From Sandarakinorhabdus glacialis (GTDB lineage Bacteria > Pseudomonadota > Alphaproteobacteria > Sphingomonadales > Sphingomonadaceae): DNA of 64,000 nt. Position 1 is the stretch's first letter. The number at the start of each line of letters is the position of its first letter. Location: NCBI RefSeq assembly GCF_014643455.1, contig NZ_BMJM01000002.1:406-64405 (forward strand). The letters are read 5' to 3'. This document shows, piece after piece, positions 1 to 64,000 of the stretch. The notes under the pieces were generated by a model. That model saw only the letters and a list, made by a program, of their open reading frames with translations. It was not told where the DNA came from and made no database searches. A program made the translations under genes and the position numbers.

Positions 1-257
1 GCAGCACCTGCGGCGGCCAATCCTTCCATTATACGGACAAAAACGCCCCTCTCGCTCCACCGCTTCCAACGGTTGTAAAGCGTCTTGTGTGGGCCGTAGT
101 CCTTGGGCGCATCGCACCAGCGCAACCCATTGCGATTGATTAAGACTATGCCGCTCAACACCCGACGATCGTCAACCCTCGGCTTCCCATGGCTCTTGGG
201 AAAATATGACTCAAGCCGCGCCATCTGCTCGTCCGTCAGCCAGTACAGGTTGCTCAT
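1..257 (-). CDS. IS5-family transposase, N-terminal part (runs off window)
   Basis: This is an open frame of 85 codons reading leftward from an ATG at 257-255, preceded by a GGAG-like ribosome site. The product begins MSNLYWLTDEQMARLESYF and contains INRNGLRWCDAPKDYGPHKT and LYNRWKRWSERGVF. These are the conserved N-terminal DUF4096-type and helix-turn-helix segments of IS5-family transposases. The DDE catalytic part lies outside the window, so intactness cannot be judged. What is visible has no stop or frameshift. Confidence 0.85.
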   Translation of the reverse strand, partial: MSNLYWLTDEQMARLESYFPKSHGKPRVDDRRVLSGIVLINRNGLRWCDAPKDYGPHKTLYNRWKRWSERGVFVRIMEGLAAAGA

Positions 258-318
258 GCACGGTCTCCTCACGGAGCCTGAATCAGATCGTGCCTCTCAG
301 ATCAATGGGTCCTGACCC
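1..318 (-). mobile_element. IS5-like insertion sequence, 5' part, cut by window edge
   Basis: The transposase start and the upstream end of the element are visible; the remainder lies left of base 1. The outer end is near 318, where the element begins GGGTCAGGACCCATTGATC when read leftward, and it is followed by TA at 319-320, the usual target dinucleotide of IS427/IS1031-type IS5 elements. It sits directly against the stub of an IS3 orfA, so it appears to have inserted into that gene. The other end and its target duplication cannot be seen. Confidence 0.75.
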
Positions 319-358
319 TAACAGCCTCGCGTTTGAAATCATCCGTATGCTTCATCAT
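319..358 (-). pseudogene. IS3-family orfA stub (first 13 codons)
   Basis: Reading leftward from the double ATG at 358-353, after an AAGGAGACCGGAGAG ribosome site, the frame gives MMKHTDDFKREAVR. This is the typical beginning of the helix-turn-helix OrfA of IS3-group elements. It stops being IS3-like at 319, where the IS5-like element begins. The 65 bases upstream (359-423) look like the IS3 left end, with an outer TG at 423-422. Confidence 0.6.
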
Positions 359-395
359 CTCTCCGGTCTCCTTGAACGAGTGTTTTATGCTCAAG

Positions 396-659
396 TCACC
401 GACACGAAACCGTTACAAGTCCAATCCGGACCTCGGCGAAATCCGGCATTGCTGCCACCGGCATAATCCCGGTCAACTCGCCCGACATTGCCTGCTTGCG
501 CCATGTGTAGAGCAACCCGCTCGAAATCTCGTGCCGTTCGATCGCCGTGCGTACCGATCCGCCCGAGCCGAAAGCATCACGCAACATCCCGAGCTTTTGA
601 CCGACCGTCCAATATCGGCGGCCGGAAACGCGTGCCACCACCTCGATCCGACTGGTCAT
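396..659 (-). pseudogene. IS66-family accessory protein TnpA, truncated
   Basis: The 87-codon frame starts MTSRIEVVARVSGRRYWTVG and contains the helix-turn-helix EISSGLLYTWRKQAMSGELT followed by MPDFAEVRI. This is the arrangement of IS66 TnpA: a charged start, a LYTWR recognition helix and a PxFxxVRI stretch. IS66 TnpA is normally about 110-140 residues and continues past VRI. Here the homology stops near base 424, exactly where the IS3-like left end begins, and the last eight codons are read from that end. It is therefore a fragment without TnpB or TnpC. Confidence 0.6.
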
Positions 660-779
660 ACGACTGCTCGTATGACCAGTCGCTCCCTCGTCACCCAAAT
701 CCGACACCAGCAAACCCCAGATCAAAGGGGTGCAAACAACGCAACTCGGGCGTCACGCGCAAGGCGGCCTTCAGACCGC

Positions 780-1135
780 GCTTACAGATCGGACAACGGT
801 GCCGAGTTCATCGCCACCGCCGTGCAGGAATGGCTCGCCAGGATCGGCGTGAAGACGCTCTACATCGCGCCGGGCTCACCATGGGAAATGGCTACAACGA
901 AAGCTTTAACGGCTCGCTTCGCGACGAACTGCTCAATGGCGAGATCTTCTACAGCCTCGCCGAAGCCAAGGTGCTGATCGAAGCCTGGCGGCGGCACTAC
1001 AACACCGTGCGCCCGCACAGCAGCCTCGGCTACCGACCGCCGGCCCCGGAAACGGTGACGCCGCCATTGCCGCCGTCCGGTTCCGCTTCGCTCCACCTAC
1101 CGGCGGCAATGGCACCGGAGGCAATAATGCACTGA
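780..1135 (+). pseudogene. IS3-family orfB (integrase-core C-terminus), frameshifted fragment
   Basis: The frame from 786 gives RSDNGAEFIATAVQEW and then LYIAPGSPWE. The homology continues in another frame as NGYNESFNGSLRDELLNGE, ending HYNTVRPHSSLGYRPPAPE with a stop at 1133-1135. DNG, SPWENGYNESFN and the HSSLGY tail are hallmarks of the rve/DDE domain of IS3 OrfB. The switch falls at about 881-888, where GGGAAATGG appears to have lost two bases. The first half of the domain is missing. Bases 1136-1165 (CCGGACCACTCGGTGGGG) look like the matching IS3 end. Confidence 0.8.
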
Positions 1136-1369
1136 CAATCAAACCGGACCACTCGGTGGGGACCGGTCAGAGAACGCGAGCGTCTGACCCTTGTTTTCTG
1201 ATTGAACGCCTAATTCGCCCAAGTTAGGGTCGTTTGACGTTTAGGCGGGCGTTTCGGCGTTTTACAGGGCCGCCAGGTTCTTGGGGTGAGACTGATCAGC
1301 CTCCTGAACCGATCGCTGGCGTCGACTAGGGACGTAGCGCAGTGAAATCCGACGCCGCCGAACGTACAA

Positions 1370-2176
1370 CTAGTCACCGAACTTTGTCCTTCCCGCCGCG
1401 GTCATCCCCGCGTCGATGACGAGGTCGTGGCAATTGACGTAGCGGCCCTCGTCACTGGCGAGATACAGCACGCCGTGGGCGATGTCGTGCGGCAGGCCGG
1501 CGCGACGCAGAGGCGTCGACGCCGCGAGGTTGCGGCGCAGCTTGTCCATGCTGGCATCGACATGCGCCGGGTCGAGGGTATTGGCGCGCGCCGAGCCGCC
1601 GAAGAAGATCGGCGTCGCGATACCGCCCGGCGAGACCGAATTCACCGTAACGCCGAACGGCGCGAGTTCCATGCCCGCGACCTTGGTCAGCTGCGTGACG
1701 CCCGCCTTGGCCATGCTGTAGAGATACTCGCCCATGTGGGTGCGCAGCGCGGCGACGCTCGAGTTGTTGATGATCGAACCGCTCCCCTGCGCCTTCATAA
1801 TCGGCGCTGCGTGCTTGATGCCGAACACCGCGCTGCCGAGCAGCAGGTCCATTGCGTAGTGGAAATCCTGCGGAGTGACCGTCTCAAGGCCGCCGGGCGT
1901 CGGTCCACCGGCATTGTTGAACAGGCAGTCGAGGCGGCCGAAGTCGGCGACCGCGGTGTCGATCGCCGCCTTGATGTCGGCCTCATGCCGCACATCGCCT
2001 TGAACGAAGCGGCTGGCGGCACCGAGACGCGCGGCGATCTCGGTACCCTTGACGGCATTGCGGCCCGTGAAGACGACGCGCGCTCCCTCGCGGACGAACA
2101 GTTCGACGGTCGCTTCGCCGATGCCGCTGGTGCCGCCGGTGATCACCGCGACTTTGCCCTTTAGGCGCTCGCTCAT
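1370..2176 (-). CDS. SDR-family NAD(P)-dependent oxidoreductase
   Basis: A 268-residue classical short-chain dehydrogenase. The N-terminus has the nucleotide-binding signature TGGTSGIGE near residue 14, then DV (near 62) and NNAGG (near 88). The catalytic triad is visible as SS at about 140 and YSMAK at about 153-157. It should oxidise or reduce a hydroxy/keto group on a cytoplasmic substrate. It is the last gene of a five-gene leftward operon (transporter, exported hydrolase, quinohemoprotein, acyl-CoA ligase, SDR), 15 bases after the ligase, with an AAGGAAA ribosome site. The context suggests a hydroxyacyl-CoA or ketone step; the substrate is unknown. Confidence 0.9.
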   Translation of the reverse strand: MSERLKGKVAVITGGTSGIGEATVELFVREGARVVFTGRNAVKGTEIAARLGAASRFVQGDVRHEADIKAAIDTAVADFGRLDCLFNNAGGPTPGGLETVTPQDFHYAMDLLLGSAVFGIKHAAPIMKAQGSGSIINNSSVAALRTHMGEYLYSMAKAGVTQLTKVAGMELAPFGVTVNSVSPGGIATPIFFGGSARANTLDPAHVDASMDKLRRNLAASTPLRRAGLPHDIAHGVLYLASDEGRYVNCHDLVIDAGMTAAGRTKFGD

Positions 2177-2191
2177 TGTCGTTTCCTTTGC

Positions 2192-3736
2192 TCAGACGGT
2201 TTGTTCGGCGGCGTAGCGGTCCTGCAACGCCCGCTTGACGATCTTGCCGATAGCGTTGCGCGGCAGTTCGTCGACGATCTGCACTGCGCTGATGCGCTGC
2301 ATCTTGCCGAGCCGCTGGTTGGCCCAACTGCGTAACGCCTCGGCTTCAAGCGGTGTGCGCATCGTCACGAACGCCACCGGCGTTTCGCCCCATTCACGCG
2401 ACGCGACGCCGACGACGGCGGACTCGATCACCGCTGGATGCTCGTTCAGCACGCTTTCCAGGTCGATCGGATACAGGTTGATGCCGCCCGAAATGATCAT
2501 GTCCTTGGCGCGTCCGATCAGCGTGAAAAAGCCTTGCGCATCGACGCTGGCGATGTCGCCGGTGCGGATGTAGCGAACGCCTGCGGGATCGAACCATTCA
2601 GCCTCGGCGGATTTTTCGGGCTGGTTGCGATAGCCGTTCATCATCGACCGCGAGCGACCGACGACTTCGCCTGGCACCCCTGGCGGTGCGGCGTTGCCGT
2701 CGGCGTCGATGACCAGCATCTCATGCCCGTCCATTGGCCGTCCGACGGTGTGCAGCTTGTCGGGGTGTTCGTGTGCGACGAGCATGCACGACCCGCCGCC
2801 CTCGGTCATGCCGTAATATTCGACCAGCCCGCCCGGCCAGCGCTGCAGCACCTCCGCCTTGAGTTCGGCCGAGAACGGCGCCGAGGTGGCGTATTTCATG
2901 CGGTAGCTCGACAGGTCGAAAGCATCGAAGTCAGAAACATCGAGGATGCGGCGGTACTGGACCGGGACCAGCATCGCGATATTGGCGTGGTGCCGCTCGC
3001 TGAGCACGAGGAACTCCCGTGCATCGAAGCGGGGCATCAGGACCATGGTACCGCCGCCCGCCAGTGTCGGCAGGAAACTGACCAGCGTCGTGTTCGAGTA
3101 AAGCGGCGTCGAGATCACCGCGACCACTCCGGGGCCGTAGCCGGGCGGATCACCAAGATGATTGTGCGGCCAACGCATCGCGAACGACTGAACGATGCCC
3201 TTGGGCGTGCCCGTCGTGCCGCTCGAATAGATGATGTTGAAGGCTTGCTCGGCGGTAACCTCGACGGGTGTCGGCGTAGTGCCGGGGGGCGCTAGCCAGG
3301 CGTCGAATGCCGCGCCGAGCGTGATGAATGCAAGCCCGTCGACGGCGGCAAGGTGCGCGGCGGCGGCAGCATCGACGAACAAATAGCTCGGCGTGCTGTC
3401 GGCGATCATCGCGGCGAGTTGCGCCGGGGTCGCTGACGGCGACAGCGGTGCGATTGCCGCACCGGCGCGCAGCGTGGCGATGAAGATCGCGGCGTAATCG
3501 ATCGAGCTCGCGGCGCAGATCGCGACGACCCCGCCGCTGACGACGCCGTCGCGTTGCAGCGACGCCGCGATACAGTCGGCGCGCGCGTTAAGCCCGGCAT
3601 AGTCGATCTGCTCGCCGTCGCAGATGATCGCGATGCGATCGGGCGCAGCGCGCGCCTGCAATGCGACCAGGTCAGCAAAATTTCCGCACGGGCGTGCGAC
3701 ATACGCGGCGATCTTGGTGTTCATATCATTGCTCAC
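2192..3736 (-). CDS. Class I adenylate-forming acyl-CoA ligase
   Basis: The 514-residue protein has all the core motifs of AMP-binding acyl-CoA synthetases: the P-loop YSSGTTGTPKG at residues 170-180, YYGMTEGGG in the middle, RTGDIASVDAQGFF, GRAKDMIISGGINLYP at the hinge, and the catalytic lysine near the C-terminus in RNAIGKIVK. It should activate a carboxylic acid to its CoA thioester in the cytoplasm. The start is a GTG at 3736-3734 whose GTGA overlaps the stop of the upstream quinohemoprotein, implying translational coupling. Its position after a periplasmic oxidase and hydrolase suggests it activates the acid products they make. The exact acid cannot be told from sequence. Confidence 0.9.
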   Translation of the reverse strand: MSNDMNTKIAAYVARPCGNFADLVALQARAAPDRIAIICDGEQIDYAGLNARADCIAASLQRDGVVSGGVVAICAASSIDYAAIFIATLRAGAAIAPLSPSATPAQLAAMIADSTPSYLFVDAAAAAHLAAVDGLAFITLGAAFDAWLAPPGTTPTPVEVTAEQAFNIIYSSGTTGTPKGIVQSFAMRWPHNHLGDPPGYGPGVVAVISTPLYSNTTLVSFLPTLAGGGTMVLMPRFDAREFLVLSERHHANIAMLVPVQYRRILDVSDFDAFDLSSYRMKYATSAPFSAELKAEVLQRWPGGLVEYYGMTEGGGSCMLVAHEHPDKLHTVGRPMDGHEMLVIDADGNAAPPGVPGEVVGRSRSMMNGYRNQPEKSAEAEWFDPAGVRYIRTGDIASVDAQGFFTLIGRAKDMIISGGINLYPIDLESVLNEHPAVIESAVVGVASREWGETPVAFVTMRTPLEAEALRSWANQRLGKMQRISAVQIVDELPRNAIGKIVKRALQDRYAAEQTV

Positions 3737-5646
3737 TTACCATCGACCGAAAAAGCCAGGAGCAGATTGCCCTCGGCGGCGCGCAGGTTGCGGCCGGCGT
3801 TTGCGCCTGACCGTCCGGCATAGCCCGTATGGACATAGACCATGCCGCCCGCCACCGTCGGGCCGGCACCGTCCATCACGCCGCCATGGGCCTCGCCGCC
3901 GTCAAGCGTCTTGAACAAGGTGCTGCCGGTATCGAAGTCCCAGACAATGCGCCCGGTCGCGGCATCGTGCCCGCGGAAATGCCCGTCATAGCTGCCTGCG
4001 AAGACGATGCCGGGGACCACCGTCACCGCCTGCGAGATTGCGCCGTGGCACCACCGCGTTTGCCACCGGCAGGTCGGCTTCAACGACGTCGGCATCGACC
4101 AGAGCGGCGTGCCGTCGGCGATCTTCACCGCGTAGAGGCCCGGCTTGCCCTGCGGGCCCGCAACGATATCGCTGATCCCAACGTACAGGCGGTCGCGGTC
4201 GGCGGCCATGCCGAATTCGACGCCGCCGAGCGCGCTGCCGGGGCTGAGGCGGAGCTCCCATATTTTTTTGCCGCGCCGCGCCGGGTCAAGCGCGAATACC
4301 GCGCCCGACTTCTGCCCGACCAGCAGCAACTGCCCGCCGGGACCATCGTGGAGGATCGTCGACGCGCCGATCGAGAAATCAGGGCCGACCGGCGACGGAC
4401 AGTTCGCGGGCCGCACCCGGCCGGGCCGCGGCCAGCAGCCGTCGATGTAGTTATCGTTCGGGGTCAACTGGTTGACCCAGCGCACTGCGCCGGTGTCGGC
4501 GTCGATCGCCATGACCGCGTCGCTGTTGTCGTAGGGTACGTCGGTGTACGAGTTCGAGGTCCCGACATAGACCAGCCGCCGCGCCGGATCGATCGTCGGC
4601 GCGCTCCAGATCGCGCCGCCCGACGGCCCCCACATCGGGCGTCCTGCCGAATTAGTCTTGAAGATGCGCGGCTCGACCTCGGTGGTGTAGCGTTTCCACA
4701 GCAGCCGCCCAGTCGCCGCATCGAGCGCGACGAGCGCCCCGCGGAAGCGGCAGCACTCCCACAGATCGTTCTGCGCGTAGGCCTCGTTACCCGACGAGAT
4801 CGGCACGTAGATCTTGCCGTCCCACACCGTCGGTGATCCGGTCGACTGCTGGCCTGACTGATCGTCGATGACGGTCTTCCACAGTTGCGCGCCGGTGTCG
4901 GCATCGAGCGCGACCGCGCTCTTGGTCCAGTCCGAAAAGAATACCGCGTGACGCGGCCCCGTTGTGCCGGGCAGCTTCATCACGGTGACGCTCGTCCTCG
5001 TCGCCGCCGCCGCGGCATGACGCCAATAGACGCAGCCAGTGCGCGCGTTGAGCGCATAGACCGCACCCGACATGCTGGTAACGAACAGCCGCTCGCCGAG
5101 CACGGTCGCTTGGCCGTTCTTGGCCCCGGGATAGCGGAATGCCCATTTAAGCTTGAGCCGGGGTACATCGCGCGGTCGCAGTTCGGGGCGGGGTTGAAAG
5201 CGCGCGTTGTCGGCGGCAACGCTCCAGCCGTTCCAGCCGCCTCGCTTGGCTGCATCGACCGGCGGGGGCGGCGCGGTGCAGCGCGGTGCATCGAGCGGCG
5301 TACCCGCGACGCCGTCACCCCAGATCCGCGCGGGGTCGATGTCGCGGATCGTGTCTGGGCTCGCCGGTTTGCCGAGGTAAATTGCTATTGCAGCGATGTC
5401 GGCGGGGCTCAAGCCCTCCGCCATCGGCATCATGACGCCCGTCCGTAGCGTAGCGACGATAAAGCCGGGCGGATTCTGCGACAGCAACGCGCGAGTCGGG
5501 GTGCGGTCGGTAGCGTTGTCGTGACATGCCGCGCAGCGGTCGGCGTAAAGTGCTGCGCCGTTCGAGGTGCCGGCGACTTGCGCGACGCCCGCGCTGGTCG
5601 TCAGCAGCATAGCTGCAATGATGGCCATTCGGCCCAGTAATTTCAC
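3733..5646 (-). CDS. PVA-dehydrogenase-like quinohemoprotein (N-terminal cytochrome c plus PQQ propeller)
   Basis: A 637-residue exported protein. Residues 1-22 form a signal peptide ending AGVAQ. The heme c site CAACH is at 38-42 with a later MMPMAEGLS axial-Met region, and it is followed by an eight-bladed PQQ propeller with repeated ALDADTG/ALDAATG and W motifs (for example KLKWAFRYPGAKNG, ALNARTGCVYWRH). An N-terminal cytochrome fused to a PQQ domain of this length is the architecture of polyvinyl-alcohol dehydrogenase (EC 1.1.2.6) of sphingomonads; most quinohemoprotein alcohol dehydrogenases carry the heme at the C-terminus. It would oxidise secondary alcohols in the periplasm. It lies 27 bases after a hydrolase resembling oxidized-PVA hydrolase, which supports the call. 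No PQQ synthesis genes are present in the window. Confidence 0.78.
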   Translation of the reverse strand: MKLLGRMAIIAAMLLTTSAGVAQVAGTSNGAALYADRCAACHDNATDRTPTRALLSQNPPGFIVATLRTGVMMPMAEGLSPADIAAIAIYLGKPASPDTIRDIDPARIWGDGVAGTPLDAPRCTAPPPPVDAAKRGGWNGWSVAADNARFQPRPELRPRDVPRLKLKWAFRYPGAKNGQATVLGERLFVTSMSGAVYALNARTGCVYWRHAAAAATRTSVTVMKLPGTTGPRHAVFFSDWTKSAVALDADTGAQLWKTVIDDQSGQQSTGSPTVWDGKIYVPISSGNEAYAQNDLWECCRFRGALVALDAATGRLLWKRYTTEVEPRIFKTNSAGRPMWGPSGGAIWSAPTIDPARRLVYVGTSNSYTDVPYDNSDAVMAIDADTGAVRWVNQLTPNDNYIDGCWPRPGRVRPANCPSPVGPDFSIGASTILHDGPGGQLLLVGQKSGAVFALDPARRGKKIWELRLSPGSALGGVEFGMAADRDRLYVGISDIVAGPQGKPGLYAVKIADGTPLWSMPTSLKPTCRWQTRWCHGAISQAVTVVPGIVFAGSYDGHFRGHDAATGRIVWDFDTGSTLFKTLDGGEAHGGVMDGAGPTVAGGMVYVHTGYAGRSGANAGRNLRAAEGNLLLAFSVDGK

Positions 5647-5673
5647 AAATCGTCTCCGGAATGCGCGTCGGCG

Positions 5674-6738
5674 CTAATAGTGATCAGTGTAGCTGCCGAC
5701 GCGGCACTGGTAGCCCGGTGGCGGGTTGGTCAGCGCGAAGTCGCGGGCCCGACTGCCCTTGGGGTGCGACGCGAGCGTCGCCAGCGCCCACGCATTGAAC
5801 GCCTGCGTATTGACCTGCGGCCACATATGCCCGTGCGTAGCGCTGCAGGCGACGTGGACGATTTTCGGTTGCGCGCTGAAGTAGTTCGCCCCCGCCTGCG
5901 TGCTAGGGCGATAGTCGGCGCATAGCACGGTGCCGCAGTTCCACAGGTCGCGCTCGCCGCCCCAAACGGTGATCACCACCATCGGGCCGAGTCTGGTGGG
6001 AAGCGGCTGCGGACCGACGCGGCCCTGGAAAATCTGCGTGGGCGCGGCAGCGACCGCGGCGCGTGCCTCGTTGAAGCGCAGCGCTGTATGGTCGTCGCGT
6101 CCGATGTACCACTCACCTGAGATCGGCAGGCCGCCGCCCCAGAAATCGGAGTCGAACAGCAGCGCACGGTTGGTCATCGTCCCGCCCGCCGAGATGCCGC
6201 CGATGAACAGGCGTTTGCGGTCAAGCGGCCATTTCGTCCCGACGCAGCGCACCATCGCTTTAAGAAAGCGTGCGTCGGGCCCGGCGTCGTTCGCCCATTT
6301 CGCACCCTCCGCCGACGCCGCGCGGCCATCGTTCCACGGGTTCCAGTTCCAGCCGTTGCGCCCGACCCCGATGCATGCCCCAGCCGACAGCTTTGGATCC
6401 TGGACCGCGCAGTCGCGCACCGGGCCGATCACCATGAAACCACGTTTCGCCATCTCCGCGTTGGCACCGCTGCGGGCGACATGCAGATTGGCGTCGGTCG
6501 ATTCCACAGTGCCCGTCAGCGGGACCCAGACGGGAACCCGGCGAGCGGCGTTCTCGGGCGGCACGACGACGAAGGCGCGGCGCTTGCCGTCGCTCGGAAA
6601 GTCGATGTTCAGTCCTGCCTTAACCGCGTAGCCGGGGGGGCAGACCCAATCGGCGCGGCGTGCGTCGGCGCGCCCCGCCCCCAATGCCGCAGTCATTGTC
6701 AGCAGCGCCACCAGCCACGGCCTGGTCCGTTCGATCAT
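5674..6738 (-). CDS. Exported serine hydrolase resembling oxidized-PVA hydrolase
   Basis: A 354-residue alpha/beta hydrolase with a signal peptide (WLVALLTMTAALGAGRADA). The nucleophile elbow GGISAGG lies in the middle, with TVWGGERDLWNC (likely acid region) and VACSATHGHMWPQ (likely catalytic His) towards the C-terminus. WNWNPWNDGRAA and YRPSTQAGANYFSAQP are, from memory, typical of oxidized polyvinyl alcohol hydrolase (beta-diketone hydrolase, EC 3.7.1.7), which is related to PHB depolymerases. I chose the ATG at 6738, whose first base is the last base of the upstream transporter stop (TGATG), over an upstream in-frame start that would sit inside that gene. Together with the adjacent PVADH-like gene it would cleave oxidised chains in the periplasm. 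A general esterase role is the alternative. Confidence 0.72.
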   Translation of the reverse strand: MIERTRPWLVALLTMTAALGAGRADARRADWVCPPGYAVKAGLNIDFPSDGKRRAFVVVPPENAARRVPVWVPLTGTVESTDANLHVARSGANAEMAKRGFMVIGPVRDCAVQDPKLSAGACIGVGRNGWNWNPWNDGRAASAEGAKWANDAGPDARFLKAMVRCVGTKWPLDRKRLFIGGISAGGTMTNRALLFDSDFWGGGLPISGEWYIGRDDHTALRFNEARAAVAAAPTQIFQGRVGPQPLPTRLGPMVVITVWGGERDLWNCGTVLCADYRPSTQAGANYFSAQPKIVHVACSATHGHMWPQVNTQAFNAWALATLASHPKGSRARDFALTNPPPGYQCRVGSYTDHY

Positions 6739-8237
6739 CAGGCTGCCGCCTCGGCAAGCGGCTTTTGCGCCGCGGCATCGCGCACTTTGCGAACGTTGTT
6801 TTCGTGTACCGCCCGGGTGATCGGGTAGGCGAGGATGCACAGCAGCGCCACGGCCTGCAGTCCGAAAATGATCAACGGCTCGATGATCGCAAGCTGGTTA
6901 AGCACATCGACCGGCACGCTGCCCCGTCTGGCCTGTTGCGGAAAATTGACGAAGCTGAGGATCAGCCCGCCGCCGAATACCCCAACCCCCGACATCGACT
7001 TGAGCATGAAGGTGTTCGTCGCGAAAAACAGCCCGGCATTATGCCGACCCGTCTTGGCGGCGCTGTCCTCGACGACATCGGCCATCATCGCGGCCCCCAT
7101 CACCCCGATCGAAATGACGATGATCGTTACGAAGAAGCTTTGGCCGAACAGCAGAGCGTAAAGAACCGGACTGCCGTTGGCTGGCAGCAGATCGAAGACA
7201 CGGCCGAGATACAGCAGCGGCGACAACGACATGTAGGTCGCCGCGAGGACCATATAAGCGCGCTTCTTGCCAAGCGCGCGGCCAATTCGCGGCGCGAAGA
7301 ACAGCGCCACGAACACCGATGCAAAATTGCCGACCATCAGGAAGGAGATCTGGTCGCCAGTCAGTTCCCAGAAATAGATCCTGAAATACGTCAGCACCGA
7401 TGCCGCGATTCCCGCCGCCGCAAAGCTGAATACGCCTGCAAGGAACAGCACCCCGAAGGCGCGGTTGGACAGCGTCTCCCAAAGCTCGCGCACGGAGCGC
7501 CGCAGCACAAACCGGCGTCGCGGCGGCGGTTTGGGGAACGCTGCAGCGCGGCGCTGCGTCCCCAGTGACGACACCATGATCGCCGCAAACATCAGCAGCG
7601 ACGCGACGAGCCCGTAGTTGGCGTAGCCCTGCAGGTTGAGTTGTCCCGATGGATCGTCTGCCGATGGTCGCAGAAAGACGCTGAATGCCACGACCCCCAT
7701 TGCCAGACCGCCGATCCAGCCGAAGAAATAGCGGTAGCTCAGGAAGCTGGTACGCTCGTCATAGTCGTGGGTCATGTCGGCGACGAGCGCGCTGCTCGGA
7801 ATCTCATAAAAGGTGATGCACAGCCGGATGACGATCGAAATGCCGATCAGATAAGTCAGCAGAGCGGGTTCCCCGAGCCCGCTTGGCGGGTTCCACAGGA
7901 AATAATAGGACACCGCGATCGGCACGGCCGCTGCGTACATGAAAGGATGGCGGCGTCCGAGGCGCGAGCGGAAGTTGTCCGACCAGTTTCCCACCACCGG
8001 ATCGACGCACGCATCGACGACAAGCGCGATCATGATCGCGAGGCCAACCGACTGCGCCGAAAGTCCGAGAGCCTGATTATAGAACAGCAGCAGCAAGACG
8101 CTGAAGCCATTGTCTTTGACACCATAGGCGATCGAGCCGACGCCGTAGGCGAGTTTGTCGAACAGTGTCGCGCGACCGATCGCGGCAGCGACGGCCATCG
8201 GCGTCGCGCCACTCGAAAGCGATGCCGCGCCGCTCAT
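6738..8237 (-). CDS. GPH-type MFS symporter
   Basis: A 499-residue integral membrane protein with about 12 hydrophobic segments. The N-terminal KLAYGVGSIAYGVKDNGF, then VDACVDPVVGNWSDNFRSR and LGRRHPFMYAAAVP, are signatures of the glycoside-pentoside-hexuronide:cation symporter family (MFS_2). These proteins import sugars, glucuronides or other polar solutes across the inner membrane. It heads the leftward operon and overlaps the next gene by one base, so it probably imports the product of the periplasmic hydrolase and dehydrogenase. It is a close paralogue of the transporter at 12533. The substrate is not predictable. Confidence 0.88.
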   Translation of the reverse strand: MSGAASLSSGATPMAVAAAIGRATLFDKLAYGVGSIAYGVKDNGFSVLLLLFYNQALGLSAQSVGLAIMIALVVDACVDPVVGNWSDNFRSRLGRRHPFMYAAAVPIAVSYYFLWNPPSGLGEPALLTYLIGISIVIRLCITFYEIPSSALVADMTHDYDERTSFLSYRYFFGWIGGLAMGVVAFSVFLRPSADDPSGQLNLQGYANYGLVASLLMFAAIMVSSLGTQRRAAAFPKPPPRRRFVLRRSVRELWETLSNRAFGVLFLAGVFSFAAAGIAASVLTYFRIYFWELTGDQISFLMVGNFASVFVALFFAPRIGRALGKKRAYMVLAATYMSLSPLLYLGRVFDLLPANGSPVLYALLFGQSFFVTIIVISIGVMGAAMMADVVEDSAAKTGRHNAGLFFATNTFMLKSMSGVGVFGGGLILSFVNFPQQARRGSVPVDVLNQLAIIEPLIIFGLQAVALLCILAYPITRAVHENNVRKVRDAAAQKPLAEAAA

Positions 8238-8489
8238 CGCGGGTTCTCACGAAAAATGTGACCGATCATCAACGCGAGGTTCCCCAACCCGGTACCGATA
8301 AATTTTAAGATACCGCGTATGTTTGCCTAACGCCAGCGCGATCTGGGTTAGCTAGTACATTCAGTATTACAGCGCGGCTTTCAGAAGATTAGAATGGGAG
8401 TTATGGCTGCATAAGCTGCCGGTATCTGGTCGCGGTGCCAAGATGGCAGCGCAGATGCTGCGGACGGCGAAAAAAATGGGAGTTGCGAC

Positions 8490-9533
8490 ATGATCGAGGA
8501 TATTCTCGAGCCCACATTGCCGATCGTCGATCCGCACCACCATCTTTGGGATTTTCAGCCGGTGCTCGGCATGATCCCCGAGACGGCGCATGCGTTCGGC
8601 GCGATCGTAAAAAACTCGCCACGCTATCTGCTCGACGAGCTACGCGCCGACACGCTCAGCGGCCACAACATCATCGGCACGGTGTTCGTCGAGTGCGGCG
8701 CCTTTTACCGCGCCGATGCGCCGACGCATCTCAAACCGATCGGAGAGGTCGAATTCGTCAATGGCATCGCGGCGCAGAGCGCCAGCGGTATCTATGGCCA
8801 GCTGCGGGCTTGCGCGGGCATCGTCGGTCATGCCGACCTGACCCGCGGCGACGCTGCAGCGATGGTACTCGAGTCAGAGATCGCCGCGGGTAACGGTCGT
8901 TTCCGGGGCATCCGGCACATCGGTGCGAACGACCCCGATCCGTTGGTGCTCGGGCCGCTCGCACATGCACCGGCCGGGCTCTACGGCGACCCAGTCTTTC
9001 GCGAAGGCTTCGCGCAGCTTGGTCGGCTCGGCCTGTCGTTCGACGCCTGGGTCCTCGAGCCCCAAATTGGCGAAGTGGCCGATCTCGCACGCGCGTTTCC
9101 TGATACCGCAATCGTCCTTGACCATGTCGGTACTCCGCTCGGACTAAGCAGCTATGCCGGACGCCATGCCGAGCGGTTTGACATTTGGCGCGACGCGATC
9201 CGCGATCTCGCCAGTTGCCCGAATGTCATGGTCAAGCTGGGCGGGTTGGCGATGCCTTTCTGCGCGTTTCCAGGGCTTGGGCCCGAGGCCCGACCGGCAT
9301 CGGCGGTCCTTGCCGACCTGTGGCGGCCGTATATCGAAACCTGCATCGAAGCCTTTGGTGCGGATCGCGCCATGTTCGAAAGCAACTATCCGGTCGACAA
9401 ATGGGGTGTCGACTATGCGGTGTTGTGGAACAGCTTCAAGCGCCTTGCGGCGGGCGCGTCCACCGGCGAGCGACGCGATTTGTTCGCGGGCAGCGCCGCC
9501 CGGTTCTACCGTCTTGACGGGCTGGCGATCTGA
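8490..9533 (+). CDS. Amidohydrolase-2 family metal-dependent hydrolase
   Basis: A 347-residue TIM-barrel hydrolase of the COG3618 type. The metal-binding start VDPHHHLWDF is at residues 10-19, VFVECGAFY in strand 2, IRHIGANDPDP in the middle, VLDHVGTPLG near 210, and MFESNYPVDKW near the end carries the last conserved Asp region. Relatives hydrolyse lactones, 2-pyrone-4,6-dicarboxylate or decarboxylate aromatic acids. It is transcribed divergently from the transporter operon across about 250 bases, so both may share control. A GGGAG ribosome site precedes the ATG. The context suggests hydrolysis of a cyclic ester or lactone intermediate. Confidence 0.87.
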   Translation: MIEDILEPTLPIVDPHHHLWDFQPVLGMIPETAHAFGAIVKNSPRYLLDELRADTLSGHNIIGTVFVECGAFYRADAPTHLKPIGEVEFVNGIAAQSASGIYGQLRACAGIVGHADLTRGDAAAMVLESEIAAGNGRFRGIRHIGANDPDPLVLGPLAHAPAGLYGDPVFREGFAQLGRLGLSFDAWVLEPQIGEVADLARAFPDTAIVLDHVGTPLGLSSYAGRHAERFDIWRDAIRDLASCPNVMVKLGGLAMPFCAFPGLGPEARPASAVLADLWRPYIETCIEAFGADRAMFESNYPVDKWGVDYAVLWNSFKRLAAGASTGERRDLFAGSAARFYRLDGLAI

Positions 9534-9594
9534 TCGGTCGATAAGGCCGAGTGCCGGGGTAGCTTCGAACGCTTCCGCACTCGAAGCACAAATT

Positions 9595-9637
9595 CAGGCC
9601 CTGCTCCGGTCGATCTGATCGACTCGAGCAAGGCCTG
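9595..9637. terminator. Hairpin between convergent genes
   Basis: CAGGCC-C-TGCTC-CG-GTCGATC on the left pairs with GATCGAC-TC-GAGCA-A-GGCCTG on the right, 18 pairs with two short internal mismatches and a 1-base loop. It lies between the convergent amidohydrolase and TonB receptor genes. There is no T run, so it may act as a shared hairpin rather than a classical Rho-independent terminator. Confidence 0.55.
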
Positions 9638-9648
9638 GTTACACCGTG

Positions 9649-12132
9649 CTAGAAGTTCGCTCCAACGCGCATCGTCACGCGGCGGGGCAACTGGAGAGCA
9701 CCGATGCGCGTGCCGATCTGGGCAGGAGCTTCGAACTCGAAGAAGTAGTGTTGCACGTTGGTGACGTTCTCGAGCAGCACGCCCGCATACCAGCCCTTGT
9801 CCTTCCGCCCGAGCGTCGCGCCGACGTCGATCGTCGTGGTCGACGGCTGGTCGACGTCGGGATCGTTGCCGCCACGGCTCGTTCCGCGATAGGTCAGGCT
9901 GGCATAGCTATCTAGTTCGAGTGAGTCGGTGATCGGCAGCGTGTAGTTTACACCCGCCTGGCCATTGAAGCGCGGACCGAAGCGCGCGCCCGACAGATCC
10001 TGAACGAAACCATTACCGAAGCGCTTGCAGCCAGGCTGCCCGAAATACTGCTGGGTGATGTTGCAGGCGACGTTGGTGTTCTCGATGAACTTCGAGCGCA
10101 GCAACAGGAAGCCGCCCGACAGGCTCAGTCGGCTCGATGCTCGAATGTTGATGTCGCCCTCGAGTCCGAGCGAGCGCGCCTTGCCCGCATTGCGCAGGTC
10201 GAAGCTCTCGCCGGTATAGACCGAGGTCTGGAGATCCTTGAAAGTCTGATAGAAGGCGGCGAGATTGACGCGGACCCGGCGGTCGAACAGGACCAGCTTG
10301 GTACCGAGTTCGAATCCGGTCGTCTTTTCGGCGCCAAACTCCAGATCGGCCTCGGTCGGGCTGACCGATCCCGAGTTGAAGCCGCCGCTGCGAACGCCCT
10401 TGGCGACGCTGGCATAGATCAGTCCGCCACCTTCGAGATCGAAGGCAACGCGCGCTTCGGGAGTGAAATTGGTCTCACTTCGCTTGGCGCTATTGGCGTG
10501 ACGCTGTCCGACCAGACCCGGCGCGAACGCGCGAGCGGTGGCAAGCAGGGCGTTGTCGGCGGGATTGTTGGGATCGAGCGGGATCTTAGTGCCAAAGCGC
10601 GCATAGTCGAGGAAGTCGTCGATCTTCTTCTTCTCGTAGCTGTACCGCCCACCAACCGTCACGTGCAGCCGGTCGGTCAAGTTGTAGGTGCCCTGACCGA
10701 ACACCGACGCCGAAGTCGTGTCCTGCGCAAAGCGCGCCAGTGTCGCATAGCGGCGATCGACGTTGCCGACGGATCCGAAAAATAGGTTGATGTCGACATC
10801 GGTCTGACGGTCGACGAAGAACTCCTGACGCAGCAGGTACAGGCCGACGAGGTAGTCGAACTTACCGCCCGTCGCCGATGTCAGCCGCAATTCCTCGCTA
10901 TACTGCTTATAGTCCTGGGTGATGGGCTGATACAGAAACGTCGTAGGGTTCCAGTCGACGTCGCGGCCATCGTCCGAATCGTAGGCCGAATAGCCGGTCA
11001 CCGAGGTCAGCGTGACCGGCCCCAAATCGTAGTTGATCTCGAGCGCGACATTCTTCGAATGAACCTGTGCGGTCTCACGCTGCTTCGAGAGCGTATAGTT
11101 CTTGTCGAATTCGAACTTGGGATCGTAAGCGCGATAGGTCGATAGCCGTGCTGCGGCACCGACATCCGAGAAGGCGGCAGCGATCGGACGCGGTGCCTCG
11201 CCCTGGGCGAACGGCACCAATGGGGTCGTGCTTGCCGCCTGCGAGACCGTCGTCAGCAGCGGACGACCGACCGCGAGGCCGCTAACCTGCGATACTTGAA
11301 ACGCGCGACCAGTGCGCTTGTAATCCGAATACTCGCCCTTCAGGCGAACTGTCAGCTGATCGGTCGGCTTCCACAGCGCGGTCCCGCGGACGATGACATC
11401 GCGCTGCTGCTCTTCGCGGTCGCCGGTCAGGGTGTTGCGGAAAAAGCCTTGCTCGTCGGAAACGCGCACCGCCACGCGGGTCGCCAGCGTGTCGGTTATC
11501 GGTACGTTGAGGACCCCCTCATAGGCATAGCGATCGGAGCGCGGCGTCCATTCGAGGCGATTGTTGAACTCCAGGCGGTCAACCGGCTGGCCGGTTGTAA
11601 TCAGCACTGCACCCGCGCTGGTGTTCTTGCCAAATAGCGCGGCTTGCGGCCCACGCAGCACTTCGACCCGGCTGACATCGAGGAAGGTGCCGCGAAACTG
11701 ACGCTCGCGGCCGGCGTAGATGCCATCAATGAACAGGCCGACTGCGGGGTCGAAGCCGAAGTTGAGCCCTGCCGAGAAACCGCGGATCGACACGCCGGTC
11801 TGCTCGCCGCCCTCGGCAATCGACAGACTAGGCGTCTGGCGCGACAATTCACTCAGGTTGGTAATGTTGAGGTTCTTGATCGTCTCGCCGGTGACGACGC
11901 TGACAGCAACCGGAACCGACTCGAGCGGCGAGGCGCGCTTGGTGGCGGTGACAATGATCTCGTCGGCCAGCCTTCCCTGCGCGGCAGGCGAAGCATTCGG
12001 TGCCGCGACTACGGCGCCGCTTTGGGCTTCTTGCCCCTTGGTCGCATCGGTTTCAGTGGCAATTTGCGCCATCGCCGCGATGGGCCAGACTATGCCGGTG
12101 CTCAACGCAAGCGCGCATGCGAAATTCTTCAA
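9649..12132 (-). CDS. TonB-dependent outer-membrane receptor
   Basis: An 827-residue TonB receptor. It has a signal peptide (CALALSTGIVWPIAAMAQ), a plug domain with ESVPVAVSVVTGETIKN and RVEVLRGPQAALFGKNTSAG, and a long beta-barrel ending RRVTMRVGANF with the expected terminal Phe. It imports a ligand across the outer membrane using TonB energy; in sphingomonads such receptors often serve organic substrates rather than iron. The start is TTG at 12132, 7 bases after GGGGGG. It is divergent from a GPH transporter, so the pair could carry the locus substrate through both membranes. The ligand is unknown. Confidence 0.93.
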   Translation of the reverse strand: MKNFACALALSTGIVWPIAAMAQIATETDATKGQEAQSGAVVAAPNASPAAQGRLADEIIVTATKRASPLESVPVAVSVVTGETIKNLNITNLSELSRQTPSLSIAEGGEQTGVSIRGFSAGLNFGFDPAVGLFIDGIYAGRERQFRGTFLDVSRVEVLRGPQAALFGKNTSAGAVLITTGQPVDRLEFNNRLEWTPRSDRYAYEGVLNVPITDTLATRVAVRVSDEQGFFRNTLTGDREEQQRDVIVRGTALWKPTDQLTVRLKGEYSDYKRTGRAFQVSQVSGLAVGRPLLTTVSQAASTTPLVPFAQGEAPRPIAAAFSDVGAAARLSTYRAYDPKFEFDKNYTLSKQRETAQVHSKNVALEINYDLGPVTLTSVTGYSAYDSDDGRDVDWNPTTFLYQPITQDYKQYSEELRLTSATGGKFDYLVGLYLLRQEFFVDRQTDVDINLFFGSVGNVDRRYATLARFAQDTTSASVFGQGTYNLTDRLHVTVGGRYSYEKKKIDDFLDYARFGTKIPLDPNNPADNALLATARAFAPGLVGQRHANSAKRSETNFTPEARVAFDLEGGGLIYASVAKGVRSGGFNSGSVSPTEADLEFGAEKTTGFELGTKLVLFDRRVRVNLAAFYQTFKDLQTSVYTGESFDLRNAGKARSLGLEGDINIRASSRLSLSGGFLLLRSKFIENTNVACNITQQYFGQPGCKRFGNGFVQDLSGARFGPRFNGQAGVNYTLPITDSLELDSYASLTYRGTSRGGNDPDVDQPSTTTIDVGATLGRKDKGWYAGVLLENVTNVQHYFFEFEAPAQIGTRIGALQLPRRVTMRVGANF

Positions 12133-12529
12133 GGTAGCCCCCCAGTCATGTCCCGAACTTGCTCTCGACGACCCTACGGATCGACGATGCTTCGAGTATC
12201 ATGATCTGTGCATACCCTATTTCCTAAGTTTGAAAAGTATATTTCGCGTCGGGCAAAAACTTATCGGTCACTTCAGCTACCAGAGTGGCCATTTTGCCAG
12301 GACGACGAGTGGCGTTGCCCCGCCGGTAATCGGAAAAACAACTTTAGAATCAACAATTTCTGTTTGATTTTGCGCGATTTAGACGTGCCCTCGGGCCTGC
12401 GAAAATCGGAATCCCCCGGTCCGTCCGCGAGCACGCGAATCGTGATGGCCAAACACCGTTAAATGACATACTAATACTCTTGAAGCGGTGTCGAGCGTGA
12501 AACCAATCACGCCATGCCGGGGGGAGTGT
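12133..12529. promoter_or_regulatory. Divergent promoter region, TonB receptor / GPH transporter
   Basis: About 400 non-coding bases that are clearly more AT-rich than the flanking genes, as expected for two back-to-back promoters. The segment at 12463-12482 (CATACTAATACTCTTGAAG) loosely resembles the motif found at 21719 and 27484, but the alignment needs a one-base shift. I see no gene or convincing hairpin here. Confidence 0.5.
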
Positions 12530-12532
12530 ATG

Positions 12533-14038
12533 ATGGCGAACCAGCGCGAAACTGCGTCCGACGTCGGTGATGCGCCGAACGTCGCAAAAGGCCGCGGCAG
12601 CTTTCGGATCAAATTCTTCTACGGCGTTGGTTCAATCGCGTTTGGCGTCAAGGACAACGGCTTCAGCGTCCTGCTGCTGCTGTTCTACAATCAGGTCATG
12701 GGGCTCGACGCGCGGCTGGCGGGACTGGCGATCATGATCGCGCTGATCCTCGATGCGATCGCCGATCCGATGATCGGGTACTGGTCGGACAATCTGTCAT
12801 CGCGCTGGGGTCGGCGTCATCCCTTCATGTACGGGGCCGCCATCCCGGTGGCGCTGGGCTATCTATTCCTGTTTTCGCCGCCGAGTGGATTGTCGCAGGA
12901 GCTGCTGTTCGCCTATCTGCTCGGCGTCTCGATCGCGGTGCGCCTGTTCATCGCGGTCTATGAAATACCCAGCGCAGCGCTGGTCGCCGAACTGACCGAG
13001 AGTTACGACGAGCGGACGAGCTATCTGAGCTTCCGCTATTTCTTCGGTTGGGTCGGTGGTCTGACCATGTCGATGCTGGCTTTTGGCGTTTTTCTGCAAT
13101 CGACTCCGGATTATCCGGTGGGCCAGCTGAATCCCGCCGGCTATTCGAGCTACGGCGTCGCGGCGTCGATCATCATGTTCGTGGCGATCATCGCATCGTC
13201 GCTTGGAACGCATTCGGCGATTCCATGGCTGAAGTCGCCGCAACCCCGATCCACGACTTCGGTTGGCGAGGTGGTGCGCGAGATCATCCAGACGCTGTCG
13301 AGCCGGTCGGCGCTGTCGGTACTGATCGCCGGGATGCTGATCGCCCTTTCCGCCGGGCTGACCTTTGCGCTGCTGACCTATTTCTACACCTATTTCTGGC
13401 GCCTCCAGCCGACCGAAATCTCCATCCTGATTTCGGGCAGCTTTATTTCGGCATTCCTCGCGTTGACCCTGACGCCGGTATTGTCGCGCCGCTTCGACAA
13501 GCGCGGCGCGGCGATCGGCGTCGCGGTGGTGATGATCGCGCTGATCCCGATCCCCTATTTTGCGCGTCTCGCCGGCTATTTCCCTGAGAACGGATCGCCT
13601 GCACTGCTGCCGACGCTGATGATCTTCAGCGTCACCATCACCACCCTGACCATCATCTGGTCGATCTTGATCGCGTCGATGCTCGCCGATGTCGTCGAGG
13701 ACAACGAGGTGCGGACGGGCAAGCGCGCCGAAGGCGTCTTCTTCGCGGCCAACACCTTCGTCGCCAAGTGCGTGTCGGGGCTGGGCGTCTTCGGCTCCGC
13801 AGCGATCATCACACTCACGGGCTTCCCCCAGAACGCGCGGCCCGGCGACGTCAGCGCCGACACGTTGCGCGATCTGGCATTCAGCTATGTCGGAGCGGTA
13901 GTAGCGCTCAATGTCTTGGCGATCGTCTGTGTGCTGACTTATCGGATCAGCCGCAGCGTTCATCAGGCAAATCTGGATAAGCTCGCGGCGCTGGCCGACA
14001 AGGCGCTGGTGCCGTCGCCGGTCCTGTCCGCGAATTGA
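12533..14038 (+). CDS. GPH-type MFS symporter, second copy
   Basis: A 501-residue membrane protein of the MFS_2/GPH family. FFYGVGSIAFGVKDNGFSV, LDAIADPMIGYWSDNLSSR and WGRRHPFMYGAAIP match the paralogue at 6738. There are two adjacent ATGs at 12530 and 12533; I use the second because it sits 7 bases after GGGGGAG. A GTG further upstream at 12488 is in frame but lacks a ribosome site. It begins a rightward operon with the acyl-CoA carboxylase and CoA-transferase, so its cargo probably feeds CoA-dependent catabolism. Confidence 0.88.
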   Translation: MANQRETASDVGDAPNVAKGRGSFRIKFFYGVGSIAFGVKDNGFSVLLLLFYNQVMGLDARLAGLAIMIALILDAIADPMIGYWSDNLSSRWGRRHPFMYGAAIPVALGYLFLFSPPSGLSQELLFAYLLGVSIAVRLFIAVYEIPSAALVAELTESYDERTSYLSFRYFFGWVGGLTMSMLAFGVFLQSTPDYPVGQLNPAGYSSYGVAASIIMFVAIIASSLGTHSAIPWLKSPQPRSTTSVGEVVREIIQTLSSRSALSVLIAGMLIALSAGLTFALLTYFYTYFWRLQPTEISILISGSFISAFLALTLTPVLSRRFDKRGAAIGVAVVMIALIPIPYFARLAGYFPENGSPALLPTLMIFSVTITTLTIIWSILIASMLADVVEDNEVRTGKRAEGVFFAANTFVAKCVSGLGVFGSAAIITLTGFPQNARPGDVSADTLRDLAFSYVGAVVALNVLAIVCVLTYRISRSVHQANLDKLAALADKALVPSPVLSAN

Positions 14039-14043
14039 TTCGA

Positions 14044-17000
14044 ATGATCCGCAAGCTGCTTATCGCCAACCGCGGCGAGATCGCCATTCGCATCGCGCGA
14101 ACCGCCGCCGAGCGCGGTCTGGCGACGATCGTCGTCTATGCCGAGGATGACGCGGCGTCGCTCCATACCCGCGCGGCGGACCTTGCCGTGGCGCTGCCCG
14201 GCAGCGGTGTCGCGGCGTATCTCGATACCGCGGCGCTGATCGCGGTCGCGCGGGCAGAGGGTTGCGACGCGGTTCACCCCGGCTATGGTTTCCTAAGCGA
14301 GAACGCCGACTTCGCGCAGGCGTGCGGCGATGCGGGTCTGGTCTTCGTCGGTCCGACCCCGGCGACGCTGCGGCTGTTCGGCGACAAGGCGCAGGCGCGC
14401 GCTCTGGCAACACGCGAGAGAATTCCGATCCTGCCGGGCATCAGCGCCGCGGTGACTTTGACCGAGGCTACTGCCTTCATGACGGGTCTGGGGGCCGGCG
14501 GTGCCGTCATGCTGAAGGCGATCCACGGCGGCGGCGGGCGCGGCATGCGGCCCGTCGACCGGGTCGAGGACCTTGAAGCTGCCTATGCGCGCTGCAGTTC
14601 GGAGGCGCTCCAGGCCTTCGGTTCGGGGGCGCTTTACGTCGAGGAGCTGTTTCCGCGCGCGCGCCACATCGAGGTGCAGATTGTCGGGGACGGAGCTGGC
14701 GGCATCGCCCACGTTTGGGACCGCGAGTGCAGTCTGCAGCGCCAGCGCCAGAAACTCGTCGAGATCGCGCCTGCCTTCGATCTCGACGAGGAGTTGCGCG
14801 CGGCGATGTTGGCCGCCGCGGTGCGGCTGGGCGCTGCAGCGGACTATCGCGGTGTCGGTACCATTGAATTTCTCGTCGATGCGCGCCCCGGTGTCGCACC
14901 GCGCTTCGCCTTCATCGAGGCGAATGCGCGGCTGCAGGTCGAGCATACGGTGACCGAGGCGGTGACTGGCCTCGATCTGGTGGCGGTCCAGCTGGCAGTC
15001 GCCGACGGAGCTACCCTCGCACAGCTCGGCCTGTGCCAGAACCAGATCGCGGCACCGCGCGGCACGGCGATCCAGCTCCGCGTCAACCTCGAGACGATGA
15101 TGACCGACGGGTCGATCAGGCCCGGTGGCGGCACGCTCGCGGTCTACGAGCCGCCGTCGGGCCCGGGCGTGCGCGTCGATGGCTTCGGCTATGCCGGATA
15201 TACGACCAGCGCGCGCTACGATTCGCTGCTGGCGAAGGTCATCGTCCATGCCGACGGGTTGGCCGCCGCCGTCCGTAAGGCGCGTCGTGCGCTCAGCGAG
15301 TTCAAGATCGTCGGCGCGGCGACCAACATCGACCTGTTGCAGGCGTTGCTGAAGAGCCCGGCGCTGACCCCCGAGGCGCTGCACACGCGCTATGTTGAGG
15401 AGCATCTGGCGGACCTCCTTGCGACCGCAGGCGAGACCGCGCGCTTCTTCGAACCCGCCACCCGCGAGGTCCGGCGCGCAGGCACCGCTGTCGATGCGGG
15501 CGATCCGCTCGCGGTACTCGGACTGCGCGGTCAGGCGGGCGCACGCGACGCCGCCCCGGTACGGCCCGCGCTAGGCGGACCGCCGGAAACGGTCGCGGTC
15601 ATGACGCCGATGCAGGGCGCCATCATCGAGCTGTCGGTCGTCGTCGGCGATGTCGTGCGCGCGGGCCAGCCGGTTGCGGTGATGGAGGCGCTCAAGATGG
15701 AGCACGTCGTCGCCGCGGGCCACGCCGGCATCGTCCGCGAAATCGTGCTGCGCGTCGGCGAGACAGTGTTCGGTGATACGCCGATCCTGTTCATCGAGGC
15801 GAGCGATGTCGCGGGCGATACCTGGACATCGAATGCGGAGGTCGATCTCGACGCCATCCGGCCCGACCTGGCCGAAGTCCTCCGCTTCCAGGCGCTGACC
15901 GCCGATGCCGCGCGCGCGCAGGCCACCGCGAAGCGCCACGCAGCGGGCAAACGAACCGCGCGCGAGAACATCGACGACCTGTGCGATGCGGGTTCGTTCA
16001 TCGAATACGGGCCACTGATCACCGCGACCCGGCGCTACGATGACAGCCTCGACGACATCGCCGCGCGGGTGGTCAAAACGGCTGCGGACGGCATGGTGAT
16101 GGGGATCGGCCGCGTCAACGGCGACCTCGTCGGCCGCGACAAAGCGCGCTGCATCGCCATGTCGTACGATTATTCCGTGCTTGCGGGCACGCAAGGCTTC
16201 AAGAATCACCAGAAGACCGACCGTATGCTCGGCGTCGCCGAACGCTACCGCCTGCCCGTCGTGTTGTTCACCGAAGGCGGCGGCGGCCGCACCGGCGGCG
16301 CACCCAATCCCGAGGCACGCGGCGGCATGCTCCAGGTCAAGACGTGGCGCGAACTCGGCAAGCTGTCGGGGCTGGTCCCGCTGGTCGGCGTCAATTCGGG
16401 CTATTGCTTTGCCGGCAACGTCGTCATGCTCGGCGCGTGCGATGTCATCATCGCGACGAAGGATTCGAGCCTCGGCATCGGCGGCCCGGCGGTTATCGAA
16501 GGCGGCGGCCTCGGGGCTTATGCGCCCGACGAGGTCGGTCCGATCGACATTCAGGAGCCCAACGGCGTCATCGACATATTGGTCGAGGACGAAGCCGAGG
16601 CGACTGCAACGGCCAAGCGCTATCTGGCGTTTTTCCAGGGACCGACCGCCAGCTGGTCCGCCAACGACCAGCGGTCGCTGCGCCATGCGGTGCCCGAGAA
16701 CCGGCGCGCAATGTTCGATATTCGCAAGGTGATCGAGACAATTGGTGATGCGGGGTCGATGCTCGAACTGCGGCCGCGCTTCGGTCCGGCGATGGTCACC
16801 GCGTTCTTCCGCATCGAGGGGCGCACCGTCGGCGTCATCGCCAACAACTCCAACTCACCCACCGGCGGCGCGATCGAGTCCGACGGTGCCGACAAGGCGT
16901 CGCGCTTCATGCAATTGTGCGATGCCTTCGACATTCCGATCCTGTCGCTGATCGACACGCCGGGCAACATGGTCGGCCCCGAAGCCGAGAAGACCGCGCT

Positions 17001-17430
17001 GATCCGTCACTGCGGCCGTATGTATGTCGCGGGCGCGAACATCACCGTGCCTTTCTTCGCTGTCGTGCTGCGCAAGTCGTACGGCCTCGGCGCGCTGGCG
17101 ATGTCGGCGGGCAGCTTCGACCAGACCTTCTTCACCGTGTCGTGGCCGACGGGCGAGTTCGCCGGCATGGGGCTGGAGGCAGCGGTCAAGCTCGGACGCC
17201 GCGCCGAACTGCTGGCGATCGAAAATCTGGTCGAACGCACCGCGCGCTACGAGAAACTCGTCGCCGACGCCTATGCTTGGTCGCGCGCGCTGAACTCGGC
17301 CACCGTCGGCGATTTCGACGACGTGATCGACCCGGCGGAGACACGCAAATGGCTGGTCATGGGGCTCGACTCGGTGCCGCCGCCGCCGCGCCGCGAGGGC
17401 AAGAAGCGCGCGTGGATCGATACCTGGTGA
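14044..17430 (+). CDS. Single-chain biotin-dependent acyl-CoA carboxylase (LCC-like)
   Basis: A 1129-residue fusion of all carboxylase parts. The biotin carboxylase comes first (MIRKLLIANRGEIAIRIART; GGGGRGMRP; FIEANARLQVEHTVTE). A linker and the biotin carrier follow, with AVMEALKMEHVV giving biotinyl-Lys551. The carboxyltransferase halves occupy residues about 600-1129 (YDYSVLAGTQGFKNHQKTDR, EGGGGRTGG, IANNSNSPTGGAIESDGADK, DTPGNMVGPEAE). Most acyl-CoA carboxylases split these over two or more chains; a single polypeptide is the plan of the long-chain acyl-CoA carboxylases described from Mycobacterium and Rhodopseudomonas. A TTG at 14035 would overlap the previous stop, but the ATG at 14044 fits the family start. 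It carboxylates an acyl-CoA using ATP and bicarbonate. Confidence 0.9.
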   Translation: MIRKLLIANRGEIAIRIARTAAERGLATIVVYAEDDAASLHTRAADLAVALPGSGVAAYLDTAALIAVARAEGCDAVHPGYGFLSENADFAQACGDAGLVFVGPTPATLRLFGDKAQARALATRERIPILPGISAAVTLTEATAFMTGLGAGGAVMLKAIHGGGGRGMRPVDRVEDLEAAYARCSSEALQAFGSGALYVEELFPRARHIEVQIVGDGAGGIAHVWDRECSLQRQRQKLVEIAPAFDLDEELRAAMLAAAVRLGAAADYRGVGTIEFLVDARPGVAPRFAFIEANARLQVEHTVTEAVTGLDLVAVQLAVADGATLAQLGLCQNQIAAPRGTAIQLRVNLETMMTDGSIRPGGGTLAVYEPPSGPGVRVDGFGYAGYTTSARYDSLLAKVIVHADGLAAAVRKARRALSEFKIVGAATNIDLLQALLKSPALTPEALHTRYVEEHLADLLATAGETARFFEPATREVRRAGTAVDAGDPLAVLGLRGQAGARDAAPVRPALGGPPETVAVMTPMQGAIIELSVVVGDVVRAGQPVAVMEALKMEHVVAAGHAGIVREIVLRVGETVFGDTPILFIEASDVAGDTWTSNAEVDLDAIRPDLAEVLRFQALTADAARAQATAKRHAAGKRTARENIDDLCDAGSFIEYGPLITATRRYDDSLDDIAARVVKTAADGMVMGIGRVNGDLVGRDKARCIAMSYDYSVLAGTQGFKNHQKTDRMLGVAERYRLPVVLFTEGGGGRTGGAPNPEARGGMLQVKTWRELGKLSGLVPLVGVNSGYCFAGNVVMLGACDVIIATKDSSLGIGGPAVIEGGGLGAYAPDEVGPIDIQEPNGVIDILVEDEAEATATAKRYLAFFQGPTASWSANDQRSLRHAVPENRRAMFDIRKVIETIGDAGSMLELRPRFGPAMVTAFFRIEGRTVGVIANNSNSPTGGAIESDGADKASRFMQLCDAFDIPILSLIDTPGNMVGPEAEKTALIRHCGRMYVAGANITVPFFAVVLRKSYGLGALAMSAGSFDQTFFTVSWPTGEFAGMGLEAAVKLGRRAELLAIENLVERTARYEKLVADAYAWSRALNSATVGDFDDVIDPAETRKWLVMGLDSVPPPPRREGKKRAWIDTW

Positions 17431-19658
17431 CCGCCGCTGGCTACCGTCCCCTCGAACACTTCTCGGTCGTCAATCTCGCCCCGTCGATTTCGGCCCGTTA
17501 TTGTGCGCGGCTGCTGGCGGTTCTCGGTGCCGACGTCCTTCAGCCGGAGAGCGAAGCCGACGCTCGGCTCGGCTACGGGGGTGCCGCTGGCGAGGCTTTC
17601 GGCCGCTGGCTCGATCAGGGCAAGCGGCTGGTCGCCCGTCCCGACGCCGAAGCCGCCGCGGATCGCCTGTCGGGTCCACTGGCCATCGTCATCGTCGACG
17701 GCCCCCCTGCGCCGACGACCGCAACGATGCCGCTGGTTCTCGACATCAGCGCATTTGGACACGATGGCCCCTATGCCGGCTGGTGCGTATCGGCACCTTT
17801 GCTTCAGGCGCTGTCGGGGACGTCGTATAATTTTGGCCCCCGAGGCGGCGCGCCGCTGCTTGCGCAAGGGTATGCGGCGGAAATTATCTCCGGGACCGTC
17901 GCCTTCATCGCAGCCGTAGGTGCCGCCTTCGGGCGGCTGCGCGGTCACTCGACGCAGCGCGTCGAGATCAGCGATTTTGAAAGCACGCTGTGTTTCGCCG
18001 AGATCTCGGCGATCGATCCGGCGGGGCGCGGTCAGGCGAGCAGCCGATTGGGGGTCAATCGCTTCGTACCGACCTATCCATGCGGCGTCTTTCGCAGCAA
18101 CGATGGCTGGATCGGCATCACCGCGCTGACGCCTGCGCAATGGACGACATTGTGCGAGCTTATCGAGCAACCCGCGATGGCCGCCGACCCGCGCATGGCG
18201 ACGACAATCAGCCGGCTCGCGCATGCCGATCTGGTCGACGCGATGCTGACCGCGCCGCTGCGCACGCGGACGACCGCGCAATGGGTCGAGACCGGCATCC
18301 GGCTGCGTCTGCCGTTCGCACCCGTGCACGATCATCAGGGGCTGCTCGCCGAGCCGATGTGGCGCGACCGCGCGAGTTTCGCAACATTCGGCGGCGGATC
18401 GCTGCGCGCCCCAATGTTGCCGTTCCGCGTCGCCGCGCACGGGCAGCGCGGCGAGGCAGTGCCCCCGATGCCGCCACACGCCGCGGGGCCGCTCGCGGGT
18501 ATCAGGGTGGTCGACTTCACGATGGGTTGGGCGGGTCCATTGACGACCCGGCATCTCGGCGACCTCGGGGCCGACGTGATCAAGATCGAGTCGGAGGCGT
18601 TTCCAGACTGGTGGCGGGGCTGGGAGCGTGACGATCATAGTGTCCCGCCGGCCAGCGAGATCAAGCTGCCGTTCATGGCGGTCAACCGGAACAAGCGCGG
18701 CATCAGCCTCGACCTGCGGAGCGCCACGGGGCTTGCCCACGCCAAGCTGCTGATTGCTACCGCCGACATCGTCATCGATAATTTCGCGCCGGGTACCCTT
18801 GATCGGCTCGGGCTCGGCCCGGCGGAGCAGCAGTCGTTGCGACCTGGCGTGATCAGCATCGCCATGGGCGCGTTCGGCGCGGTCGGCCCGCTCAGCGGTA
18901 TCCGCGGCTATGGCTCGACCGTCGAACAGGCCTCCGGACTGCCGTTCATGAACGGCTTCGAGGACTGGCCGCCGACGATGCAGCACGTCGCCTATGGCGA
19001 TCCCGTCGCCGGACTTTACGGCGCGGTCGCTGCGCTTGCTGCATTGCATGGGCGCGAACGGCTCGGCGGTGCTGCGATCGACCTGTCACAGGTCGAATGC
19101 CTGTTCCAGCTCGGTGCCGACGCCTTTATCGCGGTGCAGCTATCCGACGCGCCGGTGCCGCGCCGCGGGTCGCGCCGCGCGGCGATCGCTCCATGCGGGG
19201 CTTTTCCCTGCATCGGTGCCAATGAGTGGATTGCGGTCGCCGTCGACGATGAGTCGGCATGGCAGAAATTGTGCGGGCTGCTTGACCGCAGTGACTGGGC
19301 GGTCGACCCGGCGCTATCCTCGGCAACCGGCCGCAATATCCGCGCGGACGATATCGAGGCGGCGGTCGCTCGGTGGACGTGTAAGCGCTCCCAAAGCGAC
19401 GCGGTTTGCTTGCTTCAGGCAGCCGGTGTCGGCGCAGTGCCGCTGCTCCGGGGCAGCGACCCGATCGATGATCCGCACCTTACGGCGCGCGATTTCTGGT
19501 GGCGCGTCGACCGCGTCCATATCGGCCGTCACTGGCAAGCGGCACCGCCCTATCGCCTCGACGGACGGCGGCCGCCCATCCGGCGCGTCCCGCCGGTGCT
19601 AGGCGAACACACCGATGAGGTCCTCGCAGAGGTCGGTGTCACCCCGTCAGCGGCGTAG
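17427..19658 (+). CDS. Two-domain class III (CaiB/BaiF) CoA-transferase
   Basis: The 743-residue protein contains two CaiB/BaiF-type units in tandem. Residues about 5-345 are the first (FSVVNLAPSISARYCARLLA; VLDISAFGHDGPYAGW; GVFRSNDGWIGITALTPAQW). Residues about 355-735 are the second (IRVVDFTMGWAGPLTTRHLG; GADVIKIES; FMAVNRNKRGISLDL; IRGYGSTVEQASGLP). Most family members are single-domain chains of about 400 residues. The second unit looks more canonical, the first more divergent. The GTG start at 17427 overlaps the carboxylase stop (GTGA), tying the two genes together. It should move CoA between acids in the cytoplasm. Confidence 0.85.
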   Translation: MTAAGYRPLEHFSVVNLAPSISARYCARLLAVLGADVLQPESEADARLGYGGAAGEAFGRWLDQGKRLVARPDAEAAADRLSGPLAIVIVDGPPAPTTATMPLVLDISAFGHDGPYAGWCVSAPLLQALSGTSYNFGPRGGAPLLAQGYAAEIISGTVAFIAAVGAAFGRLRGHSTQRVEISDFESTLCFAEISAIDPAGRGQASSRLGVNRFVPTYPCGVFRSNDGWIGITALTPAQWTTLCELIEQPAMAADPRMATTISRLAHADLVDAMLTAPLRTRTTAQWVETGIRLRLPFAPVHDHQGLLAEPMWRDRASFATFGGGSLRAPMLPFRVAAHGQRGEAVPPMPPHAAGPLAGIRVVDFTMGWAGPLTTRHLGDLGADVIKIESEAFPDWWRGWERDDHSVPPASEIKLPFMAVNRNKRGISLDLRSATGLAHAKLLIATADIVIDNFAPGTLDRLGLGPAEQQSLRPGVISIAMGAFGAVGPLSGIRGYGSTVEQASGLPFMNGFEDWPPTMQHVAYGDPVAGLYGAVAALAALHGRERLGGAAIDLSQVECLFQLGADAFIAVQLSDAPVPRRGSRRAAIAPCGAFPCIGANEWIAVAVDDESAWQKLCGLLDRSDWAVDPALSSATGRNIRADDIEAAVARWTCKRSQSDAVCLLQAAGVGAVPLLRGSDPIDDPHLTARDFWWRVDRVHIGRHWQAAPPYRLDGRRPPIRRVPPVLGEHTDEVLAEVGVTPSAA

Positions 19659-19672
19659 GCGGCGCCAACCCC

Positions 19673-20443
19673 TCAGCGCGCTGCCGCCGCACCGCCGTCG
19701 AGCGGGATGATTGCCCCCGAAATATACGCTGCCGCGCGGTCGCAGAGGAACAGCGCGACCCCGGCGATGTCATCGGCACCGCCGACACGTCCGAGCGGAA
19801 TCGATTGCTCGATGCGCTCGCGCGTCGCGGGATCGTTGAGCGCAAACTCCATCATCTTGGTTTCGAACGGTCCCGGCGCGAGGGCGTTGACGGTGATGTT
19901 GTCCGCACCCAGCTGCGCTGCGAGCATCCGCGTGACGTGATGCACCGCCGCCTTGCTCGCGACATAGGAATAATTGGTGCCGCCACGCCCGATATGCGTG
20001 CCCGCTATTGAGCCGATGTTTATGATCCGCGCCGGATCGACCGCGGTCGCCGCCGTGCGCAGCAGCGGCAGCAGTTTCTGCGTGAGGAAGAACACCGACT
20101 TGACGTTGAGGTCCATCACCCGGTCCCAGCCGACCTCGGGGAAGTCTTCGAGTGGCGCGCCCCAGGTCGCGCCCGCATTGTTGACGAGGATGTCGAGCCG
20201 GGTTTCGCGTTCCTTGAGCGCCCCGGTCAATGCCTCGATCCCGCTGCTGTCGCCAAGATCGAACGGCAGGCTGATGCACTGGCCGTGCGCCGAAAGCTCG
20301 GCGGCGATGGCGTCGCAGACCGCCGCCTTGCGCGAGGAAATATACACCTTGGCACCCGCCTTGACGAACGCCTCGGCGATGAATTCTCCCAACCCGCGCG
20401 AACCGCCGGTAACGAGCGCAACTTTGCCCTGTAGATTGGTCAT
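19673..20443 (-). CDS. SDR-family oxidoreductase, RhlG/FabG-like
   Basis: A 256-residue classical SDR with TGGSRGLGE at about 12-20, NNAGATWG near 90 and the active site NIGSIAGTHIGRGG followed by YSYVASKAAV near 160. It shares KVYISSRKAA and a VMDLNVKS.FFLTQ segment with the SDR at 45541, so the two are paralogues. The family reduces 3-oxoacyl-ACP or 3-oxoacyl-CoA. It is convergent with the CoA-transferase (14-base gap) and lies just downstream of the thiolase on the same strand, consistent with beta-oxidation-like work. Confidence 0.9.
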   Translation of the reverse strand: MTNLQGKVALVTGGSRGLGEFIAEAFVKAGAKVYISSRKAAVCDAIAAELSAHGQCISLPFDLGDSSGIEALTGALKERETRLDILVNNAGATWGAPLEDFPEVGWDRVMDLNVKSVFFLTQKLLPLLRTAATAVDPARIINIGSIAGTHIGRGGTNYSYVASKAAVHHVTRMLAAQLGADNITVNALAPGPFETKMMEFALNDPATRERIEQSIPLGRVGGADDIAGVALFLCDRAAAYISGAIIPLDGGAAAAR

Positions 20444-20464
20444 CGCCGATTCTTTCCGCTTAGT

Positions 20465-21667
20465 TCAATAGATCTCGAACAGTCCGGCGGCACCCATGCC
20501 ACCGCCGATGCACATCGTCACGACGCCGTACTTGGCCCCGCGGCGCTTGCCTTCGTGGAGGATGTGGCCGGCACAGCGCGCGCCCGTCATGCCGTATGGA
20601 TGGCCGATCGAGATCGAACCGCCCGAGACATTGTACTTTGCAGGGTCAATGCCAAGCCGGTCGCGGCTGTACAGGCACTGAGACGCGAACGCCTCGTTGA
20701 GCTCCCAGATATCGATGTCGTCGATCTTGAGACCGTGACGTTCGAGCAGCCGTGGCACCGCAAACACCGGGCCGATGCCCATTTCCTCGGGTCCGCAACC
20801 CGAGACAGCGAGACCGCGATAGGCGCCCAGCGGCTGCAACCCGCGCCGCTCGGCATCCTTGGCATCCATCATCACAAGCGCCGCGGCACCGTCGGACAGC
20901 TGCGAGGCATTGCCCGCGGTGACGTACTTGCCCTGCTTGATCTGCTGGCCGGTCTTGAACACCGGCTGCAGCTTTTGCAGGTCGGCCAGCGTCGTCTGCG
21001 GCCGATTGCCTTCATCCATACGCAGCGTCACCTCGCGTTCGCTGGTCGCTCCGGTCTCCTTGTCGGTGACGATCATCGTTACGGTGACCGGCACGATCTC
21101 CTTGTCGAGGCGTTCCTCGGCCTGTGCCTGCGCGGTGCGCTGCTGCGACATCAGCGCGAATTCGTCCTGCGCTTCGCGGCTGACCCCGTAGCGCTCGGCG
21201 ACGATCTCGGCGGTTTCGAGCATCGACATATAGAGCTGGGGAAGGTCGCGGCGCAGAACGGCATCGCTGTTGCGGTAGCGGTTGGCATGCTCGTTCTGGA
21301 CGAGACTGATCGACTCGACGCCGCCGCCGATGACGATCGACATCTGGTCGTCGACGATCTGCTTGGCCGCGGTGGCGATGCCCATCAGCCCCGAGGAGCA
21401 GGCACGTTGCACCGTCATCCCCGCGACGCCGATCGGCAGGCCGGCCCTGAGCGCAGCCTGATAGGCGACGTTGTTTCCGGTCGAGCCCTCGGGTGCGGCG
21501 CAGCCCAGTACGACGTCCTCGACCTCGGCGGGATCGATGCCTGCGCGGCGCACCGCCTCGGCGATCGCATAGCTCGCCAACTCGGCGCCGCCGGTATTAT
21601 TGAAGGCGCCGCGATAGGCTTTGCCGATCGGCGTCCGCGCCGTCGACACGATTACTGCTTCGCGCAT
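20465..21667 (-). CDS. Acetyl-CoA C-acyltransferase (thiolase)
   Basis: A 400-residue thiolase. The start MREAVIVSTARTPIGKAYRG is typical; Cys90 in VQRACSSGL is the acyl-accepting cysteine; GHPYGMTGARCAGH and the C-terminal MCIGGGMGAAGLFE carry the His and second Cys. The ATG at 21667 follows GGGGAGAAC; an in-frame start 69 bases upstream lacks a ribosome site and would lie in the divergent promoter. It cleaves 3-ketoacyl-CoA to acetyl-CoA plus a shortened acyl-CoA. Located 21 bases upstream of the SDR, it likely forms a two-gene operon with it. Confidence 0.93.
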   Translation of the reverse strand: MREAVIVSTARTPIGKAYRGAFNNTGGAELASYAIAEAVRRAGIDPAEVEDVVLGCAAPEGSTGNNVAYQAALRAGLPIGVAGMTVQRACSSGLMGIATAAKQIVDDQMSIVIGGGVESISLVQNEHANRYRNSDAVLRRDLPQLYMSMLETAEIVAERYGVSREAQDEFALMSQQRTAQAQAEERLDKEIVPVTVTMIVTDKETGATSEREVTLRMDEGNRPQTTLADLQKLQPVFKTGQQIKQGKYVTAGNASQLSDGAAALVMMDAKDAERRGLQPLGAYRGLAVSGCGPEEMGIGPVFAVPRLLERHGLKIDDIDIWELNEAFASQCLYSRDRLGIDPAKYNVSGGSISIGHPYGMTGARCAGHILHEGKRRGAKYGVVTMCIGGGMGAAGLFEIY

Positions 21668-21718
21668 TTTATGTTCTCCCCTGCCAGCCGTCTTGACATC
21701 GGCGTAATGACAAAATAG

Positions 21719-21774
21719 CCATACTATCGTTCTCAATTGGCGTAAAGCGCGTTGTAGCGCGTTGCGTACGCCAA
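21719..21774. promoter_or_regulatory. Divergent regulatory region with inverted repeat and shared motif
   Basis: Between the thiolase (leftward) and the unknown protein at 21813 (rightward) lies CCATACTATCGTTCTCAA (21719-21736), which matches 16 of 18 bases of a reversed copy at 27503-27486. It is followed by TTGGCGTA (21737-21744) and its exact reverse complement TACGCCAA (21767-21774), enclosing two copies of GCGCGTTG. The arrangement looks like operator sequence; the binding protein is unknown, although the double-TetR protein at 29773 is a candidate. Confidence 0.5.
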
Positions 21775-21812
21775 AGAGGGGAGCGCATGTGTCGCCAACT
21801 GGAGAGACGCCG

Positions 21813-22466
21813 ATGCCGAATGCTGCAAGCCAGATTGCCGAACTCTACCGGACTGCCGGAGATCCCGTCATGTCGCAGGTAACGCCGTTCGACTTCGACA
21901 AGCTCAAGGGACGGCCGAACCTGCACCAGACGCCGCTGGGCGCACGTCGCGAATGGTCGCTCGAGAAGCTGCTGGCACTGACCCAGGCCGAGGGTCTCGA
22001 GCTGTGGCGCGGCCTGAATGCGGTCGACATGCGCGAGATGGACGGCCATTATGTGGGCTACGGCCCCGACGCGCTGAACGAAGAATTTCAGCTGGGCTAT
22101 GCCAAGTACATGTATGACGAGAAATCGCCGCGCGGTTTCTGGCTGGGCAAGGCGTTCCGGCCGCTGACCGATACCACCGGCGAGGGCTATAACCGCTGGC
22201 GCTATTCGGGCGGCAAGATAGCGCGCAACCTGCGCATGGCGACGCGCATGGGCGTCTCGCTGATCGACGGCAAGCCCTGCTATGTGCTCGACTATTCGGT
22301 GTTCAACCCGAAGATGACGCTGGTCGACGAGCTGCGCAAACTCGACGAGGCGATCTACTTCGGGATAGCGACACGCGACGCGGGCGACGGCAAACGCGAT
22401 CATCCCGACTTCTTCGTCCTGATTGGACCGACCGACGAATGGGTTGGTGCCGAGACTCCGGCCTGA
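21813..22466 (+). CDS. Conserved protein of unknown function (cytoplasmic copy)
   Basis: A 217-residue protein I do not recognise. Landmarks are FDFDKLKGRPNLHQTPLG, WSLEKLLALTQAEG, MDGHYVGYGPDA, SPRGFWLGKAFRPLTDTTGE, LRMATRMGVSLIDGKP and FVLIGPTDEWVG. There is no signal peptide. The protein at 24626 is a close full-length paralogue with a signal peptide. The GFWLGKxF and IDGKP..VLDYS elements faintly recall small lipid-binding beta-barrel families, but this is speculation. The ATG at 21813 follows GGAGAG; an earlier in-frame start at 21762 has none. It opens a five-gene rightward operon. Confidence 0.7.
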   Translation: MPNAASQIAELYRTAGDPVMSQVTPFDFDKLKGRPNLHQTPLGARREWSLEKLLALTQAEGLELWRGLNAVDMREMDGHYVGYGPDALNEEFQLGYAKYMYDEKSPRGFWLGKAFRPLTDTTGEGYNRWRYSGGKIARNLRMATRMGVSLIDGKPCYVLDYSVFNPKMTLVDELRKLDEAIYFGIATRDAGDGKRDHPDFFVLIGPTDEWVGAETPA

Positions 22467-23788
22467 GCGATGCGGGGGGCGGCGTGGGGCTGAGCGGACT
22501 TGGGCATCGTGCCGCGCCATTTGCCGGACTTGCGGCGTTGACGATCATCGGTGGCAATCCGGCGAATGCGCTGGCCGTGATCGCCAACCCCGAAACGGTC
22601 GGCATCTCCGCGGCGCGCCTGAAAATTATCGATGCGGTGCTCGAGCGCCACATCGCGGCTGGCGGCATCACCAGCGCGGTCACTGCGGTGATGCGGCGCG
22701 GCAGGCTGGTGCAGTTCAAGGCTTATGGCCTGTCCGACCTCGACGCTCGAACGCCGATGCGCACCGACGCGATCTTCCAGATGTATTCCTCGACCAAAAT
22801 CGTCACTGCGGTCGCGGTGCTGATGTTGGTCGAGGAGGGCAAGATCCGCCTTGAAGACCCGGTCAGCCGTTACCTCCCCGCGTTCAAGGGCGCGCAGGTC
22901 GCGGTAGCGAAGCCGGGCGCGACGCCGACACCGCGCGCCATCGGCGCATCGCTCCCCGGCTACGACCTCGTGCCCGCCGTCCGCGATCCGACCATTCGCG
23001 ACCTGATGACCCATACTGCGGGGCTGGGCAGCGCCTATCCGCTGCGCGTGTCGCCGCAGCCGCCGGTACGCGGGTCGCACGAGAGTCTCGCCAGCTTCGT
23101 GACCAGGCTCGCCAGCCAGCCGCTCGATTTTCAACCGGGGACGCGGTGGAGCTATTCGGGCATCACCGGCTGCGAAGTGCTGGCGCGGATCGTCGAGCTT
23201 CAATCGGGACAGCCATTCGAGACTTTTCTCGCCGAGCGCATCTTCAAGCCGCTCGGCATGACCGACACCTACTATCATCTCCCGGCGACCGAGCGCGGCC
23301 GATTGCTGCCGGTCTATCGGCGCGCCGACGACGCCTGGGTGCGCATCCCCCCGGCGATGACCGGTGAGGCGAGTGTCGCCGACGGCAATGTCTGGGGATC
23401 GATAGGGCTGGTCGGCACCGCGGATGATTTCGTGATCCTGCAGCAGATGCTCCTCAACAAGGGCGAATATGGCGGCCGCCGCCTGCTCGGCGCGCGCACC
23501 GTCGAGCTGATGGCGACCAATCATGTCGCCGATCTGTATCGCGGCGAAGGAGGCTATGCCGTCCCGATGTACGGCCACGGCTTCGGCCTGCTCGTCCAGG
23601 TCGTGCTCGATCCGATCGACGGCAACACCGGCCACTCGGCGGGGGCGTTCGGCTGGGGCGGCTACCTCGGCACGATGAACTGGACCGACCCTAAGGAGGA
23701 GATCGCCGCGGTCATCTTGCTGCAGCAGAACAACCGCGAGGTTCATATCGATTTCGAGCGGGCCATCCGCCAGGCGATCGTCGACTAG
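22439..23788 (+). CDS. Class C beta-lactamase-fold serine hydrolase
   Basis: Up to 449 residues with the penicillin-binding/beta-lactamase fold used by esterases. The SxxK nucleophile motif is SSTK in FQMYSSTKIVTAVAVLM, the YxN position is YSG in WSYSGITGC, and the third motif is HSAG in GHSAGAFGWGG. It should hydrolyse an ester or amide. A hydrophobic stretch (LAALTIIGGNPANALA) near residues 30-48 suggests export. The start is uncertain: the ATG at 22439 overlaps the previous gene by 28 bases, and a GTG at 22484 is an alternative. It lies in the operon between the unknown protein and the EthD-like gene. Confidence 0.85.
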   Translation: MGWCRDSGLSDAGGGVGLSGLGHRAAPFAGLAALTIIGGNPANALAVIANPETVGISAARLKIIDAVLERHIAAGGITSAVTAVMRRGRLVQFKAYGLSDLDARTPMRTDAIFQMYSSTKIVTAVAVLMLVEEGKIRLEDPVSRYLPAFKGAQVAVAKPGATPTPRAIGASLPGYDLVPAVRDPTIRDLMTHTAGLGSAYPLRVSPQPPVRGSHESLASFVTRLASQPLDFQPGTRWSYSGITGCEVLARIVELQSGQPFETFLAERIFKPLGMTDTYYHLPATERGRLLPVYRRADDAWVRIPPAMTGEASVADGNVWGSIGLVGTADDFVILQQMLLNKGEYGGRRLLGARTVELMATNHVADLYRGEGGYAVPMYGHGFGLLVQVVLDPIDGNTGHSAGAFGWGGYLGTMNWTDPKEEIAAVILLQQNNREVHIDFERAIRQAIVD

Positions 23789-23800
23789 GGTGCAGCGCCA

Positions 23801-24583
23801 ATGTTCACGACAATCGGTTTGACGATGGCGCTGGCGGCGACCGGCCCCGGTATCGCCGCGCCCGCGCAGCAGGTGAAATTCGCCTCGATCTGGGAGCAGC
23901 CGGCGGACAACGCGGCGCTCGACGACTGGTATCGGCGGACGCATTCGCGCGAGGCGCGGCAGTCGGTCGGGCAGTGGCTGACGGGCTATGTGGCGTTTCG
24001 CGGCTATGATGTGCCGGCCCAAGCGGATTTGTTCAATGTCGTGCGCTACCGACTGACCGAGATGTCGTACGCCAGCGCCGCCGCAGCGGCGGAGGCTCAG
24101 ACCGCGTGGCAGCCGCTATCGCCGCCGCCGATCGACAAGGTGGGTTTCCCGGACAAGACGCGGATCGCGACGATCTGGGTTCCGGTCGTGCCAACCGAGA
24201 AATACCTGCCGGCGTTTCCCAAGGCGCGCGCGACCTATCTGCGCTGGGTGTTCTTCATGCGCTATCCGCCCGGCGTGTCGCTCGAGGCGGGCGAAGCGTG
24301 GTTTACCAAAGTCCACGCGCCCGAGATCGCCAAAACACCGGGCGTCCGGCGTTTCGTCTGTGCAAAGACCATCCATCCGATCAAGGTCGCGTCCAACTGG
24401 GTGCGGATGTGCGAGGTCTGGTTCGACGACTACGCGGCATGGCAGGCAGCGTCTGCGACCGAACCATCGCGGGTTACGCCGCCGCCCTGGGCCAAGGCGC
24501 GGCCCTACCTCGAATACATCAGCATCTTCACCGCCCCGCATCCCGACATGGATTTTCTCCACGACGGCTACCGTGTGCCGTAG
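23801..24583 (+). CDS. Exported EthD-like protein, two ferredoxin-like units
   Basis: A 260-residue protein with an apparent signal peptide (LTMALAATGPGIAAPAQ). Two similar halves follow: FASIWEQPADNAALDDWYRR...HSREARQSVGQW in the first, and RWVFFMRYPPGVSLEAGEAW..VHAPEIAKTPGVRRFV with MCEVWFDDYAAWQAA in the second. WF..VHAPEI..TPG and the EVWFDD..AW pattern are those of EthD/dimeric alpha-beta barrel proteins, which occur beside degradation enzymes without a settled role. It lies 13 bases after the serine hydrolase in the same operon. Function is unknown; a chaperone, isomerase or cyclase-like role on an oxidised intermediate is possible. Confidence 0.6.
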   Translation: MFTTIGLTMALAATGPGIAAPAQQVKFASIWEQPADNAALDDWYRRTHSREARQSVGQWLTGYVAFRGYDVPAQADLFNVVRYRLTEMSYASAAAAAEAQTAWQPLSPPPIDKVGFPDKTRIATIWVPVVPTEKYLPAFPKARATYLRWVFFMRYPPGVSLEAGEAWFTKVHAPEIAKTPGVRRFVCAKTIHPIKVASNWVRMCEVWFDDYAAWQAASATEPSRVTPPPWAKARPYLEYISIFTAPHPDMDFLHDGYRVP

Positions 24584-24625
24584 CGGCGGCGCGCTCTCGA
24601 TATCGTTTCAGAAGGGAAGTCCATC

Positions 24626-25285
24626 ATGCCGTTCTCATCGTCGAAATATTGGCTCGGAGCCTTTGCCGCGCCCATGCTGAGCGGTGCTGCCAGTGCGCAA
24701 CCCGCCGCCTTCGATTTCGATAGCCTGAAAGGCCGTCCGAACCTCAACCAGACCGTGCTGGGCACGTCGGGCAAGTGGTCGCTCGAAAAGCTGCTGGCGC
24801 TAACCCAGGCCGAGGGAATGGCGCTGTGGAAGACGCTGCCCGCCGTGGCGCTTGCCGAGATGAACGGCCATTACCTAGGGCTCGGCCCCGACGCCAAGGA
24901 CGAGGTGTATCAGAAGAACTATGCGGCCTATATGTTCAGCGAGACGTCGCCGCGCGGTTACTGGCTGGGCAAGGCGTTTCGCCCACTAACCGCGACGACG
25001 GGCGAAGGCTATAATCGCTGGCGATTCGCGGGCGGGCGCATCGACCGCAACCTGCGCATGGCGACCCGCATGGGAACCTCGCTGATCGACGGCAAGCCGG
25101 CTTTCATTATGGACTATTCGGCGTTCAACAAGACGACGCTGACCGATGAAGTGCGCAAGCTCGACGACTTCATCTATCTGGGCGCGGCGACCACGGACGC
25201 GGGCGGCGGCAAGCGCAGCAAGCCGGCCTTCTTCATTCTGGTCGGCCCGACCGACGAGTGGGTCGGGCCCAAGACCAAGCCATGA
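24626..25285 (+). CDS. Conserved protein of unknown function (exported paralogue)
   Basis: A 219-residue paralogue of the protein at 21813, aligned over its whole length: FDFDSLKGRPNLNQTVLG, WSLEKLLALTQAEGMALW, MNGHYLGLGPDA, SPRGYWLGKAFRPLTATTGE, LRMATRMGTSLIDGKP and FILVGPTDEWVG. It differs in having an N-terminal signal peptide ending SGAASAQ, so it probably works in the periplasm. It starts after AGAAGGGAAG and ends with an ATGA overlap into the quinohemoprotein gene, implying linked expression and perhaps a shared substrate. I do not recognise the family. Confidence 0.7.
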   Translation: MPFSSSKYWLGAFAAPMLSGAASAQPAAFDFDSLKGRPNLNQTVLGTSGKWSLEKLLALTQAEGMALWKTLPAVALAEMNGHYLGLGPDAKDEVYQKNYAAYMFSETSPRGYWLGKAFRPLTATTGEGYNRWRFAGGRIDRNLRMATRMGTSLIDGKPAFIMDYSAFNKTTLTDEVRKLDDFIYLGAATTDAGGGKRSKPAFFILVGPTDEWVGPKTKP

Positions 25286-27402
25286 CCCGACGCCTCGGTA
25301 ACAATACGCTGTCGTTCGCCGTTGCCGTCGGCGGCATCCTGGCGGTCGCCTCGGCCTTCATCGCGCCGACTAGCGCGATAGGACAGTCGCGACCGCCGAC
25401 GATCGGCTTTACCGCGGCGCAAGCGGCGAGCGGTGCTGCCGCTTATGCGCAGCGGTGTGCCGTCTGCCACGGCGCGGCACTGCAGGGCGCTGGTGTCGCG
25501 CTGCCGCTCAAAGGCAGCGTCTTTGAAGCGAAATGGGTGGGACGACCGGCGGTCGATCTGTTGCGACAGATTGAGCGGATGCCGCCGGGGTCCGCGGCCA
25601 GCAAGGACCGCGCCGGTCAGGTCGACCTGCTCGCGTTCCTGCTGCAGGCAAACGGTGCATCATCGGGCGACCGCGCGCTACCGCAGGGATACGGGGAGCT
25701 TGCCGCGCTGATCCTGCCGGGTGCTGCAAGTACGACCGTGAGCCCGGTCCCCGTCGTGATCGCCCCCAAGCCCGGCCCGAGCCGCCTCGACGCGGTGCAA
25801 TCGGTCACCCCCGCGACGCTGCGCCAGCCGCCCGCGGCCGACTGGCTCAACTGGCGGCGGACCTATGACGCGCTCGGCAACAGCCCATTGAACCAGATTA
25901 ACCGCGGTAACGTCGCGCGCCTCAAACTTGCCTGGGCGTGGTCCTTGCCGCGCGGCGGTAACATGATGACGCCGATCGTCCGCAACGGCGTCCTCTACGC
26001 GTACAGCTACGGCGATATCGTCGAAGCGCTCGACGCCGCGAGTGGCGAACTCCTGTGGCGCTATCAACGCAAGCTCGCTCCTGGGGCATCGTTTCAAGGC
26101 AAGAAGGGCGTCGCCATCGCCGGTGACCTGATCCTCGTGCCGACATCGGAGATGCGACTTATCGCGCTCAATGCGCGAACGGGTGCCGTCGTCTGGGACC
26201 ATGCCATCGACGTCGGCACCGAAACGCATCATCAGATCAAGAGCGCACCGCTGGTTACCGCAACAAAGGTAATCATCGGCGTCAACGGCTTTGCCGAGGT
26301 CAAGGGCGGCAACTTCATCGTCGCGCTCGATCTCGCGACAGGCAAGGAAGCATGGCGTTTCCACACGCTCGCCCGGCCAGGCGAGCCGGGCGGCGACAGC
26401 TGGAACGACCTGCCGCTCGCCAAGCGCAACGGCGGTTCGGTGTGGGTATCAGGCAGTTACGATCCCGATCTCAACCTCGTCTATTTCGGCGTCGCTCCGA
26501 CCTATTACGGCAACGGTCTGCGTCGGCCGATCGACAAGCCCGGCGTGACCAACAACGGGCTCTACATGGACTCGACGCTGGCGCTCGACGCCGACACCGG
26601 TCGCCTGGCGTGGCACTTCCAGCATCAAGCGAACGACCAGATCGACCACGACTGGGCTTTCGAGCGCTCACTGTTGACCCTGTCGGTCGATGGCAAGCCG
26701 CGCAAGATCGTCGCTACTGCCGGCAAGTCGGCGGTGTTCGACGTCCTCGACGCCGCGACGGGGCAGTATCTGTTCTCGATGGATCTCGGCTTGCAGAATG
26801 TTATTACTGCCATCGATCCGGTGACCGGCGCCAAGACGATCAACCCGGCGGCAGTTCCGGCAGCGGGCCAGGCGCTTAAGCGGCTTGGCATGCCAGGCGT
26901 GTGTCCCGACCTGCTCGGCGCGCGCAATCTCATGTCGACCGCCTACAGCCCGCGCACCCGCTGGCTCTACGCGCCGCTCACCGACACCTGCTTCGACGAA
27001 TTTCCCGATGGTGCGCGCTGGCAGAAACACCCCGATCCGGCGAGCGCCGGCAAATTTGGCATGATACAGGCGATCGATCTCCAGTCGCGCAAGATAATGT
27101 GGACAGCTCGCGAAACCGCGCCGCCGGTCGGCGGTGCCATGACCGCGGGCGGGCTTGTTTATCTCGGCTTCGCCGACCGCAGTTTCCGCGCTTACGACGA
27201 GCGCAGCGGCAAGCCGTTATGGACGACAAAACTCGACAACGCATCGGCGTCGTATCCCGCGACCTACAGCGTCGACGGCAAGCAATATATTGCGGTGGCG
27301 ACGAATGAGGGCTTCGTTCACGTCCAGGCGATGCGCCAGCTTGCGCATATCGTCGCCCCGCCCGCTGGCGGGGCGACGCTGTGGGTGGTTGCCCTTCCTT
27401 GA
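25282..27402 (+). CDS. Second quinohemoprotein dehydrogenase (N-terminal cytochrome c plus PQQ propeller)
   Basis: A 706-residue exported enzyme: a signal peptide at 1-35 ending SAIGQ, heme c motif CAVCH at 59-63, a linker to about 185, then a PQQ propeller beginning DWLNWRRTYDALGNSPLNQI and running through ALDAASGELLW, ALNARTGAVVW, ALDLATGKEAW, ALDADTGRLAW and IDLQSRKIMW. NWRRTYDALGNSPLNQIN resembles the start of the PQQ alcohol dehydrogenase domain. It would oxidise an alcohol or aldehyde in the periplasm and pass electrons to heme c. It overlaps the exported unknown protein by ATGA. It is longer than and clearly distinct from the copy at 3733. Confidence 0.88.
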   Translation: MTRRLGNNTLSFAVAVGGILAVASAFIAPTSAIGQSRPPTIGFTAAQAASGAAAYAQRCAVCHGAALQGAGVALPLKGSVFEAKWVGRPAVDLLRQIERMPPGSAASKDRAGQVDLLAFLLQANGASSGDRALPQGYGELAALILPGAASTTVSPVPVVIAPKPGPSRLDAVQSVTPATLRQPPAADWLNWRRTYDALGNSPLNQINRGNVARLKLAWAWSLPRGGNMMTPIVRNGVLYAYSYGDIVEALDAASGELLWRYQRKLAPGASFQGKKGVAIAGDLILVPTSEMRLIALNARTGAVVWDHAIDVGTETHHQIKSAPLVTATKVIIGVNGFAEVKGGNFIVALDLATGKEAWRFHTLARPGEPGGDSWNDLPLAKRNGGSVWVSGSYDPDLNLVYFGVAPTYYGNGLRRPIDKPGVTNNGLYMDSTLALDADTGRLAWHFQHQANDQIDHDWAFERSLLTLSVDGKPRKIVATAGKSAVFDVLDAATGQYLFSMDLGLQNVITAIDPVTGAKTINPAAVPAAGQALKRLGMPGVCPDLLGARNLMSTAYSPRTRWLYAPLTDTCFDEFPDGARWQKHPDPASAGKFGMIQAIDLQSRKIMWTARETAPPVGGAMTAGGLVYLGFADRSFRAYDERSGKPLWTTKLDNASASYPATYSVDGKQYIAVATNEGFVHVQAMRQLAHIVAPPAGGATLWVVALP

Positions 27403-27483
27403 GAAACTGTGCCGGTTGCACGTCGGTCGGTTAATGCGCTGCACCTATGCAAGCGTGGGCCTCGTTACATTGCCTATAGCAAT

Positions 27484-27503
27484 GCTTGAGAACTACAGTA
27501 TGG
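27484..27503 (-). promoter_or_regulatory. Motif shared with 21719
   Basis: The minus strand reads CCATACTGTAGTTCTCAAGC, matching 16 of 18 bases of CCATACTATCGTTCTCAA at 21719-21736. It lies 85 bases upstream of the alpha/beta hydrolase start, in a 185-base gap with no gene. A regulator-binding site or conserved promoter element is inferred. Confidence 0.45.
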
Positions 27504-27587
27504 TATCGGAACCGGTTGCGCAGTACAGGATTTCCGGGACAGGCTCGCGGTGGCGAGCGCGCAACGGTAAACCGGCGGGGGAAAAGA

Positions 27588-28457
27588 ATGGCTGACGTAA
27601 TCACGCGCCGTGATCTCAATCTCTTCAGTGAAGGTACGAGGATCGGTGCGGCGCTGTTCACCCCCGCTGGTGACGCGCCGGCGGGCGGATTTCCGGCGGT
27701 CCTGCTCTGTCACGGCTGGGGTGGGCTTGGCGCGCAACTCGAACGCTATGCCGAAGTCTTCGCGAGCGACGGCTATGCGGCGATGGTGTTCGACTATCGC
27801 GGTTGGGGGCTTTCGGACGGCCGCATCATCCCCGATGGAGACACCCCACCGCTGCTCGAGGCGGGCGTGCAGACGTTGCAGGTCCGTGTCCTTCGCGAGA
27901 CCGTCGACCCGATCGACCGCGCCGAGGATGTCGTTACCTGCCTCAACTTCCTCGGCACCGAGCCCGGCATCGACCCTAACCGCATCGGCTTGTGGGGCAC
28001 CAGCTACGGCGGCGGTCACGTCGTTCATGTCGCTGGGCACGACGAGCGGGTAAAGGCGGTCGTCGCGCAGATCGGCGGCTTCGGCTTCCCGCCGTCATAC
28101 CGCGACACCGCCCGGGCTCGCGCCGGGGATAAGGTTCGTGGCAATTTCCAGCCCGTCGTGCCGCAGGCCGGACTCGACGGCGTGCCGGGTCTCCGGGGCA
28201 CTCCCGACATCGCGCGGATGGCGGCGCATTCGCAGCTCGGCGGGGCTGCGCGCGTCCATGTACCGACACTGATCATCGACGCCGAGTTCGAAGAACTCAA
28301 CAACCGGCTCGAACATGGTTGGGCAGCGTACATGATGATCCGCCAGAATGCTCCCGCAGCGTACCATACGTTCCCGTGTAAGCATTACGATGTCTACAGT
28401 ATCTATTTCGATGCCTCGATGCGCTTGGCGCGCGATTGGTTTATCAAATATCTCTGA
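27588..28457 (+). CDS. Alpha/beta hydrolase (dienelactone-hydrolase-like)
   Basis: A 289-residue cytoplasmic hydrolase. LLCHGWGGLGAQ forms the oxyanion region, GLWGTSYGGGHV the nucleophile elbow near residue 135, LIIDAEFEE the acid region and CKHYDVY the catalytic His near the C-terminus. It has no signal peptide. The ATG at 27588 follows GGGGGAAAAG; the longer in-frame start at 27486 lies inside the putative regulatory motif. It is followed 31 bases on by the 3-hydroxyacyl-CoA dehydrogenase. It may hydrolyse an ester, lactone or C-C bond in the same pathway. Confidence 0.87.
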   Translation: MADVITRRDLNLFSEGTRIGAALFTPAGDAPAGGFPAVLLCHGWGGLGAQLERYAEVFASDGYAAMVFDYRGWGLSDGRIIPDGDTPPLLEAGVQTLQVRVLRETVDPIDRAEDVVTCLNFLGTEPGIDPNRIGLWGTSYGGGHVVHVAGHDERVKAVVAQIGGFGFPPSYRDTARARAGDKVRGNFQPVVPQAGLDGVPGLRGTPDIARMAAHSQLGGAARVHVPTLIIDAEFEELNNRLEHGWAAYMMIRQNAPAAYHTFPCKHYDVYSIYFDASMRLARDWFIKYL

Positions 28458-28488
28458 CGCCTGTTGCGACAATAGCAAGGTTCCGCAC

Positions 28489-29769
28489 ATGACATCTTCA
28501 CCTTTACCGGCCGACAGCGGCGTTGACTATGTCACCGAGGCGATCCGTCGTGCCGCGATCGTCGATGGTCTCGGCGACGCGACGATCCTGCCGGTCGCCA
28601 AGGTCGGGATTATCGGCGCGGGGACGATGGGCGGCGGTATCGCCATGAACTTCGCCAATATCGGCATTCCGGTCCATCTTGTCGAAACCAGGCAGGACGC
28701 CCTCGACCGCGGCCTCACGACCGTGCGCGGCCATTATGAACGCAGCGCCAGCCGCGGCCGCTTCACCATGGAGGAGGTCGACATCCGCATGGCACGCCTG
28801 TCGGGCGGTCTCGACCTTGCGGCGCTCGCTGACTGCGACCTGATCATCGAGGCGGTGTTCGAGGACATCGAGATCAAGAAGTCGATCTTTCGGCGTCTTG
28901 ACGACATCGCCAAGCCCGGCGCGATCCTGGCGAGCAACACTTCGGGGCTCGACATCGATGCGATCGCTGCGGTGACGCGGCGGCCCGAAGCCGTGATCGG
29001 CTTGCACTTTTTCTCGCCCGCCAATGTCATGAAGCTTGTCGAGGTCGTACGCGGCGTGTGCACCGGCGACGCAGTTATCGCCACGTCGATGAAGATCGCG
29101 CGCGACATCGGCAAGATTGCCGTGATTTCGGGCGTCTGCCCCGGTTTCATCGGTAATCGCATGCTCTATCCGCGCCATATTCAGGCGCTCGCTTTGCTGG
29201 CGCAGGGCGCGATGCCGTGGGATGTCGACCGGGTACTCAAGGCGTTCGGCTTCAAGATGGGGCCGTTCGAGATGGCCGACTTGGCAGGACTCGACATCGG
29301 CTGGAGCAAGGGCGCCAAGACCAACGACCGGTTGCGTGATGCGCTTTGCGAAGCCGATCGTCGTGGCCAGAAAACTCGCGCGGGCTATTACGACTATGAC
29401 GACGACCGTAACGCGGTGCCGTCCCCGGCGGTCTCCGATCTGATCCGCGCCACCTTTGCGATTGGCGCCGACGCAGTGGTGCCCGACGACGTCACGATCC
29501 TCGAGCGTTGTCTGTTCCCGATGGTCAATGAAGGCGCGAAGATCCTGGGCGAGGGGATTGCGCAGCGTGCCTCGGACATCGATGTCGTCTGGCTGTATGG
29601 TTACGGCTGGCCGCAGCACACCGGCGGCCCGATGCGTTGGGCCGACGGCATTGGTCTGACGCGCATCCGCGACCTCGCAGCGACGCTCGGGAGCGGCAAC
29701 TCCTGGTACGCTCCGGCGCCGTTGCTCGAGCGACTGGTCTCCGAAGGTCGGACCTTCGCCGACCAGTGA
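28489..29769 (+). CDS. 3-hydroxyacyl-CoA dehydrogenase
   Basis: A 426-residue NAD-dependent enzyme. The Rossmann motif is [20 protein letters not shown] near residue 45, [12 protein letters not shown] and [19 protein letters not shown] carry the catalytic His region, and two C-terminal 3HCDH units follow ([49 protein letters not shown]). This is the dehydrogenase half of FadB-type proteins without the enoyl-CoA hydratase domain, which is not seen elsewhere in the window. It oxidises 3-hydroxyacyl-CoA to 3-ketoacyl-CoA, the substrate of the thiolase at 20465. It is convergent with the regulator, with a 3-base gap. Confidence 0.92.
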
Positions 29770-29772
29770 CGA

Positions 29773-31005
29773 TCAGCGGGCAAGACCGTTCAAGCCGTTG
29801 AGGAGCGGTTTGACATAGAGATTGCCGGCGCGGTCGCGGTCGAGCTTGGGTACCCAGCGGTCGAGTTCCTCGGCGGAGTTGATCATCGCGGTAACCATCT
29901 CCGAAGCGATGCGCAGGTCGCAGGGACGTACCGAGCCGTCGATGATGCCGTCGTTCAGCATGTCGGCGAAGCGCGCCGTGTAAAGCGCCATTCGCGCTGC
30001 CATCGTACTTCGGATTTCGGGACCGACCGAGGTCAACGCCGAAGTGCGCAGCAGGCCGCCCTCCGGCGACATCTGCCGGCTGACGAGAGTGACCGCGGCG
30101 GCGGCAACCCGCGACATATTGTCGAGATCGCTCGACAATGCGCTATCTTGGGCGTCGCGGATGAAACCGAAAGTCCGTTCGAAGCAGGCCACGACCAATG
30201 CGTCGCGGTTGTCGTTGTGATGGTAGAACGCTCCCTTGGTGACATTAAGCAGCGACGAAATGCGGTCGACCGCGGCGCCGCGATAGCCCTGCGCGTTAAT
30301 CAATTCGGTCGCGGCGCGCAGGAACGACTCCTGGTTGAGCCGGTCGCCCTCGGGCGGCAGGTCGATTGGCGGCGCGGCGGTCGGCTCGAGAATGATCCGC
30401 CGCGCGGCGATGCCGTTGAGCAGGATGTCGGCAAAGCGCTGACCAACGCGCTCATAGTCCTGCGGCAAGTAACCGCCAAGCCAGACCACCGACCACAGCA
30501 GCTGCGACAGCAGCATATGGGCATTGGCGTTGAGCGTCGCCCGGTCGCCGTCGCCGCCGGGCCGGCGCAGAATTGAGCGGATCTGGCGGAACATCTGGAC
30601 GTACGCGGCACCGACGGTTTCAATGTGCGGCGACGTCAGCGCGCGGAGGTCGCCGAAGTGCACGAAGTGCGGCTGCTGCCCCAGCGCGACGCGCGCCTGA
30701 AGCGCGAAATAGCCGTCGATGAAGGCGCGGATGCGCTGTTCGCGCTCGGGTGCAGTCAGCGCCTGCTCGACAAGCTCGGTATGCAACGCGATCGAGCGTA
30801 GGAAGGCGGTCGCGACAAGATCCTCGCGACGCGGGAAATAGTGGCGCAGGCTCTTCAGATTAAGCCCGATCTCGGCGGCGACGACCGCCAGTGTCGCGTC
30901 GCGCAAACCGAGCCGATTGATCAGCGATGCCGCCGCGTTGAGAATTTCCTCCTTGCGGCGGTCGTAGCGGGTCGCTGCAGCGATTTTCGGGTTCGACAAT
31001 GGCAT
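29773..31005 (-). CDS. TetR-family regulator with two fused TetR units
   Basis: A 410-residue protein made of two complete TetR proteins in one chain. The first has KEEILNAAASLINRLGLRDA...AAEIGLNLKSLRHYFPRRED; the second, from residue about 225, has FLRAATELINAQGYRGAAVD...SSLLNVTKGAFYHHNDNRDA. Each helix-turn-helix is followed by its own ligand-binding region. TetR repressors normally dimerise; a tandem chain can act as a pseudo-dimer reading an asymmetric operator. Being at the end of the catabolic locus, it is its likely regulator. The start could also be the in-frame codon at 31104, adding 33 residues unlike TetR; neither has a strong ribosome site. Confidence 0.83.
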   Translation of the reverse strand: MPLSNPKIAAATRYDRRKEEILNAAASLINRLGLRDATLAVVAAEIGLNLKSLRHYFPRREDLVATAFLRSIALHTELVEQALTAPEREQRIRAFIDGYFALQARVALGQQPHFVHFGDLRALTSPHIETVGAAYVQMFRQIRSILRRPGGDGDRATLNANAHMLLSQLLWSVVWLGGYLPQDYERVGQRFADILLNGIAARRIILEPTAAPPIDLPPEGDRLNQESFLRAATELINAQGYRGAAVDRISSLLNVTKGAFYHHNDNRDALVVACFERTFGFIRDAQDSALSSDLDNMSRVAAAAVTLVSRQMSPEGGLLRTSALTSVGPEIRSTMAARMALYTARFADMLNDGIIDGSVRPCDLRIASEMVTAMINSAEELDRWVPKLDRDRAGNLYVKPLLNGLNGLAR

Positions 31006-31341
31006 GACTCGCGCCGTCGGTTGCAGGAATAACGTTGCCGGTGCGCTGCGCGCCCAGCGGTCACTGGTGAAAGCGACCCAAAAGTTGCGGACGGTGTTCG
31101 ACATACCGTGTTTCCGAATAATTGCCGCTAATCCTGTTCATCGTCAATGAATTTCGCGCTGTTCTCCCGTGCAGATCGTCTTCGGGATGCACCACGCCTA
31201 ATTTTGATGATTTAAGACAAGAGGTACGTCGCGACGATGGTCGATTGCCCCTAGTTTTCGCTCCTGATAAGTTTTATGAGAATTTCACCCTGTTATTCGG
31301 ATCGGGCGCGCTCTTCGCGTCGGGGCTAGGATGAGAATATT

Positions 31342-32235
31342 ATGATGGATTTTCAAAACAAGGTCGCGGTGATCACCGGCGGGGCGAGCGGGATCGGCCT
31401 TGCACTCGCGCAGCGCCTCGGCAGCGAAGGTGCCAAGCTCGTGCTCGCCGACATCGAGGACGCCGCGCTCCATGCCGCCGTCGCAGCGCTGCGGGAGCAG
31501 GGCGTCGAGGTCGTCGGCCACCGCACCGATGTCGCCGACTACGCCTCGGTCGAGGCGCTCGAAGCGCGCGCGGTCGAGGCGTTCGGCAAGGTCCACATTC
31601 TGTGCAACAATGCCGGGGTCTCAATCACCGGGCCGACGTGGCGGATGAGCCTCGCCGATTGGCGCTGGGTGTGGGATGTCAACGTCTGGGGTGTCGTCCA
31701 CGGGGTCAAGGCATTCTTGCCACGCATGCTCGAGCACGGCGAACCGGCGCACGTCGTCAATACCGGCAGCCTTGCGTCGTTCAACGGTAACGGTGACCAT
31801 GCACCGTATTGCTCGTCGAAGGCTGCGGTACTCGGCATGAGCCAGTCGCTGCACAGCGAGATGCGAGCGATGATGACCAATATCGGCGTGCATATCATCT
31901 GCCCCGGCATGGTCGCGACCAAGATCAACGCGAGCTGGCGCAACCGCCCTGAAGGCGATACGCCGTGGAGCGATCGTGAATTCGCCAACGCCGACTTTCG
32001 TGCGGCGAGTGAGGACTTCCAGGGCAGCGGCCTCGCTCCGGAGGCGATCGCCGACGCGACGCTGGCGGCGATCCGTGACGACCGCTTCTACGTTTTCGCG
32101 GGCACCAACTGGCCAGCCTTCCTCGAAGCCACGCTTGGGCGTGCACTCAAGGCCGAGAACCCGGCAGTCACGACTTGGGGCGAAGACCGGCGCCCGGTCG
32201 ATCAACGTCCGTCGCTATGGCAGACGGCGGTGTAG
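31342..32235 (+). CDS. SDR-family oxidoreductase
   Basis: A 297-residue classical SDR: TGGASGIGLALAQRLG at about 11-26, DIED for cofactor choice, NNAGVSITGP near 92, NTGSLASFNGNGD and YCSSKAAVLG for the catalytic Ser-Tyr-Lys. It resembles the longer SDRs annotated as alcohol or hydroxysteroid-type dehydrogenases. The start may be either ATG of the pair at 31342/31345. It is divergent from the double-TetR gene across about 240-340 bases and so may be its direct target. Substrate unknown. Confidence 0.9.
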   Translation: MMDFQNKVAVITGGASGIGLALAQRLGSEGAKLVLADIEDAALHAAVAALREQGVEVVGHRTDVADYASVEALEARAVEAFGKVHILCNNAGVSITGPTWRMSLADWRWVWDVNVWGVVHGVKAFLPRMLEHGEPAHVVNTGSLASFNGNGDHAPYCSSKAAVLGMSQSLHSEMRAMMTNIGVHIICPGMVATKINASWRNRPEGDTPWSDREFANADFRAASEDFQGSGLAPEAIADATLAAIRDDRFYVFAGTNWPAFLEATLGRALKAENPAVTTWGEDRRPVDQRPSLWQTAV

Positions 32236-32410
32236 CGGGAGGCCAGTGTTGGCCAATTGCGCCGCGACTATAAAAATGTTTTGACGTCGACCTGGATGTA
32301 AGCTGCAACTGGCATCCGTATTGGTGCCGATAGTCGACCGGATTATTAGCTTTTGTCGCAGCAAGGTTTTTAGGACTCACGCCCGGAGCCAGTATAAATT
32401 CACCACAAAT
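32236..32410. other. Non-coding sequence before transposase remnant
   Basis: No gene is supported. The sequence is AT-richer than its surroundings and leads into a decayed transposase; together with 32771-33141 it marks the edge between the catabolic locus and the opg genes. Confidence 0.4.
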
Positions 32411-32770
32411 GGTCTTCGCTGCGGTGCCATGCGTCACGATCGCTTCCAGGGCAGCGATCGGCTGCGCTGCCTGTTCGAAGGTGGCGTGCAGCGCTCCCTC
32501 GACGAACGGCTGGTCGGCGGCGAGGGCTTCGCGGTCGCTGCGAGCCTTATCAAGACCCACTCCGGCCGTCAGCGCACGGTGAGGATCGCGGTCGCTGCCA
32601 GCGGAAGCGACCAGCCGCGCCGTCGCCGAGAATCTGGCGGTTGTTGTGCCAAGGACGAGTTCCTTCTCGCTGTCACCGCCCAAAACCTCCGAAAGCTGGC
32701 GAAGCTGATCCCGATGCCACAGCCAGCCGTATGCCGGCAACCTGGTTCAGCTCGCTGCGAAGACCCTCAG
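32411..32770 (+). pseudogene. Decayed IS1182-like transposase remnant
   Basis: In one frame the sequence encodes MRHDRFQGSDRLRCLFEGG, then RSLDERLVGGEGFAVAASLI, and after a shortened middle DEFLLAVTAQNLRKLAKLIP. The segments xGLVGGEGFAVDASLI and FxxAxxAQNLRKLAKL are typical of the centre and the C-terminal end of IS1182/DDE transposases. The long part between them is missing, and the first acidic D of the centre has become A (FAVAASL). It is an internally deleted fragment, not a working gene. Confidence 0.6.
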
Positions 32771-33141
32771 CCCTTTCGCTTGATCAGGTCCAGTTGTATC
32801 CGTGTTCCGCAAAGGTCAAACCTCGTCCCCGATTTGAACCTTCAACCCATCCGGCGAAGAGAGGTTGCTGCTAGGTCAGCAGGCATAACCCTTCATGCAG
32901 TCCCGTTTGCACGATCAGCGAGGTTGGCTTGGTCACTCTTTGTATCGCACGAATGTGTGCTTGTTGACTGTGCCACTCGACTGTGCGATTCTCAGTTCTC
33001 TCGTAGCAATATCAATAGCTTAGTTGACATAAGAAGTTAGCTGGGGATCCTGCCGCCCCAGCCAGGCTTTTGGTTGGCGTTGAAATCCGCGCCGAGAAAG
33101 CGCTTCCGCAGTGCGGCGATCGGGGGCACATACCCGGGCAT
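32771..33141. other. Gene-free stretch upstream of the efflux/opg run
   Basis: About 370 bases with no convincing coding frame, RNA gene or strong hairpin. It has a lower GC content (for example 32940-33035) than the genes on either side and must hold the promoter of the four-gene run that follows. Confidence 0.4.
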
Positions 33142-34281
33142 ATGCGAATATCGAGCTTTTCTGGGCGGACTGACGGGATTTTGGCTGGGTGGCTGGTCTT
33201 GCTGGCGGCTGTCATGGCCGGTGTTGCCGGTTGCGTGGCCGGCCCGCCGGTTGCGGCGCCCGGGCTTGGGTCGTTGGGGTTGGCCGATCGTTACGGCCCG
33301 GCGGTTGCCGAGGATGTGGTCGATCCGAACGCCGAAACGGTAGTTGTCGAGGCACCTGAGATCGTCGTCGAAGCGGAGCCGGTGCCGGCGCGGCCGGATC
33401 TGTCGCGGTGGTGGCTGGCATTCGGCGATCCGGTGCTTGAGGCGCTGATCGAGCGGGGACGGACCGACAATCTCGATGTACAGGAGGCGTCGCCGAGTGC
33501 GGGGGGTCTGGCAGCGACGACTGGGCTCGAGGCGGTGCGTCAGCGGGTCGCGGTCGCGATCGCGCGGACGTATATCGCCGTGCGCGGGCGGCAGGCGGTG
33601 ATCGAGAATATCCGGCAATTTCTGGCTCAGCGCGAGGCGGCAATCAAGCTGGCGCGATTCCGGGCGCAGGCGGGGCTTGTGCCGGCGCTCGATGCGGCGC
33701 GGGCGATTGCCGGGCGCGACGACAATGCGGCGCGGATTTCGGAACTCGAGGCGATGAATTTGCGCGATGTCGCGCAGATTGCCGTGCTGACCGGGCAGGC
33801 ACCCGAGGCGCTGGGCGATCTTGTGTCCGGCACGGCGCAGATACCGCTTGGGCCGGTCGATGTGGCGCTGGGCCGGCCGTCCGACCTGCTGGGGCAAAAG
33901 GCCGATATTCGCGCGGCGCAGACGAAGTTGGCGGGTGCCGGGGCGGGATCCGAGGCGCAGCGCACCGGGCTGATCGGCTACAAACGCGCGGTATTGAAGG
34001 CGTTGCAGGAGGTCGAGGTGCAGAACGCGGCGCTCCAATCGGCCAAGCTGCGCGAGATCGACCTGGGGCGGGCGACGGCGACGGCGGATGCGGCGGCGCA
34101 ACTGGCGCGCAAGAATTACGCCGAGGGGCTGGCCGATTATTCGACGCTCGAACAGGTCGAGGCGCGGTTGTTATCGGTGCGCAATGCGCAGCGGCAGGCG
34201 CAGGTCGAGCGGGCGCTGGCGTTGATCGGGCTTTATATCGCGCTGGGTGGCCAGGCCGGCGGCGAGAAATTCGGTGGATGA
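33142..34281 (+). CDS. TolC/NodT-type outer-membrane lipoprotein, internally shortened
   Basis: A 379-residue exported protein with a lipobox-like AGVAGC after the signal peptide. Family parts seen are WWLAFGDPVLEALIERG, VAVAIARTYIAVRGRQAVI, FRAQAGLVPALDAARA, LTGQAPEAL, then KADIRAAQTKLA, YKRAVLKALQEVEVQNAAL and YAEGLADYSTLEQVEARLL. In each of the two structural repeats the stretch that normally leads through the membrane beta-hairpin (after NLDVQEA and after DIRAAQTKLAGA) is absent, about 50 residues each by comparison with usual lengths of 460-490. The frame stays open, so the losses are in frame. It may be unable to form a channel. Its stop overlaps the adaptor gene. Confidence 0.75.
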   Translation: MRISSFSGRTDGILAGWLVLLAAVMAGVAGCVAGPPVAAPGLGSLGLADRYGPAVAEDVVDPNAETVVVEAPEIVVEAEPVPARPDLSRWWLAFGDPVLEALIERGRTDNLDVQEASPSAGGLAATTGLEAVRQRVAVAIARTYIAVRGRQAVIENIRQFLAQREAAIKLARFRAQAGLVPALDAARAIAGRDDNAARISELEAMNLRDVAQIAVLTGQAPEALGDLVSGTAQIPLGPVDVALGRPSDLLGQKADIRAAQTKLAGAGAGSEAQRTGLIGYKRAVLKALQEVEVQNAALQSAKLREIDLGRATATADAAAQLARKNYAEGLADYSTLEQVEARLLSVRNAQRQAQVERALALIGLYIALGGQAGGEKFGG

Positions 34282-35440
34282 GCCGGGCGATCGTTCGGCG
34301 AACGAGCTCGACGCGTTCCTGGGGACGTCGGCGCGGGCGCCGTGGCGGCGGTGGCTGTTGTGGCTGACGATTGCCGGCGGGACGGTGGTGTTTGCCTTGC
34401 TGGCGATGCGCTTTGCCAGTGGCGGGCAGGCCGGCAGCTATATTTCGGAGCCGCTCGAGATCGGTGACGTGCCGGTCGGCCTCGACGTGACGGGCACGCT
34501 GGAGGCGTCGGCAACGAGCGCGGCGGGGACGGCGCAGGCGGGGGTGGTTGGCGAGGTGCGGGCAGCCAAGGGCGACCGGGTGGTGCAGGGGCAGTTGCTG
34601 GCGCGGCTCGATACGCGGCCATTCCTGGAGGCGCTGGCCGGCCGGCGCCGGGCGTTGACCGACCGGCGGGAAACACTGGCGCGGGCGCAGGATGTCGAGC
34701 GGGGCAGGGAAGCGCGGCTGCAATTGTTCCAGCAGGTGCGGCGCCGATCGGGCGGGACGGCACCGTCCGAGCGCGAGATGGCGCAGGCGCGCGAGGAACT
34801 GGCGCGGGCTTCCGAGACGGTGAAGGCGGTGGCGGCGTCGGTGGTCACGGCGCAGGCCGATGTTGCTGCCGCAAGCGCGGCGCTGGCGGCGACCGAGGTG
34901 CGGGCGCCGATGGGCGGGGTGGTCGTGCAGACCAGTGCGGCGGCGGGGCGGCGGCTGGGAACGGAAGCAGCGGGAGCGCTGCTGTTCGTGATTGCGGCGC
35001 CGTATTCGCAGCTCGACCTGTCGGCGCGGATCGATGGCAAGGCGGCGGCGCGGTTGCCAGCCGGGGCAAGTGTGCGGGTGACGGTGGCCGATGTGCCGGG
35101 GCAGGTGTTTGCCGGGCGGCTGATTGGGGTTGGCGGCGGCAGGGCGGCGGTGCGGGTGGCGAGTTCGGGGCGGTTCCTGCGGCCGGGCATGGCGGCGACA
35201 GCGCATTTCGACCTGGGGCTGCGCCGGAACGTGTTGTTCGTGCCCAATGCGGCGCTGGAATTTGCGCAGGCGAGCGATGCGCGGTTGGGCACTGCCGGCG
35301 GTAGCGCGGTCTATGTGCTCGACAGCGACGGGGCGCCGCGGCGGGTGGGCATCACGGCGGCGGCGAGCGACGGCAAGCGCACCGAAGTGGTGGATGGCGC
35401 GTTGACGCCGGGGACGCGCGTGATCCTCGGCTTGCGCTGA
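34274..35440 (+). CDS. HlyD/MFP-type periplasmic adaptor protein
   Basis: A 388-residue membrane-fusion protein. One membrane helix (WLLWLTIAGGTVVFALLAM) is followed by a lipoyl half AGVVGEVRAAKGDRVVQGQLLARLD, a coiled coil of about 110 residues (ALAGRRRALTDRRETLARAQ onward), the second lipoyl half ATEVRAPMGGVVVQTSAAAG and the beta-barrel/membrane-proximal parts ending DGALTPGTRVILGLR. It would bridge an inner-membrane pump and an outer-membrane channel. The GTG at 34274 lies 8 bases after GGCGAG and overlaps the previous stop. No pump gene follows; the next genes are opgG/D and opgH. Confidence 0.87.
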   Translation: MDEPGDRSANELDAFLGTSARAPWRRWLLWLTIAGGTVVFALLAMRFASGGQAGSYISEPLEIGDVPVGLDVTGTLEASATSAAGTAQAGVVGEVRAAKGDRVVQGQLLARLDTRPFLEALAGRRRALTDRRETLARAQDVERGREARLQLFQQVRRRSGGTAPSEREMAQAREELARASETVKAVAASVVTAQADVAAASAALAATEVRAPMGGVVVQTSAAAGRRLGTEAAGALLFVIAAPYSQLDLSARIDGKAAARLPAGASVRVTVADVPGQVFAGRLIGVGGGRAAVRVASSGRFLRPGMAATAHFDLGLRRNVLFVPNAALEFAQASDARLGTAGGSAVYVLDSDGAPRRVGITAAASDGKRTEVVDGALTPGTRVILGLR

Positions 35441-35504
35441 ACTTTTTCCGCAGGGCGTGCGACTTGCGCGGTGGGTGGTTTCCGGGGCGCATCAATTCGA
35501 CGAA

Positions 35505-37043
35505 ATGCGGCTATGGGTGGGAGGTGACAGGACTCAATCGAGGAAGTCGGCGAAGTTGAGCGGCAAAACGGCGATATCGCGGCGCAGCGCTTTCGGACTG
35601 CTGGCCGGGCTGGCAGCATATCCAGCGCTTGGGGCGGCAGGCGAACGTCTGGGGCCGGCGCAGGCGTTTTCGTGGGAATTGCTGGTCGGCCGGGCGAAGG
35701 CGCTGGCGGGCAAGCCCTATGCCACACCGCGGGTTTCGCAGCGGCAGGCGCAGGATTTCGACGCGGCGGGCAGGCTGACGTTCGGCGAGGCGGGTCGGTT
35801 GGCCGGGTTGGTCCGGCTACTTCCGGCGCCGCGGAATTCGCCCAATATCGTCGGGATCCATATCGTCGAGGGCCGCAAGGCGCGGACGTTGACGTCGCTC
35901 GACGGAATGTTCGCCGGTGGTGGGGTGGCCGATCCAGCGGGGTTCCGGGTGCTGGCGGCCAATCTGCAGACTGACTGGCTGGCGTACCAGGGCGCGTCGT
36001 ATTTTCGCTCGTCGGGGTCGCGCGACCAATATGGGCTCTCGGCGCGGGGCATTGCCGTCGATACCGGGTTGTCGGGGCCGGAGGAGTTTCCGCTGTTCAC
36101 CGATTTCTGGATCGAGCGAATTACGGACACGCATTTCATCGTCCATGCGCTGCTGGATGGGCCGAGCCTGGCTGGCGTATTTGCGTTTGACAACCGGCTG
36201 GGACCGGATGGCGTGACGCAAGATGTGAAATCGGCGCTGTTCATCCGCAAGGATATCCGGCGGCTGGGGATTGCGCCGGCGACGAGCATGTTCTGGTACG
36301 ATGAGGGGCAGCGGCGGCAGGCGGTCGACTGGCGGCCCGAGATCCATGATTCGGACGGGCTGGCGATCTGGTCGGCGACCGGCGAGCGCATCTGGCGACC
36401 GCTGGGCAATCCGGAAGGGTTGCGGACGAGCAGCTTCCGCGCCGACGGGTTGAAGGGTTTCGGGCTGGTACAGCGCGACCAGAGTTTCGACAGTTACCAG
36501 GACGATGGCGCGCGTTACGACCGGCGGCCGAGCCTGTGGATCGAACCGGCGGGAAATTGGGGGCCGGGCGCGGTGCAGTTGTTCGAGATCCCGACCGAAA
36601 GCGAGACGATGGATAATATCGTGGCGTTCTGGGTCGGAGACAGGCCGGCGCGGGCGGGGGAGCGGCGGGATTTCCGGTATCGGCTGCGCTGGACATCGGC
36701 GGATCCTTCGGATGGCGGGACGGCTCGGGCAGTGAATGTCTGGATCGGCGCGGGGGGCATCCCGGGGGCGCCGCCGGTCGCCGGGGCGCGGAAATATGTC
36801 GTCGATTTGCAGGGGCCGGCACTGGTCGGCCTGACCAGGACCAGCAAGGTCGAGGCAGTGATCAACCTCGAACCGCCGGCGATGGCGAACTTGTCGGCGT
36901 ATCCCGTGGTCGGCCAGCAAGATCTATGGCGGGTTGCCGTCGATGTGATGCCCCACAAGACCAGCGCCAAGGAGCTGCGGCTGTATTTGCGCCGAGGGGC
37001 TTCGGCGCTGTCCGAGACGGTAATCGAGCCGTTTTCGTCATGA
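35505..37043 (+). CDS. opgG: Periplasmic glucan biosynthesis protein (OpgG/OpgD family)
   Basis: A 512-residue protein of the MdoG family. The N-terminus has a twin-arginine motif (AISRRSAFGLLAGLAAYPAL) as in OpgD. The family domain starts FSWELLVGRAKALAGKPYAT and includes FRSSGSRDQYGLSARGIAVD, GVFAFDNRLGPDGVTQDVKS, SMFWYDEGQRR, DWRPEIHDSDGLAIWSATGE, YDRRPSLWIEP and the C-terminal RLRWTS Ig-like part. It shapes or branches osmoregulated periplasmic glucans. It overlaps opgH by ATGA. The exact start is uncertain; the ATG at 35505 leaves about 30 residues before the Tat motif. OpgG and OpgD cannot be told apart by eye. Confidence 0.9.
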   Translation: MRLWVGGDRTQSRKSAKLSGKTAISRRSAFGLLAGLAAYPALGAAGERLGPAQAFSWELLVGRAKALAGKPYATPRVSQRQAQDFDAAGRLTFGEAGRLAGLVRLLPAPRNSPNIVGIHIVEGRKARTLTSLDGMFAGGGVADPAGFRVLAANLQTDWLAYQGASYFRSSGSRDQYGLSARGIAVDTGLSGPEEFPLFTDFWIERITDTHFIVHALLDGPSLAGVFAFDNRLGPDGVTQDVKSALFIRKDIRRLGIAPATSMFWYDEGQRRQAVDWRPEIHDSDGLAIWSATGERIWRPLGNPEGLRTSSFRADGLKGFGLVQRDQSFDSYQDDGARYDRRPSLWIEPAGNWGPGAVQLFEIPTESETMDNIVAFWVGDRPARAGERRDFRYRLRWTSADPSDGGTARAVNVWIGAGGIPGAPPVAGARKYVVDLQGPALVGLTRTSKVEAVINLEPPAMANLSAYPVVGQQDLWRVAVDVMPHKTSAKELRLYLRRGASALSETVIEPFSS

Positions 37044-38854
37044 GCGGACTTGATTTTCCGAGGCAGCTGCCGGCCGAAGCTCCGCTCGAGATGCCGGTGC
37101 AGCGGTTCGACGGAAATGCACCGGCGACAATCGAACTCCATACGCGGCCGCCGAACGTGCTGGGGCGGCGGTTGCTGCTGATCTCGGCGACGGCGGTGCT
37201 GGGGCTGGCGGCGTCGATCGACGTGCGGTTCGTCCTGGCGCTCGATGGCATGACGCTGCTCGACGGGGTGTTCCTGCTGCTGTTCGTGCCGCTGGTCTGC
37301 TGGATAGCGTTCGGGTTCGTCAGTTCGCTCGTCGGGTTCGGATCGATGATGCTGCGCGATCATCCGGGTTTCACGCCGGTGCCCAAGCCCGCGGACAATT
37401 TGCATCACCGGACCGCGGTGCTGATGCCGGTCTATAACGAGGATATCGCGGCGACGTTTGCGCGGGTCGAGGCGATGACGAACTCGATAGCCGCAGCGGG
37501 CGGCAGTGCGCTGTTCGATTTTTTCATCCTGAGTGATTCGGGAGACGCGCAGGGCCAGGAGGAACAGGCGGCGTGGCAGCGGCTGGCGCGCGCGGCGCCG
37601 ATGCGCGTCTATTACCGGCGGCGGCCGCAGAATATCGGCAAGAAACCGGGCAATATCGCCGAATGGGTGCGGCGCTTCGGGGCAGCGTATGAATATATGC
37701 TGGTGCTCGATGCCGACAGCATGATGAGCGGCAGTGCCATGACCGGGCTGGCGTCGATCATGGAAAACCGGCCGACGGTGGGCCTGTTGCAGACGGTGCC
37801 GCTGATCATCAACGCGTCGACGTTTTTCCAGCACTGGATGCAGTTCGCGACCGCCGCCTATGGCCCGATTTCGTCGGCGGGGCTGTTGTGGTGGTCGGGG
37901 TCGGAGGCCAATTTCTGGGGGCATAATGCGATCGTGCGGATCCGCGCTTTTGCGGCGTGTTGCGGGCTGCCGGAATTGCCGGGCAAGCCGCCGTTCGGCG
38001 GGCTGATCCAGAGCCATGACATGGCCGAATCGGCGCTGATGCGGCGGCGCGGCTGGGCGGTGCACATGGTGATGATCGACGGCAGTTATGAGGAGTTTCC
38101 GCCGACGATCGTCGATCATGCCATCCGCGACCGGCGCTGGGCGCAGGGCAATCTCCAGCATCTGCGGCTGCTCGATGCGGCGGGGTTTCACTGGACGAGC
38201 CGGCTGCATTTGCTTATCGGTGCGACGGCGTATCTGACCTCGACGGCGTGGCTGGTGCTGATCCTGATCCAGTGCGCGCAAACGTTGCAGGGGCGCGAGA
38301 GCCTGCTGACCGAAGGCCCGCCGATGCGGGTGCTGGTGCTGACCATCTTGTACCTGTTCGGGCCGCGCTTGATGGCGGTGATCTGGGTGCTCGAGAACCG
38401 GACGCGGCGGGCAGGGTTCGGCGGGGCGGCGGCGTTCCTGAAGTCGGTGCTGCTCGAGACGTTGCTGTCGATGCTGCTGGCGCCGGTGGTCGCGGTCAAC
38501 CAGACGCGGGCGTTGTTCGGGCTGTTGTTCGGGGTTGGCTCTGCATGGAATGCGCAGAACCGCGAGGGCGGGCGGCTGTCGTTGGCGGCGATACTGCCGA
38601 CGGTGCGGCTGCATTGGCTGTTGTGCGCGGTGCTGGTCGGGCTGAGCCTGTTCGAGCCGGTGCTGGGCCTGTGGCTGTCGCCGATCATCTTCGGGCTGGC
38701 GAGTGCGCCGTGGCTGATCACGCTGAGTTCGAGCACGGCGCTGGGGCGGGCGGCGGCGCGGGCGCGGTGGTTCGGGGTGCCGGCGCCGTATCTGGCCGAT
38801 CCGGCGCGGGTTGAAGTCGATGGGGATCAGCTGGGCTTGATTGCGGCGAAGTAG
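37040..38854 (+). CDS. opgH: Glucans biosynthesis glucosyltransferase H (OpgH)
   Basis: A 604-residue inner-membrane GT2 glycosyltransferase. Two N-terminal membrane segments (LLLISATAVLGLAASIDV; VFLLLFVPLVCWIAFGFV) precede the catalytic loop with VLMPVYNEDIAATFARVEAM, FILSDSGD, MLVLDADSMMSG and RRWAQGNLQHLRLL (QxxRW-type motif). Four or more helices follow in the C-terminal half. It polymerises glucose from UDP-glucose for osmoregulated periplasmic glucans. The ATG at 37040 overlaps the opgG stop. E. coli MdoH is longer (about 847 residues); the shorter form, without the long N-terminal extension, is usual outside enterobacteria. Confidence 0.93.
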   Translation: MSGLDFPRQLPAEAPLEMPVQRFDGNAPATIELHTRPPNVLGRRLLLISATAVLGLAASIDVRFVLALDGMTLLDGVFLLLFVPLVCWIAFGFVSSLVGFGSMMLRDHPGFTPVPKPADNLHHRTAVLMPVYNEDIAATFARVEAMTNSIAAAGGSALFDFFILSDSGDAQGQEEQAAWQRLARAAPMRVYYRRRPQNIGKKPGNIAEWVRRFGAAYEYMLVLDADSMMSGSAMTGLASIMENRPTVGLLQTVPLIINASTFFQHWMQFATAAYGPISSAGLLWWSGSEANFWGHNAIVRIRAFAACCGLPELPGKPPFGGLIQSHDMAESALMRRRGWAVHMVMIDGSYEEFPPTIVDHAIRDRRWAQGNLQHLRLLDAAGFHWTSRLHLLIGATAYLTSTAWLVLILIQCAQTLQGRESLLTEGPPMRVLVLTILYLFGPRLMAVIWVLENRTRRAGFGGAAAFLKSVLLETLLSMLLAPVVAVNQTRALFGLLFGVGSAWNAQNREGGRLSLAAILPTVRLHWLLCAVLVGLSLFEPVLGLWLSPIIFGLASAPWLITLSSSTALGRAAARARWFGVPAPYLADPARVEVDGDQLGLIAAK

Positions 38855-38869
38855 GTGCTGCGGGGCGGA

Positions 38870-38907
38870 AGAAGAAACTGGCTCCCGGGTCAAGCCCGGG
38901 ATGACAG
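38870..38907. repeat. Palindromic repeat, copy 1
   Basis: CCCGGGTCAAGCCCGGGATGACAG at 38884-38907 contains the inverted repeat CCCGGG..CCCGGG. The same 24 bases, plus a similar upstream AACTGG, occur at 40923-40946. It lies between opgH and the convergent DNA ligase gene and could work as a shared transcription stop. Similar elements are scattered in sphingomonad genomes. Confidence 0.75.
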
Positions 38908-38908
38908 G

Positions 38909-39898
38909 TTAGGGTGCCTGGACGAGTTGGTCGAGGCGGCATTGGGTGGGTGATTTGTCGGGGCGCCAGCGGATGAAGCGGGCGGCATGGCGGAGGCGGT
39001 TGCTGGTGACCTGATCGTAGCTGATCTCGGCGACGAGATCGGGTTCAAGCGGGCGCCATTCAGGTTTGTCCTTGACCGTCCAGCGGCTTGGCGCGCTTGG
39101 GGATTTGCCGGTGAAGCCGGGGGCGGCGACAAGCGCTTGCAGGCGATCCTGCAGGCCGTGCTGGATTTCGGGCGGCAGGGAGGCGACGAAGCCGATGTGA
39201 TCGAGCTGGCCGGCGTCGTTGTAGAGGCCGAGGAGGAGCGAGGCGAGCTTGCCGTCCTCGGTGACGCGGAAGCCGCCGATGACGCAGTCGATGGTGTGGC
39301 GGCGCTTGATCTTGAGCATGGCGCGTTCGCCGCTGCGGTATGGGTCGGCGGTGCGCTTGGCGATGACGCCGTCGATGGCGGCGCTGGGGGCGGTGAGCCA
39401 GGCTTCGCCAGCTGCCTCGGCATCATCGAGGTAGGGCGACAGGCGGAATGCGGCGGAGGTTGCGTCGAGGCGTTCGAGCGCGGCGCGGCGGGCGGTGAGC
39501 GGGGCGTCGGCAAGGGATTCACCGTCAGCGGCGAGGCAGTCGAAGGCGATCAGCGTTGCCGGGGTCTCGACCGAGAGGCGGAGGATGCGGCTGGTGGCGG
39601 GGTGAAGGCGCGCCTGGAGGGCGTCGAACGACATCGTGTCCCCCTGCGTGATGACGAGTTCGCCGTCGATGACGAAGTGCTTGCCGGGGATGGTGAGAAG
39701 GTCGGCGACGACTTCGGGGAAGTAGCGCGACAGCGGTTTGCCCGATTTGGACATGAGTTCGAGGTTGTCGCCGTCGCGGAAAACGAGGCAGCGAAAGCCG
39801 TCCCATTTGGGCTCGAACTGCCAGCCGGGTTCGGTGGGCAGGGCACCGACGAGCTTTGCCTCCATCGGGGGGAGGGTGAGGGGCAGGGGAAATGCCAT
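38909..39898 (-). CDS. Stand-alone ATP-dependent DNA ligase (LigC/LigD-ligase-like)
   Basis: A 329-residue ligase with only the nucleotidyltransferase and OB-fold domains. The adenylated lysine lies in FEPKWDGFRCLVFRDG near residue 30; FVIDGELVI, FDCLAADGESL, EGVIAK-like DGVIAKRTADPYRSG and the C-terminal WRPLEPDLVAEISYDQV and RHAARFIRWRPDKSP follow. It seals nicked DNA using ATP. It is divergent from ku (about 100 bases), and a three-domain LigD lies a further 2.3 kb away, so it belongs to a non-homologous end-joining set. Secondary ligases of this type occur beside LigD in many bacteria. Confidence 0.9.
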   Translation of the reverse strand: MAFPLPLTLPPMEAKLVGALPTEPGWQFEPKWDGFRCLVFRDGDNLELMSKSGKPLSRYFPEVVADLLTIPGKHFVIDGELVITQGDTMSFDALQARLHPATSRILRLSVETPATLIAFDCLAADGESLADAPLTARRAALERLDATSAAFRLSPYLDDAEAAGEAWLTAPSAAIDGVIAKRTADPYRSGERAMLKIKRRHTIDCVIGGFRVTEDGKLASLLLGLYNDAGQLDHIGFVASLPPEIQHGLQDRLQALVAAPGFTGKSPSAPSRWTVKDKPEWRPLEPDLVAEISYDQVTSNRLRHAARFIRWRPDKSPTQCRLDQLVQAP

Positions 39899-40004
39899 GG
39901 CTGGTCAATGCGCGGGGGCGGGCGGCGTTCCAGCCGGCCGTGCCGGGGCTGGAACATTGCCGGGCCCCGCGAATTATTGAAGAGCAAGTCACGGGAGGAC
40001 GAAC

Positions 40005-40892
40005 ATGGCGGCACGACCATATTGGAAGGGCCAGATCAGGCTGGCGCTGGTGTCGATCCCGGTCGAGATCTATTCGGCGACGAAAAGTGGCGCGGCGATC
40101 GCCTTCAACCAGATCCACGAGCCTTCGGGGCAGCGAATCAAATATGAAAAGGTCGTGCCGGGCATCGGGCCGATCAATGTCGACGATATCGTCAAGGGCT
40201 TCGAATATGCCAAGGGCGAATATGTGTTGCTCGACGAGAAGGAGATTGAGGGGGTTCGGCTGGAAAGCAAAAAGACGCTCGAACTGACCCAGTTCGTCGA
40301 CAGCCATGACATCGACCCGATCTATTTCGAGAAGCCTTATTATGTCGTGCCGGCGGATGACTTGGCGGAGGAAGCGTTCATCGTTTTGCGTGAGGCGCTG
40401 CGCCGGAGCCGCAAGATCGGGCTCGGGCAACTAGCGATGCGCGGGCGGGAGTATGTCGTCAGCATCAAGGCTTGCGGGCGCGGCATGGTCATGGAGACGC
40501 TGCGCTATGCCGATGAGGTTACGAAGGCGTCGAGCTATTTTCACGAGATCGGCGATGGTGCGCCCGATGACGAGTTGCTCGACTTGGCGACGACGCTGAT
40601 CGACAAGAAGACCGGCAAGTTCAATGCGAGCGACTTTCACGATCGCTATGTCGATGCGCTGCGCGAGCTGATCGAGCGCAAGAAAAAGGGCAAGACCCTG
40701 AATATCGACGCCGAGCCGGGGAGTGCCGATCCGCGGGGCAGCAATGTGGTGGATTTGATGGCGGCTTTGAAGAAGTCGCTGGGCGGGGGTGAGGCGAAGG
40801 CGCCGAAGGCGGCTGCGAAGGCCGAGGGGAAGGCGCCGGCGAAGGCTGCTGCGAAGGCTCTGGCGAAGGCTCCGGCCAAGAAGCGGGCCTAG
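40005..40892 (+). CDS. ku: Ku, DNA end-binding protein for non-homologous end joining
   Basis: A 295-residue bacterial Ku. It begins RPYWKGQIRLALVSIPVEIY, the canonical start, then RIKYEKVVPG, GFEYAKGEYVLLDEKEI, FVDSHDIDPIYFEKPYYVVP and AMRGREYVVSIKACGRGMVM. The last 45 residues are an Ala/Lys-rich tail (PKAAAKAEGKAPAKAAAKAL), the kind that adds DNA binding or recruits LigD. It forms a homodimer that threads onto broken DNA ends. The GGAGG ribosome site is 8 bases from the ATG. Confidence 0.96.
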   Translation: MAARPYWKGQIRLALVSIPVEIYSATKSGAAIAFNQIHEPSGQRIKYEKVVPGIGPINVDDIVKGFEYAKGEYVLLDEKEIEGVRLESKKTLELTQFVDSHDIDPIYFEKPYYVVPADDLAEEAFIVLREALRRSRKIGLGQLAMRGREYVVSIKACGRGMVMETLRYADEVTKASSYFHEIGDGAPDDELLDLATTLIDKKTGKFNASDFHDRYVDALRELIERKKKGKTLNIDAEPGSADPRGSNVVDLMAALKKSLGGGEAKAPKAAAKAEGKAPAKAAAKALAKAPAKKRA

Positions 40893-40908
40893 GGTTCAGC
40901 CTGCGCAG

Positions 40909-40946
40909 AGAAGCAACTGGGTCCCGGGTCAAGCCCGGGATGACAG
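40909..40946. repeat. Palindromic repeat, copy 2
   Basis: Exact second copy of CCCGGGTCAAGCCCGGGATGACAG (40923-40946), again preceded by AACTGG, located 30 bases after the ku stop and before the convergent KTSC gene. It is in the same orientation as copy 1. Confidence 0.75.
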
Positions 40947-40996
40947 TTTGTGGAGTTTGCCTGGCCCTGGTTCGGTAGGTCGTGAGGGGCGGGAGC

Positions 40997-41245
40997 TCAG
41001 GTTTCGGAGCCCGGACCGTAGCGGCGGCGGTCGGTGTCGCGTCGGCAGCGGTAGTGGCCCTTGATCTGTTCGTTGAAGACGGTGCCGGCGGATGCGGCCT
41101 TGCAGAGCGTCTCGAAAATGGCGGCGGGCACGTCGTAATAGACGTATTTGGTGCTCTGGCGGAACGAGATGGTGAGAGTGTGGGCGTCGTCGTCGAACGC
41201 GGCGCGGTCGATCATGGCGGAGGTCGGGAAGCGGCAGGCTCGCAT
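40997..41245 (-). CDS. KTSC-domain small protein
   Basis: An 82-residue protein (73 if started at the ATG at 41215). LTISFRQSTKYVYYDVPAAI and FNEQIKGHYRCRR match the KTSC domain fold: two strands ending in Y.Y.DVP, a helix, then FN..I+G.Y. The motif that names the family is not conserved at the N-terminus (MIDRAAFDDD). Function is unknown; the domain occurs alone or attached to RNA- or DNA-acting proteins. A much longer open frame upstream is only a GC-rich shadow of the GNAT gene. It sits inside the end-joining island. Confidence 0.7.
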   Translation of the reverse strand: MRACRFPTSAMIDRAAFDDDAHTLTISFRQSTKYVYYDVPAAIFETLCKAASAGTVFNEQIKGHYRCRRDTDRRRYGPGSET

Positions 41246-41366
41246 AAGCGTTTGAGCGTGCAGGCGGGAACGGCGTTCCTCGGGCCGCGGCAGGGCAAAT
41301 CGATTTTGCGTCGGAACGAGTCGGTGGCCGGCTTGAACCGGTCGGACCGGGGCGGGTTGTAGCGAT

Positions 41367-42209
41367 ATGGCCGATATCGACGAGAAACTGCGCGGCATGG
41401 CCGAGCATCGCGGCTTGAAGCTGGTCAAGTCGCGGCGGCGCAAAGCCGGGACGGGAGACTTCGGCAAATATGGGCTGGTCGATGCGGCGGGCAAGGCGCT
41501 GCTCGGGGTGGGGGATGACGGGCTGACGGCGTCGGCCGGGGATATCGAGGCGTATCTGCGCAAGGGCGCGGTGAGTAGCTGGCAGGTTTCGGCGGAAACG
41601 ACGCCGGAGCGGCCGGCGGCTGTGCATGAGGTGGTGGAGGAGGACGAGCCGGTTGCCGGGAAGCGGCGGAAAGTCGGGAAAGTATCGCCGCGGACGGCGA
41701 AGGTCGAAGCGGTGTCCGAGCCGGAGGTTGAGCCTGAGCCTGAGCCTGCGCCTGAGCCTGCGCCTGTGCCTGAGCCTGAGCCGGTGCTGGTGGTGCGGGC
41801 GGCAAAAGCGGGCGATGCAGGCGGGATTGCGGGTTTGTTGGGGCAGTTGACGGGGGTGAATATCGATGCAGTCGCGGCTGAGCGGAATTTGACGGTGGTC
41901 CGCAAGGCCAAGGGCGGAATGGTCGTTGCCGAACTTGGAGAAATCGTGGGCTGTTGCGGCTGGGCGTTGGTGCCGACGGTGCAGCATGGGCTGATCGGGC
42001 GGTTGACGGTGATGGTTGTCGATGAGGGGCATCGCCGGCGGGGGATCGCGACCGCGATGTTCGATGCGGCGACGGCGGCGCTGGGCAAGGCGGGGTGTGT
42101 GCGGGTCGAGGTGATGAGCGATACCGAGGTGCGGAATTCGCATAATTTCTTCCGGGCGTTGCAGTTCGAACAGACGAGTTATCGCTTTGCGCGCAGGATC
42201 GGAGAGTGA
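41367..42209 (+). CDS. GNAT-family N-acetyltransferase with N-terminal extension
   Basis: A 280-residue protein. Residues 1-80 form a small charged domain (LRGMAEHRGLKLVKSRRRKA; FGKYGLVDAAGKALLG). A Glu-Pro-rich linker follows at about 120-142 (PEVEPEPEPAPEPAPVPEPE), encoded by a run of GAGCCT/GCGCCT repeats at 41725-41790. The last 140 residues are a GNAT domain with LIGRLTVMVVDEGHRRRGIA as the acetyl-CoA loop and RNSHNFFRALQFEQTSYRF at the end. It acetylates an unknown amine or protein. The repeat linker could vary in length. It lies 63 bases before ligD and is probably cotranscribed with it. Confidence 0.82.
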   Translation: MADIDEKLRGMAEHRGLKLVKSRRRKAGTGDFGKYGLVDAAGKALLGVGDDGLTASAGDIEAYLRKGAVSSWQVSAETTPERPAAVHEVVEEDEPVAGKRRKVGKVSPRTAKVEAVSEPEVEPEPEPAPEPAPVPEPEPVLVVRAAKAGDAGGIAGLLGQLTGVNIDAVAAERNLTVVRKAKGGMVVAELGEIVGCCGWALVPTVQHGLIGRLTVMVVDEGHRRRGIATAMFDAATAALGKAGCVRVEVMSDTEVRNSHNFFRALQFEQTSYRFARRIGE

Positions 42210-42272
42210 AGCGGGAGCGGAACGAAGCGAGGCTGCTATGGATTGAATAGCGCAGCATCTGGAGTGATCGAT

Positions 42273-44753
42273 ATGGCGACGAAGGTCACGGAGGCGAGCG
42301 ACAGCCTGGCGATCTACAAGGCCAAGCGCGATTTTGCGCGGACGGCCGAGCCGGCGGGTGCGAGCAAGGCGACGACGGGCAATGGCTTTGTCGTGCAGAA
42401 GCATGCGGCGAGCCGGTTGCATTATGACTTTCGGCTCGAGCTCGATGGCGTGCTGCTGAGCTGGGCGGTGACGCGCGGGCCGAGCGCCAACCCCGACGAC
42501 AAGCGCCTGGCGGTGCGGACCGAGGACCATCCGCTCGATTATGCGCGGTTCGAGGGGACGATCCCCAAGGGCGCATATGGCGGCGGCACGGTAATGCTTT
42601 GGGATAACGGGACGTGGGAGTCGATTGCCGGCAAGGATCCGCGCCAGACCTTGCCCGAGGGGCATCTGCATTTCGTGCTGCATGGGCGGCGGATGCAGGG
42701 GGAATGGATTTTGTTTCGGTTGAAACCGCGGGGGAAGGAGAAGGGCGAGAACTGGCTGCTGCGCAAGGTCAGTGATGAATTCGCCGGTGGGTCGGACGAC
42801 CTGGTCGGGGGGTTTCTGACGAGCGTCGACAGCGAGCGGACGATGGACGAGATTGCAGCTGGGAAGGCTGTGGTGAAAAAAGCGGTGGCTGCGGCGAAGA
42901 ATGCGAAGGCGGGTGGGGCGAAGCCGAAGAAGAGCGCCAAGGGCGGAACATTGCCGCCGTTCCAGCCGGTGCAGCTGGCGGCGCTGGTCGATCATGTGCC
43001 GCCGGGGGATCGCTGGCTGCACGAGCTGAAGTATGACGGCTATCGGACGTTGCTCGCGGTCGGCGGCGGCGAGGGGCGGGCGTATACGCGGTCGGGGCTC
43101 GATTGGTCGGACCGTTTTGCGGGGCTGGTTGCGGATGCGGCCGGGCTGGATGTGGAGAGCGCGCTGATCGACGGCGAGGCGGTGGTGATGCTGCCGGATG
43201 GGCGGACGAGTTTCCAGTCATTGCAGGCGGCCCTGAAGAGCAATCCGGGGGCTATCGACTATTTTGCTTTCGACCTGCTCGAGTTGAATGGCGAGGATTT
43301 GACGCAATTGCCGTTGACCGAGCGCAAGGAAAAGCTGGCGGCGCTGATCGGGGCCGGGCAGGGGCATTTGCGTTATTCGGACCATATCATCGGGCGCGGC
43401 GAGGAACTGTTCACCCGTTTCTGCGGCGCCGGGTTGGAGGGGGTGATCTCGAAGCGGGTCGACGGGCGCTATATTGGGGCGCGGAGTGGTGGCTGGGTGA
43501 AGACCAAGTGCATTCGGCGGCAGGAGTTCGTCGTCGTCGGCTGGCTGCCTTCCGACAAGCAGCGGGGGTTTCGGTCGTTGCTGCTCGGCGTCAACGAGGA
43601 CGGCAAATTGCGATTCGCCGGCAAGGTCGGGACCGGGTTCAACGGCGATGAGATCGAGCGGTTGATGGGGTTGATGGCGCCGTTGGAGCAGGACAAGCCG
43701 ACCGTCGAGGCACCGCGGGCGGCGGTGCGCGGGGCGCACTGGATAACGCCGAAGCTGGTGGCGGAGGTGGCATTCATCGAGTTTACCGACGAGGGGGTGC
43801 TGCGGCATTCGAGCTATCTGGGCTTGCGCGAGGACAAGAAGCCCGAGGCGGTGGTGCTCGAGGTGGCAGGGCCGGCGGCGGAGGCCGAACACAGCGGGGT
43901 GAAGATCAGCAACCGCGAGCGGGTGATCTTTCCGGAAGGGTCGCTGAGCAAGGGGCAGTTGGCGGATTATTACGAGACGGTGGCGCCGATCATGCTGCCC
44001 TGGGCGGGCAGCCGCCCGATCAGCCTGGTGCGGTGTCCGCAAGGCCGTGACAAGAAATGCTTTTTCCAGAAGCATGACGCCGGCAGCTTCGGCGATGACG
44101 TCAAGCATGTCGCGATCCGCGAAAAGGATGGCCATGACGAGCCTTATCTGTTTGTCGATACGCCGGCAGGGCTGCTGACGTGCGTGCAGATGGGGACGAT
44201 CGAATTTCATGGCTGGGGGGCGCGGATCGAGGATGTCGAAAAGGCCGACCGGCTGGTGTTCGATCTCGATCCCGACGAAGGGCTGGCGTTCGAGGACGTC
44301 AAGGCGTCGGCGTTCCAGCTGCGCGACGTGCTCGGCGGAATGGGGCTGGTGACATTTCCGATGGTCACCGGCGGCAAGGGCGTGCACGTCATCGCGCCGC
44401 TGACGCCGACGGCGGAATGGCCGCAGGTCAAGGATTTCGCGCAGCGGTTCGCAGCGGCCTTGGCGCAGGCCGAGCCCGATCGCTATACGGCGGCGCTGGC
44501 CAAGGCGAAGCGGACCGGGCGGATTTTCATCGATTATCTGCGCAACCAGCGGGGGGCGACGGCGGTGATGCCGTATAGCGCGCGGTCGCGGCCGTTTGCG
44601 CCGGTGGCGGTGCCGGTGACGTGGGAGGAACTGCGCGATCTCGACAGCCCGGCGCGCTGGCATATCGGCGATGGGGCGGAGATGGTGAAGCGGGCGGCGT
44701 CGAAGGACCTGGCAAATTGGGGACGGGCGGATCAGGTTTTGCCGGATTTGTGA
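42273..44753 (+). CDS. ligD: Multifunctional NHEJ ligase LigD (PE-LIG-POL)
   Basis: An 826-residue three-domain enzyme. The N-terminal 3'-phosphoesterase is FVVQKHAASRLHYDFRLELD with WAVTRGPS; the central ATP-dependent ligase has the adenylation lysine in HELKYDGYRTLLAV and IDGEAVVMLPDGRTS, EGVISKRVDGRYIG; the C-terminal primase/polymerase has ISNRERVIFPEGSLSKGQLA, ISLVRCPQGRDKKCFFQKH, DLDPDEGL and GGKGVHVIAPL. The order PE-LIG-POL is that of Pseudomonas LigD. The ATG at 42273 follows GGAG; the open frame reaches back to a TTG at 42243. With Ku it repairs double-strand breaks. Confidence 0.96.
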   Translation: MATKVTEASDSLAIYKAKRDFARTAEPAGASKATTGNGFVVQKHAASRLHYDFRLELDGVLLSWAVTRGPSANPDDKRLAVRTEDHPLDYARFEGTIPKGAYGGGTVMLWDNGTWESIAGKDPRQTLPEGHLHFVLHGRRMQGEWILFRLKPRGKEKGENWLLRKVSDEFAGGSDDLVGGFLTSVDSERTMDEIAAGKAVVKKAVAAAKNAKAGGAKPKKSAKGGTLPPFQPVQLAALVDHVPPGDRWLHELKYDGYRTLLAVGGGEGRAYTRSGLDWSDRFAGLVADAAGLDVESALIDGEAVVMLPDGRTSFQSLQAALKSNPGAIDYFAFDLLELNGEDLTQLPLTERKEKLAALIGAGQGHLRYSDHIIGRGEELFTRFCGAGLEGVISKRVDGRYIGARSGGWVKTKCIRRQEFVVVGWLPSDKQRGFRSLLLGVNEDGKLRFAGKVGTGFNGDEIERLMGLMAPLEQDKPTVEAPRAAVRGAHWITPKLVAEVAFIEFTDEGVLRHSSYLGLREDKKPEAVVLEVAGPAAEAEHSGVKISNRERVIFPEGSLSKGQLADYYETVAPIMLPWAGSRPISLVRCPQGRDKKCFFQKHDAGSFGDDVKHVAIREKDGHDEPYLFVDTPAGLLTCVQMGTIEFHGWGARIEDVEKADRLVFDLDPDEGLAFEDVKASAFQLRDVLGGMGLVTFPMVTGGKGVHVIAPLTPTAEWPQVKDFAQRFAAALAQAEPDRYTAALAKAKRTGRIFIDYLRNQRGATAVMPYSARSRPFAPVAVPVTWEELRDLDSPARWHIGDGAEMVKRAASKDLANWGRADQVLPDL

Positions 44754-44816
44754 AGTTTGAGGGACGACGGCGGCTCCTGGCTGCCGGGGAGCTTTACCGG
44801 GAACGGGCGGGAGATG

Positions 44817-44843
44817 GGCCCCGGCCTTCGCCGGGGTGACGAT
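44817..44843. repeat. Palindromic repeat of the CCCCGGC-type
   Basis: GGGCCCCGGCCTTCGCCGGGGTGACGA folds as CCCCGGC-CTTC-GCCGGGG. It differs in sequence from the copies at 38884 and 40923 but has the same plan: a GC palindrome followed by TGAC. It lies downstream of ligD and before a convergent gene, so it may end transcription. Confidence 0.65.
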
Positions 44844-44924
44844 TCTGATAGGTTAGCGTGAGTCGACTGCATCGCCTGACAGCGGGGTAGCGCGCATCGA
44901 GGGGCGCTGGGTGAAGGCGTCCTG

Positions 44925-45475
44925 TCATTCGGTGAGTTTGGGGTGGCTGGTGCGGAAGCCGGGAAGGTCGCGGAATTCGAGCCAGTCGAGCGCGGTGGCG
45001 ACGGAGATGTGGCCGACATGGAGGGGCGTTTCCGGATCTAGCGCGGCTTCGAGCCAGTCGTAGCTGGCGACGAGTTTTTCGGTATAGCCGGCGGCGAGGG
45101 CAGGCAGGCGGAGGTGTTCGGGGCGGCGGACTGTCTCCCAGCGGATGGCGATGCGGCGTCGCACAGGCCCTGGGCGACGGCCTGCATGGTGAGGGCGGCT
45201 CAGCGCGCATCGCCTTCGGGCGGGATGAGTTTGGGGCCGGTGTGGAGGGTGTCGAGGACGGCGCAGATGACGTCGGAATCGAAGAGGGGCGGCCGGCCGG
45301 GGCGGAGCAGGACGGGGACCTTGCCGAGGGGATTCCGGGCGCAGACGGTTTCGTTGCGCAATGTCGGGCTGGTCTCGTGGTGGATGACCTCGATGCGGTC
45401 GGCGAGGCCGGATTCGTGGGCGAAGACCAGCGCCTTGCGGGCGTAGGGCGAGTGGGTCTGATAGAGAAGTTGCAT
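44925..45475 (-). pseudogene. Glutathione S-transferase gene with a nonsense codon and a 1-nt deletion
   Basis: The N-terminal thioredoxin-like half (MQLLYQTHSPYARKALVFAH, NPLGKVPVLL, DSDVICAVLD) is read from 45475 and stops at a TGA at 45202-45200. The frame continues AALTMQAVAQGLCDAA, so the TGA most likely replaces the TGG of DARWAAL. Near 45156 one base has been lost, and the C-terminal helical half resumes in another frame as IAIRWETVRRPEHLRLPALA...YDWLEAAL...VATALDWLEFRD to a stop at 44925. The gene was a GST (about 180-200 residues). Two independent lesions make loss of function more likely than one sequencing error. Confidence 0.8.
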
Positions 45476-45540
45476 AGGTTGTTCCTCGCCATCGACACCG
45501 TTAAGCCGTTTTGGCCTGATCTCAACACGGATATCATTTT

Positions 45541-46326
45541 ATGGATACGACCAGTTTGTTTCGCCTCGATGGCCGTGTTGCGCTGGTGACGGGGGGCAGT
45601 CGCGGCATCGGCAAGATGATTGCGGCCGGCTTCATCGCGCAGGGGGCCAAGGTCTATATTTCATCGCGCAAGGCGGCGGCATGCGAGGCGGCGGCGGCCG
45701 AGCTTGGGCCGAACTGCATCGCGTTGCCGCAGGATGTGTCAACGGTGGCCGGCTGCCAGGCGCTGGCGGAGCGGTTTGCGGCGCTGGAGCCGCAGCTCGA
45801 TATTCTCGTCAACAATGCCGGCGCGGCGTGGGGGGCGGCTTTCGAGGAGTTTCCGGAAAGCGGCTGGGACAAGGTCATGGACCTGAACGTCAAGTCACCG
45901 TTTTTCCTGACGCAGGCGCTCCACGGGGTGCTGAAAAAGTCCGCCAGCCGAGAACGCCCGGCTAAGGTGATCATGATCACGTCGATCGACGGCATGCGGC
46001 TGAATCCGGGCGAGACCTATAGTTATCACGCGTCGAAATCGGCGCTGATCTACCTGACCAAGCGGATGGCAGCGCGGCTGGTGCGCGATGCGATCCATGT
46101 GACGTCGATCGCGCCGGGGGCGTTTGCCAGCGAGATGAACCGGGTGGCGCGCGACCAGGGCGAGGCGGTGGCGAAGGTCATCCCGGCGCGGCGGATCGGC
46201 GTCGACGAGGACATGGCGGGCGCCGCGATCTACCTCGCCAGCCGGGCGGGGGACTATGTCGTCGGCGACACCCTGACCGTCGATGGCGGGGTGGCGCATG
46301 CCAGCCTGGGGGCGGGTTTCGACTGA
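45541..46326 (+). CDS. SDR-family oxidoreductase, RhlG/FabG-like
   Basis: A 261-residue classical SDR: TGGSRGIGKMIAAGF near 18, VYISSRKAAACEA, LVNNAGAAWGAAFEEFPESG, MITSIDGMRLNPGET and YSYHASKSALIY for the catalytic residues. It is a paralogue of the SDR at 19673 and resembles the RhlG group of 3-oxoacyl reductases. It is divergent from the broken GST gene (65 bases) and convergent with the VOC-protein gene (7 bases). Substrate unknown. Confidence 0.9.
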   Translation: MDTTSLFRLDGRVALVTGGSRGIGKMIAAGFIAQGAKVYISSRKAAACEAAAAELGPNCIALPQDVSTVAGCQALAERFAALEPQLDILVNNAGAAWGAAFEEFPESGWDKVMDLNVKSPFFLTQALHGVLKKSASRERPAKVIMITSIDGMRLNPGETYSYHASKSALIYLTKRMAARLVRDAIHVTSIAPGAFASEMNRVARDQGEAVAKVIPARRIGVDEDMAGAAIYLASRAGDYVVGDTLTVDGGVAHASLGAGFD

Positions 46327-46333
46327 GGCGGGT

Positions 46334-47101
46334 TCACGCCGACCCGACGACGCCGAACATGGCGCCGTGGGGGTCGCTGGCGACGATGATGCGGTCGCCG
46401 CCGGGCACCTCCATCGGGCCGGCATGGACGGTGCCGCCGCCAGCAGTGACCTTGGCGGCGGCTGCGTCGATATCGGGGGCGCGGAAATAGAAGCACCAGT
46501 CCGGGCGGGGGCCGTCGGTGGGTGCGGTCATTGTGGCACCGATGGCCTGGTCGCCGGCCTGGATGAAGACATAGTCGCCGGCCTCGCCCATCGGCATGCT
46601 GTCGGGGTAGGTCCAGCCGAAGACCGCGGCGTAGAAGTCCCTCGCGGCGGCCTGGTCCGAGGTGTTGAGCTCGTTCCAGCTGCATTTGCCGAGGCCGGCC
46701 GGGTCGAAGGCAGTGCTGCTTTCCGGGCTGGCGCCGCGCATGACGTAGAAATCGATGCCCTGCGGATCGGCGACGACGGCCATGCGGCCCACGCCGGGCA
46801 TGTCCCAGGGCGGCATGTGCTGGCTGCCGCCGGCGTTCTTGATGGCGTCGAAGGTGGCATCGACATCGTCGACGCCGATGTAAAATTTCCAGCCAGGGCG
46901 GGCGCCGCCGGCGGCCATTTCATCGGACAGGCGCATGACGCCGCCGACGAAGCCGTTGCCGGTATCGATCATCCGATAGTCCATTTCGGCGGGCGGCGGC
47001 GCGATCGACCAGCCGATGACGTCCTCGTAGAAAGTCTTTGCCGCATCGGGGTCTGCGGTCTGGAGCTCGTACCAGACCGGGGTGCCGTTGGGGTTGACCA
47101 T
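46334..47101 (-). CDS. Two-domain VOC (glyoxalase/bleomycin-resistance fold) protein
   Basis: A 255-residue protein of two VOC units. The first begins TPVWYELQTADPDAAKTFYE and contains VGRMAVVADPQGIDFYVM; the second has WNELNTSDQAAARDFYAAVF and GDRIIVASDPHGAMFGVVGS. Each has the beta-alpha-beta-beta-beta pattern with A..FY and DP.G. The likely substrates are small molecules bound with a metal, but the metal ligands are poorly conserved by eye and it may only bind. The ATG at 47101 follows AGGAGA; an earlier start at 47137 has no ribosome site. Confidence 0.85.
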   Translation of the reverse strand: MVNPNGTPVWYELQTADPDAAKTFYEDVIGWSIAPPPAEMDYRMIDTGNGFVGGVMRLSDEMAAGGARPGWKFYIGVDDVDATFDAIKNAGGSQHMPPWDMPGVGRMAVVADPQGIDFYVMRGASPESSTAFDPAGLGKCSWNELNTSDQAAARDFYAAVFGWTYPDSMPMGEAGDYVFIQAGDQAIGATMTAPTDGPRPDWCFYFRAPDIDAAAAKVTAGGGTVHAGPMEVPGGDRIIVASDPHGAMFGVVGSA

Positions 47102-47257
47102 GACTGTTCTCCTGCCAGCGATCGCGCGGGACAGCATAGATCATTACGGCGCACGCCGAAACCTGCGGCGCGCGCTGCAGCTAGCGAATAGTGGCGGCTG
47201 GCGACGGCGCCGAAATCCTGTATCGGACGGGCGACAAGGTGTTTCAGAGGTTCAAGA

Positions 47258-47932
47258 ATGCTGTTCGACGAGGTCGTGCTGGGACGCAGGAGCATCCGCG
47301 GCTACAAGCCCGAACCGGTGCCGCGCGCGCTGATCGAGGAGATCATCGGGCTGGCGATGCGGGCGCCGTCGTCGATGAATACCCAGCCGTGGAATTTCTA
47401 TGTGATTACTGGCGAGCCGCTGGCGCGGATTCGTGCCGGCAACACCGAGCGGACCTTGTCCGGGGTCCCGCAATCGCGCGAGTTTCGCACGGGCCAGGCA
47501 TTCGCCAACCAGCACCGCGACCGCCAGGTGGGCGTTGCCAAGCAGCTCTTTTCGGCGATGGGCATTGCCCGCGACGACAAGGAAATGCGGCAGGATTGGG
47601 TACTGCGTGGGTTCCGCCAGTTTGACGCGCCGGTGTGCGTGATCATCACCTATGACAAGGTGCTCGACGGCAGCGACGACACGCCGTTTGATTGCGGTGC
47701 GGTGGCGACGGCGCTGGTCAACGCGGCGTGGTCGCGCGGGTTGGGGACGGTGATCAACAGCCAGGGCATCATGCAGTCGCCGGTGGTGCGCGAACATGCG
47801 GGGATCGCCGACGACCAGGTCATCATGAAGAGCATCGCGCTGGGCTGGCCGGACGAGAGCTTTCCGGCGAATGCGGTGGTTTCTGAGCGGCGGTCGGTGG
47901 GCGAGGCTTCGGTGTTCGTGGGGTTCGACTAG
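47258..47932 (+). CDS. Nitroreductase-family flavoprotein
   Basis: A 224-residue nitroreductase. The FMN-binding start is RRSIRGYKPEPVPRALIEEI, then MRAPSSMNTQPWNFYVITGE, ALVNAAWSRGLGTVINSQGI and the C-terminal ALGWPDESFPANAVVSERR. It reduces nitro groups or quinones with NAD(P)H. Its stop codon shares the palindrome CTAG with the stop of the convergent MBL gene (47929-47932). Confidence 0.92.
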   Translation: MLFDEVVLGRRSIRGYKPEPVPRALIEEIIGLAMRAPSSMNTQPWNFYVITGEPLARIRAGNTERTLSGVPQSREFRTGQAFANQHRDRQVGVAKQLFSAMGIARDDKEMRQDWVLRGFRQFDAPVCVIITYDKVLDGSDDTPFDCGAVATALVNAAWSRGLGTVINSQGIMQSPVVREHAGIADDQVIMKSIALGWPDESFPANAVVSERRSVGEASVFVGFD

Positions 47933-48900
47933 GTCCAGATATCGCCGGGCCGGAAGGCCGGGAAGCGGGCGGGGTCGATGTTGGCGGTGGTCAGCGCGGC
48001 GGCGAGGGCTTGTGGCGGGGCCTCGCGGGCCTCGTCGGTGAGCTGGAAACTGCCCCAGTGGACGCCGATCGCCGACGCGGCGCGGCAATCCTGCATGATG
48101 GCGACAGCTTCGGACGGATCGACGTGCTGGGCCTTCATGAACCAGCGCGGCTCATAGGCGCCGATGGGCAGGACGGCGAGCGTTGGTGGGCCATGGTCGG
48201 CAGCGATGGCGCGGAAGATGGCGCCGTTACCATAGCCGGTGTCGCCGGCGACATAGACGGTCGCTGCTGCATTCTTGACGATGAAACCGCCCCATAGCGC
48301 CATGCGGCGATCGAAGCCGGTGCGCGCCGACCAATGGTGGGCGGGGCAGATCGTCACCATCAGGCCGGCGAGGTCGAAACTGTCACCCCAGTCGCCGGCG
48401 GTAACTTCGACGCCGGGGGCGATCCGGCGGAGCAGGACGTCGTTGCCGAGCGGGGTGATGAAGCGCGGGCAATGTGCGGCGTGGAGGCGGCGGGTGGTGA
48501 CGGCGTCGAGGTGATCGTAGTGATTGTGGGTTAGCAGCACGGCGTCGATCGGCGGCAGGTCGTCGAACCTGATGCCGGGCGGGTCGACGCGCACCGGGCC
48601 GAGGCGACCCATAGGGCCGGCGCGGTCGGCCCAGAGCGGGTCGACGAGCAGGTTGACGCCGGCGAGTTAAATTAGGACGCAGGCGTGGCCGACCATTGTA
48701 ACGCGAAGCGAGGTCGAGCGGGCCGGCGGTACGACCGGGACGATGGGGGGCGCTTGCCGGGGCCACGGCACGCGCTTGCCCGATCGTTGCCAGCGCAGCA
48801 ACTCGGCGAGGCTGCGGTCGGTGGACTCCTGGCCGGGGTTGAAGAAGCGCTGGCCGTCGAAATGGTCGGATACCGGGCCGGCGTGACAGGGGTTTTTCAA
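47929..48900 (-). pseudogene. MBL-fold metallo-hydrolase (NAPE-PLD-like) with internal TAA
   Basis: One continuous frame of 323 codons interrupted by TAA at 48669-48667. Before it: FDGQRFFNPGQES, LLRWQRSGKRVPWP and VTMVGHACVLI. After it: LAGVNLLVDPLWADRAGPMG, LTHNHYDHLDAVT (metal-binding HxHxDH), ICPAHHWSART, YVAGDTGYG and GVHWGSFQLTDEA. In relatives this spot reads VLIQ, so CAA to TAA is the simplest explanation. Such proteins resemble UlaG/NAPE-phospholipase D metallo-hydrolases. The start is a TTG at 48900. It lies 15 bases after the carotenoid oxygenase on the same strand. Re-initiation downstream would lack the N-terminal strand. Confidence 0.8.
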
Positions 48901-48915
48901 GTCAGCGTGCCGCGA

Positions 48916-50304
48916 TCAGGCAGCGATCCAGTTGCCGTGGAAGCCGGGCGGGACGCGGTGGGGGAGGTGGACCCTGGCGACCGGCGCAGCAGTGAAATCA
49001 TGGGCATCGAGAATGACAAGCTCCGTGGATTCGGTCGGTAGATCGACAACGAGGCCGATCAGCCAGCCATGGTCTTCTTCGGCGTCGGCGGCTGCCGGCA
49101 CGAAGACAAACTCGCCAGGGTAGCGGCCGGGTCCGAAATCATGGATTTCGCGGGCGCCTGGCCCAAGGTCAGCGCTGAGGTCGTGCTTGATCAGGAAGGT
49201 GGCGCCGAGAAAGGCGGAGTCGGTCGCTGGCAGGCCGAGCGTATAGGCGTAGCGATAGGGCTGGCCGAACAGCCGCTCGTCGGGGCGGGGAAATTCCTGA
49301 GCCGCGCTGTCGATGGTGAAGCGTTCGGTGGTGCGGGCGACCGGGTCTATGATCCAGCGTTCGAAGCCGCGCGGTGAATTGTCGGGGCCTTCGGTGCTGT
49401 CAGCGAACATGCGGTCGTAAACAACGGCATCGAGGACGACCTTGCCGTCGGCGCGGTCATAAGCGTTGGCGACGTGGAAGATGTAGCAAGGCTCGACATC
49501 GACCCAGATGGTGTCGGTGCCGGCGCCATTGCGGGGCAGTAGCCCGATGCGGGCCTGGTGGTCCTTGTTCCAGCGGTAGGGGAAGCCGAAGCCGCCGATG
49601 GCTGCCTCCATCGAGAAGGTGACGGGCAGGTCGAGGATCAGGGCGTAGCGGGCGGTAAAGGCGCTGTCGTGAATTGAGGGCCCGTGCTCGACGGCGACGG
49701 ATTCCTCGCGGATGACGGCGCCGGCGGCGGAGATGACGACGTGGTGGACGAGCGTCGGCGCCATCGCGTCATAGGTGATGGCATGGTGTTCGCCGGTCAG
49801 CGGGTCGCGGTGGGGGTGGGCGGTGAAGCTGCCCTTCAGCGTGCCGCCGAACGGATTATACGCCTGTTCCTGCAGGCTGGCAGAGAGCTCGACGGGGAAG
49901 CTGCCGGCCTCGACCATGGCAAAGGTGCGGCCGCCGATCGAAGCGACATTGGTATTGACGTTGTCGGAGATGCCGTGCCGCGGGCCGGGGGCGGCGTCTT
50001 CGCAGAGCAGTGCGGCGGCGCGTTTGGAGCGGATCCAGCGGTTGCGGTACCAGAGCGCCTGGCCGTCCTTGATGGCGAGGCCGTGGACCATGCCGTCGCC
50101 CGAGAACCAGTGATATTTCGATGCGTCGGCGTCGATGGGGTTGGGGCCCATGCGGAGGTAACGGCCATCAAGGGTAGGGGGGATGGTGCCGGTGACGCGC
50201 AAATTCTCGAGGCTGACTTCGGAAGTCATCGGCCGGTGCATGCCCGACAGGAACGGATGTTCGAGGGTCGTGACGGGTTCGCGGATTGCCATGTCGGTTG
50301 CCAT
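48916..50304 (-). CDS. Carotenoid-cleavage oxygenase (RPE65/CCD family)
   Basis: A 462-residue non-heme iron dioxygenase. IPPTLDGRYLRMGPNPID is the family start. The four iron-binding His regions are visible: TAHPHRDPLTGEHHAITYD, SIHDSAFTARYALILDLPV, CYIFHVANAYD and PPGFHGNW at the end. It cleaves a double bond of a carotenoid, apocarotenoid or stilbene with O2. The ATG at 50304 follows GGAGCG; the frame is open further upstream into tetR but that is not coding. A tetR gene lies directly upstream with an operator-like repeat between them, so expression is probably repressed by it. Confidence 0.92.
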   Translation of the reverse strand: MATDMAIREPVTTLEHPFLSGMHRPMTSEVSLENLRVTGTIPPTLDGRYLRMGPNPIDADASKYHWFSGDGMVHGLAIKDGQALWYRNRWIRSKRAAALLCEDAAPGPRHGISDNVNTNVASIGGRTFAMVEAGSFPVELSASLQEQAYNPFGGTLKGSFTAHPHRDPLTGEHHAITYDAMAPTLVHHVVISAAGAVIREESVAVEHGPSIHDSAFTARYALILDLPVTFSMEAAIGGFGFPYRWNKDHQARIGLLPRNGAGTDTIWVDVEPCYIFHVANAYDRADGKVVLDAVVYDRMFADSTEGPDNSPRGFERWIIDPVARTTERFTIDSAAQEFPRPDERLFGQPYRYAYTLGLPATDSAFLGATFLIKHDLSADLGPGAREIHDFGPGRYPGEFVFVPAAADAEEDHGWLIGLVVDLPTESTELVILDAHDFTAAPVARVHLPHRVPPGFHGNWIAA

Positions 50305-50322
50305 TTTGCGCTCCATTGTGAA

Positions 50323-50364
50323 GTTGACAGCGTTTACATACCCCGCAAAGCTAACGCCGTCAAC
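50323..50364. promoter_or_regulatory. Operator-like sites between tetR and the carotenoid oxygenase
   Basis: GTTGACAGCGTTTACA (50323-50338) and TAACGCCGTCAAC (50352-50364) face each other in the 61-base gap upstream of the oxygenase. The first matches, in reverse complement, the site at 50933-50948 upstream of tetR at 15 of 16 bases. Together they look like paired TetR operators. Confidence 0.65.
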
Positions 50365-50365
50365 A

Positions 50366-50914
50366 TTAGAGATGGTGGCTGTCGATGACACTGTCGATGA
50401 GCGTGTCGTCGGCGGGCAATTGGCCGTCGAGGATCAGCATCGCCAATCCATGCGCCATCGACCAGGCGCGCGCGGCGATGACGTGCGAATTGGCACCCTT
50501 GATCATGCGGGCGTTCTGCATGAGCAGCCGCATCGCCTCGTCGCCGTTCTCGTCGCCGAGTTTCGAGCCGCCGATGAAGATCAGCCGGTACAGCGCAGGG
50601 TTGGCGAGGGCGAAGCGGACATAGGCGGCGCCGGTGGCGCTGAAGCCGGCCTTGCCGCCGCCGGCCTTGTCCGCGGCCTGTTGTTGCGCGACCGCCAGCC
50701 GGTGGCGGCCCTCGGCAGCCAGCGCCGACAATAGCGCGTCCTTGTCGGGGAAATGCCGGTAGAGCGCGGTGGCACTGACGCCGACGGTGCGGGCGATTTC
50801 GCGCAGGCCGAGGTCGTTGAACTTGCGGCTCTCAAGCAGCGCCAGCCCGGTCTCGATCGCCGCGGTGCGGAGGTCGCCGTGGTGGTAGGTTTTCTTCGAT
50901 GTTGCCGATGCCAT
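50366..50914 (-). CDS. TetR-family transcriptional regulator
   Basis: A 182-residue regulator. KTYHHGDLRTAAIETGLAL and FNDLGLREIARTVGVSATALYRHFPDKDALLSA form the helix-turn-helix; the rest is an alpha-helical ligand domain with AAYVRFALANPALYRLIFIG, typical of the TetR C-terminal type 33 group. It is upstream of the carotenoid oxygenase on the same strand, and near-identical operator-like sequences lie before both genes, so it probably represses itself and the oxygenase. The inducer might be an isoprenoid or apocarotenoid. Confidence 0.9.
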   Translation of the reverse strand: MASATSKKTYHHGDLRTAAIETGLALLESRKFNDLGLREIARTVGVSATALYRHFPDKDALLSALAAEGRHRLAVAQQQAADKAGGGKAGFSATGAAYVRFALANPALYRLIFIGGSKLGDENGDEAMRLLMQNARMIKGANSHVIAARAWSMAHGLAMLILDGQLPADDTLIDSVIDSHHL

Positions 50915-50932
50915 GTTGCGCCGCTGACCTTA

Positions 50933-50948
50933 TGTAAACGGCGTCAAC
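50933..50948. promoter_or_regulatory. Operator-like site upstream of tetR
   Basis: TGTAAACGGCGTCAAC lies 19 bases before the tetR start. Its reverse complement, GTTGACGCCGTTTACA, matches GTTGACAGCGTTTACA at 50323 in 15 of 16 positions. Its location suggests autoregulation, and it could also reach the operon ending at 50982. Confidence 0.65.
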
Positions 50949-50981
50949 TTAGGGCGGGGGGCGACGATGACAAGTGTTGGT

Positions 50982-51977
50982 TTACAGCTCGAGGTTGGTC
51001 ACATCGCCGAAGCGCATGTCGGTGTGCATCGAGAACGCGGCGATTGCCTGAAAGCGCAGGCCCGGTGCGGGTTTGCCGCCCGAGGGTGCGGAAGTGACCG
51101 GGGCGCCGCCGACGAGGCCGAGGTCGGCGGCGATGGCGACGCTGGTATTGTCGAACACGTCGACCTCGGCACCGTCGAAGAGTGTCATTGCCGAGTCGGC
51201 GAGGCGCCATTCGGCGCGGACGAGCGATTGGTAGCAGGCCAGGGTCGAATGCTCGGCGTCGCGGATTTGCTTGAGGTTGGTGACTGAAAACAGGCCGGGG
51301 TCGATTTCCTCGAGGAGATCGATGATTTCGTCCTCGAAAATGCTGGTCAGGAGCCCTGTGCTGACTAGCGACCAGGGGAAGGGGTGCGTGGCGGGGGCAG
51401 CAGTGATGGTGGGGCCGGCGGCGACCACAGGGCTGGCCGGACTTGCGGGGGCGCCGGTGCGGATGGCAACGACGGGGAGTATCTCCTGCTCGGTGTTGCG
51501 GTCGCGGCGGACGAAGCCGGGCATGGCGACGGCGGCGGTGAAGATGCCGTCGCTGCCGGTTTCCATGGTGATGGTGCCGAGCATCTTGGGGAAACCGAGG
51601 ACAGCCTGGCCGCTGATCGCCGAGGTGCCGTTGGTGACACCGATATAGGGGAAGGCCCAGCTGAGCTCGGTCGGGAACCAGATGCCCCAGATATTGCTGT
51701 AACGGATGACCGGGAACATGAAGAAGAATTCGTTCTGGCTGGTGTAGCCGAGCTCCTCCTGCCCCTCGATGAACATTTTGGGATAGTGGCTGACGCAGGC
51801 CCAGACGAAGGGCATCAGCGGCCGGAACTGGTGCGAGTCGCCGATATTCAGGAAGCGGTCGCACCAGGCCTGGAGGTTGATGTCGGTCGCCGCCAGCGTG
51901 CAGCCGGTGACGCTGACCGCCTCGAAGACATAGGGTTGCGGGCTTTGCTGGCAATCGGTCGATTCGACGAAGGTCAT
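50982..51977 (-). CDS. Acetoacetate-decarboxylase-fold protein
   Basis: A 331-residue protein. The best family signal is the stretch WAFPYIGVTNGTSAISGQAV followed by LGFPKMLGTITMETGSDG, like the Y..V.......G..GFPK.L region of acetoacetate decarboxylases, where the first Lys of PKK forms the Schiff base. Here the second Lys is Met, so the chemistry may differ; many ADC-like enzymes are aldolases or dehydratases. It is the last gene of a leftward chain with ATGA overlaps (FAD oxidoreductase, unknown, prenyl synthase, reductase, this gene). Family assignment is moderate and function unknown. Confidence 0.55.
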   Translation of the reverse strand: MTFVESTDCQQSPQPYVFEAVSVTGCTLAATDINLQAWCDRFLNIGDSHQFRPLMPFVWACVSHYPKMFIEGQEELGYTSQNEFFFMFPVIRYSNIWGIWFPTELSWAFPYIGVTNGTSAISGQAVLGFPKMLGTITMETGSDGIFTAAVAMPGFVRRDRNTEQEILPVVAIRTGAPASPASPVVAAGPTITAAPATHPFPWSLVSTGLLTSIFEDEIIDLLEEIDPGLFSVTNLKQIRDAEHSTLACYQSLVRAEWRLADSAMTLFDGAEVDVFDNTSVAIAADLGLVGGAPVTSAPSGGKPAPGLRFQAIAAFSMHTDMRFGDVTNLEL

Positions 51978-53047
51978 GATCGCTCCTGAAGCACTTCGGC
52001 GCAGCCGAGTTCGAGGATGAAATCGCTGCCGTACAGCTTTGAGGGGGTCCAGAAGCCGGGCTTGCGGTCGCCAGACAGCACGCGGCGGACGATGGCATCG
52101 GTTGTGATGGCGGTGACGACATGGCCGTCGCCGATGCGCAACCGCAGCGTGGCGACGCGCCGCCAGCGGTCGATGGCTTCGGCGACGAGGACGAAGCCGT
52201 TGTCATCAAGTGCCTCGGCATCAGTGGCGTCCGGGCCCTCGTTGCCGGTTGCCGGCCACAGGTCGGCGAAAGCGCGGGACCAGCTGCGTCCCGCCGCCGT
52301 TTCGCCAAGCGGCGCCAGCGCGCCCGCCATGCGGACTGCCAGCCGGGTCGGCGTGCCACCCTCGGCATAGGTTTCGATATTGGCGATGCCGGTGCTGAAT
52401 TGCCCGGTGACGATCTCCGGCCAGGTCACCGCCACTGCCGGCGCCGGGCCGTTGCCGAAATCGAAGTGGCGGGTGTCGTGGCCCGCGGGGGTGTAGGCGA
52501 TGGCGCCGCCGCGCAGCGACCGGATGGTGGCGGCGTTCATGCCGCCGATGGTCCGCACCGAGCCGCGCACGAGCCGGTTGTGCCGCGACGCCGCTAGCCG
52601 CAGCGCGGTGGTGCCGGGATTGCGCTGCACCGCCATCGCGGCGAGGCAGTCGGTGGCGACGATGCAGACGCCGACGCCTGGCATCAGCATGATACCGGCA
52701 GCGGCGGCTTCGTCAGACAGGCCCATCGCCCGTTCGAAGACCGGCCATTCGCCGGTGATATCGAGATAGTCGACGCCGCAGCGCAGGCAGGCGGCGAGCA
52801 TGGCGGGGGCGGTATGGATGAACGGCCCGGCGGCGTTGACCAACAGGCCGATGCCGGCGAGTCCCGCGTCGATTGCCGCCGCGTCGCCGAGTTCGAAGGC
52901 GCGCCAGTCGAGCTGCAAACGCGCGCCGAGCGCCGCCAGCGCCGGTGCGTTGCGCCCGGCAAGGATTAACTCGAGGTCGACCATGCGCTCGGCGATCAGC
53001 CCGCCGCTGAAGCCGGTGGCACCGTAAAGCAGGACCCGGCCGGTCAT
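51974..53047 (-). CDS. Saccharopine-dehydrogenase-like NAD(P)-binding oxidoreductase
   Basis: A 357-residue protein beginning MTGRVLLYGATGFSGGLIAE, a Rossmann motif GATGFSG, then LILAGRNAPALAALG and LLVNAAGPFIHTAPAMLAAC with VDYLDITGEWPVF. This is the pattern of saccharopine-reductase-like and trans-acting enoyl reductase proteins, some of which act in lipid synthesis (for example mycobacterial phthiocerol esters). It overlaps the ADC-like gene and the prenyl synthase gene by ATGA on both sides. A reductase step on a prenyl or ketone intermediate is inferred. Confidence 0.82.
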   Translation of the reverse strand: MTGRVLLYGATGFSGGLIAERMVDLELILAGRNAPALAALGARLQLDWRAFELGDAAAIDAGLAGIGLLVNAAGPFIHTAPAMLAACLRCGVDYLDITGEWPVFERAMGLSDEAAAAGIMLMPGVGVCIVATDCLAAMAVQRNPGTTALRLAASRHNRLVRGSVRTIGGMNAATIRSLRGGAIAYTPAGHDTRHFDFGNGPAPAVAVTWPEIVTGQFSTGIANIETYAEGGTPTRLAVRMAGALAPLGETAAGRSWSRAFADLWPATGNEGPDATDAEALDDNGFVLVAEAIDRWRRVATLRLRIGDGHVVTAITTDAIVRRVLSGDRKPGFWTPSKLYGSDFILELGCAEVLQERS

Positions 53048-54123
53048 TGGCGCTCGAACACCCAGGGCACCAAGCCTTCCAGAAACGTCGTGTCGCGCGA
53101 TGGCGGCAGATGCCCGAAGGCGGCGCCGAATTCATGCGCGGCGGCACCCGCGAGCCCGCCGGCGACGCAGCGGGCGTATTCGACGGCGCCGGTGCGCTCG
53201 ATCAGGCCGGCGATATCGTTGACCATCGCGGCGGTGCGATCGGTGCGCCCGAGCCGCAGGAACGCGTCGAGGTCGCTGCGGCCGGCGGGGCTGGCGCGCT
53301 GGCGGGCGCGGATCAGGACGAGCGTGCGCTTGCCTTCGTAAAGGTCGCCATTAGCTTCCTTGCCGTAGGCGGCGTCGGCAACAAGATTGAGGAGATCGTC
53401 CTGGATCTGGAAGGCGGCGCCGAGGAAAAAGCCGAAGCGGATGACCGCGTTGGGGTGAGCGGCATGGCGACCGTGCCCGCTGCCGACCAGCGCGCCGAGT
53501 TGCGCCGGCCAGATCGTCGACATCCAGGCGGTCTTCTTGAGCACCATTTCGAGATAATCGGTTTCGGTCAGGTCGGTGCGGTTGCCGTCGCGCCAGCCGA
53601 GCTCGAGCGCCTGGCCCTCGGCGGTCTGGCGCGCCATGTGGAGCGTGGCCGACATCGCCTGCCAGGCGATGTCGTCGCCGCGTGCGCGCAGGCTGTCGAG
53701 GAGCGGCTGCAGCGCGATCGCCATCATCGCGTCGCCGGTATTGATCGCCAGCGGCACGCCGTGGAGCATGTGCAGCGTCGGGGTGCCGCGACGGATCTCG
53801 CTGCCGTCCTCGATGTCGTCGTGGATGAGCAGGGCGTTGTGGAAGATCTCGATCGCCGCCGCGCTGCCGATGATTTCATCGAGCGGGGCGCCATGGGCCC
53901 GCGCCACCGCGATGCAGATCGACGGCCGCATCATCTTGCCGCGCCGGCGCGGATAGTCGGTGACCAGCGCGCCGAGATAAGGGGCAGCGGCGACCGAAGA
54001 CAAGGCCTGTTCGACCGCCACCCGGGTCGCTGCGCCGTATTCGCGCAGCAGCGCGGGGACGATCGCAGGCGTCTGCCGTGCCAATGTATGCGGTGCTGTG
54101 AGTGTCGCCGCCGCCGCTGTCAT
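53044..54123 (-). CDS. Polyprenyl diphosphate synthase
   Basis: A 359-residue trans-isoprenyl synthase. The first aspartate-rich motif is DDIED at residues 102-106 in LLIHDDIEDGSEIRRGTPTL; the second is degenerate, FQIQDDLLNLVAD, where DDxxD normally stands. RRRGKMMRPSICIAVA is the upstream substrate-binding region and YEGKRTLVLIRA the later KRT motif. It condenses isopentenyl diphosphate to make a C15-C20 or longer diphosphate. The embedded position in an operon with an FAD oxidoreductase points to a dedicated isoprenoid product. Confidence 0.9.
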   Translation of the reverse strand: MTAAAATLTAPHTLARQTPAIVPALLREYGAATRVAVEQALSSVAAAPYLGALVTDYPRRRGKMMRPSICIAVARAHGAPLDEIIGSAAAIEIFHNALLIHDDIEDGSEIRRGTPTLHMLHGVPLAINTGDAMMAIALQPLLDSLRARGDDIAWQAMSATLHMARQTAEGQALELGWRDGNRTDLTETDYLEMVLKKTAWMSTIWPAQLGALVGSGHGRHAAHPNAVIRFGFFLGAAFQIQDDLLNLVADAAYGKEANGDLYEGKRTLVLIRARQRASPAGRSDLDAFLRLGRTDRTAAMVNDIAGLIERTGAVEYARCVAGGLAGAAAHEFGAAFGHLPPSRDTTFLEGLVPWVFERQ

Positions 54124-54929
54124 GGCGGGGTGGCGCCGGGTGGTCGCACCTCGATGGTCAGTGTGCCGAGCACGGTGTTGCTCGCCTCGTCGGTGACGTC
54201 GCCTGTATAAGTGGCCGCGGGCTGGTCGTCGGGGATGGTGATGACCGCGACGATGCCCCGGCCGGCCTGCGCCGGGCGAAAGCGCGTGCCGGTGATCGCG
54301 GGATGGTCGCCGCCGACCGGCTTGAGCGCCTGCAACGTCAGGATGGTCGGCCGCGGCGGCGGTTGCAGCGTCGTCGGCGTCGCCGTTCCGCCGCGCGTGC
54401 CGCGAAACACGCAGGTCAGCGGCACTGGGTCCTGCGGGGTCGGTTTCGGGATGCGCGGCGGCCTGTCGCTGTTGTCGTCGCCGCTTGGTCTGATGGCGGC
54501 GAGAATCTTGGGATCGCGCAGCACCGCCGCAAGCAGGTCGAAGCCCGTGGTGCTGAGATCGCGCGACAATTGCAGCATGCGCTTGCCGAGCCGGTTGATG
54601 TCGCTGGGCAGGTCATCGGCCTGGTAAGAGCCGGCGCGAAAGCGATCGGCGGCGGTGCGGCCTTGCTTGAGGTTCTCGCCGATGACGTGATAGCCGATGC
54701 GGACCGCCTCGGCGACGATCTGGCTGACTTCGGGGAGGTCGCCGCTACCGGCGGGGGTGGGATCGGGATCGGGATTGGGATCGGGCTTGGCAGGTGGAGG
54801 CTTCTTCCGTCGCACGTTTTCCACGGCTGCCTCCACCGGCGCCGGGTCGCCGCTCCAGCCGGTGCGATCGGGTGCGGTCCGCGTCGGTTCGGGGCGCCGT
54901 TTGCGAGCGGGTTTGTCGTCGACTGCCAT
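54120..54929 (-). CDS. Unknown protein with Pro-rich N-terminus
   Basis: A 269-residue protein I do not recognise. Residues 1-62 are charged and proline-rich (PPPAKPDPNPDPDPTPAG). Residues 65-150 look alpha-helical (VSQIVAEAVRIGYHVIGENL, INRLGKRMLQLSRDLSTTGF, LLAAVLRDP), somewhat phasin-like. Residues 165-269 look like a beta domain (LTCVFRGTRGGTATPTTLQP, ITIPDDQPAATYTGDVTDEA, LGTLTIEVRPPG). There is no signal peptide. It overlaps the prenyl synthase gene by ATGA and follows the FAD oxidoreductase after 28 bases. A scaffold or granule-surface role is a guess only. Confidence 0.7.
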   Translation of the reverse strand: MAVDDKPARKRRPEPTRTAPDRTGWSGDPAPVEAAVENVRRKKPPPAKPDPNPDPDPTPAGSGDLPEVSQIVAEAVRIGYHVIGENLKQGRTAADRFRAGSYQADDLPSDINRLGKRMLQLSRDLSTTGFDLLAAVLRDPKILAAIRPSGDDNSDRPPRIPKPTPQDPVPLTCVFRGTRGGTATPTTLQPPPRPTILTLQALKPVGGDHPAITGTRFRPAQAGRGIVAVITIPDDQPAATYTGDVTDEASNTVLGTLTIEVRPPGATPP

Positions 54930-54957
54930 GGTGCGCCCTTTCCTTGAATGGTTGATC

Positions 54958-57099
54958 TCAGGGGTGGTCGTAGCCGATGATGCGGTTCAGCGCCGGGGCG
55001 CCCGACAGCGCGTGCGCCGCCAGCCGGCCGGCCATGACCGCGGCTTCGGTGCAGCCGGTGTTGAGCCCGCAATCGGTCCAGTCGCCGGCGATGGTCATGT
55101 TGTCATAGGTCATGTCGAGCGGCGAAATGCGGTGCTCGAGGCTGCCGGGCAGCGACAGGACATAGCGGTCGGTCGGGTTGACGTTGGCGCGCCAATACTG
55201 GCTGTCGAAACGCGCCGGGCCGGTGGCGGCGCCAGCGCCCGGCTCGGGATCGGCGAGCAGGTCCCAGCGGAAGCCGTCGGCGCCCTTGCCGATGCCGGGC
55301 CACATGCGGCTGGCCTGCGATGCGAGGAAATCGACTGCGTTGCGCTTCACCTCGGCGTTGCGACGGGACTGATAGTCGTGGTCGTCGTCGGCCGGCGCGG
55401 GGCCGTCGGGCAGCACGCCGCAGAAATAGACCGCGGTGGCGGGCGGTGCGGCCCAGGCTTCCTCGGGAATGGTGTGCGCCATGTCGCACCAGCTGTCGAA
55501 GGGCTTGGCGAACGCCGATGCCAGCCATGGCGGCCCGTGCCAGCCGAGGCTTTCGAGGTCCTGGTCGAGCCAGACCTGGAAGGCCTGGGTGGCGACGGTC
55601 TTGACCGCCGCCGTCATGCGCCGCCAGCGGGCGTCGCGCGCGAGAATTTCCGGACAGACATCGGGGATGGCGCCGACCGACACGCCAAGCACGACAAAAT
55701 CGAAGTCGCGGCCGACCTCGAGCCGCGCCGTGTCGGCGCGGCGGCGGTCCCAGTGCGATTCGAGGTCGGCATTGTCGGCGGCGAGTTTCTCGCCATCGAT
55801 CAACTGGCTGAAGTCGGGCTCGGCCGGCCAGCATGGGCGTCCGGCGATGGTGATGAGTGGGTTGTAGTGTTCAGCGTGGAGCTTTGCCTGTACGTCGAAA
55901 TCGAGCGCGGCAACATGAGTGCGGTCACCGGGGCCAAGTTCGCCGCCGGGTGCGAGGCCGACGTTGGTAAGCCGGTGGAAGAAGCGGAACTGGACGCCGC
56001 GTTCACGCAGGACATGGTACAGCGGCGCGAAGACGACGTCGCCCATGCCGGCGCGCATCCGCCAGAACAGCGCGCCGCGATAGGCGAAGAACATCCGCAA
56101 GGCGCCGCGCATGCCCTGGCCGGCGGCGATGCCGGGGCGGGTGGCGTCGCCGTCCTCATAGGCCAGCGCGAGATCGTACAAGCCCTGGACAAAGGCCGAA
56201 TTGACGGCGCGTTCGGAGGCACCGTGCCGCCGCAGCCAGTCGCGGCAATCATGCGCGTTTATGGCATCGAGCCCGCGCGGATCGGTCAATAGTTTGTCGC
56301 GGAAGCAACCGACGATGCACGCCAGCACGAGGTCGACCATCTCCCAGACATGGCTGCGCCGGTCGTCGCCGAGCAGATGGGTCTCGAGCCATTCGCGCAT
56401 GCCACTGGCGATCGTGTCGACGAGGCGGACCAGCATCGATTCGAAGCCCCGGGGAAGCCCGGCGATGGCGATCTGGAGCAGGCCGAGCGCTTCGACGAGC
56501 ACAACGCCGCCGGCAAAGACGCCGCGGCCGAGCAGCGCGCGCATCGCGGCGATGATCTGGTCGGGATCATCGGGTGCGGGCGGCGGCGGGCTGTCGCTGC
56601 GCCGGACTTCGGTATCGAGCAGCAAGGTGATCAGCATGCCGACCGCCGCGCTCATGTAATCGGCGAGGCTCGACGGATCCTGGTCCTGGCCGTCGATGCC
56701 GAGCGCGACATCGCCGGGCAGGCCGGGGCGCGGCGAGAAACGTCCGTGCCAGCGATGCCAGCCTTCGCTGCCATGCGGCGCGAACAGGCCGATATCGGGT
56801 TCGGGCAGGAAGGCGTCCTGCCAGTCGCCGAAAACGCCCGTCGATCGCGCCGCCTCGGCGTAGCAGTCGCGCATCATGGCAAAGGCATTTTCGTAGAAAC
56901 CGAGCCAGACATGAAGGCCATGCTCCTCGATCCGGCCCGACGGGCCGCGCCCCGAAGCGCCCTTGCCGCCCAGTCGCCAGCCGAGCTGGTAGATGGTGAC
57001 GTCGAACCGGCCGCCGTGTTCGGGCCGCGTCAGTTCGAATGCTGCTGCCAACGCGCCGCATCCCCCGCCAATGATCGCCACTTTCGCCGGGGTCGACAG
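54958..57099 (-). CDS. CrtI/HpnE-like FAD-dependent oxidoreductase
   Basis: About 713 residues. The dinucleotide-binding start is KVAIIGGGCGALAAAFELTR, followed by YQLGWRLGGKGASGR and EEHGLHVWLGFYENAF, the pattern of carotenoid desaturase, isomerase and squalene-oxidising amine-oxidase-fold enzymes; NMTIAGDWTDCGLNTGCTEA near the C-terminus is the second FAD motif. The middle is longer than in CrtI. The apparent start is unusual: GGAGG at 57111-57107 lies 7 bases before CTG at 57099, giving xSTPAKVAIIGGG, while a GTG at 57081 has no ribosome site and would cut into the first strand. It heads the isoprenoid operon. Confidence 0.85.
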   Translation of the reverse strand: MSTPAKVAIIGGGCGALAAAFELTRPEHGGRFDVTIYQLGWRLGGKGASGRGPSGRIEEHGLHVWLGFYENAFAMMRDCYAEAARSTGVFGDWQDAFLPEPDIGLFAPHGSEGWHRWHGRFSPRPGLPGDVALGIDGQDQDPSSLADYMSAAVGMLITLLLDTEVRRSDSPPPPAPDDPDQIIAAMRALLGRGVFAGGVVLVEALGLLQIAIAGLPRGFESMLVRLVDTIASGMREWLETHLLGDDRRSHVWEMVDLVLACIVGCFRDKLLTDPRGLDAINAHDCRDWLRRHGASERAVNSAFVQGLYDLALAYEDGDATRPGIAAGQGMRGALRMFFAYRGALFWRMRAGMGDVVFAPLYHVLRERGVQFRFFHRLTNVGLAPGGELGPGDRTHVAALDFDVQAKLHAEHYNPLITIAGRPCWPAEPDFSQLIDGEKLAADNADLESHWDRRRADTARLEVGRDFDFVVLGVSVGAIPDVCPEILARDARWRRMTAAVKTVATQAFQVWLDQDLESLGWHGPPWLASAFAKPFDSWCDMAHTIPEEAWAAPPATAVYFCGVLPDGPAPADDDHDYQSRRNAEVKRNAVDFLASQASRMWPGIGKGADGFRWDLLADPEPGAGAATGPARFDSQYWRANVNPTDRYVLSLPGSLEHRISPLDMTYDNMTIAGDWTDCGLNTGCTEAAVMAGRLAAHALSGAPALNRIIGYDHP

Positions 57100-57207
57100 G
57101 ATCGCGCCTCCGTCACATTTTTCGGGAAGGCCGAAAGATATAAATCATTTCGCCCGGCAATGCCCCTGCGCCAAGGGCTATCTTAAGGAGTAGGCCGGTT
57201 GTGCCGG

Positions 57208-59205
57208 TTATTCGGTGGTGACCGTGTCCCGGCGTACAGGGCGAACGGTGTCATCCGCGAGCAGCGCGAACGCGGCGCGCAACTGCTTGCGCTGGTCGGC
57301 ACTGCGAAAGAACCACAGACCCATTTCGGGCCCGCCGAGCGCCTGGAACTCGGCCCATGCGGTCAGCGCCTCGTCACGCCGGCCGGCGCGTGCCAGGCTG
57401 GCGACGCGCACGGCATGGGCCGGCACATAGCCCGGGCGCACGCGGATCGCTTCGGCCTGAACGATCGCGGCCTCATCAAAACGGCCGAGGAAAAACAGGC
57501 AGTTGCCCATGCCCGATAGCTGGAACGGGCGATAAACCGAGCGTGGGTTAAGGCGCAGTGCCTTTTCGAAGCGTTCGAGCCCGCGCGATGGATTGCCGGT
57601 TTCGACGTCGACCCAGCCGCCCCAGAAGACGCTGTGGACATGCTCGGGATTGATGGCGATGGCGCGTTCGACGAGGTCGCGCGCTTCGGCCAAATTGCCG
57701 CCGATGTTCATCAGCATGCCAGCGGTGTTGACCAGCACGGTCTGGTCGTCGGGGCTGAGCTGGACGGCGGCTTCGCCCAGTGCGCGGGCGCGAGCCGCGG
57801 TGGCCTCGAGGTCGTCGGTCCAGTGGTTGACCCGCAGCGCGCCGTGGCAGAACGCTGCGACCGATGCCGCCCAGCCATAGCGCGGGTCGATTTCGAAAGC
57901 GCGTTCGGCGGCGTCGCGGCCGGCCTCGATCGAGGCGCGCGAATATTGGTTGAGCAGCGCCGAGGCGCGCATGGTCAGGTCATAGGCGTCGGCATGGGTT
58001 GCCGGCCGGGCCTCGGCGCGGCGCATCTCGGCGTCGGTGATAGTCGAATCGATGGCGCTGGCGACGGCGTTGGCGACGCGGTCCTGCAGGTCGAAGACGT
58101 CGAACACGTCGCCGTCGAAGCGTTCGGCCCAGATCTGCTCGCCGGTCGCCGCCTCGATGACCTTGACCGAGATGCGGACCTTGTCGCCGGCCTTGCGGAC
58201 GCTGCCTTCGAGGAGATAGCGCACGCCGAGCTCGCGGCCGATCTGCTGTGACGTCTTGATGGTGCTGCGATAGGTCAGGCTGGATTGGCCGGCGATGACG
58301 AACAGCGACGAGAATCGCGACAGGACGATGCTGATTTCCTCGACCATGCCGTCGGCGAAAACGTCCTGGACGACGCCGCTGGTGAGGTCGGCGAACGGCA
58401 GCACGGCGATCGACGGCTTGTGGGGCAGGGCGAATTCGGCGCTGGTGGCCAGCGCGACGGCGCTGCTTGTGATCCCGGCAAGGGTGGCGGCGGGGGCATA
58501 GTCGATTGCGGCGCGCAGGGCCGGCCCGGCGGGGCCGTCACCGTCTCGGGCCAATTCGTCCTCGAACGTGCGGAGGCGCTTGCGGGCGGCGGCGACCGCG
58601 TTGCGCGCCATCTCGCAGGCGATGGCGGCGGCGGCCACGGCTTCGTCGCGCGGATCGCGCACCAGCCAGGCGTCGGCGACGGCGAGTGCTGCGGTAATAT
58701 CGCCGGCGGCGCGCGCGGTTTCGATATGGCGCAGCACGCCGGCGGCAAAGCGCGCCTCGTGCGCCGCCCGGCAGCCGCGCAGCCAGTCGTCGAAGGCCTC
58801 GCCGAATTCGAGTCCGTCGAGCAAAGGTTCGGCACCGATCGCCGCGAGCGCCGGCGCCAGTTCTGCGGCGTCCTGCCCGGCGAGGGCGCGTTCGAGCACA
58901 TGCAGGTCGCTGTCGATGGCATCGCCTTCGAGCGACACCCATTCACGATCGGCGGCGAGGCTGTCCCCCATCGCCGCGCGCAATTCGACAAGGCATTGCC
59001 GCAAGCTGGCACGCGCCTGAGCGTCGCCGCGGTCGGGCCAGAAAAAGCCGGTCATGCGCTCCCGGCTGGCGCGATGCGGCCTGACCATTGCAAGATAACC
59101 GACCATGCCGCGGGCCCGGCGCCCAATGTTGAGCGCCGTGTCACCGACGAAAAGACCGGGGCTGCCGAACAGGCGCAGTGAGACGTTTTGCGGGGTGGTG
59201 AGCAT
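57208..59205 (-). CDS. SARP/BTAD-type regulator with TolB-like and TPR domains
   Basis: A 665-residue cytoplasmic protein. Residues 1-235 hold a winged-helix DNA-binding domain and BTAD-like helices (LRLFGSPGLFVGDTALNIGR, QARASLRQCLVELRAAMGDS). Residues 285-425 contain SIAVLPFADLTSG, FADGMVEEISIVLSRFSSLF, IGRELGVRYLLEGSVRKAGD and GEQIWAERFDGDVFDVFDLQ, the TolB-like domain usually seen in CadC-type or adenylate-cyclase-linked regulators. The rest is TPR repeats. The ATG at 59205 follows GGAGCG. It lies next to the triplicated peptide genes and may control them; the signal it senses is unknown. Confidence 0.87.
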   Translation of the reverse strand: MLTTPQNVSLRLFGSPGLFVGDTALNIGRRARGMVGYLAMVRPHRASRERMTGFFWPDRGDAQARASLRQCLVELRAAMGDSLAADREWVSLEGDAIDSDLHVLERALAGQDAAELAPALAAIGAEPLLDGLEFGEAFDDWLRGCRAAHEARFAAGVLRHIETARAAGDITAALAVADAWLVRDPRDEAVAAAAIACEMARNAVAAARKRLRTFEDELARDGDGPAGPALRAAIDYAPAATLAGITSSAVALATSAEFALPHKPSIAVLPFADLTSGVVQDVFADGMVEEISIVLSRFSSLFVIAGQSSLTYRSTIKTSQQIGRELGVRYLLEGSVRKAGDKVRISVKVIEAATGEQIWAERFDGDVFDVFDLQDRVANAVASAIDSTITDAEMRRAEARPATHADAYDLTMRASALLNQYSRASIEAGRDAAERAFEIDPRYGWAASVAAFCHGALRVNHWTDDLEATAARARALGEAAVQLSPDDQTVLVNTAGMLMNIGGNLAEARDLVERAIAINPEHVHSVFWGGWVDVETGNPSRGLERFEKALRLNPRSVYRPFQLSGMGNCLFFLGRFDEAAIVQAEAIRVRPGYVPAHAVRVASLARAGRRDEALTAWAEFQALGGPEMGLWFFRSADQRKQLRAAFALLADDTVRPVRRDTVTTE

Positions 59206-59403
59206 TCGCGCTCCATGTTGCCACGAACGCCGGGGATTGCCTTGCAGCGCGCCCCGGTCACGCACTAGTGACGCTATCGCAAGGCTGTTCCCCCGGCAAG
59301 ACACCATGACAGGACCATTCCGGATAGCGGAAAAGGCGCCGACCTGGTTAATCACCGGCGCGGCGCCTATTTTTTTGCATTTCGCTGTCCGTCCCGCCCG
59401 GCA

Positions 59404-59541
59404 TCACGCAAACCGGGGCGTATCGGCCAAGGCGACCACGACGAGGCCGCTGCCGGGCTGGCCGCCGAGGTCGATCGTGGCGGCGCTGATCGAGGCGAAG
59501 CTGAACAGGATGGCGGCGGCGGCGGCGATGAAGGTCTGCAT
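59404..59541 (-). CDS. Small secreted-peptide gene, third (divergent) copy
   Basis: A 45-codon frame, MQTFIAAAAAILFSFASISA followed by ATIDLGGQPGSGLVVVALAD, ending TPRFA. It has the same upstream leader as the two copies to its right, including GGAGACCCGCC before the ATG, and the same signal-peptide-like start ending S.AAT. The last half differs. Too short for ordinary family assignment; it is supported by repetition, ribosome site and start position. Confidence 0.6.
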   Translation of the reverse strand: MQTFIAAAAAILFSFASISAATIDLGGQPGSGLVVVALADTPRFA

Positions 59542-59567
59542 GGCGGGTCTCCTTGAATGGATTGGGT

Positions 59568-59690
59568 TCAGGCGAAGGTTGCGGAAGCGGTGGTCACACC
59601 GGCGACGGTGGCATCGACATCGACGGTAGCGGCACCGATCGACATGAGGCTGAGCGAGAAGGCGGCGACGAGGCTGAGAATGGTCTGCAT
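59568..59690 (-). CDS. Small secreted-peptide gene, second copy
   Basis: A 40-codon frame: MQTILSLVAAFSLSLMSIGA, then ATVDVDATVAGVTTASATFA. It differs from the first copy at only five positions, several by synonymous-looking or conservative changes. The first 20 residues look like a signal peptide with a plausible cut after GAA, leaving an acidic, Thr/Ala-rich peptide of about 19 residues. GGAGACCCGTC precedes the ATG. No known family is recognised. Confidence 0.65.
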   Translation of the reverse strand: MQTILSLVAAFSLSLMSIGAATVDVDATVAGVTTASATFA

Positions 59691-59716
59691 GACGGGTCTC
59701 CTTGAGTGAATTGGGT

Positions 59717-59839
59717 TCAGGCGAAGGTTGCGGAAGCGGTGGTCGCGCCGGCGACGGTGGCGTCGACATCGACGGTGGCGGCACCGATCGAGACGAAGCT
59801 GAGCGAAAAGGCGGCGATAAGGCTGAGAATGGTCTTCAT
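59717..59839 (-). CDS. Small secreted-peptide gene, first copy
   Basis: A 40-codon frame: MKTILSLIAAFSLSFVSIGA, then ATVDVDATVAGATTASATFA, preceded by GGAGACCCGCC. It is 149 bases from the equivalent point of the second copy. The conserved reading frame with changes mostly at third positions argues that the peptide is selected. The order of transcription makes it the promoter-proximal copy of a three-gene array; the SARP-like regulator gene lies about 200 bases beyond the last copy. Confidence 0.65.
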   Translation of the reverse strand: MKTILSLIAAFSLSFVSIGAATVDVDATVAGATTASATFA

Positions 59840-60226
59840 GGCGGGTCTCCTGGTGGGCGGCCTGGGGAACCATTTCCCGGTTGCCGATGACCCCTTCTAC
59901 CCAGGCCCCGTGAAGCCAGGCGTCGGCGCCGCGTGAAGCGCGCGCTATTGGGCGTGAAAAAAACGGGCCCGATGAAAATAGTTTGCGATCGCCGGATCGG
60001 CGCGAGAAATTCCGTGGCCCCAGATCCGCGCCAGCTCGCGGCAGGCCTTATATAATGGGGCCTGTCCGGACGGGCCGCGCAGCCATTTTTTTTCACGAAC
60101 AATTAGCGCGGGATTGACGCTTTTCCGCCGCCTCCTTTGACGCTTGCCGACCAGAAGAGGGCATCCGGTTTTCGCCGGTTCGCCCTGGCACCCTGCCACG
60201 GCGGTTTGAAAACGGAGGAACTCGCC
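59840..60226. other. Divergent intergenic region, peptide array / UrcA gene
   Basis: About 390 bases between leftward peptide genes and the rightward UrcA gene. It has A/T tracts (59948-59955, 60082-60091) and TATATAATGGGG at 60050-60061, and must hold both promoters. I find no coding frame I can support. Confidence 0.45.
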
Positions 60227-60583
60227 ATGACCATTTCCTTGCTCAAGACGATGAAGCTGCTGCCGTTCGCGATGCTTGCAGTCACTGCGCTCGAGCCCGC
60301 CGCTGCCTGGCCCGTCGAGGGCGGCGCGCCATCGGCCGAGCGCGTCGAGACACGCGTCGTCTATGGTGATCTCGACCTGACGTCGCCGGCCGGCCAGGCC
60401 ACCTTCGTGCAGCGGATCAAGACTGGCGTTCGCAAGGTCTGCAGCCCGAGCACGACCGAACTGGTCGCGATGTCGCAGGCCAGCCGCTGCCGTCAGGACG
60501 CCTTTGACGGCGCCATGAATCAGCAACGGCAGATCATCGCCAACGCTGAAAATCAGCGCCGCCAGCAACTTGCCGCGCGCTGA
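60227..60583 (+). CDS. UrcA-family protein
   Basis: A 118-residue exported protein. A signal peptide (LLKTMKLLPFAMLAVTALEP, ending AAAW) is followed by VVYGDLDLTSPAGQATFVQR, then VRKVCSPSTTELVAMSQASR with a second Cys, and ANAENQRRQQLAAR. DLDLTSPAG...R+..A+..VC is the UrcA family signature of alpha-proteobacteria; function unknown. The ATG at 60227 follows GGAGGAA. A strong terminator lies 22 bases after the stop. Confidence 0.85.
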   Translation: MTISLLKTMKLLPFAMLAVTALEPAAAWPVEGGAPSAERVETRVVYGDLDLTSPAGQATFVQRIKTGVRKVCSPSTTELVAMSQASRCRQDAFDGAMNQQRQIIANAENQRRQQLAAR

Positions 60584-60604
60584 ACCCGAAGTCTCGTCAG
60601 CGGG

Positions 60605-60640
60605 AAACGCCCCTGGAACACCAGTTCCGGGGGCGTTTTT
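60605..60640 (+). terminator. Rho-independent terminator
   Basis: ACGCCCCTGGAAC (60607-60619), loop ACCA, and GTTCCGGGGGCGT (60624-60636) form a 13-pair stem with one G-T pair, followed by a T run to 60640. It ends the UrcA transcript. Confidence 0.92.
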
Positions 60641-60689
60641 CGTATGAGCGGTGTCCGGGGCGGCGCTTCACCCGCGCATCAGCCATGCT

Positions 60690-61808
60690 ATGAAGCCAAG
60701 TGGCGCAGGTCCGCGCCGACGCAGACGAAGGCCGGTGGTCATCCGCAAGATCATCCATATCGACATGGACGCGTTCTACGCCTCGGTCGAACAGCGCGAT
60801 GACCCGGCGCTGCGCGGGCGTCCGGTCGCGGTCGGGTCGTCGCAGGCGCGCGGCGTCGTCGTGGCGGCAAGTTACGAGGCCCGCAAGTTCGGGGTGCGAT
60901 CGGCGATGGCGTCAGTGACGGCGCTGCGGCGGTGCCCGGGCCTGGTGTTCGTCCCGCCGCGCTTCGATGTGTACCGCGCCGTTTCCGAGCAGATCCGCGC
61001 CATCTTTGCCGATTATACCGAGCTTGTGGAGCCGCTGTCGCTCGACGAGGCGTATCTGGACGTGACCGACGACCGCAAAGGCATCGGCTCGGCGACCGCG
61101 ATCGCCGCGGAAATCCGCCAGCGTATTCGCAAGACGACGCAGCTGACCGCGTCGGCGGGGGTGTCGTACAACAAGTTCATCGCCAAGCTGGCGTCGGACC
61201 AGAACAAGCCCGACGGCCTGTGCGTCATCAGGCCGGCGCAGGGGCCGGCGTTCGTCGCCGGCCTTCCGGTCAAGCGTTTTCACGGCGTCGGCCCGGTTAC
61301 CGCCGCAAGGATGGAACGGCTCGGCATCCTGACCGGCGCCGACCTGAAGGCGCGCAGCCTCGACAAATTGACCGGCTGGTTCGGCAGCAGCGCCGGCTAT
61401 TTTCACCGCGCCGCCCATGGTGACGACGACCGCCCGGTGCGCAGCGACCGTCCGCTGAAGTCGGTCGGTGCCGAGCGGACGTTCGACCGCGACCTGACCG
61501 GCGATGCCGAACTGCTGGCGGCGCTCGAGCCGGTCATCGACGCCGCTTGGCGCCGGATCGAGCGCAGCGGCGCGGCCGGGCGCACGCTGACGCTGAAGGT
61601 CAAGTTCGCCGATTTCCGGATCATGAGCCGGTCGCAGAGCGCCGCCCAGCCGCTGCGCACCGAGGCCGAGATCGGCGAGGCAGGGCGGTCGCTGCTCCGG
61701 GCGATCCTGCCGGCCGAAAACGGCATCCGGCTGCTCGGGCTCACCCTGTCGAACCTCGATTCGGGCAAGCCCGGTGACGATCCCCAACCCGGCTTCCTGG
61801 GCCTTTAG
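60690..61808 (+). CDS. dinB: DNA polymerase IV (DinB, Y-family)
   Basis: A 372-residue Y-family polymerase. The palm begins IHIDMDAFYASVEQRDDPAL with VVVAASYEARKFGVRSAMAS, and the second catalytic region is VEPLSLDEAYLDVTDDRKG; SAGVSYNKFIAKLASDQNKP and FHGVGPVTAARMERLGI (helix-hairpin-helix) follow, then the little-finger domain. It lacks the C-terminal beta-clamp extension seen in longer DinB forms, ending QPGFLGL. The start is uncertain: ATG at 60690 or GTG at 60735 just before the conserved IRKIIHIDMDAF. It copies damaged DNA at low fidelity. Confidence 0.95.
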   Translation: MKPSGAGPRRRRRRPVVIRKIIHIDMDAFYASVEQRDDPALRGRPVAVGSSQARGVVVAASYEARKFGVRSAMASVTALRRCPGLVFVPPRFDVYRAVSEQIRAIFADYTELVEPLSLDEAYLDVTDDRKGIGSATAIAAEIRQRIRKTTQLTASAGVSYNKFIAKLASDQNKPDGLCVIRPAQGPAFVAGLPVKRFHGVGPVTAARMERLGILTGADLKARSLDKLTGWFGSSAGYFHRAAHGDDDRPVRSDRPLKSVGAERTFDRDLTGDAELLAALEPVIDAAWRRIERSGAAGRTLTLKVKFADFRIMSRSQSAAQPLRTEAEIGEAGRSLLRAILPAENGIRLLGLTLSNLDSGKPGDDPQPGFLGL

Positions 61809-61890
61809 CCGCTGCCGCCGATTTCCGCTGGCCTGCCATCGGCCCCACCGCCTATCAACGCCCGCGCAACTCCAACCGAGTAATCTATCG

Positions 61891-62565
61891 ATGTCGAAGA
61901 TCGTCAATGGTGCCAGCCTGCAACCGCTGTCGGGCGCCAAGCCGAAACAGATTGTGCTGCTGCTGCACGGCTATGGCTCCAATGGTGCCGACCTGATCTC
62001 GCTGGCGCCGCACTGGCAGCAGGCAATTCCCGACGCGCTGTTCCTCGCGCCGAACGCACCGCAGAACAGCGGCAATGGCGGCGGTTATCAATGGTGGCCG
62101 CTGCATGGCCTGTCGCCGCAGGCACTTGCGACTGGTGCCGTGCAGGCAGCGCCGGCGGTCGACGCCTTCATCGATCGGAAGCTGGCGCAATATGGCCTGA
62201 CCGAGGCCGAGCTGGCGATCGTCGGGTTCAGCCAGGGCACCATGATGGCGCTGCACATCGCGCTGCGCCGCAAGGCCGCGGTTGCCGCCATCGTCGGTTA
62301 TTCGGGAATGCTGATCGGCACTGCCGGGCTGGCGTCGCAGGATTATCCCAGGCCGCCGGTGCTGCTGGTCCATGGCTCGGCCGACCCCGTCGTGCCGGTG
62401 TCGGCGCTGCACGCCGCCAAGGCCGATCTCCTCAAGCTGGGCATCGAGGCCGAGACGCATGTCAGCACGGGACTGGGCCATAGCGTCGATCCGATCGGGC
62501 TTCGGCTCGGCGCCGATTTTATTGCCAAGGGTTTCAATCACGTCGTCGCGGCGGCGGAAAAATAG
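61891..62565 (+). CDS. Carboxylesterase / phospholipase-like alpha/beta hydrolase
   Basis: A 224-residue hydrolase of the YpfH/acyl-protein-thioesterase group. LLLHGYGSNGADLISLAPHW is the oxyanion region, IVGFSQGTMMALHIALRR the nucleophile elbow (GFSQG), LLVHGSADPVVPV the acid region and STGLGHSVDPIGL the catalytic His. It hydrolyses short acyl esters in the cytoplasm. The start at 61891 fits the family; the open frame extends upstream into dinB without a ribosome site. Confidence 0.9.
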   Translation: MSKIVNGASLQPLSGAKPKQIVLLLHGYGSNGADLISLAPHWQQAIPDALFLAPNAPQNSGNGGGYQWWPLHGLSPQALATGAVQAAPAVDAFIDRKLAQYGLTEAELAIVGFSQGTMMALHIALRRKAAVAAIVGYSGMLIGTAGLASQDYPRPPVLLVHGSADPVVPVSALHAAKADLLKLGIEAETHVSTGLGHSVDPIGLRLGADFIAKGFNHVVAAAEK

Positions 62566-62654
62566 TGCCGTCGCGCCGGGCGGGGTGATCGCAGGCGGTT
62601 GGACTCGTCGCGGCTTCTGCTGCAGACGAGGGTTATCGAGCGGGCAAGGAAGAC

Positions 62655-64000
62655 ATGGTATCGCTGCCTCATAAAGCTTCGGATGGCCTCGAATTCCTGA
62701 TCGATGGCGGTAGCGTCGGCGCGTCGATGCGGGCGCATGACTGGTCGGGTACGGCGCTCGGCCATCCGCGCAACTGGCCGCAATCTTTGAAAACGGCCGT
62801 CGGCCTCATGCTCGCCAACGGCCATGCCATGTGCCTGGTCTGGGGTCCCGAATCGACCGTCCTCTATAGCGACACTTACATACACGTGCTCGTGCCCGGC
62901 ATCCGGCGGCGCTAGGCGCGCCGATTGCCGATGTCTGGTCCGGTGTCTGGCCCGACATCGCGCCGCTCGTCGACCGGGCCCTGGCGGGCGAAACCGTCAA
63001 GCTCGACGACCTGCACCTGGTGATGACGCGCAATAGCTATCCCGAGGACACCTGGTGGTCGTTCTCGTACAGCCCGCTGCGCGACGAAAGCGGCGCCATC
63101 GCCGGCATGATCGACATCTGCATCGATACGACCGCCAAGATGGTTGCCGAGCGGCGCGAGCAGGAGGAACGCGAGCGCCAGCACATCCTGTTCCAGCAAA
63201 TGCCGGGCTTCGTCGCGGTTCTCCATGGCTCGCGGCATGTCTTCGACTATGTCAACAAGGCCTATGTCGAGCTGACCGGACCGCGAAATTTCCTTGGGCG
63301 CAGCGTGCGCGAGGTTTTCCGGAGCTCGAAGGGCAGGGCTTCAACGAGAGGCTCGACGCGGTCTATGCCACCGGCAGGACGCTGTCGCTCAAGGCGATAC
63401 CGGTCCGCCTCGGGGACGAGCCCGAGGACAGGTTTGTGGATTTGCTGTCCCAGCCGATCCGGCATGAAAAAGGCCATGTCAGCGGCATCTTCGTCGGGGG
63501 CCATGACGTCAGCGAGCATGTCCGCAGCGAAAAAGCCCGGATCTTTACAGAAGCCCGAGTCGATGCCCTCAACTCCGACATCGAGCGGCAGGTCGTCGAG
63601 CGCGCCGACGATCGCAACCTGGTGTGGAAGATCAGCCCCGACCTGATGGGCGTGCTGCGCGCCGATGGGCATTTCGAGACGACGAACCCCGCCTGGCACG
63701 CGGTCCTCGGCTGGACGGAAACCGAAGTCGTCTCGATGTCGATCTTCGAGATGCTGCACCCCGAGGATGCGCCACGCACGCGTGGTGGCTTCGAAGCGAT
63801 CCTGACCGGCGCGACGGTGACCCAATTCGAAAACCGCTATCGCTGCAAGGACGGCGGTTATCGTTTGCTGTCGTGGATCGGCGTGCCCGAGGCCGGCAAG
63901 ATCTATTGCATCGGCCGCGACATCACCGCGGAACGCGAGGCGGCGTCCAGGCTGGCGCTGGCCGAGGAGGCGCTGCGCCAGTCGCAAAAGCTCGAGGCGC
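62655..64000 (+). pseudogene. PAS-domain sensor histidine kinase, two frameshifts, runs off window
   Basis: The reading begins at 62655 (MRAHDWSGTALGHPRNWPQS, MCLVWGPESTVLYSDTY). At 62892 CTCGTGCC should be CTCGGTGCC: restoring one G turns VPGIRRR-stop into VLGARHPAALGAPIADVW, the normal family sequence. The next frame gives TWWSFSYSPLRDESGAIAGM and MPGFVAVLHGSRHVFDYVNK until 63319, where TTCCGGAG should be TTCCCGGAG, restoring VFPELEGQGFNERLDAVYAT. The third frame runs to 64000 through a PAS/PAC unit (VWKISPDLMGVLRADGHFET, YCIGRDITAERE) to LRQSQKLEA, just before the expected H box. It may be a decayed gene or a sequence with two base-call errors. Confidence 0.82.

Follow-up and report, generated by a model that had tools for sequence, protein, structure and literature searches.

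A variant of the pva-type operon with acyl-CoA ligase and SDR genes in Sandarakinorhabdus glacialis

Known pva systems

Oxidation by the quinohemoprotein PVADH and diketone cleavage by the oxidized-PVA hydrolase (OPH) are established chemistry of the two enzyme families known to oxidize and cut polyvinyl alcohol (PVA). The closest described loci are those of Sphingopyxis sp. 113P3, which uses PVA as a carbon source, and of S. granuli, and the published account is of a three-gene operon. In 113P3, PVA raises pva expression, according to the title of a paper in a reference list. Excerpts of a report on S. granuli TFA state that this strain carries pva genes, that it did not grow on PVA, alone or with P. 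putida KT2440, and that its authors did not rule out silent genes (PMC7250832). The same excerpts cite Pseudomonas sp. VM15C as a case in which a partner supplies PQQ as a growth factor (PMC7250832). We compared with these systems a 64,000-nucleotide stretch of contig NZ_BMJM01000002.1 of Sandarakinorhabdus glacialis (hereafter the window), in which an initial annotation had recognized a pva-like operon.

Operon organization

Five tightly spaced genes occupy the minus strand of the window between positions 1370 and 8237, as first annotated. The unit opens with a GPH-type symporter of the MFS_2 type (499 aa, 6738..8237), continues with OPH, an oxidized-PVA (beta-diketone) hydrolase (354 aa, 5674..6738), a PVADH-type quinohemoprotein (637 aa, 3733..5646) and an AMP-forming acyl-CoA ligase (514 aa, 2192..3736), and closes with an SDR oxidoreductase (268 aa, 1370..2176). 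The intergenic gaps are, in this order, -1, +27, -4 and +15 bases; 27 bases thus separate the adjacent OPH and PVADH genes, and the PVADH and ligase genes share 4 bases. Because the gaps are short and genes overlap, the layout suggests a single transcript. The listed OPH reading frame (388 aa) begins at 6840, within the GPH gene; the true start is likely the ATG at 6738, which overlaps the GPH stop by one base and gives the 354-aa product. Neither family matches nor locus comparison revealed a cytochrome c gene among the five, in agreement with the initial annotation. Broken transposase pieces adjoin the unit immediately past the SDR gene.

The hydrolase and the quinohemoprotein

Four PDB chains titled "Oxidized polyvinyl alcohol hydrolase" match the window OPH at E values of 4e-152 to 7e-164 (3wla, E 6.8e-164, 549 bits; 3wl6, E 8.1e-153), versus 0.036 for the next match, so the likeness is not due to chance. 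The alignments cover residues 62-388 or 54-387 of the 388-aa frame. The window protein is 69.4% and 65.3% identical to two crystallized OPHs, which are 65.5% identical to each other, and by this measure it sits inside their divergence; its position in the OPH tree is not firm. The motifs named in the initial annotation (GGISAGG, WNWNPW and STQAGANYFSAQP) are all found. Ser183 (6190-6192) is the nucleophile and aligns with the serine replaced by alanine in 3wl8. Asp264 (5947-5949) and His304 (5827-5829), chosen by conservation and order, are the likely catalytic partners, and all three residues are invariant in the 22 aligned sequences. The hydrophobic N-terminus reads as a putative export signal. 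A Pfam search of OPH gave no match at E <= 0.001.

The quinohemoprotein exceeds the cut-offs of PF13360, PF01011 and PF13442, that is, of PQQ beta-propeller models and of a cytochrome c domain, the latter at residues 28-91. The CxxCH heme site (residues 38-42, 5521-5535) is present in 12 of 12 OPH-linked PVADHs, and the adjacent Cys298-Cys299 pair (4750-4755) in at least 97% of 31 proteins; this alignment omitted 11 of 30 loci, at >56% identity, which were OPH-linked copies already included, and did not use matches without a locus. In the PVADH tree the window copy falls inside a single OPH-linked clade of 12 (support 100/99), whose tie to characterized enzymes runs through locus L009, where the OPH is 99.4% identical to 3wla. 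Identity to the quinoprotein adjoining OPH on the 113P3 plasmid is 68-69% over 95% of the length; across the 10 orthologues compared with the window copy, identity to it spans 59-72%. The propeller aligns over residues ~131-400 with PDB PQQ ethanol and alcohol dehydrogenases (6zcv, 1kv9 and others), but these matches reach at most 61 bits, and the heme domain of the window protein, unlike theirs, is N-terminal.

An alternative assignment, with the hydrolase as an esterase (of PHB-depolymerase type or another) and the quinoprotein as an ordinary alcohol dehydrogenase, is highly improbable. Such an assignment could draw on the propeller's matches to alcohol dehydrogenase models and on NCBIfam, where PHA/PHB depolymerase models are the sole matches to OPH. 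The NCBIfam scores of 49 and 30 bits, however, lie far under the required 150 and 108 bits and compare with 549 bits for 3wla, and in the PDB the quinoprotein reaches no more than 61 bits, as against 68% identity to the OPH neighbor in 113P3. As far as the comparison reached, the two proteins grouped neither with unrelated esterases nor with non-PVADH quinoproteins, which favors the annotated enzyme pair; for PVADH the connection is made through OPH-adjacent copies.

Symporter, ligase and SDR

The symporter matches PF13347 (295 bits) and, under its cut-off of 231, TIGR00792 (153 bits); relatives near OPH occur at L012 (59%), L013 (65%) and L019 (48%). The ligase matches PF00501 (225 bits) and PF13193 (68 bits), and has relatives at five other OPH-PVADH loci (60-68%) and a fragment at a sixth. 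Its family is widespread, with 56 of 148 relatives (own genome included) matching at E <= 1e-100 when at most 10 candidates per genome were scored, so that weaker copies could be missed. In a tree built with five of the relatives' ligase matches and without the L016 fragment, the Phenylobacterium ligase lies outside the group of sphingomonad operon ligases. The SDR matches PF13561 (185 bits), is under every NCBIfam cut-off shown, and has relatives at seven other OPH-PVADH loci (68-77%); in 8 of 12 such loci, the window counted, PVADH has a close SDR no more than 3.4 kb away. Among the candidates scored (17 per genome, from about 33-64 where listed, so that weaker copies could be missed), a close SDR at E <= 1e-60 was found in the window's own genome and in none of 147 other relatives. 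We propose that this SDR is a 3-hydroxyacyl-CoA dehydrogenase.

To the right of the unit lie genes for an amidohydrolase (8490), a TonB receptor (9649), a second GPH (12488), a biotin carboxylase (14035) and a CoA-transferase (within 16917-19658). This cluster was rejected as part of the pathway: 23 of 60 relatives, the window's genome among them, have an amidohydrolase match at E <= 1e-40, whereas OPH at E <= 0.001 has a match in two of 148, namely the genome of the window itself and G034, where it is partial and 35% identical. The TonB receptor may still be linked to the pathway, since a receptor in L020 shares 49% identity with it.

Comparison with other loci

The scan for OPH loci, which finds close OPH relatives and to which PVADH-only loci are invisible, returned at least 16 loci. 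OPH adjoins PVADH in 12 of the 18 loci compared (matches <38% left out, cytochrome c excepted), and a cytochrome c gene lies inside the unit in 3 of those 12. As in the 113P3 and S. granuli operons, OPH stands next to PVADH in the same order; in one S. granuli copy the OPH is 99.4% identical to a crystallized OPH. The 113P3 plasmid copy shares 63-64% (OPH), 68-70% (ligase) and 73% (SDR) with the window, but has an unrelated MFS_3-type gene, while the window unit starts with a GPH symporter. The initial annotation took the ligase and SDR to be peculiar to this locus, which did not hold: both genes follow cytochrome c on the 113P3 plasmid and in the two S. granuli copies, and both are also present in L013. 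Its reading as a whole is partly supported, the observation itself being confirmed. Because the window unit lacks a cytochrome c gene, we conclude from the gene content that it is a pva-type variant distinct from the published three-gene operon.

The closest layout is that of L013, a lichen Sphingomonadaceae MAG with GPH, OPH, PVADH, ligase and SDR in identical order (65, 69, 71, 68 and 70%, respectively) and a PVADH that is sister to the window copy (support 99/99); unlike the window unit, it has a weak cytochrome c match (36%) ~3.6 kb past PVADH. Gene content varies elsewhere, L015 having OPH and PVADH without SDR or ligase in the stretch compared and L017 having no ligase. The Steroidobacter and Povalibacter uvarum loci (L020, L021, L066), whose OPHs are near crystal 3wl6 (92 and 91%), resemble the window in their OPH-PVADH pair, SDR (53-55%), ligase and nearby genes for CoA-linked dehydrogenation. 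They differ in having natural quinoprotein-OPH fusions, which adjoin a ligase of another type, a 3-hydroxyacyl-CoA dehydrogenase and an SDR, and no GPH match.

Proposed pathway

We consider it probable that this pva-type operon serves to oxidize, cut and assimilate a compound or polymer whose carbon chain bears 1,3-diol units. PVADH, working in the periplasm with external PQQ, would turn secondary alcohols into beta-diketone (or beta-hydroxyketone) units, passing electrons through its own N-terminal heme to a general cytochrome c. OPH would then hydrolyze the diketone C-C bond, so that one new end is a carboxylic acid and the other a methyl ketone, and the fragments would be taken up, perhaps through the GPH symporter, the candidate importer. 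The ligase would turn the fragment acid into a CoA thioester. Acids of the PVA type carry the 3-hydroxy group from the outset, so the SDR could oxidize the 3-hydroxyacyl-CoA directly to the 3-ketoacyl-CoA; a thiolase, such as that encoded in the window at 20465-21736, would then split off acetyl-CoA, and what remains would be the next 3-hydroxyacyl-CoA. This shortening would have no need of acyl-CoA dehydrogenase or enoyl hydratase. Gene order, protein families, conserved residues and co-occurrence are read from the sequence, whereas we infer the substrate, the direction of transport and what the ligase, the SDR and the thiolase do. A route for uptake and assimilation, acting on PVA or on some natural polymer with 1,3-diols, as first annotated, is right as an idea.

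A non-polymeric substrate, with small 1,3-diols or beta-diketones of natural origin (e.g., wax diketones, polyketides) as targets of the pair, is possible but rather unlikely. Judged from their titles, some carrier records are of root, lichen and forest-soil type, and six of the 18 OPH loci have no adjacent PVADH; three of these six have a gene of one family right after OPH, and the one post-OPH gene tested is an SDR by Pfam. (Some OPH frames were lost to longer overlapping frames in the gene-after-OPH listing, from which no OPH or PVADH counts were drawn.) Against this, the nearest characterized relatives were discovered as polymer-degrading enzymes, and both OPH and PVADH look exported from their N-termini.

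PQQ and the electron acceptor

A pqqC profile search found no match in the window's own genome, a point that the initial annotation does not mention. The gene was likewise not found in 14 of 15 other carriers, many of them MAGs of unstated completeness; the model matches the Bradyrhizobium carrier at 360 bits and none of 14 control genomes. PQQ is therefore probably scavenged from outside. The pqqE search says little, since it gave only sub-cut-off matches in the window's genome and in all 14 controls alike. At the strict cut-off of 1200 bits for a PqqU-type PQQ receptor, none of 16 carriers was over, all 16 having lower matches (the best in the window's genome, 62 bits), and one of 14 control genomes was over; in G156, the carrier of L018, two PqqU pieces of 489 and 121 bits may represent a true receptor that is split. 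PQQ may enter the window's host by some other route. A general cytochrome may act as electron acceptor, since three stretches of the genome outside the unit are similar to the first 60 residues of the 113P3 cytochrome c (best E 2.4e-9).

For want of PQQ, the operon might be unexpressed or unable to work in its own genome, and the lack of a pqqC match, the transposase pieces past the SDR and the silent genes left possible for S. granuli TFA would fit. We regard this as distinctly unlikely. All five reading frames are open and retain their key residues, and the codon usage of four of the five genes lies inside the range of 12 other window ORFs (one of 13 was left out for its length), GPH falling slightly below. 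Lacking a recognizable pqqC is moreover the rule among carriers, and the partner-supplied PQQ cited for VM15C offers a precedent.

Age of the gene set and natural substrate

A recent adaptation to synthetic PVA, used as a carbon source as in 113P3, is unlikely. The closest described systems do come from PVA degraders, one Povalibacter carrier bears a name given for PVA degradation, transposase pieces adjoin the operon, and OPH is accessory in the group, being present in one of 148 relatives apart from the weak partial match. However, PVA has existed for about a century, and the distances given above between the window PVADH and its orthologues are too large for that span. The failure of S. granuli TFA to grow on PVA, taken with this deep divergence, favors an older natural 1,3-diol substrate. 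The divergence suggests that the gene set is far older than PVA plastic, and it may serve a natural polymer.

More tentatively, and as something possible rather than probable, the pva system could be an old, transferred natural 1,3-polyol/beta-diketone pathway and not a response to plastic, with an intracellular ligase and a dedicated SDR arm absent from the published three-gene account. Using only dehydrogenation and thiolysis, this arm would shorten the cleaved 3,5,7-polyhydroxy acids by two carbons per round, which amounts to polyketide synthesis run backwards.

A literature search (subscription journals outside its scope) found no paper on a natural substrate with an acyl-CoA link, and no title or abstract among the matches listed placed the ligase and SDR next to pva genes. 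The papers searched did not answer how cells assimilate PVA fragments once OPH has cut the chain, or what the substrate was before PVA; the ligase and SDR are two candidate enzymes for that assimilation. The comparison also suggests that OPH-PVADH carriers usually rely on their neighbors' PQQ, which would bear on the persistence of PVA and on how such strains are assayed.

The pva-type operon and its enzymes

The source genome of S. glacialis is 3.3 Mb, with the window at positions 406-64405 of its contig C2. Five genes on the minus strand, running from window position 8237 down to 1370, encode a GPH symporter, an oxidised-PVA hydrolase (OPH), a PQQ propeller protein with an N-terminal cytochrome domain (PVADH), an AMP-forming ligase and an SDR oxidoreductase, in that order. 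Intergenic gaps are -1, +27, -4 and +15 bases; the OPH start, listed at 6840, more likely lies at the ATG at 6738, for a one-base overlap with the GPH stop. The OPH/PVADH enzyme pair proposed in the initial annotation is borne out by the PDB matches of the OPH and by placement of the PVADH in an OPH-linked branch. We conclude that this unit is a real pva-type operon.

Searched against the PDB, the window OPH matched four entries named oxidized polyvinyl alcohol hydrolase (E 4e-152 to 7e-164), with the next match at 0.036. In a 22-sequence alignment, it shares 69.4% identity with 3wla and 65.3% with 3wl6, against 65.5% between these two; we take their sources to be strain 113P3 and Pseudomonas sp. 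VM15C, respectively. Ser183 aligns with the Ser to Ala change in 3wl8, and Ser183, Asp264 and His304 do not vary across the 22 sequences, two remote fusion domains among them. Order and conservation make Asp264 and His304 the likely remainder of the triad.

In the plasmid collection searched, the top match to the window PVADH is the OPH-adjoining quinoprotein of Sphingopyxis sp. 113P3 (68%, with 95% of the protein aligned); the remaining plasmid matches, among those listed, reach at most 36.6%. A single branch (100/99) in the PVADH tree splits the 12 OPH-adjoining PVADHs from 19 carrier-genome paralogues. CxxCH is present in all 12, and Cys298-Cys299 is kept in at least 97% of the 31 aligned proteins. 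Adjacent cysteines are a known feature of the PQQ site in related dehydrogenases. The window PVADH is tied to characterised PVADHs indirectly, via the S. granuli locus L009, where the OPH shares 99.4% identity with 3wla.

The 113P3 plasmid (L025, NZ_CP009453.1) carries a pva gene set with an OPH just 77.8% identical to 3wla. This set would be a second copy, since the deposited operon was placed on the chromosome, though a megaplasmid location is cited (PMC4611681). The L025 OPH, annotated as a hypothetical protein, has QYGH before the likely catalytic His, versus THGH in most others.

Conservation of the gene neighborhood

Eighteen OPH loci were compared: 16 came from a genome scan for close OPH relatives, to which the window and the plasmid locus of 113P3 were added. 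PVADH adjoins OPH in 12. Eight of these, including the window, have an SDR at least 68% identical within 3.4 kb of PVADH; the SDRs of L020 and L021 (Steroidobacteraceae) are 53-55% identical and more distant, L010 is truncated by a contig end, and none was found near PVADH in L015. A ligase occurs in six of the 12, plus a fragment in L016, and GPH is nearby in four. A cytochrome c gene accompanies PVADH in three, directly after it in L009 and L012 and with one MFS gene between in L025. The lichen Sphingomonadaceae MAG locus L013, with a weak cytochrome c match 3.6 kb off, is identical in gene order to the window operon, an arrangement shared with this one MAG. The ligase and SDR would form a conserved intracellular arm that is absent from the published three-gene account (OPH, PVADH and cytochrome c).

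Six OPH loci are without an adjoining PVADH (L011, L014, L018, L022, L023 and L024). One gene family, SDR by Pfam in L023, directly follows OPH in L011, L014 and L023. The carriers of L011, L022 and L024 each encode 7 or 8 PVADH-like proteins (E <= 1e-30), part of them in tandem, which hints at a broader polyol substrate range.

A match to the window SDR at E <= 1e-60 was found in one of 148 relatives, its own genome (17 candidates scored per genome where listed), versus 56 of 148, own included, for the ligase at E <= 1e-100. The SDR therefore looks dedicated to the operon, whereas the ligase is a member of a common family. Five operon ligases from sphingomonads cluster (96/96), and the Phenylobacterium ligase (L019) falls outside this group, among the relatives' ligases, so ligases were perhaps recruited more than once.

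Proposed pathway

Published summaries describe the reactions of PVADH, cytochrome c and OPH (PMC12243470; PMC9602593). Following cleavage, the ligase would activate the acid end of a fragment, the SDR would oxidise the 3-hydroxyacyl-CoA, and a thiolase would cut the product. A thiolase (20465-21736) and a 3-hydroxyacyl-CoA dehydrogenase (within 28348-29769) are encoded in the window outside the operon. In the published route the oligomers pass to a secondary alcohol dehydrogenase (PMC12243470; PMC9602593), a role that the window SDR could take instead.

Propeller-OPH fusions were found in a Steroidobacter MAG (947-aa frame, L020:1877-4720) and Povalibacter uvarum (1000-aa frame, L066:10243-13245); of these two frames, Pfam was run for that of L020 only. 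Both OPH domains are ~40% identical to the window OPH, and each genome has a separate OPH-PVADH pair. Near both fusions are a ligase with an ACAS N-terminus, an SDR and a 3-hydroxyacyl-CoA dehydrogenase, the last from the same cluster as one near S. granuli L009. This gene company ties quinoprotein oxidation to C-C cleavage and to the chemistry of 3-hydroxyacyl-CoAs.

PQQ supply

A pqqC search gave no match in the genome of the window or in 14 of 15 other OPH carriers, the sole match (360 bits) being in the Bradyrhizobium carrier. None of the 16 carriers has a PqqU-type receptor above the strict cut-off; one (G156) has strong split pieces. PMC7250832 describes S. granuli TFA as having pva genes, lacking PQQ synthesis genes and not growing on PVA, also when P. 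putida KT2440 was added; it further cites that PQQ serves Pseudomonas sp. VM15C as a growth factor. A second PQQ-type protein (25258-27402), ~27% identical to the window PVADH and with a cytochrome domain match slightly below cut-off, is encoded in this same genome without a recognisable pqqC.

Probable origin and possible substrate

Among the 148 relatives, OPH was found in the own genome, plus one partial 35% match, and in no other. An IS4/5-type transposase piece (3-272) and, from our reading of frames, an apparent frame-broken second transposase (333-1135) separate the operon from the contig end. Given this rarity and the adjacent transposase pieces, acquisition by transfer is probable. 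Another catabolic cluster (8490-21736) encodes an amidohydrolase common among relatives, a TonB receptor, a second GPH (49% to that of the operon), a biotin carboxylase/carboxyltransferase fusion, a CoA-transferase III, an SDR and the thiolase.

The window PVADH is 59-72% identical to ten orthologues from sphingomonads, Phenylobacterium, Bradyrhizobium and Steroidobacteraceae. Synthetic PVA is about one century old, and with PVADHs this divergent the operon has to be older. As the operon's substrate, a natural 1,3-diol or diketone is no less likely than PVA.
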